DNA of 64,000 bases, taken from assembly GCA_019915015.1 (NCBI GenBank), contig JAHBBC010000002.1, positions 2,976,001 to 3,040,000 on the forward strand, written 5' to 3'. The stretch comes from Auriscalpium vulgare. Lineage: Eukaryota; Basidiomycota; Agaricomycetes; Russulales; Auriscalpiaceae. The position numbers were made by a program, and so were the translations under genes. The notes under the pieces are model-generated. The model was not told the origin of the DNA and ran no database searches. It worked only from the letters and a program-made list of their open reading frames with translations. This document shows positions 1 through 64,000 of the stretch, piece by piece. Every line of letters starts with the position of its first letter. Positions within the stretch are counted from its first letter, which is position 1.

Positions 1-2
1 GA

Positions 3-1478
3 CAGCTGGAAAAGCTAGGCACTTACGTCAAAATCGAGCTTCCTGCAGATCGCGATCCAGTTGGCTGCAAATGGGTGCTACGTACGAAACGCGACACGGA
101 TGGCAACATAATAAAATACAAAGCACGTCTGGTCGCACAGGGGTTCTCACAGATACCGGGAATCGATTTCTTCGAAACATATTCCCCTGTGGTACGACTG
201 GAGACTTTGCGAATGCTATTCGCGATCGGCGCCAAATATGATCTCGAGATTCACGTTGTTGACGTCGTCGGCGCTTATCTAAACGGCGAGCTCAAAGAAG
301 AAATCTATATGAAACAGCCGCCGGGATACGACGACGGGACGGGACGAGTACTGCAGCTACTCAAATCTATTTACGGGCTCAAGCAAGCTGGCCGAGTCTG
401 GAACGATCTACTCGACGCAATTTTTGCGGAGCTAGGGTTCACTCGACTGTTCTCGGACCAGTGTGTATACATCAGACAGCAAGGCAACGATCTGTGGATC
501 GTGGCAGTGCATGTTGATGATATGCCAATTCTAGCAACAGGCACGGAAGCTATGCGCACCATCAAAGAAGAGCTCAAATCGAAATTCGAGATCTCAGATC
601 TCGGCGAGATCCGACAAGTCGTCGGGCTCGAAGTCATTCGAGATCGCAAGCAAGGCACATTGAAGATCTCACAGAAATCATTCATTCGGCGCATACTCGA
701 GCGCTTCGGGATGCCCAACGCGACACCAGTCGCAACACCTCTGGACCACAACGTGAAGCTCACGAAGGTTACGGAGATAGCGGAGACATCATTCCGATCC
801 AATTATCAATCGGCGATCGGATCTCTCATGTATCCTGCAATCGGCACTCGCCCTGACATTGCATTCGCAGTGCAATTCCTTAGTCAATTTAATTCTAATC
901 CGGGTCCCGAGCACTGGACAGCAGTCAAGCGCGTCATGCGCTACCTCAAAGGGACGGAGGACTTGGGAATCGTGTACGGCGGAGAAACCACGGAGAAGCG
1001 AGGCATAGTTACCAGCCTCGAGGCTTACTCGGATGCCGATTGGGGAGGAAATTTGGATGACAGGAGGTCAACTTCCGGTTACGTCTTCAAGATCGCGGGA
1101 GGCCCGATCTCTTGGAGTTCGAAGAAGCAACCGACAGTTGCCATATCCAGTATGGAAGCAGAGTACATGGCCCTGAGCCATGCGGCACGCGAAACGATCT
1201 GGATTCGCAGATTCCTCAGGGAATTAGGCGCGCCCATGGACGAGCCGACGCAAATCAACGTCGATAACCAGGGCACCATCAAATTTTCGCAGAATCAGAC
1301 TTTTCACGCCCGGAGCAAGCATATCGACATCCGGCATCATTTCATTCGAGACTGTATTACTTCTAACGAAGTGTCAGTTGAATACTGCGCGACCCTCGAC
1401 AATCTCGCAGACGTATTTACAAAAGCACTACCTAAGCCGCATCACCAGGAACTTGTTCAGCACTTGGGAATGCGGTAA
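3..1478 (+). CDS. Ty1/copia polyprotein, reverse transcriptase-RNase H part (5' end outside window)
   Basis: C-terminal part of a copia-type Pol. The frame is open from the first bases, so the ATG at 75 is internal; gag, protease and integrase lie off the window. An RVT_2 reverse transcriptase comes first (start KWVLRTK, then VDVVGAYLNGEL, YGLKQ), with the catalytic motif HVDDM where most copia elements have YVDDL/M. Then comes RNase H (DADWGGNLDDRRSTSGY, SSMEAEYMALS) and the usual end (LADVFTKALPK). There is no stop or frameshift in about 490 residues. A purine-rich tract and LTR follow directly. Family assignment is secure; activity cannot be judged without the 5' half. Confidence 0.95.
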   Translation, partial: QLEKLGTYVKIELPADRDPVGCKWVLRTKRDTDGNIIKYKARLVAQGFSQIPGIDFFETYSPVVRLETLRMLFAIGAKYDLEIHVVDVVGAYLNGELKEEIYMKQPPGYDDGTGRVLQLLKSIYGLKQAGRVWNDLLDAIFAELGFTRLFSDQCVYIRQQGNDLWIVAVHVDDMPILATGTEAMRTIKEELKSKFEISDLGEIRQVVGLEVIRDRKQGTLKISQKSFIRRILERFGMPNATPVATPLDHNVKLTKVTEIAETSFRSNYQSAIGSLMYPAIGTRPDIAFAVQFLSQFNSNPGPEHWTAVKRVMRYLKGTEDLGIVYGGETTEKRGIVTSLEAYSDADWGGNLDDRRSTSGYVFKIAGGPISWSSKKQPTVAISSMEAEYMALSHAARETIWIRRFLRELGAPMDEPTQINVDNQGTIKFSQNQTFHARSKHIDIRHHFIRDCITSNEVSVEYCATLDNLADVFTKALPKPHHQELVQHLGMR

Positions 1479-1496
1479 TCGGGAGTCGAGGGGGAG

Positions 1497-1694
1497 TGTT
1501 GTAGTTAGTGGGAGAAGCCACTCGGCGACTCCCGAACATACTAGATTAGATTACTAAGTACAGTAGATAAGCGAATTCCTAGTCATAGGAATATTCCAGT
1601 AGTCTTGTACTTAGGTATAAAGGCTCGCGTTCAGGAGCCGGAATAAATCAATCTTATTCTCTATTTTACTCGCTCTCTACTTGTTTATTCTACA
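1497..1694 (+). repeat. 3' LTR of the copia element
   Basis: A purine-rich tract (1481-1496) directly precedes TGTTGTAG, and the segment ends TTCTACA, giving short inverted termini (TGTTGTAG / CTACA). Inside are a TATA-like GTATAAAGG near 1615 and AATAAA near 1643, as expected for promoter and polyadenylation signals. About 198 bp. The 5' LTR is outside the window, so the outer edge rests on the terminal motif only. Confidence 0.75.
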
Positions 1695-3079
1695 AGGAGG
1701 GACTCGCGCAGGAAGGCACACTTAAGAGTTAATCGGGTGGCACGCAGGTGCCCGAGGTGTGCACCACAGTGCTAGCATGAGTGTAGGAAGAAAAGGAATG
1801 CTCTGGGCATGTTGAGGTGCAATGTATGCGCGTTGAGATTTCTCCGTTCGCATGCCGTGCCAGGCGGCATGAAATTGCAAGCGGACTGCATCCGTGTCAT
1901 CCTCGCGGAAGGGATGTGTGCCCTGTAGTGACATGGCAGCGTGCGCGCAGAGTTGAGAGCGCCGCACTGGTCAGACCATGAATGCAAGCGCATGAAAGTA
2001 ATAATAAGCAGAGTAGTAGATAGTCTGCATAAATCTCGCACCGAGATCATAGAGCGCAAGCGTCGCTGGCCTGGGAACACGGGCTTGACACGCATCCTTG
2101 CGCAGCCAACCGTACGTGCATCCACTGTACATTCCTCCATTGTTGCGCTTCCCAGAGCTGTGCATACATGCTTGTGGACGCGATGCCGGGATCGCCGCAT
2201 GTAAGTCCATGCCGCCGGTGAGTGTCTTACTACCGCCTCATGTGTGCTTCTCCACCCGCACACCCCGCAGAAGCATGCAATCGGCACACTGCGCTCCCAC
2301 CAAATGGGGCCCAAGTGCGAGGGCGAGGGCTGAGCTCCCAAGAGGGCGACGGAAGCGACGACGAGGACGACTAGGCGCCCGCCGTGCCCAGCCGCACGCC
2401 GCGCAAGGTGATTGACGTCGCCCCGGCTGATGACATCTATGCGCCGGCGCCGCAGGCATCATCGCCCGAGTCGACGCCGACGCTCACACCTGCCGGCACT
2501 GCAGCGTCGTGCTCGAAGGCCGCCCGCGACCCCCGGATTAAGCTTATGTACCCGCGCACGGCACGTCCACACTCGAGCTGCTCGAGACGGCGCGCAAACG
2601 CGGCGCCGATGTTCCCGCAGGTGTCATGGACACTTTCCGCGCTGCAGCGCTTGCTCAACAGCCGCGACCTCTCTGTGCGGACAGGTGCTTCATTTTCCTT
2701 CAATGTCAACACGCTCGGTACGTGCCAGCGCGATGACGCGAGAGTGAAGCTGACTGCACTCACTTTGCAGGAGCGGTGCGGCAAGCACAACGCGATCTGC
2801 TGGCGTCGCGTTTGGCTTGCGCTGTGATGTCGCGCTCCTTGTGGACCGCGTAGCTCACAGCTGGGTGTGCGAGGTCGCCCGCGCGGCTCTTCGGGCAGGG
2901 CACACCGTGCTCCTCAGGCAGTCTTGCTTTGTTAGGAAACTTGTCTGATTTCCTGGCAAGAAACATTTTGTGCAAGCAAGGGTGGCGGGTGTGTGTTTGT
3001 AGCAGGGAAGGGCTCCGAATATATGTACAGTGAAGAGCTCGGGATATATGTACAGGCAAGATATAATGAGTAGGGTATG
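1695..3079. other. No clear gene; possible decayed coding stretch near 2.34-2.56 kb
   Basis: No ORF here looks like a conserved protein. On the plus strand about 2340-2560 reads as an acidic then proline/serine-rich segment (DGSDDEDD, stop, APAVPSRTPRK, VIDVAPADDIYAPAP) interrupted by one TAG, which could be a relic of a disordered protein. I cannot assign it. The rest shows no repeats or RNA genes that I can support. Confidence 0.3.
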
Positions 3080-3720
3080 TCACAGTACAAAGGCAGATGC
3101 AAGAAAAGACAGTGCGCACGCAAGAGCAATGATGAAGACCCCGCAAGAAAGGTAGCTGTTGGCGGCCATGAACCCTGGCGTGCTCAAGGCCTGCAAATCA
3201 ATGGGCGGCAGTGTGAGGCGTCTGAAAGAACCAACGGAGAGACCGGACGTACCTGATCGGCTGAAGATCCGCCGCCCGATGGCTTGAGGGAGCTCGAATC
3301 CACCGACTTCGAGTTGGCCTGTGCCCCAGCCTGAGCTCTCTCTCCCGAACCGCCCGGACTCATTGCGCCGCTTGAATCGCCACTGGCCTGCGACCTCGGC
3401 TCACAGATCACGATGATCGGGGGGCGCGGGGGGTTTTCAGCCCGAAAGGCAGCTGAGCCCGCCGCAACATCTTCGTCTGCTGTGGCCCCGTTGTTGCGGA
3501 AGGTGCGTTCCGAAGAGGAGAGAACGCGGATGGGGTTGCGCACGATGGTGGTGGAGTCCTGCCTCCTGGCAGAAGGGTGGGACAGGAAAACACTGACGAA
3601 GACGTTCTGCAATGCTTTAGAGAGCGATGAGCAGGCATAAGCTGTGTTACTCACCATATCCCATGCTGCCGTTACTTCTGGCGGAGCCGTGATGTTGACG
3701 ACGACGGGCTGGGTCGACAT
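3080..3720 (-). CDS. Small low-complexity protein with C-terminal membrane anchor
   Basis: Three-exon model: 3720-3655, 3606-3253, 3190-3080, with 48- and 62-nt introns (GTGAGT...GCAG, GTACGT...TGCAG), all frame-consistent; 176 residues. It begins MSTQPVVVNITAPPE, has a Ser/Gly/Pro-rich middle, and ends with a hydrophobic run of about 20 residues (CGVFIIALACALSFLASAF) just before the stop. There is no N-terminal signal peptide, so a tail-anchored topology is likely. No family recognised. It lies downstream of, and on the same strand as, the broken coiled-coil gene, and could be a 3' part of it, although an in-frame stop precedes its ATG. Confidence 0.55.
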
Positions 3721-3975
3721 GGCTGGCCTGCAGGTGGTGGCGGTTGTGAGGCAGGAGACGGAGGAGCTGCAGGCTCTTAGTCATCACTGCCGCATTGTGT
3801 GCGGATGCAGATTGGGTGCGTGCCGCCACACTTCGGACTGGATGTTCTTTGACTGCACCCAATTCAGCAGCCATCTCGCGCGCGTCAGGTCTCAAAAAAT
3901 TTGATTAAGTATTACTGTAATGTACACTGTCAAAGCCGCCGCGGATCGACTTTGCGTGCGTGTGAGGCGACGTGC

Positions 3976-5055
3976 TCAGAACACGAGCGCGTGCGTCAGG
4001 GTCTGGTAGAGCGCGTACGCGACGGGACGACGCACGACGTGCGGGCAGCAGCGACGCCTCTCTTCGGGCAAGCAAACACAGAACCTGCTAGGGCGTCAGC
4101 GCAGCGCGGCAGCGACGAGAAATTGACACGCACCTGGCAGTGTTGCGGCTGTACGGCTTGTTCGGGTCGAAGGAGCTCTCCTCGAGGGGCTTGCGTGGGG
4201 TCGTGGTGCCGCCGAGGGTGCGCCCGTTGAATTCAGCTTCGCATCCTCTCTCCAGAGATCCTTCCTGCGTTCGATGAGCTGTGCCTTCTCGTCCGCGAGC
4301 TTCGCGCGCTCGTCGCCAAGCTCCTTGACATGTGTGTGCCCATCTTCTGCGCGATCTTGCAGCGCCTTGAGCTGACCGTCCATCTTCCTCGACATGCCAC
4401 GCGCGGCCACCAGCTCCCCGCGTGTAGTCTCCAGCGCCGCGGTTAGTGCATGACCGTGCGCCTCGATCGACGAAACCTCTTGCTTGAGATGGGCGTCTCG
4501 CTCTGCGAGCATGCGGATCCGTTTCACGTGTCCGCGCTTTGCGTACAGGGCGTCCAATTTGCCCCTCGACTCGTCGAGCGCCCAGCGCTGGTCCGTCTCC
4601 ACGACGCGCCTCCCACTCCGGAAGCAGCTCTGCGAGCTCATGCTCCTTCGCGTCGAGGGCTGCATGGTGGTGTCTCGACAGGATCCGCTCGCTGGGGTTG
4701 CCGACGCGGACAATTGTCCGCGCGCTTCCAGACGTTGAACCGCGTGCAGAGGAGGAGAGTTGAGGCTGGCGAGAACTGGGGAGATTGGCTGGAGTAGATA
4801 GTCAGTCATAGGCAATGTCATCAACCATGAGCAGACGCACCTTAGCTTTTGAACGTGCACGCTAGGCCGCTGGGCCGTGTGCGCGCCCTCTTCGCCTGTG
4901 TCCCACACGTAGCTCGCGCCCACCTCGAGGTCCTTCCGCACCCACCGCGAGCCTCGTCCTCTCAGAGTTGACCACAGCCGCGGCGCCCCCTCGCCGCGGT
5001 AGCACGGGTACGGGCGCAGCCGCTGCTTTTTGTGGTCCCAGATGGGCTGTGGCAT
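3976..5055 (-). pseudogene. Coiled-coil protein gene with two frame breaks
   Basis: Coding character is strong but frames switch. Exon 1 starts MPQPIWDHKKQRLRPYP and runs to a donor near 4842. After an intron the frame reads SARTIVRVGNPSERILSRHH and AKEHELAELLPEWEARR. Near 4600 it must shift by one base to continue as a long coiled coil (VETDQRWALDESRG, KLADEKAQLIERRKDL). A second one-base shift near 4230 restores EFNGRTLGGTTTPRKPLEES, followed by a 49-nt intron and a short last exon ending at 3976. Two independent single-base shifts in otherwise preserved sequence suggest a recent pseudogene or assembly errors. Function unknown. Confidence 0.5.
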
Positions 5056-5219
5056 CGAACCTGGCCGACGCGAATGTGTTGTATCTGCGGGGCGTGGGAT
5101 AGATGGGAAGCGAAGGAAGTGGATGAGAGGGAAGGGGCGTACTGCGGATGGAATGAGAGCGATGACGGAGACGTGGTCGACCTCGTCGATCGTCTGCCGA
5201 TGGCACTTGAACTCATTCC

Positions 5220-5690
5220 TCAGGCATGTTGAAAGGAGGCAGTTGCGACGACGAGGGCATCGTTAACCGCGTCCATGGAGTAGACGCGCCCGCGGAGGTC
5301 CTGCGAGGATGTCTGCAAGGATGTCTGCGGAGTCGCGACGCGGGTACTGTATGGGCCCATGAGCCCGAGATGGTTGTATCTGCGCAGACGATGAGCAGTC
5401 TGACAGAGCATATCACAGGATGTCACGCACTGCGTTCCTGCAAGTGGGTGAGGCTGGACACCGAGTCCGCGTGCTGCCCGAGGATCCGGAGGTTGATCTT
5501 CTCCAACTCGAGCTCCAGCATAGCAAACCACATACAGGCGGATGCACGGGCGCAGTTGCTCGCGGACGCGATCGGCGATGCGACAAGGCGGGGGCGATTG
5601 GGCGCCTGTGGGCTAGGTATAAGCGCTGGGCGCCGGGCCGACGCCGAGCGCCGAGAGTCGAGACCAGCCACCAGAGCCTGCAAGTAGAAC
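5220..5690 (-). pseudogene. Degraded coding fragment, unknown family
   Basis: Two segments look protein-coding but in different frames: LELELEKINLRILGQHADSV (about 5440-5510) and GPYSTRVATPQTSLQTSSQD running to a stop at 5220. A 51-nt intron-like spacer (GTGCGT...GCGCAG) lies between them, but the frames do not join. It may be the 3' end of a gene that has decayed. No homology recognised. Confidence 0.3.
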
Positions 5691-6731
5691 TTTGCTTACG
5701 CTGAACTCGTGACCCAAATCTCAGCTCTCGCGCCTCAAACCAACCTCAAACCAGAACTCAAGTTATTCCGTGAAAATGACAGTTATACTATCGATCAGCG
5801 TAATTCTCAATGCTGCTGCGCATTTTCAGGCTACGAGTACATTACCACACTTTCCCTTTCATTTGTATTCGATTTGGAAGGACCTGGGAGCGAAGAATTA
5901 TTAGTGGCTTAGATTGTCCTAGAAAATGCACGCAGTCACAACTGCCATTGACGCCGTACTGTGGCCATTGACGCCTGGACAAGCTGCTGATGAAACCGGC
6001 CGTCAACGCCGAGTACAAGCGAGTACGTAGTTTTAGTAGCCAGGCACACAATCCGAACTTTAGCCCTGATTGATCCGAATCAGGGCTGTGCAAAACTTTG
6101 TTCCTTATGTGCCATATTTGTAGTGTTGATGCGCCTATGTTTGGTTGTGTTTGAGTCGTTGATGCGACACAGTTTGGTCTTGTTTGTACCATGTTGAACT
6201 CTGCAGCTGCGCCGCTGGCAGCCTCTTGCCCTGCCACACCCACCATCCAATCTCCCTCCCTCCCTTCTGTGCTCCTCTGCTCTTAGCACTTACAGCAGTG
6301 TGCTTCTAGAGAGCTCAGGTGAGCGTCTTCTTTGCTGCATGTGGCTTGTACAACGTCATTCCTGGCGTCTAGCTTCTGGGACATCTCAACATGGCTGATT
6401 CTCTTGACACAGATGCGATGGCTGTACATTCCCTTCTGTGAAGCTCAGATGAGTCTTTCTTGTTGAGCAAGCCTGGCGCTGCTAACTGTGTTTCTTCAGC
6501 CACTGCAGGTAGGTTCCCTCCCGAACGCCTAGGTGAGCCTCCCTTTCGCCACACGCGTCTTGCATTGCTGACCGCGCTCCCCCCGAGGGTGGGCCGTCGA
6601 CCTGCGATGCACGTCACTCTTGCTGCAGGGTCTCTTCCCGGCAGGTCGACGCCGATGCCTCACAACCTCAGGCAAGTCTTTCATGCAGACGTAACGCCGC
6701 CACGCTGACCGCCGTCGCTATTGGTTTCTTT
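5691..6731. other. Non-coding stretch with one dispersed-repeat copy
   Basis: No gene seen. The piece at about 5819-5912 is a diverged inverted match to about 55890-55985: both contain the words AGGCTACGA.TACATTA and CATTTGTATTCG/CATCTGTATTCG followed by TTTGGAAGG. It is the only repeat I can recognise here. Confidence 0.45.
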
Positions 6732-8100
6732 TTGGAGCGGGCACTCGTCACGCTGCGTGTGGCCGCAAGGGCTACGTCCCTGCGGCGCCCCGGGGCCTGC
6801 AGCATCTGCGCACGGCGCACCCGGCTCAGAGCGCTTCGCGCGCGGCCAGCCACCTTTCTAGCCGCTGTGCGCGGCAAGCAGCTCTCCATGGAGGCGCTCT
6901 CGACGTCACAGGGGAGATGTCCCTGCAGTGGCGCGAGGCTTGCTGCATATGCACAGCGCAACCGGCTCGACATGTTCTGCATGCGGCCACCCGCACATAT
7001 CTGCTGTGCGCGGCAGGTGTTCTCGACGGAGGCGCCCTCGCGGTCGCGGGGGAAATGTCCCTGCGGCGGCCCGAGGCCTGCTGCGTCTGCGTGCGGCGCA
7101 CCCGGCTCGACATGCTCTGCGTGCGGCCGCCCCACCTCTAGCCGTTGCGTGCGGCAGGCGTCCTCAATGGAGGCGCCCTCGCGGTCGCGGGGGAGATGTC
7201 CCTGCGGCGGCCCGAGGCCTGCTGCGACTGCGCGCGGCGCACCCGGCTCGACATGCCCTGCGTGCGGCCACCCCACCTCTAGCCGTTGCGTGCGGCAGGC
7301 GTCCTCAATGGAGGCGCCCTCGCGGTCGCGGGGGAGATGTCCCTGCGGCGGCCCGAGGCCTGCTGCGACTGCGCGCGGCGCACCCGGCTCGACATGCCCT
7401 GCGTGCGGCCACCCCACCTCTAGCCGTTGCGTGCGGCAGGCGTCCTCAATGGAGGCGCCCTCGCGGTCGCGGGGGAGATGTCCCTGCGGCGGCCCGAGGC
7501 CTGCTGCGACTGCGCGCGGCGCACCCGGCTCGACATGCCCTGCGTGCGGCCACCCCACCTCTAGCCGTTGCGTGCGGCAGGCGTCCTCAATGGAGGCGCC
7601 CTCGCGGTCGCGGGGGAAATGTCCCTGCGGCGGCCCGAGGCCTGCTGCGACTGCGCGCGGCGCACCCGGCTCGACATGCTCTGCGTGCGGCCACCCCACC
7701 TCTAGCCGTTGCGTGCGGCAGGCGTCCTCGATGGAGGCGCCCTCGCGGTCGCGGGGGAGATGTCCCTGCGGCGGCCCGAGGCCTGCTGCGACTGCGCGCG
7801 GCGCACCCGGCTCGACATGCTCTGCGTGCGGCCACCCCACCTCTAGCCGTTGCGTGCGGCAGGCGTCCTCAATGGAGGCGCCCTCGCGGTCGCGGGGGAA
7901 ATGTCCCTGCGGCGGCCCGAGGCCTGCTGCGACTGCGCGTACGCGCGGCGCTGTCGGCTCGACATGCTCTGCATGCGGCCGCCCGCGCATGCTCAGGGGG
8001 CGCGGCAAGTAGTCTCTACGGAGGCGCACTCGAAGTCACGGGGGAGATGTCCCTGCGGTGGCCCGAGGCTTGCTCGCTCACCCGCGGCCTGGCCCTCTAG
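6732..8100. repeat. 141-bp GC-rich minisatellite array
   Basis: Near-identical units start at 7141, 7282, 7423, 7564, 7705 and 7846 (period exactly 141 bp), with more diverged units on both sides (from about 6740, and to about 8100). Central copies differ at only a few sites (for example GGGGGAGATG/GGGGGAAATG). Because 141 is divisible by 3, open frames run the length of the array in two plus frames and one minus frame. I therefore treat the long ORFs (426, 390 and 453 codons) as by-products, not genes. Homogeneous centre and diverged edges fit unequal crossing-over. Weaker echoes (CCAGGCATCTCCTG) continue to about 8300. Confidence 0.9.
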
Positions 8101-8394
8101 GCGACTCTGCATTTACCCGTATGACGCCACACCAGGCATCTCCTGTATTTGTGGATGAGCCCTGGCGGCGCCTCTGCCAAGCAGCTGTACATATACACAT
8201 TTACGTAGCCGCAGTAGCACACGGGCGCCGACGCCCGCGCCCTGGAGGCACGCCTGCGCGTGCCTGTATGATGCCATACCAGGCATCTCCTGCACCAGCG
8301 ACGCACCCCCAGGGCGCCCGCGCCTAGCCTCTGTACAAGTACGCATTTAATCAGCATTAGCGCCGCTGAATGTCGGGATGCCGAGAGGGTCGCC

Positions 8395-9684
8395 ACGGCC
8401 GCGCCCTGGCACCTCAGAGGCGGCGCATCGACGCGCGGAAGCCGGTGCTCGCTGCTGAGGAGCGCGTCGAGCTCGACCTGGGCGCGCTTTTGCACGTCGG
8501 GGTACACAGAGACACGGCGTTGCAGAAAGGCGCCGGAGCAGAGACGGTCTACGGGCGCGCTGTGATCAGATGAGTGAAGAGGAGATGCAACTGAAGACGC
8601 ACTGTATCTGTGCTGCCAACATAGAGCGCGGCGCTGCACCGCTTGATCGCGTCTTCCTCTTCTGCGCCGACGGAGCGTCCGTCTCCGGGCCGGAGGTGAC
8701 AAGACGTGAACGATTCGGTGCACTTTTCCGTTGCCTGCGCGACGTCAGGATGTGTGGAGTGGAAGGGTGGAGGAGCTCACAAGCTGGGATTTAGCCCGTT
8801 CGAACAGTGCGCTGTCTGTTACGCTGAGGAGCTCTCTAAATTCACGCGCACGGCATTTGAAGTACTATACGCCGGGGAACCAGCCCGGTATATGCCGCAC
8901 TGAGACCAAGCACTTAGTCCACGAAATATTGGTGGACAGACAAATAAGACGCACTCGCAGGAACCGCATCGGCCATCCATGCACCCATCGTGTTCGCTTT
9001 CTTTCCGACCACAAACGCCTCCTCTATGAGCTTCACAAAGCTGTCCTCGTCGCCCTGCACGGTCCGCCCGTACGTGAGCTTCATAATCACCGCGCCCGCG
9101 TTGCGCCGCACGTGTGCGGCGACGTCACGCAGGCGGTCGCGCAGGCCCGTGGCTGATGAGGCTCGCGTACCCGCTCGTCGCGCGCGGCGAGAGCCCCGTG
9201 TGCAGCAGGCGGCGGTAGCGCCGGAAGCGCGGGTGCAGGGAAGAGATGGAGAAGATGGCCATCGCACGCCTGACAAGCGCGTGGGTACATGGTCGAGAAG
9301 GGCCGGTCGGAGTAGAGCGCGGAGCCTGCGTCGAGGAGATCAAGGACCGGCGGGAGCGTGTTGAGAATGAGCATGCGCTGGTGGAGGGTGCGCATGTGAA
9401 CGAGGGGGCCTGCATCGCGGGTTAGGATAGAGGCGGTAGAGAGGAGGGAGGGCGTACCATATTGTGCGGCCCAGGATGTGTACGCGAGCCATGGCTGGAC
9501 TTGCGGGAGCTGGTGCCAGTTCCCGGTGAGCAGCTTTCCCGGGGGGCCGGGTGGGTAGGGCAGGCGCGTGCATGCGAAGCAGTGGACGAGCAAGGCGGCG
9601 CACGCTGCGCCAGACAACACAAACGGCGCGTCCGTTGGAGGTGCAGGCGATGGGGAGCGTTTGGCGCTTGATCACAGGCCGCAT
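8395..9684 (-). pseudogene. Cytochrome P450 pseudogene, truncated before the haem loop
   Basis: Reads as a fungal microsomal P450 on the minus strand, but in several frames. It has the proline hinge LPYPPGPPGK with GNWHQLPQ; LLDA.SALYSDRPFSTMY; FSISSLHPRFRRYRRLLH; GAVIMKLTYGRTVQGDEDS; then helix I as EEDAIKRCSAALYVGSTDT (about 8605-8665), and YPDVQKRAQVELDALL. The sequence stops near 8.4 kb, before the ExxR motif and the cysteine-binding haem loop. At least three frame changes plus the missing 3' third make it non-functional. It resembles the CYP families expanded in wood-decay Agaricomycetes; the exact family cannot be fixed. Confidence 0.85.
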
Positions 9685-12235
9685 TTTGAGGGTGTGCCTG
9701 CCTTTCTGTTGGCTCCGACTTTTTGGCGTATGATAAACAGCGAGAGAGCGCTACATTGGCGTCGGCGAGGGACAAAAAACTGTACCACAAAACATACTGA
9801 TGCCGCGAGGGCTGGCAGCTGAGGGCCGCCCCGGGTATAGCGTGAGGCTGACCCGCCGTTTCGCAAATTAACGACGAATCGTAGATTGTCGTGGCTCGCG
9901 TTGACAAATCGTGGACAGACCACGGACTGTGCGCACGATGCAATGAGTTGTGCACACGATGCAATGAGTTAAGTGGCCAGGAGCAGGAGGATGGCAAGGG
10001 CTCACAAGCTGTCGACAGTCAGTAGCGCAGGAGCTGCACTTCGTGGGTGCGGCGAGCTGCACTTCCTCAGCCTTGCAGGCGCCTCCGCAACGTGCATTCT
10101 GCGAGGGCAGAGTTCGCGGTTTGCAACTCGGCGGTGCAGGCATGCTCTATCGCAGGGACAACTGCAGCTGCGAGCAACGCTACGCAGAAGGCGTCAGAGC
10201 GGGCTTGGCGAGGGGCAGGATAGTCAGAGGTGTACCTGTCAGCGCAGCTCGTGTTGATGTTGCATTGCGCAGGGTAAGCAAGATCAACTGTCTCGCCAAC
10301 CGTTGTGGGCTCCGCTGAACAATTGGAGCATAGCATGCTTCGGAGCACACAGCTGAGGAGAGAAACTCCGTGAGATGACGGAACTCCTCGCAGCGAGCCA
10401 TCAACTTATGAAGGGCTTTCGCACTCGCACAGCGCTGTACATGTAGCCGCATCGCCCATGCGGCACGCAGCTCTCCGTCCCTGCTCGCTCGTCCAGGCTG
10501 TTGTGCTAGCCGAGATGCTCGCCGCGAGCGCCGGCACCGCTGCTACGCGTTGCTACAAGTGCGTGCCTGTGCAGGACCGCAGGAGGTATCTGCGGGGGGT
10601 ATGACGCTTCGCGCATTCGAGCGCACCGTGCAGGCGCGCAGACGATCGTCTGTCTTCACGTCATTTCGAGTACGAGGCGTCACAAAACGTACACATACGT
10701 ACCTTCTCCAGAACGCGGCAATACGGTGTTGGCTGTAGTCTGCGACCCATATCTCGTGGCGCGGAGGCTGCAGTTCACAAATGGCGATGGCAGCGACGCT
10801 GGTGCGTTGGCAGTCTGCTCGACATGCTCGCAATAATCAGAACGCCGCAGCGTGCGTACCGCACGGGATGGTAATGGGATGCGCGCACAAGCGATCGACC
10901 TGCGGCTCCTTTGCTGCACGCTCACGCGCCGGCCGGCGCCTCGCCGATCCTCAGCGCGATGCTGGGCTCGCGGAAATGGGCGCCAACGAGGACCGCACTT
11001 ATCTGCGCTCGCACGGAGAGTGAGTGCTGGTAGACATCAGCACATAGTAATGCAGACACCTACGACGCGAGCAGGAGCACGATGCGCGCCGCTGTCGGCC
11101 CTCAACGAACAGAAGTGCCAGCTGCGCGTGGGCGAGGATGGCTCGTGTCAACGCATCCTGGACAGGCCACGGACTGTGCGCACGATGGCGAATTAATGGC
11201 GAAGCGAGGGAACGGACCGAGCATGCAATGCATGCGCCAGCTCTGTGGTTGAGGCAAGGCGGCTCTATTGTAAGTACCGCGTTGACGTGCGGCAGAGAGC
11301 GACGTGCTCACCCGCTTCATATAAGGCTCTGTTCAAGTGCGGAACGTCAGCATTCTGGAGGCAATGTCACGGCGATCGCAGGCGCGAGTTGGGTTGCCAC
11401 TGTCGGTTCGTGATTGTGGCAGCGCGCGGCGGCCGTCTCTTGTACCGTACGCAACGTTATATATCAGAGGCTTTACACGGCGCAGTCGGGGGACTACGCA
11501 ATGCTGAGCACGGCGTCCACGCATAGCTCGTCAGTCGCGCCGTACGCCTGCCGTCTGGATGCTAACGCTGCTGGACCGTCAACGCCGCCCTGCTGAGCGG
11601 ATACGGTGAACGCACCCTGCCTGCAGCATTAATGCTGCTCCGGTGGTGTATTCAACCTGTAGACAGCGCCGCAGACGTTTGCAACGTCAGCAGGCCATGG
11701 AAAAAGTAGCGCGGCATTTGGACTGGGAGATTGCAAAGACGTACCGAGCAGAGCAGCGCCGTGGCCTCCATACCAGGACGCGCGCGAAGCAGGCCAGGCT
11801 GTTCACGCTGGCATAACGCCTCAGCACAGGTTGGCTATCCAACGGCGAGCGTATGGCCCTGCCACGTTGGAAGAGAAGATCCGCCGCTGCATCGTGATGT
11901 TCATGGGCAACAAATTCAACAGCAACCGACCCACGCGACGCTGCGATGCCTGGAGCTGGTTCAAACGGCGCGAGTGAGGGGTCAAAGTGCGCGGCTGAAA
12001 ATCGCTTACCCGGCGCTGACCCGCAGGAGCTTCTGCGGAACTCAAGCCCGCAACGGTGGATGTATACTAGAACATGCGGCACGGGCCGGATTCAAGCCAA
12101 ATTGAGAAGCAGGGGATGCAAGAGGCGGACGTTCTGGGGCTGCCTGCCTGCCTTGAGCGTGGCGAGAAGGGGGAGTAGAGTGGGAAAACACCGGCGTAGC
12201 TCCATTGCAGATCTGAACACAAGTGTACCTTAAAT
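9685..12235. other. 2.5-kb stretch with no recognisable gene
   Basis: Only short ORFs without family features. A 19-bp tandem duplication lies at about 9930-9970 (CACGATGCAATGAGTT twice), and the phrase CCACGGACTGTGCGCACGAT occurs at both about 9920 and 11166, so some old local duplication is present. No RNA gene or element ends seen. Confidence 0.5.
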
Positions 12236-13910
12236 TTACTGCTGCTCTAGCTTCACCCATGCGCCGCCCGGGTCCCCCATCAGCAGCTTCATGCCCTCCG
12301 CGGGCTTGAACTCCAGCTTCTTCTTGCAGTATGAGCAGCGGAACAGGCTCAGCTTCCCATGAGAACGTCGATGGTCGAAGTCGAGGGAGCGGAAGGCGCC
12401 GCACTGGGGGCACTGAGCAGGCAGGGCTTGGCCGAATGGCTGGATGGACTTATGAGACCAAGCCATCCGCACCACCTCACATTTTCGGCCAGAGGCCGCA
12501 AGCCTGTACACCCCGGTGACGCGGGCAAGGCCGGACGCATCTCCGAGGACATGCCCAAGAACGCGGTCGATGTTGTTCAGGTTGATGAACTTGCGCTTGG
12601 CGAAGCCCTGGAGGAAGACGGAGGTGATGTTGACATCCAGCTGGGGGGCGTCAAAGGCGTACAGGCTTTGAAGCTGGTACCTATACGCCCGTATCAGCGC
12701 CGGCGGCAAGGGGGGCGGAGGGGCCGCCTACTTCACTACTGCAGTTTTGAGGTCCTTGAAGGCGTCGGCGTTGGTGACAACGCTGCCGCAGGCTAGCACG
12801 AACCATGTCGCGTCGGGGATGGTCTTCACATATGCCAGGAAGGGGCGCGTGAGAACCGCCTGGTATATCTGCGGGCAGGGTAAGGGAGGGAGAATTTGGG
12901 AAGGAGGGGTGCAGACGTGCTTGTTCAACTGAGCTCGCTGCCTCGCTTGCGTGAAACAAATCCCCGCGCGTGTCGTCAGAGTGGGTCAAGATACAGATCA
13001 TAGCCCTTTTAAAGCTATGTTGCCTGCGATGGTTCAACGTGAGGATGAGACGGCGGGCAACAAAGGTAGGATACGCACTTCTTCAACGCGGTGACCAACC
13101 TCTTCATGCTCGCAATGTGTTCCTTGACGGCGTCGTCCGTGTCTAGACTGAACTGTATTTCGTGGTACGACAGCCTGCCTGGGTAAGAGCGGAAGTACGG
13201 CTTCAGGGCCTGGTATACGTCGCGCACGGGGTCGCCGATAGGTGGGTCATAGATGAGCCTGATGGCAACAATGAGGATGGGGTCGGTATTGACTCGATTG
13301 CCGACTATGCCGCGAGTGAGGCCCGGGACGGGCAGCACGTATTTTGAGACGGGTTTCCCGTCCGGAAGAATCAACGAGCCGGTCAAGCCCTAGAGACTCA
13401 CCAAGTCAATGACATAATACGGAAGACTGTGTGGAAGGCGTACGCAGTAGGGCATCTTGCGGTTGCGCTGGGAGAAGCAGTGCGGGCACTGAAAGTCCAA
13501 GGTGCAAAGATCAACGTCAGGAAACAAGACGCAAAGCTTGCACACGATACGCGGGCAGTGATCGCACCCCACGACTGGGCCGCCGTTCTCGCACAGGGCG
13601 CACCACTGCGTCCCGGCATGAGTACAGAGAGCGACAGAGGGAGAGCGAGAGGGCGTACGTCATCCTGGGGGCCACCCTCTGATCCATCTGCACCCTACAA
13701 GCCTGATAAGAAGTTGACATGACGGGTATGTTTGAATGGAACTCTTACCACGTCCATAGACTGCGCCGCTAGCGCATCAGACGGCGCCAAGTCGCCCTGT
13801 GTCGCTGGCACATCGGCCGGCGAGTCACCCTGCACTGCCGGTTGGCCAATTGTCTTGCGAGGCGCGGTGGCTCCTTGAGATTTTTGAGCCGTTTGATGTG
13901 TTCGAGCCAT
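12236..13910 (-). CDS. Histone H3-tail mimic with PHD-like zinc finger and zinc ribbon
   Basis: Seven exons: 13910-13749, 13694-13659, 13605-13444, 13389-13079, 13023-12930, 12868-12732, 12680-12236. Introns are 51-61 nt and every junction keeps frame, giving 448 residues. After Met the protein starts ARTHQTAQKSQGATAPRK, identical to the H3 tail at 13 of 18 positions (K4 is His, R8 is Gln; K9-S10 and A15-P16-R17-K18 kept). A 36-nt exon encodes an acidic linker (GADGSEGGPQDD). Residues about 67-115 form four CxxC pairs (WCALC, GCDHC, VCKLC, FQCPHC), like a PHD/RING finger. The C-terminus has a zinc ribbon (QCPQCGAF, FRCSYCKK). The body resembles a large uncharacterised Agaricomycete family. 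Nuclear and chromatin-linked action is inferred. Confidence 0.85.
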
Positions 13911-14526
13911 GGCTATACTTAAGTGACGTTGTCGCAGCTGGGAGGGAAGTTCGAGCTCGGAGCAGGAACATTTTTCATCAACATTGTCACGTGACCGCGT
14001 GACCGGGGCGGTGCCGAGTGCAGAGAATGTACGCCTAATTTGGATCACAGTTGGCCATTGACCAAGCAGCCTCCCAGCCCCACTTTCTCAACACACAATA
14101 TCTCAGAGAACAGGGCACAGGAAACCGCCATCTCCCGCCCTTCTCGCAGACTCGCAATCCCAGCGCATCGGGCCCAGGGCAAGCTGGAGCCGAGTCTTGC
14201 CGTTCGGCTGCCGACGGACACTGACGTCACTTTTCTTTTGCTCTGGGATTCGGAAGTCGCAGCGCACCGCCCTTGTGCAAACGCGGCCCTTTAGCGACGT
14301 ACAATGGATAGCGAACCAATGTGTGTCCCGCCACGTTGCTCCCGCAGCGGCCTGGGACATTGTAGCGTGCCGGCCGGCTGAGCAGCTCCGGCCCATGCGC
14401 GCGCTTTGGCCCACGTTTTCTCGGCGCGGGGACAGAATTCGACATCCCTGCCTTGCAACATCCCCACAACTGGGTAACTACCCCCGAATTCGTCTGATGG
14501 CCCAGCGATTGACTAGTGACTGACGC
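13911..14526. other. Upstream region of the H3-mimic gene; no gene seen
   Basis: Separates the start of the H3-mimic gene from the UNG1 fragment. No ORF of note and no clear TATA box. It may hold the promoter of the minus-strand gene. Confidence 0.4.
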
Positions 14527-14895
14527 ATGCACAGGGGCCTGACGCCGCTTGCGGCGCGCGGCGTGCTCTTTCCCAACACGGGCGCCGCCGTGCGCATGCA
14601 CACAAGACGCACGGCTGGGAGCACCTCACCGCCACGGCCCTACGCGCCGTCGTGCAGCGCGCGGGTGCGTGCGGCGTTGTGTTTCTCGCGTGGGGTCTGC
14701 CCACACCGAAGACGTGCGTGGCTGTTGGCATTGACAAGGTGCGCCGCCCCGCAGTGGGGAATGTAGAGACGGAAATGGGGCTGATAATATTTGTGCGGGT
14801 GGCAGACGAAGCACCTGTTACTGTGCTCGGCGCAGCCGTCGCTGCTGTCCACATCCCGCGGGTTTCTCGGCAACGAGGTGGCGGTGGCGGGGCAG
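14527..14895 (+). pseudogene. Uracil-DNA glycosylase (UNG1) 3' fragment
   Basis: Three pieces of the UDG C-terminal half appear in order on the plus strand but in different frames: GLTPLAARGVLFPNTGAAVR (family: GLTPWA..GVLLLN..LTVR); GWEHLTATALRAVV with GACGVVFLAWGL; and LLCSAQPSLLSTSRGFLGNE. In the last, the uracil-binding HPSP loop reads QPSL, so the key histidine is lost. The catalytic N-terminal half (GQDPYH region) is absent. A dead fragment of a normally single-copy repair gene. Confidence 0.8.
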
Positions 14896-15029
14896 ACGCA
14901 GGCGGCGGGGGCGGGGGCGACGCTGCGGACGACTGCTCTTCCTGCGGAGGCTTCCATTTCTAGGGTGCACCACATACAATCCGCCAGATGTGTAGGAGGA
15001 GAGGAGGCGAGGAACACACATGCTTGCGC

Positions 15030-15409
15030 CCGTCAACACACATGCTTGCGCCCATTGCGGTAGAGCTGCTTGAGTCTCGCGTTGAACACGCGCTCCTCCT
15101 TGAGCCGCGGCGCGCGTGTCCTGGATCGAGTCGTGCGTGTCCTGCTGAATGTGCTCGCAGCGGGAGCGCAGCGAGAGCCGCCGACGGCGCTCACGCATGA
15201 GGTACAGGTCCGCCGTGTTGATCACCGATGTCTGATGCACAGCGCGGACAGGCGCGGGAGAGGGAGGTAGGCGTACTGATAGTGCGGAAATCTTTTGAAA
15301 GCCCGTGCCCGATGAAGATGCACCCGCTGTCAACGAGCAGGCGCAGCTTCGTGTACACGAGCTTGATCGGCGTCAGTGCGTAGCATGGATGCGCACTGCT
15401 CATGGGCAC
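15030..15409 (-). pseudogene. PAN2 deadenylase exonuclease-domain fragment
   Basis: The minus strand encodes ALTPIKLVYTKLRLLVDSGC then IFIGHGLSKDFRTI, the DEDD exonuclease region of Pan2. An intron-like spacer with donor GTACGC follows, then VINTADLYLMRERRRRLSLR and EHIQQDTHDSIQDTRAA, and in a shifted frame LKEERVFNARLKQLYRNGRK. The usual segment between RRLSLR and HIQQDTHDS is shortened, and a frameshift follows. The WD40, UCH and most exonuclease parts are missing. Clearly a fragment of a housekeeping gene; the working copy must be elsewhere. Confidence 0.85.
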
Positions 15410-15460
15410 AGTGCCGCCGGTGGCACGGCAGGTTGCATTGCATATCTAGTTCAGTTATCT

Positions 15461-17276
15461 CTATGATACAGTCTGCACATGTAATTCTCTACATGTTGTG
15501 ATAGCACTCGCCCAAATAAGCCGCCGAACGTCCATTGAGCGAGATGAGGTGTCGGTTTCGGTACGAAGCCGCTCGTCAAGGTACTCGACCTCCTCCGCAG
15601 TAAAGGGGCAGTTGGGAGGGTCACATATGACTTCTGCGACGTGAGCAGGGATAGATGCATGGGAAAAAGGGTTGGAATCCTCCCATTCCTCTGGGTTGCT
15701 CCGAATGTGGTGGGTCATAAGAGAGCGACTGTCGAGAACCTCCCAATCTATGCCGTAGCTCGGAATGTCGCTGGGATCGACGTCCTCACTGATGGGTGCG
15801 GTCGTCAACGTGGATAGGCCTCGGGGGCCATTCTCGAGCATACCGAAGATGAACATGTCGCGGGGGCTGCGTGTTCCCTGGCCCTTTATGCCCATCTTGT
15901 GAGAGTTCCATGCGTCGGCCCAGTCGCGAGCATCCTGATTAATTGCGGGCAGGAACAGATGATGCAGGAGCCATATATGCGCCGGTCGATTGGGGTCAAG
16001 CCCGTGTTGGTGCTCAAGATCCATGAAGAAGTTCTTCCACTTCTGCCCAAAGCCGTTGGTGACGTCGTACCAGAGGCGCTCGATGCGGGTGTTATGCACG
16101 CTCCTGAGTAGTGGATGCGGGCGTCAGCCAATTGTATGATCCTTCCAGGCATTACTGTGCGTACCTGCCCCAGATGTACGAGCCTCTGTTGAGGCCGCGA
16201 TTCTCCTCCATCCACCGGGCGACGCCCATGTTCTCGGTACCATGGTCTCCTCGAACGCGACTGGGGACGCCGCACGAGCTGTGAGCCTTGCGGAAGAGCG
16301 ACAAGACCGTCTGCGACCGGTTGTTGTTGTGCACGCCGACCCCGACAACGAAGCGCGAATACCCGTCTATGAAACAGTGTATGACGAGCTTGTAGTGGAT
16401 GAGGCCTGTCAACCCCGGCGGTCAGTCTGGACCCATGCGTTGAAAGCGGAAGGCTCACCGTGCTGTCCGTCATGGTGCCACAGGGAGTTGGGACCGGCGA
16501 CCTTGTATGCCCTGCGATGGATTCGTCGATCACCAAAGACGTTGGACACTCCATGGACGCGGATGTAAGAGGCTTCAATCCGCTCTCGAGGAACTCGATG
16601 GCCTCTGTCCAGAAGGCTTCCGGCAATCATGCGGCGGCCAAAGTTGGGAAATGTAGTCAAGATAGAGGAGATGAGAGAGTCGAGCTGGTCGTCCGTGAGG
16701 TCGGAAACGGGAGGGGCTGTCGACGTGATGACCGTCGTCGTCGTGCCGTCGGGCTGGGTAGCCTGCTGGATGACAGGCGCGCCTGGTTCAACCAGTCCGT
16801 ATTCGATAGCTCGACGTCGCACGGTGCGAGCGTCGCATTGAAAAACAGACTGCAGACCTGTATTGCCACGAAGCTGCAGCGAATTGGCGAGGAAGTCGAC
16901 GTCGATGACGACCTTGGGCCGGCCGCGCTTGCCAGTTCGCTGGCGGTGGGAGACCACCAAGGATGTCGCTTCCGGGGGGTCAGACGACTGATGTGCCGCT
17001 GAATCCAAAGCTGCGGTCATAGCAGTCACACTGTCTCTCAGAACGCCGAGTTCAGCCGGTGGAATAACATGGATGTGCTGCACGTCTTCGAGTCAGCGCG
17101 TACGAAGGTGTGGTCATGCTGGGACGCACCTGCTCTGCCATGCTCAAGAAACGGAGCACCTCACTGCGCTGCGCAGAGAGCCTCTCACGATCCCCCACCT
17201 GCGTCCGCAGCGCAGATTGCACTCGATCGGAAAGGGTATGATAGGCCGTGCGGAGACCGTGCAGGACCTCTGCCAT
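15461..17276 (-). CDS. Integrase-core (rve-type DDE) domain protein
   Basis: Four exons: 17276-17130, 17077-16459, 16405-16165, 16103-15461; introns of 52, 53 and 61 nt; 549 residues, no disruption. The N-terminal part has a helix-turn-helix-like region (about 115-160). The core carries an integrase triad: D in WHHDGQHG (about 252), D in RGDHGTEN (about 309), E in HNTRIERLW (about 344), giving D-56-D-34-E spacing, with [10 protein letters not shown] between. A long C-terminal extension follows. The family is common in Agaricomycetes, usually without reverse transcriptase next to it. It may be the transposase of a DNA element or a domesticated copy; I see no terminal repeats that fix its ends. 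Confidence 0.85.
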
Positions 17277-19607
17277 TGTGGCAAGCGTGTGACGGTGCGT
17301 CCTGCAAGCTGGGCAACGGGGTTGCTACGTCAGTACATGCTGAGGTGATGGGACATGAGGAGCCGCAACACCTACAAGATAGTGAGTGACGGACGGCGGT
17401 GAAGCTCTCAGACGTAGGTGCGCGCGATGCCCATTCTCAAGGGTCACCATATTGGGCGACTGGCGCCTTGGCTGAGGGCCACCCAGGACCATCCGGGACG
17501 GCGCAAGGTCCGGGAGGCAGCCATACGTCAGGCACCGTGGTGAGCCCCCGGGACAGCTCGTGCTCATCCGTGAACACAAGCCAATAGAGATACTGACCAA
17601 CATTTTTGTCCATGGGCGAAGAATCAGTGTGATCAGGAGCAGTCGGGATGCGGTGTGTGCATCCGGGACAGCCCAGGAGCACTCAGGACTAGCCAGGCTG
17701 CAGCTCAGGATGGCCAGGCGGGAGCACGAGTGGGGGGCGGGGCTCAAGAGGGGTCAGCAGCAATCCCGAGCTGTCATTCAGAACGTGTCAGGATGTTCCG
17801 GGGTCGCTTGTGACGGTCAGTGGTCTTTCGGGATGCATCCTGATTCATCCGGATCATCATGGCTCATCAATGTGCATTACGTATGTGGGAAGATCATCCG
17901 TGACCGCCACTGATCACTCAGGACAACCCGGGACGGGTCCAGATCAATCGTGTAAGCGTGCTTATAGGATTGTACACTTTGATTTTTGTCCAGTACAGCC
18001 CGTCATAAAGTAGCAGCTCGCGAAAATTGCGCATCAGCTCGAACTGATGGACAAAAATGAGTGGCGGAGTCTACGGGAAAGGCAGTTTATGCCGCGTAAG
18101 GACAGAAAATGCCCAAACAAAGCCAAACTGACGGTCGTCATAATCTTAAAGAAAGAGTAATTCTCGTACAGCGATACGTATTAGTATGCAGCCAAGAGTG
18201 TACAGCTGGGAGAGAAACGGCACTTTCATCAGGAGTCAGCAGCACGGCTTCCGGATCCTTCAGTTTGCGCAGTCACTCGTCGGTCATTAATTAAGTAAAG
18301 GGCAAGCTGGTCCTCTCTTCAAGAGACACCGAGCGCATCCTCTAGTATGCACTATCTCGCCCCAGCCACCCCATTACGCTGCTCGGGTCGCTACCACAGT
18401 CAAAAATATAGCGGGCGCGGACATGGCAAGGCCTTCCGAGAAGACACGCTCGGCTGCAACTCATAGCCGTCCATCCTGCTCTACGAACACGACACTCTTG
18501 AGACAGTAATTCCGGGCTAGGGTTGAGGACAGTTCGTTAGTCTGTCGGCGATGTTGGATTGGAGGCGGCTGTGGCTTAGAGGCGGTTGTGCTGGACTGCG
18601 ACGTCGGTTGTCGGGCAAGTTGGCAAAACAGCCTTGCAAGCGGTCGACCATGCAGAGCTCTCGCAAATGTGCACTGGAAGTAGACCGATCGAGTCAGCAG
18701 TGTGCCTTGCTGCAGTCGAACGAGAATGACTTACATGCGCTGGCAAGAAGATCTATGCTCGTCGACTGTATCGTGCTCTGGCAAGGAAGCAACAGTTTCG
18801 CCTAGCGTCATGGGGACGTTGACCAAAGGCAAGACTAGAGTGGCAGTATGACGGGCGGGGCGGCGTTTTGCATGGACTTCATTTATGCAGTTCGAGCATC
18901 GAGCTACTACTTGTAAGTCGGCGCCGTGGAATCCGGCGCTCCACTCCATTCGGCGCCGCGCGCTGCACAAACTTTGGCTCGGACTTGACGCGAGGCCCCG
19001 CGATCACCAACCGCCTGGCCCGCTGCGGACCCCGACATCGACCAACACGCCGGGGAAGAGGCTCGCATGAACCCTGGGCAGTGCTCAATGGCGAACCGTC
19101 GGGTTCGTCTGTATGGTGCACGACGGCTAGAGGCAGGATTCAGAACACATGGAATACGAGAGCTCTGGCTGACGCACCACGCCCGCCGCCGCGGCCTGCG
19201 CTCCGACCGGTGGATCCTCTGCTCCTGCGGGCGCGGTTTGACGGGTCTGTGGATGAATGCAGTTGTTGCTGCTCCAGCGCGCGGATTATGGGAAGCCGAG
19301 GACACGCCTGAGAGCCGACTGGTCAGTTCTCGCCTTGATACGCGCCTTGGCGCCCAACTGACCTCCAACGTCGTCACAGCGACCTCCGCCGCCGCTCGAG
19401 CTGCTCTGGATGACTTCATGCCTTCCAGCGCCCTCGGTACCGTTGGCAAGATATCGAGTGGTCCGCACCCCGGATGCCTTCAATCAAGCCACTTCCCTGC
19501 GCGCTTGCCGTCGCCTGTATGGGAGGCAAGCAACGTACCTCGCGCGCCCGCGAGCCGCGCATATCGCCATCACGTTGATAGTTTGACAGAAGGATACAAC
19601 ATTGAGG
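17277..19607. other. Non-coding stretch behind the integrase gene, with degenerate short repeats
   Basis: Between about 17450 and 17960 variants of a short word such as CATCCGGGAC, CATCCTGATTCATCCGG and ATCACTCAGGAC recur many times. A 13-bp inverted pair, CATTTTTGTCCAT (17601) and ATGGACAAAAATG (18047), flanks about 430 bp, with another TTTTTGTCCA between. This could be element-end structure. 18.1-19.6 kb shows no gene I can support, although ORFs of up to about 190 codons exist. Confidence 0.45.
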
Positions 19608-19893
19608 GAGGGAAAGACGGCGACACGTCGCCGGGGCGCGACGCTTAAAAGAGCAAGAACACCGAGGTCAGCACGCGCCGACGCAAAGAAGCCGACAGAT
19701 ATGTACCGCAAGCTGCCCAGGTTTCCCTCTACATGCATCGCTTTGCATCTTGGAGACCCGCCGGCGGAATATGACGCTGGGTACGACAAGGGAGGCGCGA
19801 GGAGGGGACAGGTCGAGGCGCAGGATGAGAGACGCTCGGGATGAGAGAGGCGCAGGATAAAAGAGACGCGGGATGAGAGCCGTGGCGGCGGCT
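19608..19893 (+). repeat. Left half of a duplicated segment interrupted by the KDZ element
   Basis: Closely matches 62466-62695 (shared phrases GACGGCGACACGTCGCCGGG, AAGCTGCCCAGGTTTCCCTC, CTTTGCATCTTGGAGAC). The homology continues on the far side of the KDZ insertion at 28430, so the transposon split this segment. Confidence 0.85.
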
Positions 19894-19901
19894 GAGGACA
19901 C
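19894..19901. other. Target site duplication, left copy (KDZ)
   Basis: GAGGACAC directly precedes the left terminal repeat and is repeated directly after the right one. The unoccupied paralogue near 62.69 kb has a single GAGGACAC at the same place. Confidence 0.9.
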
Positions 19902-20303
19902 CACCTCACCCTCCCAACCTAGACGCTTAATATAGCATGACGGAGTCGCGAAGCGACGCCCTTACTAAAGCATGATTCCACGGATCCTCACCACGCCAGA
20001 TAGCTCCCCAGATAGCTCCCCAGCTATATCCCCCCGCCCAAGTCCCTCCCCCGCATCCATCCACTTCCGGCGTATGTTTTCGGCAGCCCGTATGTCATTT
20101 GTTTTGTCTGCGGTCGGCAGGTTCTCGGCGCCATGGGCCCAGGCGCCTGCCGTTGTGGGCGCTCGGATCGGATGATCTCCCAGATCCGCAGATCCGCCGG
20201 ACTCCCGAGCGCCCGATCCGCCCCGCCGCCGCTGTTCCGCCGCTGCCGTCCCGCCGCTGCCGTCCCGCCTCTGCCGCCCCGCCGCCGCATCACGTGGCGT
20301 GTT
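19902..20303 (+). repeat. Left terminal inverted repeat of KDZ element
   Basis: 402 bp, matching the reverse complement of 28021-28421 with about four substitutions and one single-base indel. It contains a short internal palindrome (GTCGCGAAGCGAC) and a direct doublet AGATAGCTCCCC near its outer third. Confidence 0.95.
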
Positions 20304-20530
20304 TCCCCTGGCGTAGTACTAGCTGTAGAGCCCCCCAACAATGTATATACGTGCTTACTGCTATATAGAGTGTAAATATGGGTCTGTGTGATTGTATATA
20401 GCGAGTGATCCGCATTGTTGATCGTATCTGAGTTTGAATCAACGGTTCTCACGGCCTGTTTCACTCGCAACATACGCTACAGCACCGAACGACTTGTTTT
20501 CCTCTATACTCTCTGTTCTCCTGCGCGCGT

Positions 20531-23500
20531 ATGGCACCCGAAAAAAGGAAAAAGAAGTATGGTCTGTCCCGCAAGGTCACGTTATGGTCCACCTCGAGCG
20601 ATGGGAGGCGGGCTCCGACAAGGTCGCGGAACACCCTATCCGCTGCACACCAGGATACGAGGAAGGAGCAGGAGACGATGAGAAGGGCGGATGCAATCGA
20701 AGGTGCGTCAAGCTAATATTTTAACAACTATTTTGTATTGACCGATGGCATAGAGATGAGCAGCCGAGAGCGCGACGACTTCGTGCACATGGATCAAGAC
20801 GGCCCTTCTGGCGATGCAGATTACTCGGCGGCACTCAACACAGTTCCTTACGGCGAAGAGGGCGAGGGCGTCAGCCATGCGGGAGGGGAATATGCGCACT
20901 TCGAGCACTTCGAGCACGACTTGGCGCAGTGGAATATCGCGTGCGTGCCAGTGTCTTCCCTTCAACTCATTTTTACTGATTTCATGGTAGTAAACAGAGT
21001 GATTACCGGCACCGGCGAGACAGGGTGGAGATCCGGACACAGCAGTGGGAGATCCAGATGGATCTGCTCGTAGCAGCTTTCCTACAGCACCGTCACTCTC
21101 CCGAGGCAAGGGAAACAGATCAATTGGAAGGTGTGCCGTCGTTCACCATAGAAGTGGTCGATACATTCAGTGCGTGCTCTTGTTTTGATTGGACTTCCTA
21201 GCTGACATTTATCCTAGCTCGTGCCGAGCAAACGTTCAACATGCACGCGGCCGACACCTATCCCAACATAGCCTTGCTCCGTCAAGGCTGTTTGGGATGC
21301 GCACCCCTTCATCCCACTGTCGCCATCACCCTCCGCACCCTGGAGCTGTATCGGCAGCTCAACCGGTCTCTCCCGCGCCTCGGTATCCAGGCACAAGTCC
21401 GCGCCTTATGCCACATGCATAATGTATGTTTATATTTCTCTCCCATCGTGATTTGGCTGACACGCTTCATCGACAGGTTCCGTACCGTCAATACCTTTGC
21501 GATCAATTCACTATTGCCTACGACGTGTACCTAGAAATACTCCACCGCGTTGACGAACACGTTAAGGTCGCTCTCGGACGCAACGTGCCGCACTGGCGGA
21601 TGCACAATATGTGCCCGCCTTGTTTTTATGTGCTCGAAGATGACGATGAACTCCCCTTCTCGTTCCTGTGCGAAATGGACGGCAACAACTCACTAAAGCG
21701 CACGGACGCGTCCCACCGCAATCTTGTTGAGCGCGTCGATACCCGCACGCATCGGACCGACTATTGGCTCACGCCCGAAGAAGTGGATCGTTTCAAAGAT
21801 GAAGTCAAGGCACGCGCAGTAAGCACGACATCATTTTCCATCCGATTCTCGCCTAACGCGCGTATCAGAATCAAGGGAAAAACAAGCAAGTCGCAGCGGA
21901 CGGCGATGACGGCGCGTGGGTAGACGAAGACGGCGATGAAGGCGACCCCGTGCACACATGTATAAATCGGTGGGCCAATGCTGGGCCGGACGAGCGCAAG
22001 CGCATGTTCGACATGTTCGCAGAGTGTGGGGTCTTCCTAGTTGCGTGCCGACATGGTATGGTCATGCTTATGTGTGATATGATTCGAAGCGGCGAGCTGT
22101 GAGTGCCGTATATATGATCTTCATTCAGGTACTGATCTATCTTCAGCGCTAAATACCCCTTGGCAATCGTAGATCGACTGATGGAAATCTACGGCTCCGA
22201 CTTCGTGGTGGGCTACGACATCGCTTGCGCCTTCTCGAAGACCCTGGCCGCAAGCTCCCTTGGTCCGCGCGCAGCAGAGCAGCGCCTGCGTCTCGTGGTC
22301 GGCTCATTCCATGGCCACGCCCACAATCGAGAGTGCCAGCTCTACTGGCACCCTAGAAATGTCGCCGGGATGGGCAACGCAAATTTCGAAGGCTGCGAAC
22401 GGATCTTCAACGCATCAAATGCCGTGGCGCCCTGCACCCGGAACGCAACACAGTTTCACCGGCATCAAAGGATTGAACAGCACTACGCGTTCTGGGATGA
22501 AGACAAATATGCTACGCTAAGTGAGTGCTCTATCTTGGTTACATGCGCGTAGTCTCATGCTCTCTGTACAGGCCGCTTTCTTTTCAACCACTATCGTGAA
22601 GCCCTCAATGTCGTCACCAACTGGCCCAGACTGATCGCGAAGCGCCAAGGCGAGCTCGGCATCACTGATGCCGATTTCGATCTGTACGTTGAGGCTGAGA
22701 AAGCGTACCTGCGCGGTCTCCATTCAGAGCCGCTTGCCGAAAGCGTCCGATACCAGTACGTCGAGGCTCTCGACGACCTTCGCGATGCTGGGTATGTATT
22801 CTGTCAACCTTGTTGATTTGATAGCTGATGATCTGTTGCAGTGCAGACTGGGAGAATGCTAGCGCAGCTCAGAAGACGCTAATGTATAGCGTCGCGACTG
22901 CAGACAACCGCACAGCCCTGACGAAAGCGAACCGCGACGCAAGGACGGCGCAAAACAGGCACGCAAAGATCGAGATCCTCGTCAACTCCCTCGAGATGCA
23001 GCTAGACATCGCGGCCGGCCAGCGCTGGACAGACGAGTTGGACGAATACAAGGCGGTCAAGAAGGATCTTGTGTTTCGGGAGTATCAGAAGGCGCTCGAC
23101 ACTCTCGAGCGCCTGGTAGTTCAGCGTTTGTTCGAGCTGTCAAAGCTCAATATGTCGGGAACAGGTGAGCCGCACATCTATCATTTGCGATGTTGGTATT
23201 GACACTTTCCCAGGCTACAAAATGCGCACGCACATTGCGAAGGCTCTGCAGCGCCGCTCACAAGCCATCCGCACTGCCCTGACCAAATACAATGCACATG
23301 CGACAAAGCTAACCCCACCGCGCCCCATCCTTTCCTTCAAAGAGATCGTCGACTACAGTTTCTTGGGTGAATTCGACCTTCTTCGCCACGCGCGTGTTGA
23401 TGTTAGGCACGAAGCTTGGGCAAAGCCGGCGCATCGAGAGGTGCTTCTACAGCACCTCGAACTCCAACGTGCTCGGGAGGAGGTCTCGCGTTGCAACAAC

Positions 23501-23878
23501 GAGGTGCGCCGACTACGCACGTACATTCGCGACGAGGCCGCCGACTATCAACGTGCAATATCCGAGAACAAGGAGAGCAACCCTGCTCTCGCTACGGAGC
23601 TGTGCCATCGCTTCGCACTGCGAGGCGCCGTGAATGACCTGCACGAGCGCCGCCTGCAGCGCATCCTGGCCACTGTTGGCTACACTGGGCGGCAGGATCT
23701 CGGAACCAGGGTCGGAAGGGCGCCGTTAGACATCCGGGAGGCTGTCGTCCCTGCATCGGGAGCTGATGATCTTATTTCGCAGGTGATGAGCATGGAATTG
23801 TCCGGCCGAGCCGACGAGGAGGACGCGTATGAGAGCCGCGAGACATTTGAGGTATTTGTGGAGGGAATCGTCGATTAG
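20531..23878 (+). CDS. KDZ transposase with CxC1-type cysteine cluster
   Basis: Ten exons: 20531-20702, 20754-20940, 20991-21169, 21218-21423, 21477-21818, 21869-22098, 22147-22520, 22572-22791, 22842-23164, 23214-23878; all phases agree; 965 residues. The N-terminus is basic (MAPEKRKKKYGLSRKV). The cysteine-cluster region reads GCLGCAPLHPTVAITLRTLE, ALCHMHNVPYRQYLC and MCPPCFYVLED. The RNase H-fold core follows: EMDGNNSLKR (D about 316), VVGYDIACAF (D about 463), HGHAHNRECQLYWHPRN, and NFEGCERIFN (E about 520). A coiled-coil-rich C-terminus ends the protein. This matches KDZ transposases, which cut and paste the element in the nucleus. It looks functional. Confidence 0.93.
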
Positions 23879-24160
23879 CACGTAGTTTACACGTCTCGAA
23901 TCCACGCCGGCTACTTAATTGACATCGTTGTATTGAGTTTGGCGACCTGTAAAGAGCTAGTGGAAATATTGAATAGTATATGTACCTAAATGTCGAGCTC
24001 CGGGGAGGAAACACGGAGAGGTAGTTTTTGGTGTTGTCGCATAGAGCGGACACTTGCATGAGCTTGACGCGACTAGTGGCAGGACTCGGACGCGCCTTAC
24101 TGCCGCCGCAGTTGGTTCGACTTTGTTCACGCCTTGCTCCTCCAACCTGCTAGCACCGAC

Positions 24161-25732
24161 ATGTCTTCAACACCCACTTACAACGCTCTCAACATCAAGT
24201 ATGTACCGACAGACATAAAAAGGTACATTGGAAACTCCGAAATCCGGCTCAGTGCTCGCGAAGCGGGCGCTCGGGCTCTTGCCCGCACTGGCGCTCGGAA
24301 CGACGGCCTGCACAACTCCCTTTGCTCCGGCGGCCTTCACACCGCATATCACGATCTGTTTGCCGATACGCAAGCCAAGCAGCCGGGGGAGGATGGCTCA
24401 CATGCCAGCGTCGTGAGGAAGACGACAGACGATGTGTACGATGCGGTGCGTCACAAGACATTTCCTGCCTCTTCTCTCTTTCTGACGAGATCCACAGGCA
24501 ACGATACTTGACCGCATCGATGGAGGTTTTACTATTGTTCTCCATGTCCCGGGCTTCATCCATGGCAAAGCTAGAGGAGAAGACGTCAAGATATCTGCCT
24601 ACTATCCCCCTCGCGAGCTCGATCATCACCGCAATACATTGGAGCCACCCCTCATGGAGATATTCAAGATTTTTGCCGAGAAGGTTGTTCCACAGCACCT
24701 TGAGCATGCGGCTCAACGTCGGATCCGCTCTGGACTGCCGGCGTCGATGCCCGAGGTCTCGAACGCTCGCACGCTCGCTCGCATCCCACCACTCCAGCGT
24801 GTTGGTCGCCTGCCCCTTCCAGTCCAGGTCGGCTCGGCCGTCAGTCGCTTTAGCCTTCAAGATATTTTGGATGCACTCGTAGACAGCGTGCCAGGTGGGA
24901 GGAACTCGGAGCAAGTCTTCGCATACAATCCCCCTGACATCTCCGCAGATGGCGAGCCTGAACGAGTTTCTCGCACTATGGCGCGCACACCGCGTCGTCC
25001 CAATCGCTCTCCAACACCGCCGCGCCCTCCTACCCGCTCGAAGACTCGCACCGTCGTCAAGATACGGTCCCTGTACGCCGATGACTCTGACTCCGAGTCA
25101 GGCGGGCCTCCTTCCCCCACGCCAGTCGTCGAGCCGCTCACTAACGTCAACGCCGGCCATCAGCCGCCTCCGCAGCTCAGAGAGAAGACGTCAGGCGAAC
25201 TCGCCTTCGAGAAGATGGGCTCTCGGGCCAAGTCAAACGTCAGCGTACGTCGTCGAACGAAGCCACGTCGCAGTGCATCACTGCCGCCTGCCTCCTCCGA
25301 TATCGTTGTTCTTGCTTCACAGGTGCCGGCGCCGCCTTTGCCCCTCGATATCAAGGCCCCCTTGATCAGTATCGGGCCCTGCACAGAGGCAGTTATGGAC
25401 AATCTGAAGCTAGCGGACAAGTGGGTAGTCAGCCTGCGAGAGGTCACGACGACGACAAGGAGCTCGAACTGGGCGAGCAAGCTCAAGTCTTTGGGGCTCG
25501 ATGAGCTGGCGGCACATCAAATTGCCGCCGCGCTGCTCTCGGACCTTGATGCGCCCGTCTTCGAGGCCCGGAAGCCCGTCGGCAGCACCGGCAAGTCTGT
25601 GAGTTTGTCTTGTTCTCTGTGTTCAATCGTTGGCTGACACATCTTCCCTAGCCGCGGCGCTGCGGGAAAATATGTATGGCAGTCTTCGTTATCATCGTCA
25701 TTTTGATTTTCTTGTTTCTCGCGCTGATTTGA
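24161..25732 (+). CDS. KDZ-element accessory protein with C-terminal transmembrane anchor
   Basis: Three exons: 24161-24445, 24498-25598, 25652-25732; phase-0 junctions; 488 residues. The N-terminal third looks globular (IKYVPTDIKRYIG, DGGFTIVLHVPGFIHGKARG, ISAYYPPRELDHH). The middle is Pro/Arg/Ser-rich and likely disordered (RRPNRSPTPPRPPTRSKTR). The last short exon encodes RRCGKICMAVFVIIVILIFL and ends within a few residues, a clear hydrophobic tail anchor. No signal peptide. An anchor on a protein carried by a DNA transposon is unusual; targeting to nuclear envelope or ER is inferred. Family not recognised beyond its location. Confidence 0.8.
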
Positions 25733-25891
25733 TTCCGCACGTCTTGACATACTTACTGTGCTCGCCTTCTTGCTGAATTGTTGATAGCTTTGGCCTTATT
25801 TACATATCACGTGCCTTTGTGGCCTTCCCTCGCCGTTCTGTTGCCAGCTACGTTGCATACCCCACCGACCGCATTTCGACGCGTACTTAAA

Positions 25892-27826
25892 ATGATCACC
25901 AAGACAAGCAATACCAAAAAACGCCTTCAAGGCCATGTTCCTCACAAACCGCGTCCGAAATTATCCGGTCAAGCCCTTAAAGCCATCGCCGCCCAGCGCG
26001 AAGCGGCGAAGACCGCTTACAATGAAAGTCTCAACGCTGCGACCCTGAAAATCCGGGAAATGGCCGAAAAGATCTCGGAGGAGCACAAGAAGCCAATGAA
26101 GACAGTCCTCGCTGCGCTTCACCTCGGCAATGGCGCGTTCATGAGGGGCCGGCAGACCAAAATAAACGCGTGGCACGCGTTTCAATGGAAGCAGGGTGAA
26201 ATTGACCGCGAGAACGGAGGTATGTTCCCTGGAATATATTCAGGGCATGATTCTGACACGCGATTATTGCCGAAGGCGCGTCCAACGGCGTTGACATCAC
26301 GGAATTGGCTCAGGCGCGCGCTGAGGAATATCATTCGCTCACCGAAGAAGACAAGCAAGAGCTTGTGGAGGAATACGAAGAGTACAGGGCCTCAAAAGAG
26401 CATGGCGAGTGGATCACAGGGCGCTCTAAGACAAACGACGGTGTCAAGACCCTGACAGAGACAATTGATCGGGTGCGTCTTGTTTGATTCAACTCCGGCA
26501 CGTCATTGTTACTGATTTTCGGCGCTACACAGCTCCATGCTCTCAATTCCCGGACCGGAATTGAATGTCTCATCGTCGCCGTCAGCGGCGACACTCGCCT
26601 TTGCCTTCAGCCCCAACTCCTTACGACTGGGGGTCTTGAGAACTTCATCCAGACGGGTCTCGGCATGGACCTGCAGGACCTCCTTGCCCGAGCAGAATCG
26701 TGGACGGTCAATGGATTGAAAGGTGCGCGCCCAATCATTTGACTCGATTTGTTTTCTCAGGCTCGCTTCGCACAGGAATGACGAAAAATTATGCCATGCG
26801 CATGACCGATTTACGCGCGGGAGTTAATACAATGTGTAAAGATGGGCTAAGTGAGTTCGTTCCCTTCTCATGCGATCTCTGCTAATTTATCTACTCTTAG
26901 CGGATATCTTGGGATTCCAGCTCGATTTTTCGTGGGCTGCGTACTGGTACACGGTCGTGACCGAGCACAAGGTCATGATCACGGGCTTGCCCGACGGTAT
27001 CAAAGTGGGGCCGCCGAGCCGCGTGTGCAATAGTTACGGGCCCCTCCAGAAATTGCATGCAGCGTGGGCTGAGAAGCGGACGCGCTGGGTGTCGCTGACG
27101 TCTGCCGAATTCGCCGAAGAAGACCGGAAATACCAGGAGAAAGTGGCCAGGGGTGAGGCGCCTGGACCGCCCGCTCGCAAGGTACGGAGCGACAAGGGCA
27201 GTACGAAGGATAAAAAGTCCGACAAGCCCACGAAGGCCGACAAGCCCACGACGTCGACCCCTCCGCATATCACTCCGCCGCCCCCTCAGCCGTATACCAC
27301 TCCGCCCCCTCAGCCGCATGTCACTCCGCCTGCCCACTCCCCTCATGTCACTCCGCCTCTTCGCTCTCCTCAGCCCGTTGTGCTGTTAGCGCAAGATGCC
27401 ACTGCGTTGCGCCCCGCTGCGTCAGCCAACGTGTCGGCCGCAGCCTACTTCGGTGGGCCGGTTCTTCCACCGGCAGCGCAATTCGCCACTGCGTACGACC
27501 ACGCAGCTCTTGAACAAGGCAACATGCAGGTCGGCCCGGCTGCCGTTGATATGTACGGGGGGACTATCATGGGTGATTCGTCACGTACGTCGCCTTTCGC
27601 TCGGCATTTACCCCTTGCTGATTTTATCCCAGACATCAAGCCGGCCCTTGGGCACCAGACGGAGAGTCGGGGCTACTTTTCCGACCTCCTCAACGACTCC
27701 CTCGACACCCGCTTCCCCAGTGCCGGGCCGCTCCAGACCGCCGCGTCCCCCTCCCTCCGCCCCTTCGACTACGTAGCCGCCCTGTCGGTCGACTTTACCG
27801 GTATGGACTACGAGCAAATGTTCTAG
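25892..27826 (+). CDS. KDZ-element accessory protein, basidiomycete-specific type
   Basis: Exons 25892-26219, 26276-26472, 26533-26722, 26761-26850, 26901-27826; 576 residues. A further 48-nt in-frame intron (GTACGT...CCCAG, about 27583-27630) is possible. Features: basic N-terminus (TKKRLQGHVPHKPRPKLSGQ); the pattern NAWHAFQWKQGEI, HSLTEEDKQELVEEYEEYR, SRTGIECLIVAV, and a tryptophan-bearing AESWTVNGLKG; then a lysine-rich linker and a Thr/Pro repeat tract (HITPPPPQPYTTPPPQPHVT). I recognise this arrangement from uncharacterised proteins encoded beside KDZ transposases in mushrooms. Role unknown; DNA or transposase binding is a guess. Confidence 0.8.
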
Positions 27827-28020
27827 GGCCCGGCAATCACGTTGTTCATTGGCAAGGACTGTTTATATTGATGAAATGCTGTTTACTTGTACTACTACCT
27901 TCTTGTTGGGCACTGATATGATTCCTAATTGTATATACTACCTAATGCATTGATCCTGTGGCCTCGTGACTGTCTCCCTTGGCCCGTAGGGCGGCGTTAA
28001 GTCTCCCACAGCAACAAGTC

Positions 28021-28421
28021 AACATGCCACGTGATGCGGCGGCGGGGCGGCAGAGGCGGGACGGCAGCGGCGGGACGGCAGCGGCGGAACAGCGGCGGCG
28101 GGGCGGATCAGGCGCTCGGGAGTCCGGCGGATCTGCGGATCTGGGAGATCATCCGATCCGAGCGCCCACAACGGCAGGCGCCTGGGCCCATGGCGCCGAG
28201 AACCTCCGACCGCAGACAAAACAAATGACATACGGGCTGCCGAAAACATACGCCGGAAGTGGATGGATGCGGGGGAGGGACTTGGGCGGGGGGATATAGC
28301 TGGGGAGCTATCTGGGGAGCTATCTGGCGTGGTGAGGATCCGTGGAATCGTGCTTTAGTAAGGGCGTCGCTTCGCGACTCCGTCATGCTATATCAAGCGT
28401 CTAGGTTGGGAGGGTGAGGTG
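28021..28421 (-). repeat. Right terminal inverted repeat of KDZ element
   Basis: Reverse complement of the left repeat (about 99 percent by eye). The outer terminus CACCTCACC, read on the minus strand, abuts the GAGGACAC duplication. Confidence 0.95.
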
Positions 28422-28429
28422 GAGGACAC
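28422..28429. other. Target site duplication, right copy (KDZ)
   Basis: GAGGACAC, identical to 19894-19901. The following TGTTAGT matches the sequence that follows the single GAGGACAC at the unoccupied paralogue. Confidence 0.9.
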
Positions 28430-29235
28430 TGTTAGTATACAAGTAGCAAATGGGATGGACTCTGGGACGGACTCCCGGTGCGCACCTCTGGTCCCCGAGC
28501 TGGGGGTATACGAGCTCGAGGCACTGAGATAACGACGAGGGATGTGCTGGCGTCAGCAGTTGCGAGGCTGCGCGTACGCGAAAATCAGCGTTCGAGTCCG
28601 CGTGCACGGAGTCGGATATAACGCACCGACGACAAGCACATCGGCCCAGCTAACCGGGAGCTCTGAACCCCCCTGTGCCGCTACGTCGTCTAATCATACT
28701 GCTGACGTGGTTTGCCCCGGGCTTCTGTACTCGTGTCCAGGGGCAGCGAATCGACGGGGGATCGTGCTAGGTAAAAGTGGAGATATCGTGGCGATTGTGT
28801 GAGCAAAGAGGACAACTCGAGCTTGTGCGAGGCTAAAACTCACCATGTGCGCGCTAGCGTGCCGATTTCATCGACGCAGCCTCTGTCTCCGCCGCCCCAG
28901 AGATTGCCCTGGACACCTCGTTGCGGCCAGAGCACCGCGGGTCGTTCATACTCGGCGTCTGCACAGCGGGTGTCGTGTAGTCGCGACGCTGAGCGCGCAG
29001 CTGTCAGCATAGGTAGTGGGGAGCCCGAAGAGGTCAGCGCACCAACATGGGGAACGCAAAGGCAATTCAGACGCACAACAAGATAAGCCCGTACTCGCGG
29101 TGAGTCTTCAAGTTCTGCGCGCGCGGGCTCTTCAAGTTCGCTCGATGTTGGCAAGAGGGCGTAGCCATGGGTAGATGAGCACCAGAAACACGAGGGGCTG
29201 AGCTTTGCTGCCAAGCAGGGGAGCTGGTGGTTCAT
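28430..29235 (+). repeat. Right half of the duplicated segment (paralogous to 62.70-63.49 kb)
   Basis: Collinear, same orientation as 62702-63490, with long shared runs (GACGTGGTTTGCCCCGGGCT, GGGGCAGCGAATCGACGGGG, CATGTGCGCGCTAGC). No intact gene, but both copies keep a short coding exon (29047-29099). A stretch near 28575-28625 recurs at 57.0 kb and 62.83 kb. Confidence 0.9.
29047..29099 (+). other. Conserved short first exon (MGNAKAIQTHNKISPYSR)
   Basis: An 18-residue reading frame ends at a good donor (GCG/GTGAGT) and is preserved in both copies of the segment (also 63305-63359) with one residue changed. MGN suggests an N-myristoylated start, and KISPYSR is loosely like the first exon of VPS20-type ESCRT-III proteins. 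No downstream exon follows, so it is at best a duplicated promoter plus exon 1. The identity is a guess. Confidence 0.25.
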
Positions 29236-29319
29236 GAAGGAGCTCGAGCAAGGAGGAGCAAGGCTGCTGCACCGCCAGCAGGCTCGGCGGGCCGAGGCCG
29301 CGGGAGTTGTGACCCAGCG

Positions 29320-29344
29320 GTCGTCGTCGTCGTCGTCGTTGTCG
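29320..29344 (+). repeat. GTC trinucleotide microsatellite
   Basis: About eight GTC units (one imperfect) just upstream of the F-box gene that starts at 29436. Confidence 0.8.
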
Positions 29345-29435
29345 AGCTCCTCGCCTGTAAGCTCCCTCCGCTAATCATCAAGGACTCTACTCACCGGCTG
29401 CTCTCATAGATCTCATCCGGCGCGGACTTACCTTC

Positions 29436-30962
29436 ATGCATCCTGACGTCCCCGTTGCGCGCCTGCCGCCCGAGATCCTCTCCTTCGTCTTTTCTATCCT
29501 CTCCTCTATTGATCCACCTCGCCGAGATTGGACCGAATTACTCAATTTTAAGCCCAAGCTTCACTTCGGATGGTTGACCGTGACCCATGTCTGCCAGCGA
29601 TGGCGGAACATTTCACTCAGTCAGCCCATTCTCTGGGCTTCCGACATCGCGCTTCCATCCCTGCTGGGCGACCTCTGGGCCGCCACGTTTCTCTCCCGCG
29701 CCCAAGGTGTGCCCCTGACCGTGACTCAGTGCAACGAGCTTTCCTTCGACCACGACGATACCCGGTTCATCGGCGCACATCTCGCGCACACGCGTGCCAT
29801 CCTGGACCTTCGCACCAACACCCACGGCCTACTCGCCCTCTGCACCTCCGCACCGCTCCTCCACACCCTCAATTTATCAATCTACTGTCAAGATCCCCAG
29901 CTTCCTTTCCTCCCGGACAGCCTGTTCGGTGGGGCAGCAGGCCTGCCGGAGTTGCGGCACCTGTCCGTGGTCGCATGGGAACTGCACTCATGGCCGCCGC
30001 TCCTGCTTGCCCAGCTTGTCTCGGTCGACATAACAATTATCGTGCCCGACATGCCGGGCTCGGTTTTGGCTGCCATGTTTGCCGCGCTGGGCAGGATGCG
30101 CGGGCTGGAGCGGCTGGCGTTGCACCTGCACCTGAAGGATGCCGACAGGGTGCCCGTCATATCGCCGCCCGCACTGAAATGCCTTACCCTGCAGGCCAAC
30201 GCCCGGGACGCACGGCTCCTCCTCGCACGCCTTGCACTGCCTGCTGGCGTCCGTGTCCGCTGCGATGTATACTGGACCATCGACACTCAGGCCGAAATCT
30301 CAGCAGTTTTCCCTGCAATGATCGCATGCGTCGACGCCCGCCCCGCCCCGATCCCCATCGTGCGTGCCGCAGTCCGGAGCGCGGTGCCCGACGGGCCACA
30401 TCCAATCAGCGGGCACCTCGCGGAGGTCCGCTCGTGGCGCAGCGGGGATCCCGACGGCGCGCCCGGTCTGGTGGTCCGGTTCGAAGGGTGGGAGGACGTG
30501 CCGCCTGTGCTAGGATCCATCCCATCAGCGCATCTCGGGGCGCTGGAGATCGGAGGCTGCGTGCGCAACGCCGCGTGGCTAGATGCGCTGAAGAGCGTCC
30601 CCAGGCTGCACCACGTCACGGTCAGAAGCAGCGCGGTGGCCCCATTCTGCGCCGCGCTCGAGCGCGCGCCTGGCATCCTCCCTGCGCTCGCGACGCTGGT
30701 GATCAACGTCCAGACGCACCCTTTGGCGCATACACTCCTCACGGCCACATTGCCGCGATGCCTGGCGGCGCGAACATGCGCCGGAGATGTGCTGCAGGAG
30801 CTGGAGGTGGTGGGGTACGAGGAGGACGAGGCATGTGCGTGCGCGCTGCGGGAGGCGGTGCCGGGCCTGGCGATTCGGTGGAGCTGGGAGGCAAAGCCGG
30901 ATCTGTTGGACGACGACTGCAAATCTGATTCCGAGGACACTACATCGGATGAGGAGGAATGA
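29436..30962 (+). CDS. F-box/LRR-like protein, 508 aa
   Basis: Single exon. The F-box is at residues about 5-60 (VARLPPEILSFVFSILSSID, then LTVTHVCQRWRNISLSQPIL). Irregular leucine-rich repeats with landmarks shared by all paralogues here follow: LFGGAAGLPELRHLSVVAWE, MFAALGRMRGLERLAL, RSWRSGDPDGAPGLVVRF and LQELEVVGYEEDEAC. An acidic tail (SDSEDTTSDEEE) is unique to this copy. F-box proteins recruit substrates to SCF ubiquitin ligases through Skp1; the substrate cannot be inferred. The ATG precedes the F-box directly. It is the most diverged of the intact copies. Confidence 0.88.
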   Translation: MHPDVPVARLPPEILSFVFSILSSIDPPRRDWTELLNFKPKLHFGWLTVTHVCQRWRNISLSQPILWASDIALPSLLGDLWAATFLSRAQGVPLTVTQCNELSFDHDDTRFIGAHLAHTRAILDLRTNTHGLLALCTSAPLLHTLNLSIYCQDPQLPFLPDSLFGGAAGLPELRHLSVVAWELHSWPPLLLAQLVSVDITIIVPDMPGSVLAAMFAALGRMRGLERLALHLHLKDADRVPVISPPALKCLTLQANARDARLLLARLALPAGVRVRCDVYWTIDTQAEISAVFPAMIACVDARPAPIPIVRAAVRSAVPDGPHPISGHLAEVRSWRSGDPDGAPGLVVRFEGWEDVPPVLGSIPSAHLGALEIGGCVRNAAWLDALKSVPRLHHVTVRSSAVAPFCAALERAPGILPALATLVINVQTHPLAHTLLTATLPRCLAARTCAGDVLQELEVVGYEEDEACACALREAVPGLAIRWSWEAKPDLLDDDCKSDSEDTTSDEEE

Positions 30963-31274
30963 GCGGCGTGTAACAGGTATGTCAGATTCCTTGAGTTGTT
31001 CTTTTGCTAGCTGTCCGCTTTGATCTCACCCGACTCACTGTACAGTTACAATTTCTTCGCGGGCCCTTGTTCCACTCGTCGGCCACGATCCTCAATGCCC
31101 ACACGGGCTTCTTTGCCCCGTTCTCGAATCTTCGGTGCAGCGATGCGCGCCCTTCCCGGTCGCAATGCCAAGGGCAAAATCAGACGTGGCCGCCGGGGAG
31201 GAATTTGTGCCGAGTCCGCGTGCAGTGAGAGCTAAGCTGGTTATTCTTGCTTGCCCACGGCTGCTGATCTCGAT

Positions 31275-31765
31275 GTTGTGCAGGCTCCAGGTGCGTTGAT
31301 GCAACGGACTTCAGCACGGCCGGAACGTGCCCCCAGCCGACGAACCGAACCGCCAGCGCGGGTGCGCCCTCCGTACCTCCCCCACGCCACACGCCCACCT
31401 CCACACCGCGCTCACAAGATGAGCTGAATTTCACGGCCGCGCCCAGCTTGACATCGACACGCGAAATGGCGGCGCCGCGGGTGTCGATACATTTATTCAT
31501 CAGGGGGAAGAGCGTGGGGAGCTCGTCTTCATCGGAGGAGGCCATATGGAAGTGGACGCGGACGCCGGCGGGGAGTACAAGGCGAGCGAGAAGAAGGAAC
31601 GCATCCTGGACGCGGTTTTTTCTCATGGAGAGGTGTCGCAGGGCCGGCAGCAGGGTGACCGGCACCTCTCTAGTGGTCTCCGATCTAAACTGCAGCGCCA
31701 GCTTTGCCAGCGCGGGCATCCTGCCAAGCGCGGCAAACATGGAAGCAGTCTCCGTGCCAGGATAG
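31275..31765 (-). pseudogene. F-box/LRR gene fragment, middle part only
   Basis: Starts at TETASMFAALGRMPALAKL and runs through VPVTLLPALRHLSM and VEVGVWRGGGTEGAPALAVR to LKSVASTHLE, then passes into unrelated sequence. Both the F-box N-terminus and the C-terminal third are missing. The retained frame is open, so the truncation is recent or the piece was copied incomplete. It lies just beyond the 3' end of the next F-box gene, on the same strand. Confidence 0.8.
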
Positions 31766-31907
31766 ATCAGATGGTCTCGTACGGTACTGTGGTATAGTCG
31801 TCGATGACCTATATCATATACATCACCAAATCACGGAAATATCTGTATAAACGGAGAGTGCAGCCAATACATAGCGGACGTGAGGTGAGGTACACTCCCG
31901 GTCTCCC

Positions 31908-33383
31908 TCAGGGCTCCGCCTCCCAGCCCCAGCGAATCACTAGCCCCGGCACCGCCGCCTGCAGCGCGGACGCACAAGCCTCATCCTCATGGCAGCCCAC
32001 CACCTCCAACTCCATCAGCACGTTCCCGGCCCGCGCCCGCGCCGCGAGGCACTGCGGCAACGAGTCCACGAGGACCGCGCTGGCCAAAGGGTGCGCGCGG
32101 ACGTCGACAACGAGCGTGGCGAGCGCAGGAAGGACGCCCGGCGCGCGCTCGAGTGCGGTGCAGAACGGGGGCACCGCGCCGCCTGTGAGCGCAATGCGAC
32201 GCAGCCGAGGCGCGCTCCCGAGCGCATGCAGCCACGCAACGTCGGGCGCGTCGTCGCCTGCGACAGCGAGCGCCTCCAGGTGCGTCGATGCCACGGACTT
32301 GAGCACGTGCGGGACGTGCTTCCAACCCTTGAACCGAAGCAGCAGAGCGGGCGGGCCGTCCGCGTCTCCGCTGCGCCACGCGCCCACCTCCACACCGCGC
32401 GGCCGGCGGGGGTCGCCCCTGCCGCCCGCAGCCAGCTTGACAACGGCACGCGAAACGGCGGCGCCGCGGGCGTCAATGAGCGCGTTCTTCACGGGGAAGA
32501 GCGCCGGGGGCATGTCCGCGTGGATGTTATATTCCACAGTGAAGCGGACGTCGGCGGGGAGTGCGAGGCGATCGATGATGAGCAGCACATCCTGGACGCG
32601 GGTCCGCGGATGGATGCGCGAGGTGAGGTGTCCCAGGGCCGGCAGCCGCGTAACCGGCACCTCGTCAGCGTCCTCCGAGGTCAGGTCGAGCGTCAGCCGC
32701 TTCAGCGCGGGCATCCTGCCCAGCGCGGCGAACATGGACGCAAGCACTGCGCCGGGCACCTTCACATGCATCGTGATGTTGACCGAGACGAGCTGCTGAA
32801 GCAGCAGCGGCGTCCAGCACAGCACTTCCCATGCGACCACAGACAGGCGCCGCAACTCCGGCAGGCCTGCCGCGCCGCCAAACAGGCCATCCAGGAGGAG
32901 GCCCGGTGCTTCATCGTAAATGCATAGCTTGAGGGTGCGGAGGAGCGGCGCGGGCGCGCAGAGGGCGGGGAGGTTATGAGAGAAGGTGTGCAGGTCCAGG
33001 ATGGCACACGTCCGCGCGAGATTTGCGCCGATAAATCGGGCATCGGGCCCTGGGTGGTCGGAGTAGAAGAGCTCACGGCATGTAGTCACCGTAAGCGGCT
33101 CGTTTTGGGCGCGGGAGAGAAATGCGGTGGCCCAGACGTCACCGAGCACGGATGGGAGGGCAACGTCGGAAGCCCAGAGGACGGGGTCACGAAGGGCGAT
33201 ATTCCGCCAGCGCTGGCAGACGTGTGTAACCTTCAGCCATCCAAGGTCAAGCTCGGCATGTTCTAGCCGTGGCCGATCGATTGAAGAAAGGGCAGAGAAG
33301 ACGAGGATGAGGAACTCGGGCGACAGGCAGGCAATGGGGACATTCCGGACTATGACGCTTGAGGCTACATCTTCATGGGGCAT
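31908..33383 (-). CDS. F-box/LRR-like protein, 491 aa
   Basis: Single coding exon from MPHEDVASSVIVRNVPIACL. F-box at residues about 15-70 (LSPEFLILVFSALSSIDRPR, VTHVCQRWRNIALRDPVL), then the leucine-rich body and terminus VIRWGWEAEP. Nearly identical to 60695-62449 but without that copy's internal duplication. Paralogues carry a 54-59-nt intron just before the ATG; here only its 3' half is left (to about 33410), because the sequence then jumps to the 33.4-34.3 kb repeat. The donor site is therefore lost and the 5' UTR must differ. Likely SCF substrate receptor; target unknown. Confidence 0.88.
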   Translation of the reverse strand: MPHEDVASSVIVRNVPIACLSPEFLILVFSALSSIDRPRLEHAELDLGWLKVTHVCQRWRNIALRDPVLWASDVALPSVLGDVWATAFLSRAQNEPLTVTTCRELFYSDHPGPDARFIGANLARTCAILDLHTFSHNLPALCAPAPLLRTLKLCIYDEAPGLLLDGLFGGAAGLPELRRLSVVAWEVLCWTPLLLQQLVSVNITMHVKVPGAVLASMFAALGRMPALKRLTLDLTSEDADEVPVTRLPALGHLTSRIHPRTRVQDVLLIIDRLALPADVRFTVEYNIHADMPPALFPVKNALIDARGAAVSRAVVKLAAGGRGDPRRPRGVEVGAWRSGDADGPPALLLRFKGWKHVPHVLKSVASTHLEALAVAGDDAPDVAWLHALGSAPRLRRIALTGGAVPPFCTALERAPGVLPALATLVVDVRAHPLASAVLVDSLPQCLAARARAGNVLMELEVVGCHEDEACASALQAAVPGLVIRWGWEAEP

Positions 33384-33414
33384 TTTCTGCGTGAAGATTT
33401 TATGAGCTGTTAGT

Positions 33415-34302
33415 ATGAAGAGGCTTGAGGCTTGGAGAGGACGTGTCACGTGTGCGACAGTGGGCGCTACTAGCGGGCCCAGCGGGCCGAGGTGCCCGCA
33501 GACGACTGGCACGACGCAATAATTTCTCGTCCTCTTCTTTCACCGTGTCCTCTTCTCCTGGCAGTGGCGCGCTCCAGAAAAACTACGCTCTCGCCAGTGC
33601 GTGCAGCGGTGACTTGCGGACTACATGCGGGATGCTCGGCTGAGGTGCGTTATTGGGTTTTTGGCAGAGCGCATTGTGAGCTGACCATCGTTAGTACGAG
33701 GGGCTTCCAACTTAACCGCTGCCATGACGGGTCTTTATTCAAGTATTCGCTGAGGTGTGTAGTCCTGAGAACTCGTAGTCTCACCGGGGGTTTGAGTCAA
33801 CCCGCGTGCGGTGCTTTTTCTCTAGCATCGCGGCGCATTCTACGGCCGGAGTCGGAGTACCATGGGATTCTCTGGTCAATGCTTGTTGTCGCTGTTGAAG
33901 TGCTGTAGGCCGGGGAGGAGTTATGTGCACCGCGGGGACGCTGTTGCGCTGGTGCGTCAACTCACATCGCATACACTTAGACCGCTGATCTGATTTTTTT
34001 ATGCAGGTAGCATCTCTTGGCGGTTACATCTCGCTCCTCGCACAACAGCCGTCCCCGCAATCTGCCAAGCCGCCGATTGGTATAGTGTTTTATTTAGGTG
34101 CGTAGCCCTCTTGATGGCGTAGCGGTAAGTTGACCACCAGCGCAGTCCAGCCTGCATTGTCCGCAGCATGCGTGACCTTCGAGTATACGCTTGCTGAGGC
34201 GACCCGCGGGGCGCAGACCTGGTTCTCGGACACCAATAGGACTTCTGAGCGTGCGGCGGAGCGAGCGCGGTGCACTCCTCGTCAGGTGCGTTACACGCGC
34301 CA
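33415..34302 (+). repeat. Inverted duplicate of 58162-59047
   Basis: About 890 bp matching the reverse complement of 58162-59047 almost base for base (for example GTGTCACGTGTGCGACAGTG and GACGGGTCTTTATTCAAGTA). No credible gene; ORFs are conserved only because the copies are recent. The remaining gap to 34675 holds no gene. Confidence 0.9.
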
Positions 34303-34675
34303 TCAAAGAGCGCATCGTGAACTGACAGGGGGGTGTTTCAGCCAGTATGCCTGGTTCTGCTGCGATGCGGGTTCCTCAGCGCGCTCACATATTTGCTATC
34401 ATGTGGCAGGCCCGGGCGAGCCAAGTGTTTTGTCTTTGAAGGATAAAATGCGCCCACCAAACGCGCTGCGCGTTCGAGCTCGGCGGGAGAACTGGCCGAG
34501 AGAGGCACACCAAGACAGCGGACAGTGATGGCCTATCTGTATACGCGGAAGCAGTGAATGCGAGTGATGATACAATGTATGTAGATAACTGAGATTCCGA
34601 AAACATTGATGTTCTCTCCCTGTAGTACGACGGTGTTGCAACAGTCAACAATTAGATACGAAAAAAAGGTTTTGC

Positions 34676-36160
34676 TCAGGTCTCCGCCGCCCAGCTCCAC
34701 CGAATCACCAGCCCCGGCACCGCTTCCTGCAATGCACGGAGACAATCCTCATCCTCGTCATACCCCACCACCTCCAGCTCCCGGAGCACATTCCCGGCGT
34801 GCGCCCGCGCCGCGAGGCACCGCGGCAACTTGTCCTCGAGAATGTCCTTGGCCAAACGGTGCGATCGGACATTAACAACGAGCACAGAGAGCGCTGGAAG
34901 TACGCTGGGGGGATGTGGCGCGGCGCAGAACTGGGGCACCGCGCCGCCTTTGACGGTGACGTGGTACAGCTTCGGCGCGCTCCCGAGGGCATCTAGCCAC
35001 GCTGCGTCGGGCGCATCACGCTCATGAGCATCGCTTCCGACAGCGAGGGCCTCGAGGTGCGTCGATGCAAGTGACTTCAGCACAGCCGGAACGTGCATCC
35101 AGCCGGCGAACTGAACTGCCAGCGCGGGTGCGCCGTCCGTATCTCCGCCTCGCCACACGCCCACCTCCACACCGCGCGGCCTGCCGGATTTCATCTTGGA
35201 CTCCGCAGCCAGCTTGACATCGACACGCGATATAGCGGCGGCGCGGGGGTCGATGTGTGCGTTCATCTCGGGGAAGACCGTCGGGAGCGCACGGAAGTAG
35301 TCCATACCTAAAGCGAAGTGGACGCGGGCGCCGGCGGGGAAGGCGAGGCGATCGAGGATGAGCAACGCATCCTCGACGAAGAAGTTGCGCAGGGAGAGGT
35401 GTCGCAGGGCCGGCAGCTGCGTAACCGGCACCTCGGTGACGTCCTCCGGGGTCAGGTCGAGCTTCAGCCGCTCCAGCCCAGGCATCTTGCCCAGCGCAGT
35501 GAACATGGAAGCGAGCACTGCGCCCGGCAGTTTCTGACTGGGTGCCGCGATATTGACCGAGACGAGTTGCTGAAGCAGCAGCGGCGTCCATGAGAACACT
35601 GTGGATACGGCCACGGACAGGTGCCGCAGCTCCGGTAGGCCTGCTGTGCCGCCGAAGAGGCCTTCAGGGAGGAATGGACGCTCGTGTACGGAGTGAAGGC
35701 TGAGGCCAAGGGTGTGGAGGATCGGTGCGGGCGTGCAGAGCGCATGTAGGTTATGAGAGTAGGTGCGCAGGTCCGTGATGGCACGCATCCGCGCGAGATT
35801 TGCGCCGATGAACGGGGTATCGGAGGGCGCGTTGAAGTCGTATTCGTCGAGCGATGTCACCGTAAGCGGCGCATTTTGGGCGCGGGTGAGAAAGTTGGCG
35901 GCCCAGAGGTCACCAAGGATGGATGGGAGGGCTATGTCGGAAGCCCAGAGAACGGGCTGATTGAGGGCGATGTTCCGCCATTGCTGGCAGACGTGGGTGA
36001 CCGGCAGCCATCCAAGGTCGACCTTGGTTTCAAAAACATCCATCCCGGGTCGATCGATCGAGGAGAGGATAGAGAAGACGAGGCTGAGGATCTCTGGCGG
36101 CAAGCGGGAAACGGGGACGTTCGGGACAAGGTTGGTAAAGTCTGCATTTGCACGGGACAT
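34676..36160 (-). CDS. F-box/LRR-like protein, 494 aa
   Basis: Single coding exon beginning MSRANADFTNLVPNVPVSRL. F-box at residues about 16-75 (LPPEILSLVFSILSSIDRPG, VTHVCQQWRNIALNQPVL), followed by the shared leucine-rich body (LFGGTAGLPELRHLSV, LEALAVGSDAHERDAP) and end RWSWAAET. I chose this Met because an intron with good signals (donor GTGAGTGCG at 36222, acceptor CATGCAG at 36164) ends three bases upstream, as in paralogues. Intact. Function as for other F-box receptors; substrate unknown. Confidence 0.88.
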   Translation of the reverse strand: MSRANADFTNLVPNVPVSRLPPEILSLVFSILSSIDRPGMDVFETKVDLGWLPVTHVCQQWRNIALNQPVLWASDIALPSILGDLWAANFLTRAQNAPLTVTSLDEYDFNAPSDTPFIGANLARMRAITDLRTYSHNLHALCTPAPILHTLGLSLHSVHERPFLPEGLFGGTAGLPELRHLSVAVSTVFSWTPLLLQQLVSVNIAAPSQKLPGAVLASMFTALGKMPGLERLKLDLTPEDVTEVPVTQLPALRHLSLRNFFVEDALLILDRLAFPAGARVHFALGMDYFRALPTVFPEMNAHIDPRAAAISRVDVKLAAESKMKSGRPRGVEVGVWRGGDTDGAPALAVQFAGWMHVPAVLKSLASTHLEALAVGSDAHERDAPDAAWLDALGSAPKLYHVTVKGGAVPQFCAAPHPPSVLPALSVLVVNVRSHRLAKDILEDKLPRCLAARAHAGNVLRELEVVGYDEDEDCLRALQEAVPGLVIRWSWAAET

Positions 36161-36757
36161 TTTCTGCATGAAGACTCGATGAGCTCTATAATGATACGAA
36201 AATGAGCAAGCTGCGCACTCACAGGGATTGGACAGGGTAGTTCTGGTGGAGATGAGCACGACTGGATAACGAGCGGTAGTTGGGTGTGGCTGCCAAAGGA
36301 GGGCCGTGGACTCTGGAGGGTTGCAGAGCGTTGCTACTGGGATAGGATGGGATGCAAACTGCAGGGGTCCCGAGTCCGTGAAGATTGCCGGCTACAAGCG
36401 GTTGTCAACGGGCAAAGGCAAAAAGCGCTGGTTGACGGCCAGGTCTTCGTGAAGGCGTGCGTGTATGCGGACTCGGTCGGGTGTCACGGTCGCTCACGGT
36501 CGACGTCTATGTACGTATCTTACATATCTATACAATTATATTCCTGCCTCGTGCTGGGCAACAAATGTCGGCGTCACGCTCGCGCCACACATGCAATTGA
36601 ACTTCGGTGGGTCTCGTGTCAGTGAATGCCGCCCGAAAGTACTCGCAATCACTGGTCGCAGGCCCGGTCAGGCTGTGATTCCTCATGATCATAATTAATA
36701 TTCATTATCCTGTGCAATGCTAACATCGGATATTCTGTCGACCCTCAGAGTAGGGCT

Positions 36758-38243
36758 CTACCTTCGAACCAACAGCCCTCGAACCGCCTCCTGCAGCGCA
36801 CGCACACACGACTCGCCCTCCGAATACCCCACGACCTGCAGCTCCTGCAGCGCGTTCCCGGCGCGCGCCCGCGCCGCGAGGCAGCGCGGTAGTGCATCTG
36901 TCAAAATGCTCCTAGCCAAACGGGTACGCTTGAACATGGATAACGAGCGCGGAGAGCGCGGGGAGGACGCCAAGATTGTCCGGATCCTCGAGCGCGGCAC
37001 AGAACGGGGGCAACGCGTCGCCCTGGACCGTGACGTGATGCGGGCGAGGCATGCTCCCCCCTGCGACCAACCACCGTGTGTCGCGCACATTGCCGCTCAT
37101 GGACAGCGCCTGGAGATGCGTTGACGCAAGGTGCTCCAGCACACAAGGGACGTAGTCCCAGACCATATCCCCCTTGTGGGCAAACTGAAGCACCAGAGCA
37201 GGTGCGCCGTTTCCATCGCCGCCGCGCCACGCATTCACCTCCACGTAGGGCCTTGGTTCTTGGCAGTGCAGGTGGGCGGCAGCCTGCCTGACTTCGACTG
37301 CGTGATGGGGGCGGCGCGGGCATCCACGCATGCAGCGGCCGCGGGTAAGAGCGCTCGAAGTTCGGCAGCCGGGTCGGTGGCCGAGTACATGTCGCAGTGG
37401 ATATGGACATCAGCAGGGAGCGCAACGCGCGCGAGGATGGGCCCGGGCCTCTGCAACGGTGCTGCGCAGGCGGAGGTGCTGCAGCGCCGGCGGCAGCGTG
37501 ACCGGCGCGCCTTCGGTGCTCTGCGGGCGCAGGCGCAGTTCTAGCCGCTCCAGCGCGCGCATCGTGCCGAGCGCGTCGAACATGGCATTGAGCACTGGGC
37601 GCGGAGTCGGCTGCGCAAAGAGGCTGACTTGGAGGGAGACGAGGTGCGGGAGCAGCAGCGGGGTCCATATGTAGACGTTGTGGGAGCTCACGGAAAGGTG
37701 CCGCAACATCGGCAGGCCTGCTGTGCCACCGAGCAGGCCGACCGGGAGGGGTGGAGGCGGACGCACGACGTGGACGAAGAGATTGAGGGTGTGGAGGAGG
37801 GGTGCAGGGCTGCAGAGTGCGAGCAGTCCATCGGCGTCACTGTCCAGATGCATGGCGCGCGTCCGCGCAAGATTTGTGGCCGAAAGTGCTGGATCTGTAG
37901 ATCGCCGAGCGTCGAGCCGGGTCGCAGCGGCACGCCTGTTAACTATGAGGGGTACGTTTCGGGCGCGGGCGAGAAAGGCCCAGGGGTTGGCAAACGGGGA
38001 CGGCACGATGATGTTGGCGGCCCAGAGAATGGGGTTGCGGAGAGCAACATTGCGCCAGAATTGGCAGACATGCGTGACATTGAGCCATCCGAGGCTATCT
38101 CTGAGGTGGAATCCGTAGCGGCGGGGTTGGTCGATGGAGGACAGATGCATGAATATCGCGCTGAGAATTTCTGGCGGAAGACGGGCGACCGGGATGTTTG
38201 GGACAATGACGGTCTCTCGAGAGTCTGCGTCGACCAAGGACAT
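36758..38243 (-). pseudogene. F-box/LRR gene with several frameshifts
   Basis: Starts well (MSLVDADSRETVIVPNIPVA, LPPEILSAIFMHLSSIDQPR, NVTHVCQFWRNVALRNPIL), with the body open to about 37460. It then changes frame at RPGPILARVALPADVHIHCD, again at YVEVNAWRGGDGNGAPALVL, and once more before ARSILTDALPRCLAARARAG. At least three single-base shifts, while paralogue order is fully kept. A recent pseudogene, or a poorly assembled gene. Confidence 0.85.
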
Positions 38244-39326
38244 AAGTAATCTGCATAGACCCGATGAGCCTGTAAGAATGAATGCGAGAGAGCGGAGAAC
38301 GTACAGAAGGACGGGGGGATCGCTAGTAGCAAGTTGAGGTAGGGGCCCACTTAGCTGACCTGCTGGCAGCCGACGACGCCCGCGCGCGTGCCTGCCTACC
38401 CTGCACCGTCACCACCAAGTCGCCAACTGATGGTTCTCATCACCGCCCCAACACAATCTCCAGTCAGAACCGCGCATGCAGTAGGTGCCAGGCCCACTGT
38501 GGATATCTCAATTCGCTTGGATGAGGTGCGTTGTGTGCGCTATCAAAGAGCGCATCGTAATCTGACGACTTCATGCTGGCAGAATCAATCCTCAAACACT
38601 GGTATCACGACGCAAATACGTCGCCAAGGTTCAGCTCTTCGTCACAAAACCGGCCTTTGGCTCGGGCGTGGTGCTCAGAACAGCCGCGCAAGTCTCAAAG
38701 TTCCGGACGCAAGGCTCTCATGATCGTCCTTAGGCCTCGTGTCCAGCAATAGTCAAATCTGTGAGCCGTGAGGGCGTCGGCAGGTACTATCGAGCTGACG
38801 GAGGAGCAATGGCACGACGGCGCGATGGTTGGTGTGGGGACCTCGTCAAGTGCGTTACGCGCTCCATCGAATCAAAAGCACCGTGAACTGACACTGGCTT
38901 CTGTCAGCTAGTACCTCTGCGAAACGCTCGCGCGCCGAGGAGTTTTTCCCGAATTCATCACTGCAACTGCCAGCGCACCGCTGATACGCAACGCCTCCGG
39001 ATACTCGCGCTTCGTTCGTGCTCAGGCCGTGCTGAGGAGGACAGGGCGGATGGTTCGTGCGTTGCATCCATGGAGCGCGCGAAGAGGGTGGGGTCGAGAT
39101 GCCGATGTGTATCAAGGACGCGATGCGAAGGGGATGTCGAAGGCGAGGACAGGGCAGCAGCTAAGCCTTCGGCGCGCGACTCCGCAGTCCCGGTCTGTAT
39201 CGACTGGCCTTGCGTCGGACCCTCCTCGCGAAGGACCACCAAAACGCTGAACTCCCAACGTCAGTACCGCTTACTACTTATTTTTCCGTCATTGTCCCAT
39301 GTCTGACGCTTCCGTGATTGTCGTAG
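38244..39326. other. No gene seen; shares an intron-like module with 34.3 kb
   Basis: Contains variants of GTGCGTT...CATC.AAGAGCGCATCGTGA..CTGAC (38525, 38842) also present near 34285. The KAP123 fragment begins abruptly after an acceptor at 39326, and I find no upstream KAP123 exon here. Confidence 0.45.
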
Positions 39327-40517
39327 CCTCTGGACCAGCATGTCAAGGAGCTGATCGGTCATGCCCTTCCACCCTTGATGGATATGTACGAATCAGAGGA
39401 TAACAAGTGCGTCGTGCTGTCCCTCTATCAGGGTTCGTTCGTTGATCTCGTTTTTGTCTAGGGGTGTCGTATCCTCGCTGTGCGTCGGTCTCGCCGAGAC
39501 GATCAACAAAATCGGGCCTGCTTTCCTTGAGAACTGTGCGTTTGGTGCATCGATTGTCGGGCGCTTCCGAGCTAAATTTCTATGCCATCTAGACTACGAG
39601 CAGTTCTGCTCCATGGCGGTGCAGATCCTCGAGCAGAAGGCCATCTGCCAGCAGGATCCTGATCAAGATGATTCGGAAGAGGCGCCCGAGGACCAGGCGG
39701 AGTACGATTCGGTGCTGATCTCGGCGGCGGGCGACCTTGTTGCTGCGATGGCGAACGCCATGGGCCCGAGCTTCAGCCAAGCTTTCGCCACGTTCTTCCC
39801 CCTCATTGCGAAATACTACGTGAGTGTCATTGTGGTCCGACCTTACTCGCTTGTCTGATTCGCTTGTCTTCACAGAAAAAGAGCCGCTCTCTGAGCGACC
39901 GGTCGGCATCCATCGGATGTCTGGCGGAGATTATCTCGGGCATGAAGGGCGCGATCACACCCTCGACAGAGCCTCTTCTGGAACTGTTCTACCGTGCCGT
40001 TGGTGATTCGGAAGCGGAGGTCCAGAGCAACGCTGCCTTCGCGACAGGCCTGCTCGTCGAGAACTCAGAGCAGGACCTCTCACAGCAGTTCATCCCCCTG
40101 CTCGGCGCACTTCGTCCACTGTTCGAGGTCCCCGCCGACGCGCCCGGGCCACGCTTCAACGCACGCGACAATGCCGCCGGCGCTGTTGCGCGCCTCATCC
40201 TGCGCAACACGTCCGCGGTCCCGCTCGACCAGGTGCTACCGATCCTGTTCGGCGCGCTCCCGCTCAAGCACGACTTCCTCGAGAACCGCCCCGTGTTCCG
40301 CGCGATCGTCGTGCTGTTCCGCCTCACGCCGCAGACGCTGCTGCCGTACCTGGACGGGCTGCTGCAGGTGTTCGCGCATGTCCTCGACCCGAATGCGCAG
40401 GACCAGATCGGCGACGAGATTCGCGCGGAGCTGATCAGCCTGATCGGCGCGCTGAATCAGGATTTCGCGGGCAAGGTGCAGGCGGCGGGGCTGGCGGTCT
40501 TTGTGCCGGGTGCGTGA
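39327..40517 (+). pseudogene. Importin-beta (KAP123/importin-4 type) C-terminal fragment
   Basis: Exons 39327-39406, 39462-39535, 39593-39819, 39876-40517, frame kept throughout and the normal stop reached: 340 residues of a protein that is usually about 1,100. HEAT-repeat motifs of the Kap123 C-terminus are clear: LAEIISGMKGAITPSTEPLL, EVQSNAAFATGLLVENSEQD, LPLKHDFLENRPVFRAIVVL and the end VQAAGLAVFVPGA. The first exon starts at a good acceptor but nothing of the Ran-binding N-terminus lies upstream. It cannot act as an importin by itself. Fragment duplication is likelier than a split gene, given the neighbours. Confidence 0.8.
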
Positions 40518-41116
40518 TTGATCCATAGAGGCTTCTTGTTGGTGCAGTGCGGTCATCTCTTTTTGTGTGTTTCTGTCAACGAGTCCTGTTTGTTGCACTG
40601 TTTGTTACGATATCCATTCCTTACATTGACGAGCTTATGTTGTTGTCACGATATTTCTGCGATAATGAGTGGAACTACCTGGCCGTTCCTTGACCAGCCT
40701 CCAATTCAAAACTCTCGTCGTCGACACGATCGCATAGCAAGACTCCCTCAGGCTAGGATAGGCAGTGAGCACATTGAAGGACGCACGTCGAGCCTGCCAG
40801 GTCGTAGGGTGATGCTACTCGAGCGACGCAACATAAATTCATTTCGCCCAGTCCACGCCCCTAGCTTCACTCTCCGCGGCGCAGTCTCGTGTCTGCCTCG
40901 CGGCCCTGCAGCCAGGGTGAATTGCCCAAAACGAGTCGGCGCAAACCTAAGTGACTCGACGTCGTGAGAGTGGGCGACAAGGGCATCCGAGAATCGTGAT
41001 GGCCATCCAATGGCCATCGATGGGGCAGAGGTCAAAAGACAGGGCCTGCGCGCAGAAACACCGTGTCGCTCCCCTCCGCCAACAGACTCAGACTGCGTAC
41101 CGCCCAGCACACTGCC
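40518..41116. other. Intergenic region between KAP123 fragment and microexon gene
   Basis: No gene recognised. The 3' end of the KAP123 fragment and the promoter of the following plus-strand gene must share this space. No TATA box evident. Confidence 0.4.
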
Positions 41117-44100
41117 ATGGACAAGCTTGAGGTGCACGCCATCTTGACAGCAGACGCGGGCCACGTCGCCCTCCAGTTACCCGCAGGCGTCACGGTGCAA
41201 AATGCCGCCGTCAGCCTTGGCGAAGCGATCCGCACCAAGCTCGAGACGTCCGATACACCGTTCCCCATGTCCCCCGAGGTCATCGCAAAGTACTTTGGCA
41301 GCGAGCTGCAAGTTTACCAGCGTACGTCCAAGGGTTGAGGATATGTGTAAATGCTGACCTCAGAGGGCAGGCGTCTGCTCGGCGTCGCCGGCCGATAATC
41401 CCACGCTCTCGTCGTTCGCGCCGCCCGCCAACGTGTCTCCCCACTACCTCATCGTCTTCAACATGAACGCGCCTCAGAGTGACGGCAACCAGACGCTGTT
41501 AAACGAGACCTTTCTCGCACAGCTTCAGGCTCTCTCCGCCTCCAATGCCAAGGTGCCCATCGCCGGCGAGGCGGCCGCTGGCACCGCCGCCGCCAGCAAG
41601 CCTGGTGCGTATGCCCGTGCACCGTGGTCTGCGTCCATGCTCATGCACCTCGCAGCAAGGAAGAAGAAGAGCAAGAAAGGCCGCGCCACGCCGCAGTCTG
41701 GCGCGGTGACGCCAGTGACGCCTCTTACGCCGGTGTCGCAGAGCGACGTCTTGCCGAGCGCACCAGTGTCACCGGGCCCATCGTCCCCGCCGCAGGACGA
41801 TATGGTTAGAAGGGTGAGCGATATATCTGCTGCGTGTTTTGTCAGACCACTGAGACTTGACAGCTCGAAGCTCGATTTGAGAAATTCCAAGCAGAGGTCT
41901 GTCGTTGCTCCTCGAACGATTGCCTTCGATTCACCACAAAGCCATCCGGTAGCAAGGGCGCAAGGTCTGTGCTTGGTATTGAGTGTTTGGCTATGACTCA
42001 CCTTGCATTTCTTTTGTAGGTCGACGAGCTCGAGACGAAGGTATGTTCCCTGGAATGCGTATGCTTGACTATCATTTACCACGAAGCGTTTTCCCGTAGA
42101 ACGATGCGCTCCAGACGAAGGTCTGTTCCCCGCCTTGCGAACGTATACGCTTGGCTTATGACTAACCTTGAAACTTTTTCGTAGATCGACGCGCTCGAGG
42201 AGAAGGTTCGTCGTTTTGCTTGATTCGTTAGTTGGTCGCGACTAAAGGCCTGGCAGAGTGACCGAGATAGGCGGGCTGTACGTCGCTCGCTTTCTGAGTT
42301 TGGCTACGACTCACGTTGGATTTCTTTCGTAGATCGACGCGCTCAAGACGAAGGTATGTTCCCTGGAATGCGTATGCTTGACTATTATGTTCTGGCTTTT
42401 TGAGTGTTTGGCTACGACTCACGTTGAATTTCTCTTGTAGATCGACGAGCTCAAGACGAAGGTATGTTCCCTGGAATGCGTATGCTGGGCTATCACTGAC
42501 CACAATGCCATCTGGTAGCACGGGCTTGAGGTCTGCCCTTGCTTTTTGAGTATTTGGCTACGGCTCACGTTGGATTTCTTTTGTAGATCGACGCGCTCAA
42601 GACGAAGGTATGTTCCCTGGAATGCGTATGCTTGACTATTATGTTCTGGCTTCTTGAGTGTTTGGCTACAACTCACGTTGAATTTCTCTTGTAGATCGAC
42701 GAGCTCAAGACGAAGGTATGTTCCCTGGAATGCGTATGCTGGGCTATCATTGACCACAATGCCATCCGGTAGCACGGGCTTCAGGTCTGCCCTTGCTTTT
42801 TGAGTATTTGGCTATGACTCACCTTGGTTTTCTCTTGTAGATCGACGAGCTCAAGACGAAGGTATGTTCCCTGGAATGTGTATGCTGGGCTATCATTGAC
42901 CACAATGCCATCCGGTAGCACGGGCTTGAGGTCTGCCCTTGCTTTTTGAGTATTTGGCTATGACTCACCTTGGTTTTCTCTTGTAGATCGACGAGCTCAA
43001 GACGAAGGTATGTTCCCCGCCTTGCGAACATATACGCATGGCTTATGACTAACCTTGAAACTTTTTCGTAGATCGACGCGGTCGAGGAGAAGGTTCGTCG
43101 TTTTGCTTGATTCGTTAGTTGGTCGCGACTAAAGGCCTGGCAGAGTGACCGAGATGGGCGGGCTGTACGTCGCTCGCTTTTTGAATACTTGCCTTCGATT
43201 CACCGGGAGTTATCTGACAGAACGCAAAGGAGGTTCGTCGTCGTGTCTTTCGAATGGTTGAGTGCTCGGCTGGTGCTAATGACGCGTCTCGCCTTCTTGG
43301 ATAGGTGTGTTGCTGTGGGTGAGAAGAGCGGAAGGAATGAGGATTGTCGACCCAGGAGGAAATTCAATGATTAACTTGAGCTCCCATAGAATTATGTGGC
43401 CGCCCTTGGTGGGGTCAAAGTCCCCCAGCGCGGTGATAGCGCACCACCCGTAGGGCACATTCTTGGAATCCCGATGAGGTACGGTCTGTGCTCGAGGGCC
43501 CAAGTTGAAAGTAGCCACAGGAAACACGCTTCGCCTGAACGGTTTGTGGAGGAGTGGGTTGCGGGCCTGCACGTCTGTTACGACTCCATCGAGATGCTCG
43601 AAGAGCCGTGGCCCATGCAAGGACGTTGCGCCTAGCGTATCGCAAAATGTGAGTAAGAGGAGTGGTCGAAAGGAAAGGCGACGCACTGCTCTGGAAGCCT
43701 GCAATCCGGCCCACCCCTTCAACGAGCATTTGGTAGCTCTCCCATTTGCACTCGGTCATAGAGCAGCTAAGGGAGAGAAACTTGGAGGTGCGTTGAAGTT
43801 TAGCAATATCATGTTTTTTTATATCTCACTTCTCGCATAGAGTATCGTCAAGGAGCACAAGCTCGATCGACGCGCTCTAGTTGACAAAGCGTCCCGAATC
43901 CTTTTCAACACACACCAAATCAGCATCGAAGACGTCAAGTTTAAAACATTCCAGATGTTCCTTGAAGACGCACACAGCAGGCTATCAGCCGACGAGCAGC
44001 AGCTGCTAACCGCCAACCGAGAGCTGCGCACGGTTTATTCCAACTGGCGATCGTCCGTGCGCGGCGAAGGGAATGACGCAGCGCATACGGCAGACGCCAA

Positions 44101-44236
44101 GAGGATGAATGATGCTGTGACTGCAATGGCGGAAGGTGATGACCGAACGGCGATGGAGAACATCCACAAGTTCTGCCAGGGCGACTACCCTACCCTGGTG
44201 CGTGACATTGATTCCGTCCTGCGGACTGATTTCTGA
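41117..44236 (+). CDS. Coiled-coil protein built from tandem heptad microexons
   Basis: Normal exons 41117-41321, 41371-41604, 41656-41813 and 41864-41896, then 17 microexons, then a last exon 43841-44236 (about 445 residues). Microexons of 21 nt encode seven residues: 42020-42040, 42100-42120, 42185-42205, 42257-42277, 42333-42353, 42441-42461, 42587-42607, 42695-42715, 42841-42861, 42987-43007, 43072-43092, 43144-43164. Those of 12 nt encode four: 41953-41964, 42519-42530, 42773-42784, 42919-42930, 43221-43232. All are phase 0, mostly between 51-64-nt introns with proper ends; two introns are 87 nt. Typical heptads: IDELKTK, IDALKTK; tetrads HGLE, HGLQ. The N-terminus (MDKLEVHAILTADAG) and C-terminus are not recognised. 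Confidence 0.75.
42020..43092 (+). repeat. Tandem array of microexon-intron units
   Basis: Units of about 146 bp (21-nt exon, 57-nt intron, 12-nt exon, about 56-nt intron) or about 108 bp (21-nt exon plus a fused 87-nt intron). Introns are almost identical between units: GTATGTTCCCTGGAATGCGT after each heptad exon, CACCTTGGTTTTCTCTTGTAG-like ends before the next. The flanking pair of exons (IDALEEK with SDRDRRA; IDAVEEK with SDRDGRA) is also duplicated about 890 bp apart. Confidence 0.92.
43276..43800 (-). pseudogene. 2OG-Fe(II) oxygenase-like (TET/JBP-type) gene fragment inside an intron
   Basis: Lies antisense in the last intron of the microexon gene. Two exons joined by a 55-nt intron read RIAGFQSSATSLHGPRLFEH..., then SVFPVATFNLGPRAQTVPHR, D, GWCAITALGDFDPTKGGHII, EFPPGSTILIPSALLTHSNT and GETRH, followed by a stop. 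It keeps an HxD (HRD) and a distal histidine (THSN) as in 2OG dioxygenases, but ends before the usual SFTQY...GG.FRW tail and lacks the N-terminus. I recognise the family from very abundant Agaricomycete proteins. Assignment to the TET/JBP class is likely but not proven. Confidence 0.7.
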
Positions 44237-44439
44237 CGGTGTCCTTGCACTTCTAGGAATTCGCGCCTTCGGCATGATACCTACGTCGTGCGATTGAGTT
44301 CGGCCTTGTGCTACACGCTTTTCTAGTCCTTTTTGCTTTGTTGTCGATGCTTTTTTTACACGTTGTACAAATACAGATTTTCTGGTGACCGGTTACCCAT
44401 TTCAGTGTGATCCAACCTCAGCGCGAGCCACGAATCACC

Positions 44440-44731
44440 AGCACCACCTGCAGTGCTCGAGCACGTTAATTTATCGTCCTGATGGCAGCCCACCACCCTC
44501 CAGCTCCCCTCCAGCACGGAGTTCCGCGCGGGCGCGGGCACCGCGAGGCACCGCAGCAGCCTGTCCACGACGATTCTCCTTGGCCAAAGAGAGCTCGAGC
44601 GTTCGGGCATTGACAACGCGCACGGAGAGCGCAGGAAGTACACGCGAGGTGTGCTTCAGCGCGGCGCAGAACAGGGGCACCGCGTCGCCTTTGACCGAGC
44701 CGTTTGAAGGAACGGGTTGTTGACCGCGCAT
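44440..44731 (-). pseudogene. F-box/LRR C-terminal fragment
   Basis: Reads VKGDAVPLFCAALKHTSRVL, LPALSVRVVNARTLELSLAK, then changes frame into CLAVPAPARN and RVVGCHQDD, matching the end of the F-box paralogues. Inverted duplicate of 63505-63780. The F-box itself is absent. Confidence 0.75.
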
Positions 44732-44744
44732 CCGGGAACAGGAA

Positions 44745-45935
<1,191 letters not shown>

Positions 45936-46577
45936 CACTGTTCGCGCAAAGTTTGTCCTCTCCGTCTTGCGCTCATCGGCGTTTGGGCGGAGACGTAACT
46001 ATGGGCAGTAAGTCAGCTTCTGGGCTTCAGGTCTGCAATCGGCGTTGGCATCGGGCATTTGGCGAGCACGATAGAGTTGGGCGGAACACGCAAAGCATGT
46101 CTTGGAGAGGGACATAAACAATCCCCGGTTGCTCACCTTGACATGTCCGCACCTACACAATCGACTCGGCCCATCCCCCATCCCCCATCCCTACTCTACG
46201 GGCTCTTGCGCAAAGGTCCGATGTACCGCTGGAGTGTCTGCTGAGCCCACCGTGAATGGAACTGGATGGACTAGAGGAGGTCCGTGTGCTGTGAACGACG
46301 TCCGCTGGGTCCATCGCGGCGCATCATTTGATCATGTTCGAGAGGAAGACCTGAGATTCAGACCCGCCAGCGGCCAGTGCGTCGAGAGTGCATCGTGCTG
46401 GGAAAATGGAGGTGAGAAGAAAGAGCAGAAGCGAAGGTGGCCGAGCTGCGCCCGCGCCGCCACGACTTCAACAGGCTTTGTACGAGGGTACAAGAAATAT
46501 TCGAGAGACATTGATGTGCGACAAAGTGGATGACACTCTTCCTGAGTTACACGCCCGCGCGCTCTTTATTATAAATG
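45936..46577. other. Gap with no recognisable gene
   Basis: Short ORFs only. It separates the mosaic pseudogene from the 3' end of the next F-box gene. No repeat match noticed. Confidence 0.4.
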
Positions 46578-48092
46578 CTAAATATCACAAACTGCCTCCG
46601 AGTAATCGCCATCCTTCGCCGTCCAGCGCCACCGAATCACCAGCCCTGGCACCGCTTCCTGCAATGCGCGAACACACGCCTCGTCCTCACTGCACCCCAC
46701 GACCTCCAGCTCCTCTAGCACATTCCCGGCGCGCGCCCGTGCCGCGAGGCACGGCAGCAACTTGTCCACGAGGATCTCTTTGGCCAAACCGATCTCGAGC
46801 GTTCGGAGATTAACAACGAGCAAGGAGAGCGCAGGCATGATGCCAGGCGCGCGCTTGAGCGCGGTGCAGAGCCAGGGCACCGCGCCGCCTTTGACCGTTA
46901 GGTGGCGCAGCCCGGGCGCGCTCTTCACGGCCTCAAACAACGTCGTGTCGGACAGATCGCCCCCGACGGCCAGCACCTCCAGATGCGCTGACGCTAGAGA
47001 CGTCAGCAGGGGCGGCACGTCTCCCAAATCCTCGAACCGAACCACCAGCGTGGGTACACCGTCCGTATCGCCGTTGCGCCATGCGCCCACCTCCGCATAG
47101 CGCTGCAATCGGCGCAGTTTCCTGTCCACCACCACCAGCTTGACATCGACATGCGAGATGGCGGCCGCCTGGGGCGCGAGGTATGTCATCATCGCAGGGT
47201 AGAGCGTTGGGAGTTCGTACTCGCCCCATTCCACAATGCAACGGACACGAATGCCAGCAGGGGTTCTGAGGCGCTCGAGAATGAGCAACGCCTGCTGGAC
47301 GGGGGTACGGAGGGTGAGGTAGCGCAGCACCGGCAGCGGCGTGATCGGCACCTCGCCAATGTCCTTCGTCGTTACTCTTGGCTGCAGCGCCAGCCGTTCC
47401 AGCGCGTGCATCCTGCCCAGCGCGGCAAACAGGGAAGCGAGCACTGCGCCAGACACGGTTCGCTCGTGCATCTTGATATTGACCGAGACGAGCTGTGGAA
47501 GCAGCAGCTGCGTCCATGAGAACGCTGTGTATGCGGTCACGGACAGATGCCGCAGCTCCGGCAGGCCTGCTGCGCCGCCGAACAGGCCTTCAGGGAGGGG
47601 GGGAGGGTCTCTTCTTTGGGGAATGCAGATACCGAGGGTGTGAAGGAGCGGTGCGGGTGTGCAGAGTGCACGGAGGCAATGGGGGTAGGTTTGCAGGTCC
47701 AGGATGGCACACGTTCGCGCGAGATTTGCGCCGATGAATTCGGTATTGGGGTGCAGCCCGGAGCGGGCGGGATAGCAAGCGTTGCAACTAGTCACCGTAA
47801 GCGGCACGTTTTGAGCGCGGGAAAGAGATTCGGCGGCCAAGAAGTCACCCAGCACGGATGGGAGCGCGATGGCGGAAGCCCAGAGAGTGGGCTCATTGAC
47901 GGCGATGCTCCGCCATCTCTGGCACACGTAGGTGACATTCAACCATCCAAGGCCAATCTCGGTACCTGAAGATTCTCTTGTTGGCCCAGGTCGATCGATT
48001 GAGGAGAGGACAGAGAAGACGAGGATGAGGATCTCGGGCGGTAGGCGGGCAACTGGGACAGCCTCACAAACGTGTGCATCGGCCCGGGGCAT
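46578..48092 (-). CDS. F-box/LRR-like protein, 504 aa
   Basis: Single coding exon from MPRADAHVCEAVPVARLPPE. F-box at residues about 13-75 (PPEILILVFSVLSSIDRPGP, VTYVCQRWRSIAVNEPTLW), body as in paralogues (LFGGAAGLPELRHLSVTAYT, LFAALGRMHALERLAL, LEELEVVGCSEDEACVRALQ), with a short extra C-terminal tail (KDGDYSEAVCDI). A 5' UTR intron (donor GTAAGTACT near 48150, acceptor GTAG just before the ATG) is positioned as in the other copies. Intact; likely SCF substrate receptor. Confidence 0.88.
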   Translation of the reverse strand: MPRADAHVCEAVPVARLPPEILILVFSVLSSIDRPGPTRESSGTEIGLGWLNVTYVCQRWRSIAVNEPTLWASAIALPSVLGDFLAAESLSRAQNVPLTVTSCNACYPARSGLHPNTEFIGANLARTCAILDLQTYPHCLRALCTPAPLLHTLGICIPQRRDPPPLPEGLFGGAAGLPELRHLSVTAYTAFSWTQLLLPQLVSVNIKMHERTVSGAVLASLFAALGRMHALERLALQPRVTTKDIGEVPITPLPVLRYLTLRTPVQQALLILERLRTPAGIRVRCIVEWGEYELPTLYPAMMTYLAPQAAAISHVDVKLVVVDRKLRRLQRYAEVGAWRNGDTDGVPTLVVRFEDLGDVPPLLTSLASAHLEVLAVGGDLSDTTLFEAVKSAPGLRHLTVKGGAVPWLCTALKRAPGIMPALSLLVVNLRTLEIGLAKEILVDKLLPCLAARARAGNVLEELEVVGCSEDEACVRALQEAVPGLVIRWRWTAKDGDYSEAVCDI

Positions 48093-48430
48093 TCTCTACG
48101 CGAACACTTGATGAGCTCGTACGAACACGAGCAAGCCGAGTACTTACAGGAGGTGTTGTCGCTACCGAGTGCGTCGAGAGAGCGTCGAGAGGTCCTGTAG
48201 TAATGGCACCCGGTACGGCGTAGGTGCCTGCAACCGTTAGTCCAGCCAACTTGATAGGCTCGCAAAAACTGCACCGTAGATGAAGGAAAGTTGGACAGAC
48301 AAGTACCCTAGCTGAGCGGGAGCGCACAGAAGAGGGAGGGTGGCTGGCGTTTCGGCCTCTCGGCCAGCTTGTGGCTCCGCGTGAATTTGCAGCCACCCAG
48401 TCACCCGCGTCACCTCACCAACTCACTGCA
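48093..48430. other. Upstream region of F-box gene, up to LINE insertion
   Basis: Holds the F-box gene's 5' UTR intron and probably its promoter. No gene. The LINE inserted at a pyrimidine-rich site at the far end. Confidence 0.5.
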
Positions 48431-48449
48431 ATTCCCTGCTTTCTTTTCT
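48431..48449. other. LINE target site duplication, 3'-side copy
   Basis: ATTCCCTGCTTTCTTTTCT, identical to 54939-54957. Followed by a run of T, which is the poly(A) tail on the minus strand. Confidence 0.9.
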
Positions 48450-48665
48450 TTTTTTTTTGGACAAGCGATATGGTTATTCAGGTGCTAACTACCCGTCGCC
48501 AAGTGCTACGGGGGTAAGAAGTATTACTATACCTATGGTAGAGCAATAGAATCTCCTATACCGTTAGTTCCTTCCAACCCGCTAAAGCAAACCCGAGGGT
48601 TTGTCCGAGGAAAAATGCATTTACACACGCTGTGTGGGACTCGGTACACCGCCCGCTCACATCCG

Positions 48666-51600
48666 TTAAATAGGGGGCCTGGGCGGGACAATACCCACTA
48701 AAACCTCTTTGGCTTTCGCCCATTCGAAGGGGAGGAATCTTTCGTCTTTCAGGGTTCCCTTCCAAGTGTCTTCCACGTTCTTGTAATTGCTCTCAGTTCG
48801 GATTATATTCCGTGCCGCAATCTGATCTATGACGAGCCTGTCATTGATGGCGCGATGCCATCTCTTCGTAATTGATGTGGCTGTGTGCGTGCGACCCCCG
48901 ATTTGCCTTTCGCACCGGAGCCGCCAGATAAGGTGTGCCGATTCTGATATGATAATTTTCAGAAGGCGCGTTGCGCCTGGGTCGCGTTTCCGCTCCTGTT
49001 CTTCTTCCTCTTCGTCTCTATCTCTGGTTCTTTGCTTGACTACCAGATTTCCGCATGCCAGTATTGTTCCTAAAGAGAGGTTGGGCCATGACTCCTCTCC
49101 ATGTGGCCATGGTTCTCTGGCCAGTTTCCATATTATGGTCCGCGGGTCGGACTCGCACTCAAAGAGTATGTGAGATAGCGATTCCTCTGGGTCGTCGCAT
49201 GCTTCACAGCGTGCTTTCTCATGGTCATTGATCCTTAACCAGAAGTCTCCCAGCTTGTAGCTATTGTGGTATGCTCGATATAGGAAGGTTCGTATTGGTT
49301 TCCGTATGTCTCGGTGCGTGATGCCCTTCCACAGTGTCGCGTTGGTTTCCTGATTGCCTGTGAAAGCTTCTAGCGCATCTCTCGCGAGATTCAGCTGCGT
49401 TTGCGGGCCTGATCTGTCGTCAGGGGTTACCCTTTCCCGTATTCCTTGGTACGCTATGGCTTGTGTCAGAGTGGCCAGCTTCGCGCCTGTGAGGTTCCAC
49501 TCTCTCTTGATGGTCACGTCGATCTCCGTTGGTGCGTCTTTCCTCGCTCCCCGGTCTGCGTATTCGTCTGCCCCGTCGTTCCCCGGGTCTCCGCTATGTC
49601 CTTTTATCCACTCGAACCACGTTGGCGCGGAGCGCCGTCTCAGTAGGTCTACTGCCTTCTTGAAGAGGTCTCTGTGTTCGATTCGAATCCACCCTCTATC
49701 CTCCCACGTTTGGAGGTGTTCTGTGAGTCCTTTCTTTACATACTCTGAGTCCGTTCTGAAGTGAATCGGTCTGAAATTGTCTACACGCAGCAACGCTAGA
49801 ATTACGGCTGCTAGTTCCCCTACTTGATTTGTCTTCGCGGTTCCGCCGATTCTGGCTGCCAGGTTCAGTGGGCTGTCCTCGGCAATCCATACGCCGCTTC
49901 CACATCGTGAGTTTAGTTTCCCATTGTTCATACATGAGCCATCGGTGTATATTACTAACGTGTCTTCCTGGTGGTTTAGGCCATTCTGGGGCCTCATCAG
50001 TCTTTGCGCGGGGATAGGTGCCGTCCCTTCGGGGTCTGTGAAAACCCGGAAACAGTCCGCTAGCGATTTCGACGCGGTTACCGTGGGGTTGAATAGGACG
50101 ACTCCCTTCTTGTTCGCCATTGCCCTTATGTTTTGGTCTCGCCGCCTTTTCGTGAGGGTCAATCCGTCCTTCGGCGAGGCAGCCCTCGGGTCTGACTTCT
50201 GGTTTAGTCTGCGCAGGATCTCTTGTGCCTCCATGGCGCATTTATGCGGGTTGTCACATCCCGCCCGGGCGTCCGTTTTGCATGGGGCGCATGCACACCG
50301 TGCCCTTGGGTAGTGCGGACGGCCTGGTCTATTTGGATCGAGTCTCTCCGCTATGGTCAAGTAGTCTCCGATCGTCCTGACTTTGTGGGTGTACATCAGG
50401 CACTGTGATCGTGCGGCTATCGGCTTGGGTTTGGTTGTGCCCAGGTGGTACCACGCCGGGAGTTGTTTTTTCAGCTCTTTCGTCATTTTGAGGACCGCAA
50501 ATTGTGCGTCATATGTTTTGGCCGCCAGCAGCATGTTCCTGATTTCTTTTGGCAGTTTCGTGTCTTCCTTCCTTCCTCTCAGCGGGGGATTCCAGCTCTG
50601 TAGGAATGTATTCAACAATGCCACCGAATGTATGTCGGGGAGGGTTCTGTTAATCAGTGCGTCTGTCAGGTAAGCCCATCTGGGGCGGCTCTCTGTGAGG
50701 TCCAGGTAGTCTTTGAGCCACATAAGCTCGATGGCGTCGTTCCTCGCTTTGATGTCGAGGAGGTCTATTCCTCCTTCTTCCTTGGGGCGGTACAGATGTT
50801 TCAGGTCAATTGGTGCGTTTCTGGTGTTTTCCGACCATATGAACTTCTTAATCATTTCCGTTAGGGACTTTTCTACGTTTTTCGGCATGCCTTGCGCTTT
50901 TGCCAGGAATTGGGAGCACCCTCCGGCAAACATCTGTACGACGTGTTTTTTGGCCATGATTGATGGGAAGGTCTGTTTCCATCTTGTCAGGTGTTCGTTT
51001 ATCTTGTCTAGGACGCGTCCCCAGGGAACCGTATCGTCTCCTCCGTTTCCAAGCCAAGCGCCAAGGTATCTGGCGACGTGGCCATCCTCCGTTATTCTGA
51101 TTTCCTCACCGATCTGTGCGTCGTCTTCGTTTATTTTCCTTGAGGAAATCACCTCTTTCCTGTACTCCTCGGAGCCTATCGGTATGATTTCTGTTTTCAT
51201 GATGTTGAATTTTGCGCCCGAGGCTGCACACCAGCGTGATAGGATTTCCGTTACATCTTCATATTTATCCTCATTTGACAGGTACAGCAGAGTGTCGTCT
51301 GCGAAGAGGTTTATTACCAGTTTGTCGACAAGGCCCGGGATTTCGAACCCTTTTATATTTGGCGCTTGTCGGAACATGCAGGCCAGGGGTTTGATTGCTA
51401 GATTGAACAGTAGGCACGATAGTGGGTCGCCCTGTCTTACCCCTCGAGTTATTCTTATATCGTCGCTGAAGTGACCGTTTATGTTTATTTTGGTGTTTGC
51501 GTTTTCGTACAGGGATTTCACCGTGGTGATAAAGATTTCAGGTAGGCCGAATTTCCTGAGAACTCGCCAAAGATAGTCGTGTTTTATTTTATCGTACGCC

Positions 51601-53993
51601 TTTTCTTGATCCAGCGCCATTATCACGCCGTCTTCGCTCATTGCTTCTGCATAGTGGATCATTGTCTGCGCCAATCTTATATGGTGGAAGATCGATCGGC
51701 CTGGGACGAAGCCCGCTTGGTCTGTATGTACCATGGCGCCCACTTCGCGCCCTAGGTTGACTGCCAGGGCTTTCGTGAGTAGTTTGTAGTTGGTGTTTAG
51801 CAGTGTTATTGGTCGATAATTTGCTATGTCTGTTCTATCTCCCTTTTTATAGATCGGGCACATCCAGCCCTCTGCAAAATCCGCCTTCGGGTCCACGCCA
51901 TTCTGCTGGATGTCTTGGAAGACGGTCGTCAACGTGCCCACTATGTCGAAGCTAGGTTCGTCTTTCTTCACTTTCTCCAGGTGTATTTCATGGAGTTTTT
52001 TCCAGAGCTCGTAGGGGCAGCCATCGAGTCCTGTCGCCGACCCTGTTTTCGCTTTCTTTAGGGCGTCCAGTACGTCTCCGTACGACACTTTGCTGTTAAG
52101 TGCCGAATTTTCTGGTTCCGGCATTTTTTGCTCCGGTGGGATAGCGTTGATGACTCTATCTTCGTTTTCCTTCGCTTCGTCAGCCGTTTGTTGGCGTTCT
52201 GATGGCGCATCCTGCAGGTTTCTGTGGTATTCTGCAGCTAATTGTGCCATCTTGATCGAGCTTGTCTCGTACTCGGGGGCTTGTCTTGCGCCGTTACCTC
52301 TCTGGCTGCCGTTGTCCCCGTCGTTCCGTGTGGGAGCTTTCCTTAGGCGGTACATTATGTCTCTGGGTTTTGACTCTTGGTTCACCTTTGGCCAGTACTT
52401 GTTTATCTGTTCGCCTTTTACGTGCCATCGGGCTTGGGCCGCTCGCTGCGCTGCCGAGCGTTGTTTTTGTTGTAGGTGGTCAAGTTCTTCCACTATCAGT
52501 GATTCTGTGACACGTAGGTCTTCGTCGGTGTCGAAATCCTTCTGCCTCGTGATTTGGCGCCTGCCCTTCTGCAGGGTTTTTATCCTGTTCTGTATGCGGC
52601 TTGTTGCTTTCTTACCTGCCGCCTTGGCTTTCGTTATTATAATCATTTTCAGCTGCAGCCACAATGTTTGTGGGTTAGCAATTTCCCGGTCATGCTGGGG
52701 TGCGTCTATTTTCTCCGCATATCTTATGCCCGTTCTAATGACTTCGTCGAGTAGAGCCTTGTCGTTGACGAGGTGGAGGGGCCACGTCCATCGTCCGTCT
52801 CCTATTTCTGGCGCCTGGTTTGAGGCGTGTCTGACTGATACTAGGTCATGGTCCGATGGTATCGCCTTCGGATTCGATGACCACTCGTAGATGTGTGGTA
52901 TGTGTCGTTCCGCAACATATATTCTGTCCAGTCTCGATTTTATCATCCCTTGGTTGTGGCGATAGGTGAATGATCTTGTTTTGGGGAAGGCTTCTCGCCA
53001 TGCGTCCCAAAGGCCGTACTCATGTCGGAAGTCTTGCAGGGCTTCCACTCCCCTTTCATCGTCGGCGTGTTGGGGGGCTCGGTCTCGGGCATCTTCCACG
53101 ATGTTCATGTCCCCCAGAGTGTAGTCTATCGTGTGTACTCCTAGTTCGTCAAGACGTGTTCTGATTTGCCCCCAGAATTCTGCGTGATCGGCTGCGTGGT
53201 TTGGTGCGTATATATTGATTATATTGAGCGTCTCCTCTGTGTTCCATTTAATGGTTAGGAGGGCCGCCCTACCCGGTACGAGTTCCGTTAGAGTGCATTC
53301 GTCCGTCTTCACCATTGTTTTGTTTAGGACGAAACCGACTCCAGCCGACCCAGTTGGATTGTCGGGGAGCGGTGAGTTTAGTATTAGCATTTTCTTGCTG
53401 TAGCGTTGGCGTAGCTCGCTTAGCTCGTTCTCCGCCAGGTGCGTCTCCTGCAGAGCCAAGATTCCTATTTTGTGCTCTTTTATCGCTCGGGCCACCTCTG
53501 GCCATATGCTTTGCACGTTTCCACTCCTTGTGCGGAAAGTACGTCCGTTCATGTTCTGAGACGATAGTTTCATGTTCGCCTTAAATTTCTTACCCTGGTG
53601 TGCTTCGCGGCGTGTTTGGGATGCGCTCTGCGGCGGTCTTTCCTCTGTAGCGTGGGCTCTGTCCTCATTTGGTTCTTCCCTGGGATTTTGGGAATTGGGC
53701 TGTTGGGCTTCTTGGGCGTGTCTCGCCCCTGGTGCTGGTGTGGCACGTCCACCTGCGCTCGCTCCGGTCGCATCATCTGGGGGTGTCCCGGCGGCAATGG
53801 ACGACCTCCCTCCGCTCCCGGAGAGGTTCGGACCGTTTGACGACAAAAACCCGTTATTGATAGAGTGATGTGAAGTTTGTGCAGCAGTCGGACTCAACGC
53901 ACCGCATACGACTATTCGCGGGCGTGGTCGGCATAACCCGGCCGACTCGGGTGGACACATGTCGGACTTTCCTTTCCTACAGTTCCTCGGCAT
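48666..53993 (-). CDS. LINE ORF2: APE endonuclease, reverse transcriptase, RNase H
   Basis: 1,775 codons without interruption. The N-terminus is low complexity. The APE-type endonuclease has ILALQETHLAENELSELRQR, YTLGDMNIVEDARDRAP and IPSDHDLVSV. The reverse transcriptase has ANYRPITLLNTNYKLLTKAL, MALDQEKAYDKIKHDYLW, RGVRQGDPLSCLLF and the catalytic FADDTLLYLS. RNase H follows (VIYTDGSCMNNGK, IHFRTDSEYVKKGL, FEWIKGHSGDPGNDGADEYA). Then comes a cysteine/histidine-rich end (ARCEACDDPEESLSHILFEC). This order fits the Tad1/I-type LINEs of fungi. It could still supply enzymes in trans, although the element lacks its 5' end. Confidence 0.95.
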   Translation of the reverse strand: MPRNCRKGKSDMCPPESAGLCRPRPRIVVCGALSPTAAQTSHHSINNGFLSSNGPNLSGSGGRSSIAAGTPPDDATGASAGGRATPAPGARHAQEAQQPNSQNPREEPNEDRAHATEERPPQSASQTRREAHQGKKFKANMKLSSQNMNGRTFRTRSGNVQSIWPEVARAIKEHKIGILALQETHLAENELSELRQRYSKKMLILNSPLPDNPTGSAGVGFVLNKTMVKTDECTLTELVPGRAALLTIKWNTEETLNIINIYAPNHAADHAEFWGQIRTRLDELGVHTIDYTLGDMNIVEDARDRAPQHADDERGVEALQDFRHEYGLWDAWREAFPKTRSFTYRHNQGMIKSRLDRIYVAERHIPHIYEWSSNPKAIPSDHDLVSVRHASNQAPEIGDGRWTWPLHLVNDKALLDEVIRTGIRYAEKIDAPQHDREIANPQTLWLQLKMIIITKAKAAGKKATSRIQNRIKTLQKGRRQITRQKDFDTDEDLRVTESLIVEELDHLQQKQRSAAQRAAQARWHVKGEQINKYWPKVNQESKPRDIMYRLRKAPTRNDGDNGSQRGNGARQAPEYETSSIKMAQLAAEYHRNLQDAPSERQQTADEAKENEDRVINAIPPEQKMPEPENSALNSKVSYGDVLDALKKAKTGSATGLDGCPYELWKKLHEIHLEKVKKDEPSFDIVGTLTTVFQDIQQNGVDPKADFAEGWMCPIYKKGDRTDIANYRPITLLNTNYKLLTKALAVNLGREVGAMVHTDQAGFVPGRSIFHHIRLAQTMIHYAEAMSEDGVIMALDQEKAYDKIKHDYLWRVLRKFGLPEIFITTVKSLYENANTKININGHFSDDIRITRGVRQGDPLSCLLFNLAIKPLACMFRQAPNIKGFEIPGLVDKLVINLFADDTLLYLSNEDKYEDVTEILSRWCAASGAKFNIMKTEIIPIGSEEYRKEVISSRKINEDDAQIGEEIRITEDGHVARYLGAWLGNGGDDTVPWGRVLDKINEHLTRWKQTFPSIMAKKHVVQMFAGGCSQFLAKAQGMPKNVEKSLTEMIKKFIWSENTRNAPIDLKHLYRPKEEGGIDLLDIKARNDAIELMWLKDYLDLTESRPRWAYLTDALINRTLPDIHSVALLNTFLQSWNPPLRGRKEDTKLPKEIRNMLLAAKTYDAQFAVLKMTKELKKQLPAWYHLGTTKPKPIAARSQCLMYTHKVRTIGDYLTIAERLDPNRPGRPHYPRARCACAPCKTDARAGCDNPHKCAMEAQEILRRLNQKSDPRAASPKDGLTLTKRRRDQNIRAMANKKGVVLFNPTVTASKSLADCFRVFTDPEGTAPIPAQRLMRPQNGLNHQEDTLVIYTDGSCMNNGKLNSRCGSGVWIAEDSPLNLAARIGGTAKTNQVGELAAVILALLRVDNFRPIHFRTDSEYVKKGLTEHLQTWEDRGWIRIEHRDLFKKAVDLLRRRSAPTWFEWIKGHSGDPGNDGADEYADRGARKDAPTEIDVTIKREWNLTGAKLATLTQAIAYQGIRERVTPDDRSGPQTQLNLARDALEAFTGNQETNATLWKGITHRDIRKPIRTFLYRAYHNSYKLGDFWLRINDHEKARCEACDDPEESLSHILFECESDPRTIIWKLAREPWPHGEESWPNLSLGTILACGNLVVKQRTRDRDEEEEEQERKRDPGATRLLKIIISESAHLIWRLRCERQIGGRTHTATSITKRWHRAINDRLVIDQIAARNIIRTESNYKNVEDTWKGTLKDERFLPFEWAKAKEVLVGIVPPRPPI

Positions 53994-54418
53994 CTGCAGG
54001 CAGTACTTGACGACTTAAGCCTCTCGGCACGGCTAGTCCCTGACCTCAAAAGGTCTCCGTGGTTTTTGGCTCTTTGCCAGGCGACAGGGTGATATCGCTT
54101 CTTGCTTTCCTGTCCTGCGTACAGTCAGTAAATGTGGGCGGTCAGCGATTTTTTTCCGCGTTCGGGTTCTTCTCCCTGTGGTCCCCCGATCGCGTTGGGA
54201 TTTCGGAGCATGCAGGGCTTCCACTTTAACTCGGTGTCCGGGCGCCGAGTGCGGTGCGTGCTCTTTTTGTTTCATCATAAATCATGCTTGTATATTTATG
54301 TAACTACGCGGGTGTCTGCGAGTCTTTCGACTACGTGGTTATACGTGTATACGGGAATGTGATATCTTTAGTTCGCCATTATCGTGCGTTCTGACTCTGT
54401 TCTGGTCGGGGGTAACGC

Positions 54419-54938
54419 CTAGTACCGGCGTCCACGGCGCGCCCCATCTCGCGAGTCGTCGTACTGGCCGTTGCGGGCCCTGCCGCGTGCGCCTCCTCGT
54501 GGGCCGCCTCGTGAGCCGCCCCGTCCTCTCGACGCCTTCGGGGTGGGTTCTGCCTTGCTGCCCGGGCCTTGCCAGCCTGGGACCTCTGGGAAAGGGCACA
54601 GGCCGCGCGGGTGGTCGCAGCCATGGCACAGTGAGCAGTCGAGGTAGGGGATGACGGTCCCCGTGCCGATCAGGTTGGATCGGTACGTCAGTTCCGCGAA
54701 ATGGTCACGGAGGGTGACCCAATGTTTGACGGTGGGTATCGTGTCGGGCTCCGCGATGGCCGCGAAGTGCGGGAGCAGAATCGCCCCGGTACCCTTCATG
54801 TCGATGCGTACCACCCGCAGCGATGAGATGAAAGCCGATACTTGCTGTACCGTGAGTGGGATGTCGTCGTCTTCTGATTCCGTGATGAATCCGCTTAGTC
54901 TCGCGCCTGAGGCGTCGCTGCGCCATGTTCTGTCGAGG
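54419..54938 (-). CDS. LINE ORF1 (gag-like), C-terminal part
   Basis: Open from the insertion edge (GILDRTWRSDASGARLSGFI) to the stop at 54419. It contains a zinc knuckle-like CSLCHGCDHPRGLC and an Arg/Gly-rich RNA-binding tail (RGRGGSRGGPRGGARGRARN). Such proteins bind the LINE RNA. The N-terminal part is missing because of 5' truncation. Confidence 0.8.
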
Positions 54939-54957
54939 ATTCCCTGCTTTCTTTTCT
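54939..54957. other. LINE target site duplication, 5'-side copy
   Basis: Same 19 bp as 48431-48449; the next bases (ACTAGG) are the original flank. Confidence 0.9.
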
Positions 54958-56193
54958 ACTAGGTGGGCCCCGAATCTACTGACTCTGCTGGTACGCGGGG
55001 AACTGACACATTCGAAGCAAATTCAGTGCTCTTTCACGGCGCGTGCTGCGGTCTCGCGGCCACAGGTGCACGCTCATTACATAAATCGAGAGAGCATGCC
55101 CCCTCCGTCTCTTCCTTGGGACTTCTGCGCGCAGCTCACTTAGTGTGTCTTCATGCTCTCGCAAATCCCCCAGGTGGTCTTCGATTGTAGGCGCTCTCAA
55201 TGACTGTACATAATGTATGCGCATCTCACTTACGCTGCAGACGAGCGTTCGCGATCGCCCAGATGGCGGTCAAAGACAGATCTCAAAAAGCCTAGTGTAC
55301 TCTTGCGTGGCACGTTCTCGCTCCATCTCCGAAGCCCGCGACCCTGGCTATCTCTGCAAGGCGCACCGCCCGCATGCACCTCGTCTCATCCACGCGCTGT
55401 ACGTTAAAGACGATTCGGCAGGCTCTCCGGCAGCGCTTCGCATGGGGTATCTAGTCGCTCTCAAGCAATCCCCAGCAATACTTATATTGAAAGCCGACAA
55501 ACCACTCGGCGAGCAGTTGCGACTACCGTATTGTGAGTTCTTCGCCGATATTTGAAGTCTAGGGTGACTTGTTCATCGCGTTCAGGCTTTCAGCCGGTGC
55601 GCAGCAACGACGTGACGGCCTCCGGTGAGGGACGTTCATTCGCACATGGGGAGGCTATCTATCATCACGGGCAAATGCAGGGATGTCGGCGGGGACGCTC
55701 GGTCTACGGACGGTATGGGCTTGTCTACGGTAAATACCCCTTGCCGCCTACTTCTTGGTCGGGCATCGAGTTCTACGACGTTGTAGCACAGATAATGTTT
55801 GGTTTGACTGTTCCTTGTGTGCCAATTCCCATGTTCCTTCATTGAAGCGTCGAGCACCGCGCGTACGACGAGAGAGTGAAACCACCAATAATTCATTGCT
55901 CCAGAGGTCCCTTCCAAAACGAATACAGATGAAAGCAAAAATGTCATAATGTAGTCGTAGCCTGCAAATGCGGATAACTCCAGTGCGCGGCATTCAGAAC
56001 CCCTCTAATCGATACAATGCCGTGGTCGACTTGAAGTCGTGATGCGGTGTGGTGAGAATGGGTCAGGCACGAAATCTGCGCGCTTGTCGTGAGTCGGAGG
56101 ACGCGCAGTGAGCGTATGCGGCAAACTCACGATGTGCAGTGTTATGAGCTTCCAGGACGTGCAGCCTGGCATTGCTGCGGGCGCGGTGCGCGC
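54958..56193. other. Gap with no recognisable gene; one dispersed-repeat copy
   Basis: Only short ORFs. About 55890-55985 (minus) matches 5819-5912, see there. It ends at the stop codon of the pheromone gene. Confidence 0.4.
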
Positions 56194-56313
56194 TCAGACA
56201 ACGACGCAGCCGGCGGAGCCACCGGAGCCGCCGGTCTCGGCCTCCACGGGGGTCGCGCTGGGAGTCCCCTCAACGAGCGCGGCGGGGAAGAAGTACTGAA
56301 GGAAGGAGTCCAT
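56194..56313 (-). CDS. Mating pheromone precursor (farnesylated lipopeptide type)
   Basis: A 39-residue ORF starting MDSFLQYFFP and ending GGSGGSAGCVVV, stop. Basidiomycete B-type pheromone precursors are short, often start MDxF, have an acidic/Pro middle and end in a CaaX box; here CVVV is a correct CaaX with cysteine fourth from the end, preceded by a Gly/Ser stretch as in mature peptides. Processing would be farnesylation of the Cys, removal of VVV and N-terminal cleavage; no clear Glu-Arg cleavage doublet is present, with VEAE the nearest acidic site. A TATA box lies 93 bp upstream and a pyrimidine-rich leader between. No STE3-type receptor is visible in the window. Could be a mating-type or a non-mating pheromone gene. 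Confidence 0.75.
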   Translation of the reverse strand: MDSFLQYFFPAALVEGTPSATPVEAETGGSGGSAGCVVV

Positions 56314-56405
56314 TGCGAGTGAATATGAGGGCGGGTGAGAAGAAGAGGCAGTGGGTGGGCTGAAGAAGGGGAAGAACCTGCTGGACATACGAGAGCGCAG
56401 CGCGG

Positions 56406-56413
56406 TATTTATA
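56406..56413 (-). promoter_or_regulatory. TATA box of pheromone gene
   Basis: TATAAATA on the minus strand, 93 bp before the ATG, followed by a CT-rich leader (CTTCCCCTTCTTCAGCCC). Strong TATA plus pyrimidine leader suits a small, highly expressed fungal gene. Confidence 0.6.
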
Positions 56414-58161
56414 CGTCGCTGGCCAGGGCGGATGCGTCGGGTTCTGGTTCTCCGCGCGGGCCCACAGAAGACAATAGGCAGCGGAGCTCGGCCGCTGGCT
56501 AACAAGCCACTTTGCTCGTCGCGGCCCAGCGAACAAGGTAGCGTCCATTCGACTTTTGAGACATCGGGTGTGTGGAACAATTAGCGGTTTCATTGCGCCC
56601 GCTTTGTCGGGCGTGCACCACGCTAAAGCCTAAACACATACCGCGTATCGGGCTTATCGGTGTCCTGACAAATTGTGGGACCGATGATCTTGAAATGCAT
56701 GGGGCAATGTGAGTAGAGCCGAAGATGGGTGCCTTGTATTTTCTTTGCTTTGTTCGTATTGAGAGTCAATTCGGATGCGATCGCTTTGAGACAAAATTGT
56801 TGCCAAGGCAGCTGTTATTTTATTCACGTATGGGCGGGCTCCTATAAACGTACGGGGTCGGCCCCGGTGCTCTTCGCACAGCCAGCGCGTTAATTCGAGC
56901 CAAAAATGGGTCGAACGCAGGTCGAACGCAGGAACGAGCGTGCGGGCTGCCATGCGTGCCGAAGATCGGTGACGTGGTGCGTCATCAGCGCAATACCTAC
57001 CGTGACCAGGCTGCGAGTACGCGAGAATCAGCGTTCGAGTCCGCGCGCACAACGTCGCATATAACGCACCAAAGAGAGCAGAAATTGAGATGTGCTGCGT
57101 GAGGTTGTAGAGACCGGGCCCTTCAGCGAACGGCGTTCCGATTGCTAAAGCTTGGCACGGCAGGCATGTAAATTTGATGCTGTTGAATACAGCGCGCGAT
57201 GGTCGACTAGAAGGGAGAACACTGTCAGTAAGATTCCCGAAAGAGCTAATTGTCAGACAATATGCGCACAACGTTATAAACACGACAGAGGTCTTGGAGG
57301 CACTGGCTCGCCATCTGGAGCTGGAGGCATGGAGATATTGCTAGCGTGCCGAACTTGCGTTGATCGTGAAGACGATGAATCCGACGAAAATCGACCGGCG
57401 GGAGAATGAGTTGGTATACGAGGCGAATATGCTTGAAGTGAGACTTTGCGTGTGCAAACGTTGAGAAAGGAACCCGAAAGGAAACGGTCCAGACGCACAC
57501 CGGGATCCCCGAGCTTCACTCAGGGAACATGGAGATCTTGCTGAGCAAAGAGTCGATGTCATGCGGCGGCACGCTGTTCCCGAGATTGTGCATAGAATCC
57601 GAATATGAGGGTCAGCTCCTCGTCGCCAAGCAGCGCCCGGTCGGCAGAATTGAGCATCCTGACGGATGCGGGCAGCTGCGCGGAGGAGAGGTCGCCGGCG
57701 GACAGATCGTAGCCACGAGAAGAGGATTGCGCGCATCGTTGAGCAGGATCTGCCGACAAGAGGCATGCATTCAAGCCAGCCGGCGTGGTCTGGCGGAGGC
57801 AACAGCAGTCAGAAAGTGATGACGGGACAAAGGCGAAGTACGTGCATATTGGACAGTCTCGTCCATCGCATCCAATTCTTCGCGGTCGTGTTGTATTGAG
57901 CATTCATCTACCAGTATGGGTGAGGTGCCGCGCCCTGAGAAAACAGGTAACAGGGTGAAGTACGACGTTGGAGATCCGGTCGCCTTCAGCGACGGGCCGC
58001 GACGGTGCACCTGAAATAAGTGATCATGATATAAGACAGAAAACAATTGACATACCCGGTGACGGGGACATGATCAGAGATCGTTGGCTACGACGAAGGC
58101 TTCGCTGTCGTCGTCGAGGCGTAGAAACAAGAGGCGTCGACCAGGCGTCGACCTGAGCGTG
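56414..58161. other. Gap without an assignable gene
   Basis: About 57005-57075 is a diverged copy of the repeat at 28575 and 62825 (AATCAGCGTTCGAG.CCGCG, ATAACGCACC). On the minus strand, around 57530-57680, short protein-like strings end in stops (DEELTLIFGFYAQSREQ; PHDIDSLLSKISMFPE) in different frames and may be a decayed gene end. Nothing can be named. Confidence 0.35.
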
Positions 58162-59047
58162 GGCGCGTGTAACGCACCTGACGAGGAGTGCACCGCGCTC
58201 GCTCCGCCGCACGCTCAGAAGTCCTATTGGTGTCCGAGAACCAGGTCTGCGCCCCGCGGGTCGCCTCAGCAAGCGTATACTCGAAGGTCACGCATGCTGC
58301 GGACAATGCAGGCTGGACTGCGCTGGTGGTCAACTTACCGCTACGCCATCAAGAGGGCTACGCACCTGAATAAAACACTATACCAATCGGCGGCTTGGCA
58401 GATTGCGGGGACGGCTGTTGTGCGAGGAGCGAGATGTAACCGCCAAGAGATGTTACCTGCATAAAAAAGTCAGATCAGCGGTCTGAGTGTATGCGATGTG
58501 AGTTGACGCACCAGCGCAACAGCGTCCCCGCGGTGCACATAACTCCTCCCCGGCCTACAGCACTTCAACAGCGACAACAAGCATTGACCAGAGCCTCCCA
58601 TGGTACTCCGACTCCGGCCGTAGAATGCGCCGCGATGCTAGAGAAAAAGCACCGCACGCGGGTTGACTCAAACCCCCGGTGAGACTACGAGTTCTCAGGA
58701 CTACACACCTCAGCGAATACTTGAATAAAGACCCGTCATGGCAGCGGTTAAGTTGGAAGCCCCTCGTACTAACGATGGTCAGCTCACAATGCGCTCTGCC
58801 AAAAACCCAATAACGCACCTCAGCCGAGCATCCCGCATGTAGTCCGCAAGTCACCGCTGCACGCACTGGCGAGAGCGTAGTTTTTCTGGAGCGCGCCACT
58901 GCCAGGAGAAGAGGACACGGTGAAAGAAGAGGACGAGAAATTATTGCGTCACGGTCGTGCCAGTCGTCTGCGGGCACCTCGGCCCGCTGGGCCCGCTAGT
59001 AGCGCCCACTGTCGCACACGTGACACGTCCTCTCCAAGCCTCAAGCC
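58162..59047 (-). repeat. Inverted duplicate of 33415-34302
   Basis: Almost identical to 33.4-34.3 kb in reverse orientation. Together with the F-box genes at 31.9-33.4 and 60.7-62.4 kb, this makes a large inverted duplication in which the 58-62 kb arm has about 1.6 kb more between the two blocks. Confidence 0.9.
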
Positions 59048-60694
59048 TCTTCACGCGAACTCCCAGCACGAACGCCCTGCAACCATCCAGAATCTGCGGC
59101 CGTCTTCTTTCCAACAACGGACCAAGAGCCCTCTGACACGCCGAGGACCCACCGCGCATAGCCTTACGGCTCGTCTTTTAGTGCGTCAGAATAATGGTAT
59201 TTACCTCCTCCGTGCTCGTGCGCTGACTTCTTCTGACTTCCTACCAGACCGGCATCTGCCTGCACGACGTCGCGGCCACATGACACGCGCGCCCAGTATG
59301 AACGGCCCGCGATGATGCACTGGCCGAACTGCTACACGGCGGCGAACTCTGGAGGCGGCAGAGGGGGAGGCAGTGTCGAGAACATGAGCTCACCAGCGCG
59401 CACTTGGTGAGCACTCGCCTCACACGAGCCCGAGCTTGTCCTCCTTGCTCACACAATCGCCCAGATATCTCCACCTTGACGAGGCACGATCCCATCGATC
59501 GTTTCGGTACCGCTGGACACGACTACAGAATCCCAGGGCGCTGGCTTCTCGAAGCGCGTCAGCCGCAGGATTCAACGCTCGAATGCTGACCACTCCTAAA
59601 TCCCGATGCCGGCGCACTCCTCGTCGTTATTTCGCCCGCCTCGAGCTCCTTTTACACCTGGATCGGGCCAGGGAAGGTGCTTGCCGAGTTTTGCGAGACG
59701 GTCGAAAGGAGACGCCACAAGCTAGTACGTGTGTGCCATCCATTCCTCATCTCCAAGTCGGTTAATTGGATATAATCTGCCCTAGCAGCGGTGTCATAGG
59801 CCTTCAATGCCCCGCGCCTTGCCGCATGCAAACATGCTGCCCGTTTTTCCGCCATCTCATTGCCTCTTCGAAGCAAGCACGACCGCGCAATCTGGCTGAC
59901 AACTCGAACGCGGACTTTGGCGGCGCGTGCGCAGCACCTGGCGTGTCTCAGCACACCCACTGCGCGGACGATGCGCACGCTCGTAGCGCTTCGCCCACGC
60001 ACGGCCCGTCTTCGTGCACGCGAGCGCCGCCTTGGGCCTATCTCCCGAGAGGGAAGGTGCTGGCGGGGCGAATGGCCCCCGGAAACATCAATTCCACGGG
60101 CAGTAACGTTGCGCGCGTTGGTCTCTGGTGGATACGGATCGCGGCGAAAGTATGCACGATGTCGAGAGGATGCTCGGAAAGGGATTAGACCAGGTATGTG
60201 CGATACACCATCTATCGTATCCTCGAGCTGGCTGACTGAATGCATCGGATTTCAGTGGCCTGTGTCTTGCCACATCAAAATCGCCCCAACGCCCATTGTT
60301 TTCACCTCCTTCGCTAGCGGCGAACGCTGTGACCTCCGGAGGCGGCTACTATCTGTTCTCAAGCTCGTGGAAAGGCGCCGGTACCCGCAGTCACACTACA
60401 ATTCCATGATGGCGATGCATCTTTCATCCTTGACTCGGATAACTGGAGGCCTGGCAGCGGTGTCGTATAGGACTTCATTCGCGTTCATCTGTACGGCACA
60501 GACCGAGGACGCTCCTCCTCTGCCAATAATCAATAGATTGATCCTCCAAATCCGGTGTGAGCGTGTGCTCATAACCCTGCCGATCAGAACTTGAGCGTCA
60601 AATTGACTCTTGTCAGCAACCACCGAGTTTGACTCTGGTGAGTACTCTGCTTGCTCATTCTCATGTACCAGCTCATAAAATCTTCACGCAGAAA
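59048..60694. other. 1.6-kb spacer present only in the right duplication arm
   Basis: No recognised gene. It ends with the F-box 5' UTR intron (GTGAGTACT at 60638 to CGCAG at 60691), which is like those at 36.2 and 48.1 kb. That makes this arm the ancestral state and the 33.4-kb arm a deletion product. Confidence 0.45.
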
Positions 60695-62449
60695 ATGCCC
60701 CAGGAAGATGTAGCCTCAAGCGTCATAGTCCGGAATGTCCCCATTGCCTGCCTGTCGCCCGAGTTCCTCATCCTCGTCTTCTCTGCCCTTTCTTCAATCG
60801 ATCGGCCACGGCTAGAACATGCCGAGCTTGACCTTGGATGGCTGAAGGTTACACATGTCTGCCAGCGCTGGCGGAATATCGCCCTTCGTGACCCCGTCCT
60901 CTGGGCTTCCGACGTTGCCCTCCCATCCGTGCTCGGTGACGTCTGGGCCACCGCATTTCTCTCCCGCGCCCAAAACGAGCCGCTTACGGTGACTACATGC
61001 CGTGAGCTCTTCTACTCCGACCACCCAGGGCCCGATGCCCGATTCATCGGCGCAAATCTCGCGCGGACGTGTGCCATCCTGGACCTGCACACCTTCTCTC
61101 ATAACCTCCCCGCCCTCTGCGTGCCCGCGCCGCTCCTCCGCACCCTCAAGCTATGCATTTACGATGAAGCACCGGGCCTCCTCCTGGATGGCCTGTTTGG
61201 CGGCGCGGCAGGCCTGCCGGAGTTGCGGCGCCTGTCTGTGGTCGCATGGGAAGTGCTGTGCTGGACGCCGCTGCTGCTTCAGCAGCTCGTCTCGGTCAAC
61301 ATCACGATGGATGTGAAGGTGCCCGGCGCAGTGCTTGCGTCCATGTTCGCCGCGCTGGGCAGGATGCCCGCGCTGAAGCGGCTGACGCTCGACCTGACCT
61401 CGGAGGACGCTGACGAGGTGCCGGTTACGCGGCTGCCGGCCCTGGGACACCTCATCTCGCGCATCCATCCGCGGACCCGCGTCCAGGATGTGCTGCTCAT
61501 CATCGATCGCCTCGCACTCCCCGCCGACGTCCGCTTCACTGTGGAATATAACATCCACGCGGACAGGCCCCCGGCGCTCTTCCCCGTGAAGAACGCGCTC
61601 ATCGACGCCCGCGGCGCCGCCGTTTCGCGTGCCGTTGTCAAGCTGGCTGCGGGCGGCAGGGGCGACCCCCGCCGGCCGCGCGGTGTGGAGGTGGGCGCGT
61701 GGCGCAGCGGAGACGCGGACGGCCCGCCCGCTCTGCTGCTTCGGTTCAAGGGTTGGAAGCACGTCCCGCACGTGCTCAAGTCCGTGGCATCGACGCACCT
61801 GGAGGCGCTCGCTGTCGCAGGCGACGACGCGCCCGACGCGGCGTGGCTGCATGCGCTCGGGAGCGCGCCTCGGCTGCGTCGCATTGCGCTCACAGGCGGC
61901 GCGGTGCCCCCGTTCTGCACCGCACTCGAGCTTGTCAAGCTGGCTGCGGGCGGCAGGGGCGATCCCCGCCGGCCGCGCGGTGTGGAGGTGGGCGCGTGGC
62001 GCAGCGGAGACGCGGACGGCCCGCCCGCTCTGCTGCTTCGGTTCAAGGGTTGGAAGCACGTCCCGCACGTGCTCAAGTCCGTGGCATCGACGCACCTGGA
62101 GGCGCTCGCTGTCGCAGGCGACGACGCGCCTGACGCGGCGTGGCTGCATGCGCTCGGGAGCGCGCCTCGGCTGCGTCGCATTGCGCTCACAGGCGGCGCG
62201 GTGCCCCCGTTCTGCACCGCACTCGAGCGCGCGCCGGGCGTCCTTCCTGCGCTCGCCACGCTCGTTGTCGACGTCCGCGCGGTCCTCGTGGACTCGTTGC
62301 CGCAGTGCCTCGCGGCGCGGGCGCGGGCCGGGAACGTGCTGAAGGAGTTGGAGGTGGTGGGCTGCCATGAGGATGAGGCTTGTGCGTCCACACTGCAGGC
62401 GGCGGTGCCGGGGCTAGTGATTCGCTGGGGCTGGGAGGCGGAGCCCTGA
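60695..62449 (+). CDS. F-box/LRR-like protein with internal duplication, 584 aa
   Basis: Paralogue of the 31908-33383 gene with few substitutions (MPQEDV... versus MPHEDV...). F-box at residues about 15-70, then the leucine-rich body. It differs by a 297-bp (99-residue) in-frame tandem duplication starting at VKLAAGGRGDPRRPRGVEVG and ending FCTALE, and by an 18-bp deletion (lost HPLASA) near VVDVRAVLVDSLPQ. The reading frame is intact. A 54-nt intron ends three bases upstream of the ATG. Likely SCF substrate receptor, with an altered substrate-binding surface. Confidence 0.88.
   Translation: MPQEDVASSVIVRNVPIACLSPEFLILVFSALSSIDRPRLEHAELDLGWLKVTHVCQRWRNIALRDPVLWASDVALPSVLGDVWATAFLSRAQNEPLTVTTCRELFYSDHPGPDARFIGANLARTCAILDLHTFSHNLPALCVPAPLLRTLKLCIYDEAPGLLLDGLFGGAAGLPELRRLSVVAWEVLCWTPLLLQQLVSVNITMDVKVPGAVLASMFAALGRMPALKRLTLDLTSEDADEVPVTRLPALGHLISRIHPRTRVQDVLLIIDRLALPADVRFTVEYNIHADRPPALFPVKNALIDARGAAVSRAVVKLAAGGRGDPRRPRGVEVGAWRSGDADGPPALLLRFKGWKHVPHVLKSVASTHLEALAVAGDDAPDAAWLHALGSAPRLRRIALTGGAVPPFCTALELVKLAAGGRGDPRRPRGVEVGAWRSGDADGPPALLLRFKGWKHVPHVLKSVASTHLEALAVAGDDAPDAAWLHALGSAPRLRRIALTGGAVPPFCTALERAPGVLPALATLVVDVRAVLVDSLPQCLAARARAGNVLKELEVVGCHEDEACASTLQAAVPGLVIRWGWEAEP
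61637..62230 (+). repeat. 297-bp tandem duplication within F-box gene
   Basis: 61637-61933 and 61934-62230 differ at only a few positions (for example GGCGACCCC/GGCGATCCC and GCGCCCGAC/GCGCCTGAC). The junction lies at CTCGAG. Near identity shows a very recent event. Confidence 0.92.
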
Positions 62450-62465
62450 GGGAGACCGGGAGTGT

Positions 62466-63490
62466 ATAGGGAAAGACGGCGACACGTCGCCGGGGCGCAA
62501 CGCTTGAAGAGCAAGAACACCGAGGTCGGCGCGTGCAGATACGTACCACAAGCTGCCCAGGTTTCCCTCTACATGCATGGCTTTGCATCTTGGAGACTGG
62601 CCGGCGGAATATGACGCTGGATAAGACAAGGGAGGTACAAGGTGGGAACAGGTTGAGAGGACGAGGCGCAGGATGAGAGACGTGGCGGCTGCTGAGGACA
62701 CTGTTAGTGACAAGTAGGAAATGAAATGGACTCCGGGTGCGCACCTTTGATCCCCGAGCTGGGGGTGAAACGGGTTCGAGACACCAGACAGCCAACATAA
62801 CGACGAGGGGTGTCCCGGCGCGAGGCTGCGCGTACGCGAAAATCAGCGTTCGAGCCCGCGTGCACGGAGTCGGATACAACGCACCGACGACAAGCACATA
62901 GGCCTAGCTAACCGGGAGTTCTGGAGCCACCCTATGCCGCTACGTCGTCGAATCTTGCTGCTGACGTGGTTTGCCCCGGGCTTCTGTACTCGTGTCCAGG
63001 GGCAGCGAATCGACGGGGGATCGTGCTAGGTAAAAGTGGAGATATCTTGGCGATTTGTGTGAGCTAAGAGGACAACTCGAGGTCGTGCAAGGCCAAAACT
63101 CACCATGTGCGCGCTAGCATGCCGATTTCGTCGACGCCGCCTCCGCTTCCGCCTCCTCCAATGTTCGCCCTGGACACAACTCGGTGTAGCCTTTGCGGCC
63201 AGCGCGTCGTCGACTCGGTGTCTGCAAAGCGGTGTCGTCTAGTCGCAATGCTGAGCGGGCAGCTGTCAGCCTGGTGGGGAGTCCGTCGAGGTCAGCGCAC
63301 CAACATGGGGAACGCAAAGGCAATTCAGACGCACCACAAGATAAGCCCGTATTCGCGGTGAGTAAGTTCTGCGCGCGGGCTCTTCAAGTTTGCTTGAAGT
63401 TGGCATGAGGGCGGAGCCATGGGTAGATTCTGATATAGAAACACGAGTGGTTGAGCGTTGCTGCCAAGCAGGCCGGCGTCGGAGCTGGGC
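62466..63490 (+). repeat. Unoccupied copy of the segment split by the KDZ element
   Basis: Collinear with 19608-19901 followed by 28430-29235. At about 62690 the sequence reads GCTGAGGACACTGTTAGTG with one GAGGACAC and no transposon. It also carries the short MGNAKAIQTHHK exon (63305-63359). Confidence 0.92.
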
Positions 63491-63502
63491 ATTCGTGAAG
63501 GG

Positions 63503-64000
63503 GCTCCGTTCCCGGATGCGCGGTCAACGACCCGTTCCTTCAAACGGCTCGGTCAAAGGCGACACGGTGCCCCTGTTCTGCGCCGCGCTGAAGCACACCT
63601 CGCGTGTACTTCCTGCGCTCTCCGTGCGCGTTGTCAATGCCCGAACGCTCGAGCTCTCTTTGGCCAAGGAGAATCGTCGTGGACAGGCTGCCGCGGTGCC
63701 TCGCGGTGCCGGCGCCCGCGCGGAATTCCGCGCTGGAGGGGAGCTGGAGGTGGTGGGCTGCCATCAGGACGATAAATTAACGTGCTCGAGCACTGCAGGT
63801 GGTGCTGGTGATTCGTGGCTCGCGCTGAGGTTGGATCACACTGAAATGGGTAACCGGTCACCAGAAAATCTGTATTTGTACAACGTGTAAAAAAAGCATC
63901 GACAACAAAGCAAAAAGGACTAGAAAAGCGTGTAGCACAAGGCCGAAATCAATCGCACGACGTAGGTATCATGCCGAAGGCGCGAATTCCTAGAAGTGCA
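63503..64000 (-). repeat. Inverted duplicate of 44246-44745, running off the window
   Basis: Matches the reverse complement of 44246-44745 up to the last base; the window ends at the position equivalent to 10 bp downstream of the microexon gene's stop codon. Confidence 0.92.
63505..63780 (+). pseudogene. F-box/LRR C-terminal fragment (second copy)
   Basis: VKGDTVPLFCAALKHTSRVL, ALSVRVVNARTLELSLAK, then a shifted frame before GELEVVGCHQDD. Same truncation as at 44440-44731, so the truncation predates the duplication. Confidence 0.75.

Follow-up and report, generated by a model that had tools for sequence, protein, structure and literature searches.

Sequence evidence for a coiled coil encoded by tandem 21- and 12-nt microexons in the fungus Auriscalpium vulgare

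Repeat proteins such as collagen and the PEVK region of titin have grown by tandem duplication of an in-phase exon together with its intron, where the exons are longer and the repeated unit is not a coiled-coil heptad. As described in part of PMC10526429, schistosome MEGs contain ten to twenty very short exons whose lengths are mostly multiples of 3; they encode secreted proteins from exons of mostly 15 bp separated by introns of 0.1-5 kb. In fungi, the nank family of Tuber melanosporum, NACHT-ankyrin receptors with multiple codon-sized (3-nt) microexons, is diversified by alternative splicing according to the relevant parts of PMC4986451 and PMC10197012, and microexon characterization is said to be relatively limited in part of PMC11121469. 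Among the papers listed by searches of open-access literature, in which most subscription journals are missing, none describes a gene whose exons each encode a single coiled-coil step. This agrees with the original prediction, which knew of no described gene of this design, except that tandem microexon genes as such have already been described.

In the window (the whole 64,000-nt stretch of A. vulgare DNA that was analyzed), gene A is a predicted 24-exon model on the plus strand (41117-44277) with a 456-residue frame that is open throughout. Three longer exons are followed by one of 33 nt, 17 microexons, and exons of 51, 357, and 21 nt. In the predicted product, an N-terminal region and a basic linker very probably precede a coiled coil, which is followed by a helical C-terminal domain, as judged from the sequence. 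Exon 1 (41117-41321), with the gene start (MDKLEVHAIL...), aligns with the start of the annotated protein P0001 described below, and the comparison with P0001 also bears on exon 2 (41371-41604), encoding the N-terminal region, and exon 3 (41656-41813), encoding a basic and Ser/Pro-rich linker (ARKKKSKKGR...). Exon 4 (41864-41896; LEARFEKFQAE) is the 33-nt exon that precedes the array, and such an exon is common to gene A and its paralogues B, C, and D.

The microexons of the model (41953-43232) comprise 12 of 21 nt and five of 12 nt, all in phase 0 at both ends, which bears out the predicted seven- and four-residue units following a 33-nt exon. On the plus strand they encode, in order, QGRK (41953-41964), VDELETK (42020-42040), NDALQTK (42100-42120), IDALEEK (42185-42205), SDRDRRA (42257-42277), IDALKTK (42333-42353), IDELKTK (42441-42461), HGLE (42519-42530), IDALKTK (42587-42607), IDELKTK (42695-42715), HGLQ (42773-42784), IDELKTK (42841-42861), HGLE (42919-42930), IDELKTK (42987-43007), IDAVEEK (43072-43092), SDRDGRA (43144-43164), and NAKE (43221-43232), where the four-residue units are the 12-nt exons and QGRK and HGLE also occur in P0001. 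An alternative acceptor, seen by eye, would extend the SDRDRRA exon to 30 nt, likewise in phase 0; EEK immediately precedes SDRD in P0001, in keeping with 21 nt. Beyond the array, the model continues with exon 22 (43737-43787; 51 nt, LSHLHSVIEQLRERNLE), exon 23 (43841-44197) with the C-terminal helical domain, and exon 24 (44257-44277), which encodes EFAPSA and the stop codon, where P0001 ends in EYSPSA.

The genome (51.63 Mb in 96 contigs) was searched for homologues with the C-terminal domain, the N-terminal region, and the array DNA, which gave at least five loci including A, a lower bound as the searches scored the best candidates. Paralogue B (C2:3061688 downward) is an inverted partial duplicate situated about 41 kb from A. 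The B array likewise numbers 17 microexons, of which 13 are 21 nt and four are 12 nt long, in an order unlike that of A and with units absent from A (IDGHKAK, IDELNAT, HTADRLE, and others), and B is without the C-terminal domain. By sequence comparison, B is a recent duplicate of A: over 1,269 bp of the upstream gene, the two copies differ by one indel column and no substitution; the intergenic DNA upstream has four substitutions in 599 bp, exons 1-4 have four substitutions and one lost codon, introns 1-4 two substitutions, and the right-hand end of the array five in 272 bp. As B has no C-terminal domain and the match stops inside the upstream gene, A is presumably the original and B the truncated copy. 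The inverted duplication spans about 4.5 kb (window 39249-43787 versus C2:3059453-3063557, matching with gaps) and covers most of gene A along with a portion of the gene upstream; the latter has a HEAT-repeat match below the cut-off and is importin-like by eye.

Paralogue C (C2:2914936 on) has exon-like segments of 33, 27, 21, 21, and 21 nt, and three of its eight delimited segments are not multiples of 3, so that this copy looks decayed. In paralogue D, on another contig (C6), the 33-nt exon comes before eight exons of 21 nt, and there is one further exon of 30 nt; all are in phase 0 and are separated by introns of 55 or 58 nt. Near-identical exon and intron are repeated at near-constant spacing. 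Paralogue E (L020, C13) shares the architecture of A, except that its coil lies in a single exon whereas that of A is split into microexons. In E and in the annotated A. vulgare protein P0002, the N-terminal region, the coil, and the C-terminal domain follow in the same order as in A, and the C-terminal domains are homologous.

Other features of the window were recorded in passing. A cluster of F-box-like genes in both orientations (29361-38408, 46578-48095, and 60575-62449), for which all three scanned open frames match and the others are F-box-like by eye, also occurs beside copy C and is linked to the neighborhood of that copy by DNA similarity. An open frame in this cluster that is F-box-like by eye contains a 297-bp tandem duplication (61635-62228; 99% match) in which the frame is kept. 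A 141-bp unit with a length divisible by 3 is repeated in tandem about nine times at 6776-8074 and is open in several frames, and a 1782-codon open frame on the minus strand (48666-54014) has endonuclease, reverse transcriptase, and RNase H matches and is a LINE-type element.

A profile was built from A, D, and E with most of the coil left out and was scored against the 8000 candidates that had the most words in common with it; it retrieved two annotated proteins, P0001 and P0002, both from A. vulgare. P0001 (FA95DRAFT_1610267) is a conceptual translation, and its alignment with spliced A spans 462 columns at 68%. In the parts outside the coil, identity is 174 of 203 (86%) and 92 of 125 (74%) aligned residues, the latter in the C-terminal part of A. 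This likeness is lower than that between P0002 and E, which are identical at 365 of 379 residues (96%) and differ in coil length by exactly 7 residues, one extra heptad in P0002. QGRK, ELETK, HGLE, and SDRD occur in P0001 in the same order as in A. The coil of P0001 starts, like those of A and B, with LEARFESFQAE, QGRK, INELETK, and HGLE, and further on contains GAADRLE, which is like HTADRLE of B, and EEK-SDRDMRT; segmented by hand, it can be divided into 7- and 4-residue units that add up. These landmarks support the predicted microexon splicing of A. Comparison between strains had been proposed as a check, and setting P0001, as a candidate allele or orthologue of the A locus, beside A answers it in part.

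Splice-like signals recur in the array at one particular spacing. The array of gene A contains 12 matches to YAG-N21-GTNNGT, where 300 dinucleotide shuffles average 0.16, and other spacers of 6 to 45 nt between YAG and GTNNGT gave 0-2 matches each. The same motif occurs 13 times in B (expected 0.16) and eight times in D (expected 0.05); as the units of gene A arose by duplication, they are not independent trials, and D and P0001 constitute the more independent evidence. Genome-wide, GTAG-N21-GTATGT had 93 matches versus 132 for the reversed control pattern and, among the matches listed, clustered only in gene A (seven) and copy B (eight), the pattern being blind to D-type arrays. GCAG-N21-GTCNGT had 626 matches versus 884 for its control pattern, with the first of the places listed, so that this count decides nothing about clustering, and a DNA search with the D array as query returned only the D array itself and the adjoining intron. 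Additional arrays that use different splice signals may therefore exist in the genome.

Intron lengths in the array, counted from the 33-nt exon up to NAKE, range from 51 to 87 nt and are mostly 51-64 nt; of these 17 introns, 14 have GTNNGT donors and three GTCTGC, and 14 have TAG acceptors and three CAG. All 17 contain the loose branch-like site YTNAY, for which shuffles give 10.4, and 10 contain the stricter CTNAY (5.0 by shuffle). In D, nine of nine introns contain YTNAY and none contains CTNAY (2.2 by shuffle), which counts against microexon splicing. None of the 43 array introns (17 in A, 17 in B, and nine in D) is both frame-preserving and stop-free. By eye, the introns of A fall into length classes of 51, 55-57, 59, 64, and 87 nt and are mostly near-identical inside a class and only distantly alike across classes, so the near-identity expected of all introns holds mostly within classes and not between them. 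Best alignment scores for the array introns of A, C, and D, with those of C delimited by hand, were 36.5, 38.0, and 28.5, where the null maxima reached at most 30.0, 29.0, and 23.0 in 100 shuffles, and five non-array introns of A scored 13.5 and 8.0 against 25.0 and 23.5. This likeness beyond shuffles suggests that an ancestral exon-intron unit was likely multiplied and homogenized separately at each locus.

The coiled coil that had been predicted is reflected in a hydrophobic repeat of 3.58 residues in spliced A, over 132 residues from the microexons and the flanking 33- and 51-nt exons, where two turns for each of 12 heptads and one for each of five tetrads give an expected period of 104/29 = 3.59. 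A four-residue insertion is a classical coiled-coil stutter. The periods of B (3.54; predicted 3.57) and P0001 (3.54) are similar; the power was reached by one of 1000 shuffles for A, one of 1000 for B, and seven of 1000 for P0001, where shuffles were scanned on a coarser period grid than the real sequences. The hydrophobic period was not significant in D (202 of 1000 shuffles) or E (257 of 1000), and the SDRDxRA heptads are without hydrophobic core residues, both of which count against the preferred reading. D lies above the Pfam leucine-zipper cut-off (HALZ, 41.1 versus 28.1 bits). The P0001 model, based on three sequences, shows the coil as helices at 181-234 and 240-324, and ten-residue blocks from 191 to 310 have mean pLDDT values of 72-94, with a whole-protein mean of 52.3 and low confidence for the remainder.

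The C-terminal domain of A is helical in a low-confidence model. Its motif R-x-x-G-N-x-x-A-H is found in the C-terminal domains with P0002 (I for N) as the single exception. Similarity to DUF4145 is below the cut-off, and kinship with HEPN is a possible lead. A Pfam scan at E up to 1 returned no NACHT or ankyrin match among the best 25 of 26 families for A or all 18 of 18 for D. As homology queries, residues 280-398 of D gave no matches and residues 262-386 of P0002 only P0002 itself. P0001 and P0002 had weak NCBIfam and PADLOC matches, which were read as coil-driven, and the C-terminal exon of A had none in these collections at E up to 0.1. A sequence-profile search of the PDB gave no match, and a PDB fold search with the low-confidence model gave nothing distinctive. 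Most likely, A encodes an intracellular oligomerizing protein whose coil would set assembly.

Tandem periods of 254, 146, and 108 bp are found in the array of gene A, and the 254- and 146-bp repeats each span several exons with their introns, which supports the prediction that exon and intron multiplied together. A and B differ by whole units in number and order, in keeping with the expected change in whole units. By eye, the 87-nt intron appears to be the remnant left after loss of a 12-nt exon and parts of both its introns, and removal of nine bases from the 21-nt HTADRLE unit of B would leave something like the 12-nt HGLE unit. A and B together have 13 distinct heptad exons, for which a minimum tree has 21 non-synonymous and 5 synonymous changes, and with a pN/pS of 1.14, no diversifying selection was found among these exons. 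Residue identity in the units thus shows no sign of selection; residues seem to drift, and length and phase seem to stay.

The exon-like look of the array could also come from an intronic minisatellite whose repeat unit is edged by AG and GT and which is removed as one large intron. The end of exon 3 and the start of exon 22 are both in phase 0, so skipping of the whole array would preserve the frame. We nevertheless regard this as highly improbable, as P0001 has a coil at the array position with QGRK, HGLE, and SDRD, E and P0002 also have a long coil there, every array intron of A has a loose branch-like site, and the D array has equal exon length with different sequence. Scarcely more probable is the insertion of introns one by one into a contiguous coil, in the manner of introner-like elements. 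The likeness of array introns across A, C, and D and the uninterrupted coil of E would fit such insertion, whereas tandem periods that take in several exons and introns, and the regular repetition of exon plus intron in D, argue for their duplication together. Blocks of more than one exon in which neighboring units are equally alike in exon and intron, which would refute insertion, are present in part. That the microexons are real and form a modular array without a role of its own, as a neutral by-product of unequal recombination, has about an even chance and is compatible with the array having multiplied as proposed; the region would tolerate any heptad, and the array would be kept only because its units are in frame. 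The pN/pS of about 1.1 among units, the same architecture without microexons in E, and the free difference in array order between A and B favor neutrality, while the similar length of the coil from QGRK to the last SDRD unit in A (89 aa; window 41965-43143), B (92 aa), and P0001 (88 aa), whose units differ, does not. The latter might reflect stabilizing selection in a sample that is small and in which A and B are recently related.

A recent insertion bears on the present state of gene A. The intron after NAKE is 504 nt long and contains a 442-bp genomic repeat fragment (43280-43721), identified by DNA search and by its absence at the equivalent place in B. The matches listed for this fragment comprise 22 places, its own included, and two others among the copies shown are 100% identical; two of the other places share longer flanks with each other. 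A weak match to Tet_JBP oxygenase on the minus strand is below the cut-off. No canonical branch site was seen by eye near the acceptor of this intron, so that, together with its length, gene A may be mis-spliced at the last array join and the joining to the C-terminal domain impaired. It is conceivable, if rather doubtful, that A is now a pseudogene or truncated, with the insertion disconnecting the C-terminal domain, which would again be compatible with the proposed origin of the array. The identical copies of the fragment, the length of the intron, and the duplicate B without the domain point in this direction, but the C-terminal exon is open and retains its identity to P0001, and the 24-exon reading is open throughout.

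The reading we prefer, that an ancestral exon-plus-intron unit was multiplied by recombination and the coil altered in 7- or 4-residue steps, has a high probability. An ancestral heptad exon with its intron would have been multiplied via unequal recombination or slippage. Splice sites would be paired across each short intron, and an exon of 12-21 nt would thus not be too small. Because every unit keeps phase 0, has a length divisible by 3, and covers one or two turns of the coiled coil, turnover of the array would be tolerated; gain, loss, or reordering of units, or exon skipping, would leave the frame and the helical register usable, and the length and surface of the coil could evolve in modular steps. 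It is a good deal less probable, and on the whole unlikely, that the coil consists of interchangeable two-turn and one-turn exon cassettes whose recombination and/or selective inclusion sets its length and pairing surface. Such a code for coil length, heritable and perhaps also acting through splicing, would, for example, diversify oligomerizing partners in a fast-changing fungal gene family.

If the preferred reading is true, exon size and a structural unit of the protein are directly linked, which touches on the old question of exons and modules. The array would be a natural test bed for how the spliceosome handles serial exons of 12-21 nt and for length change in repeat proteins without frameshifts. 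Since exons this small are easily missed, microexon genes of such design are likely mis-annotated.

Compared with known systems, gene A resembles the schistosome MEGs in its 17 microexons of 21 or 12 nt and its 33-nt exon, all multiples of 3. It differs from them in its short array introns (51-87 nt; 504 nt where the insertion lies), in being fungal, in exons that match coiled-coil steps, and in that no secretion signal was seen by eye. Like Tuber nank, gene A belongs to a fungal family with multiple microexons, although its exons are of 21 and 12 nt and encode a coiled coil, and it has no NACHT or ankyrin match. As in titin PEVK and collagen, the array appears to encode a repeat protein grown through duplication of exon and intron together, in this case with exons the size of a heptad.
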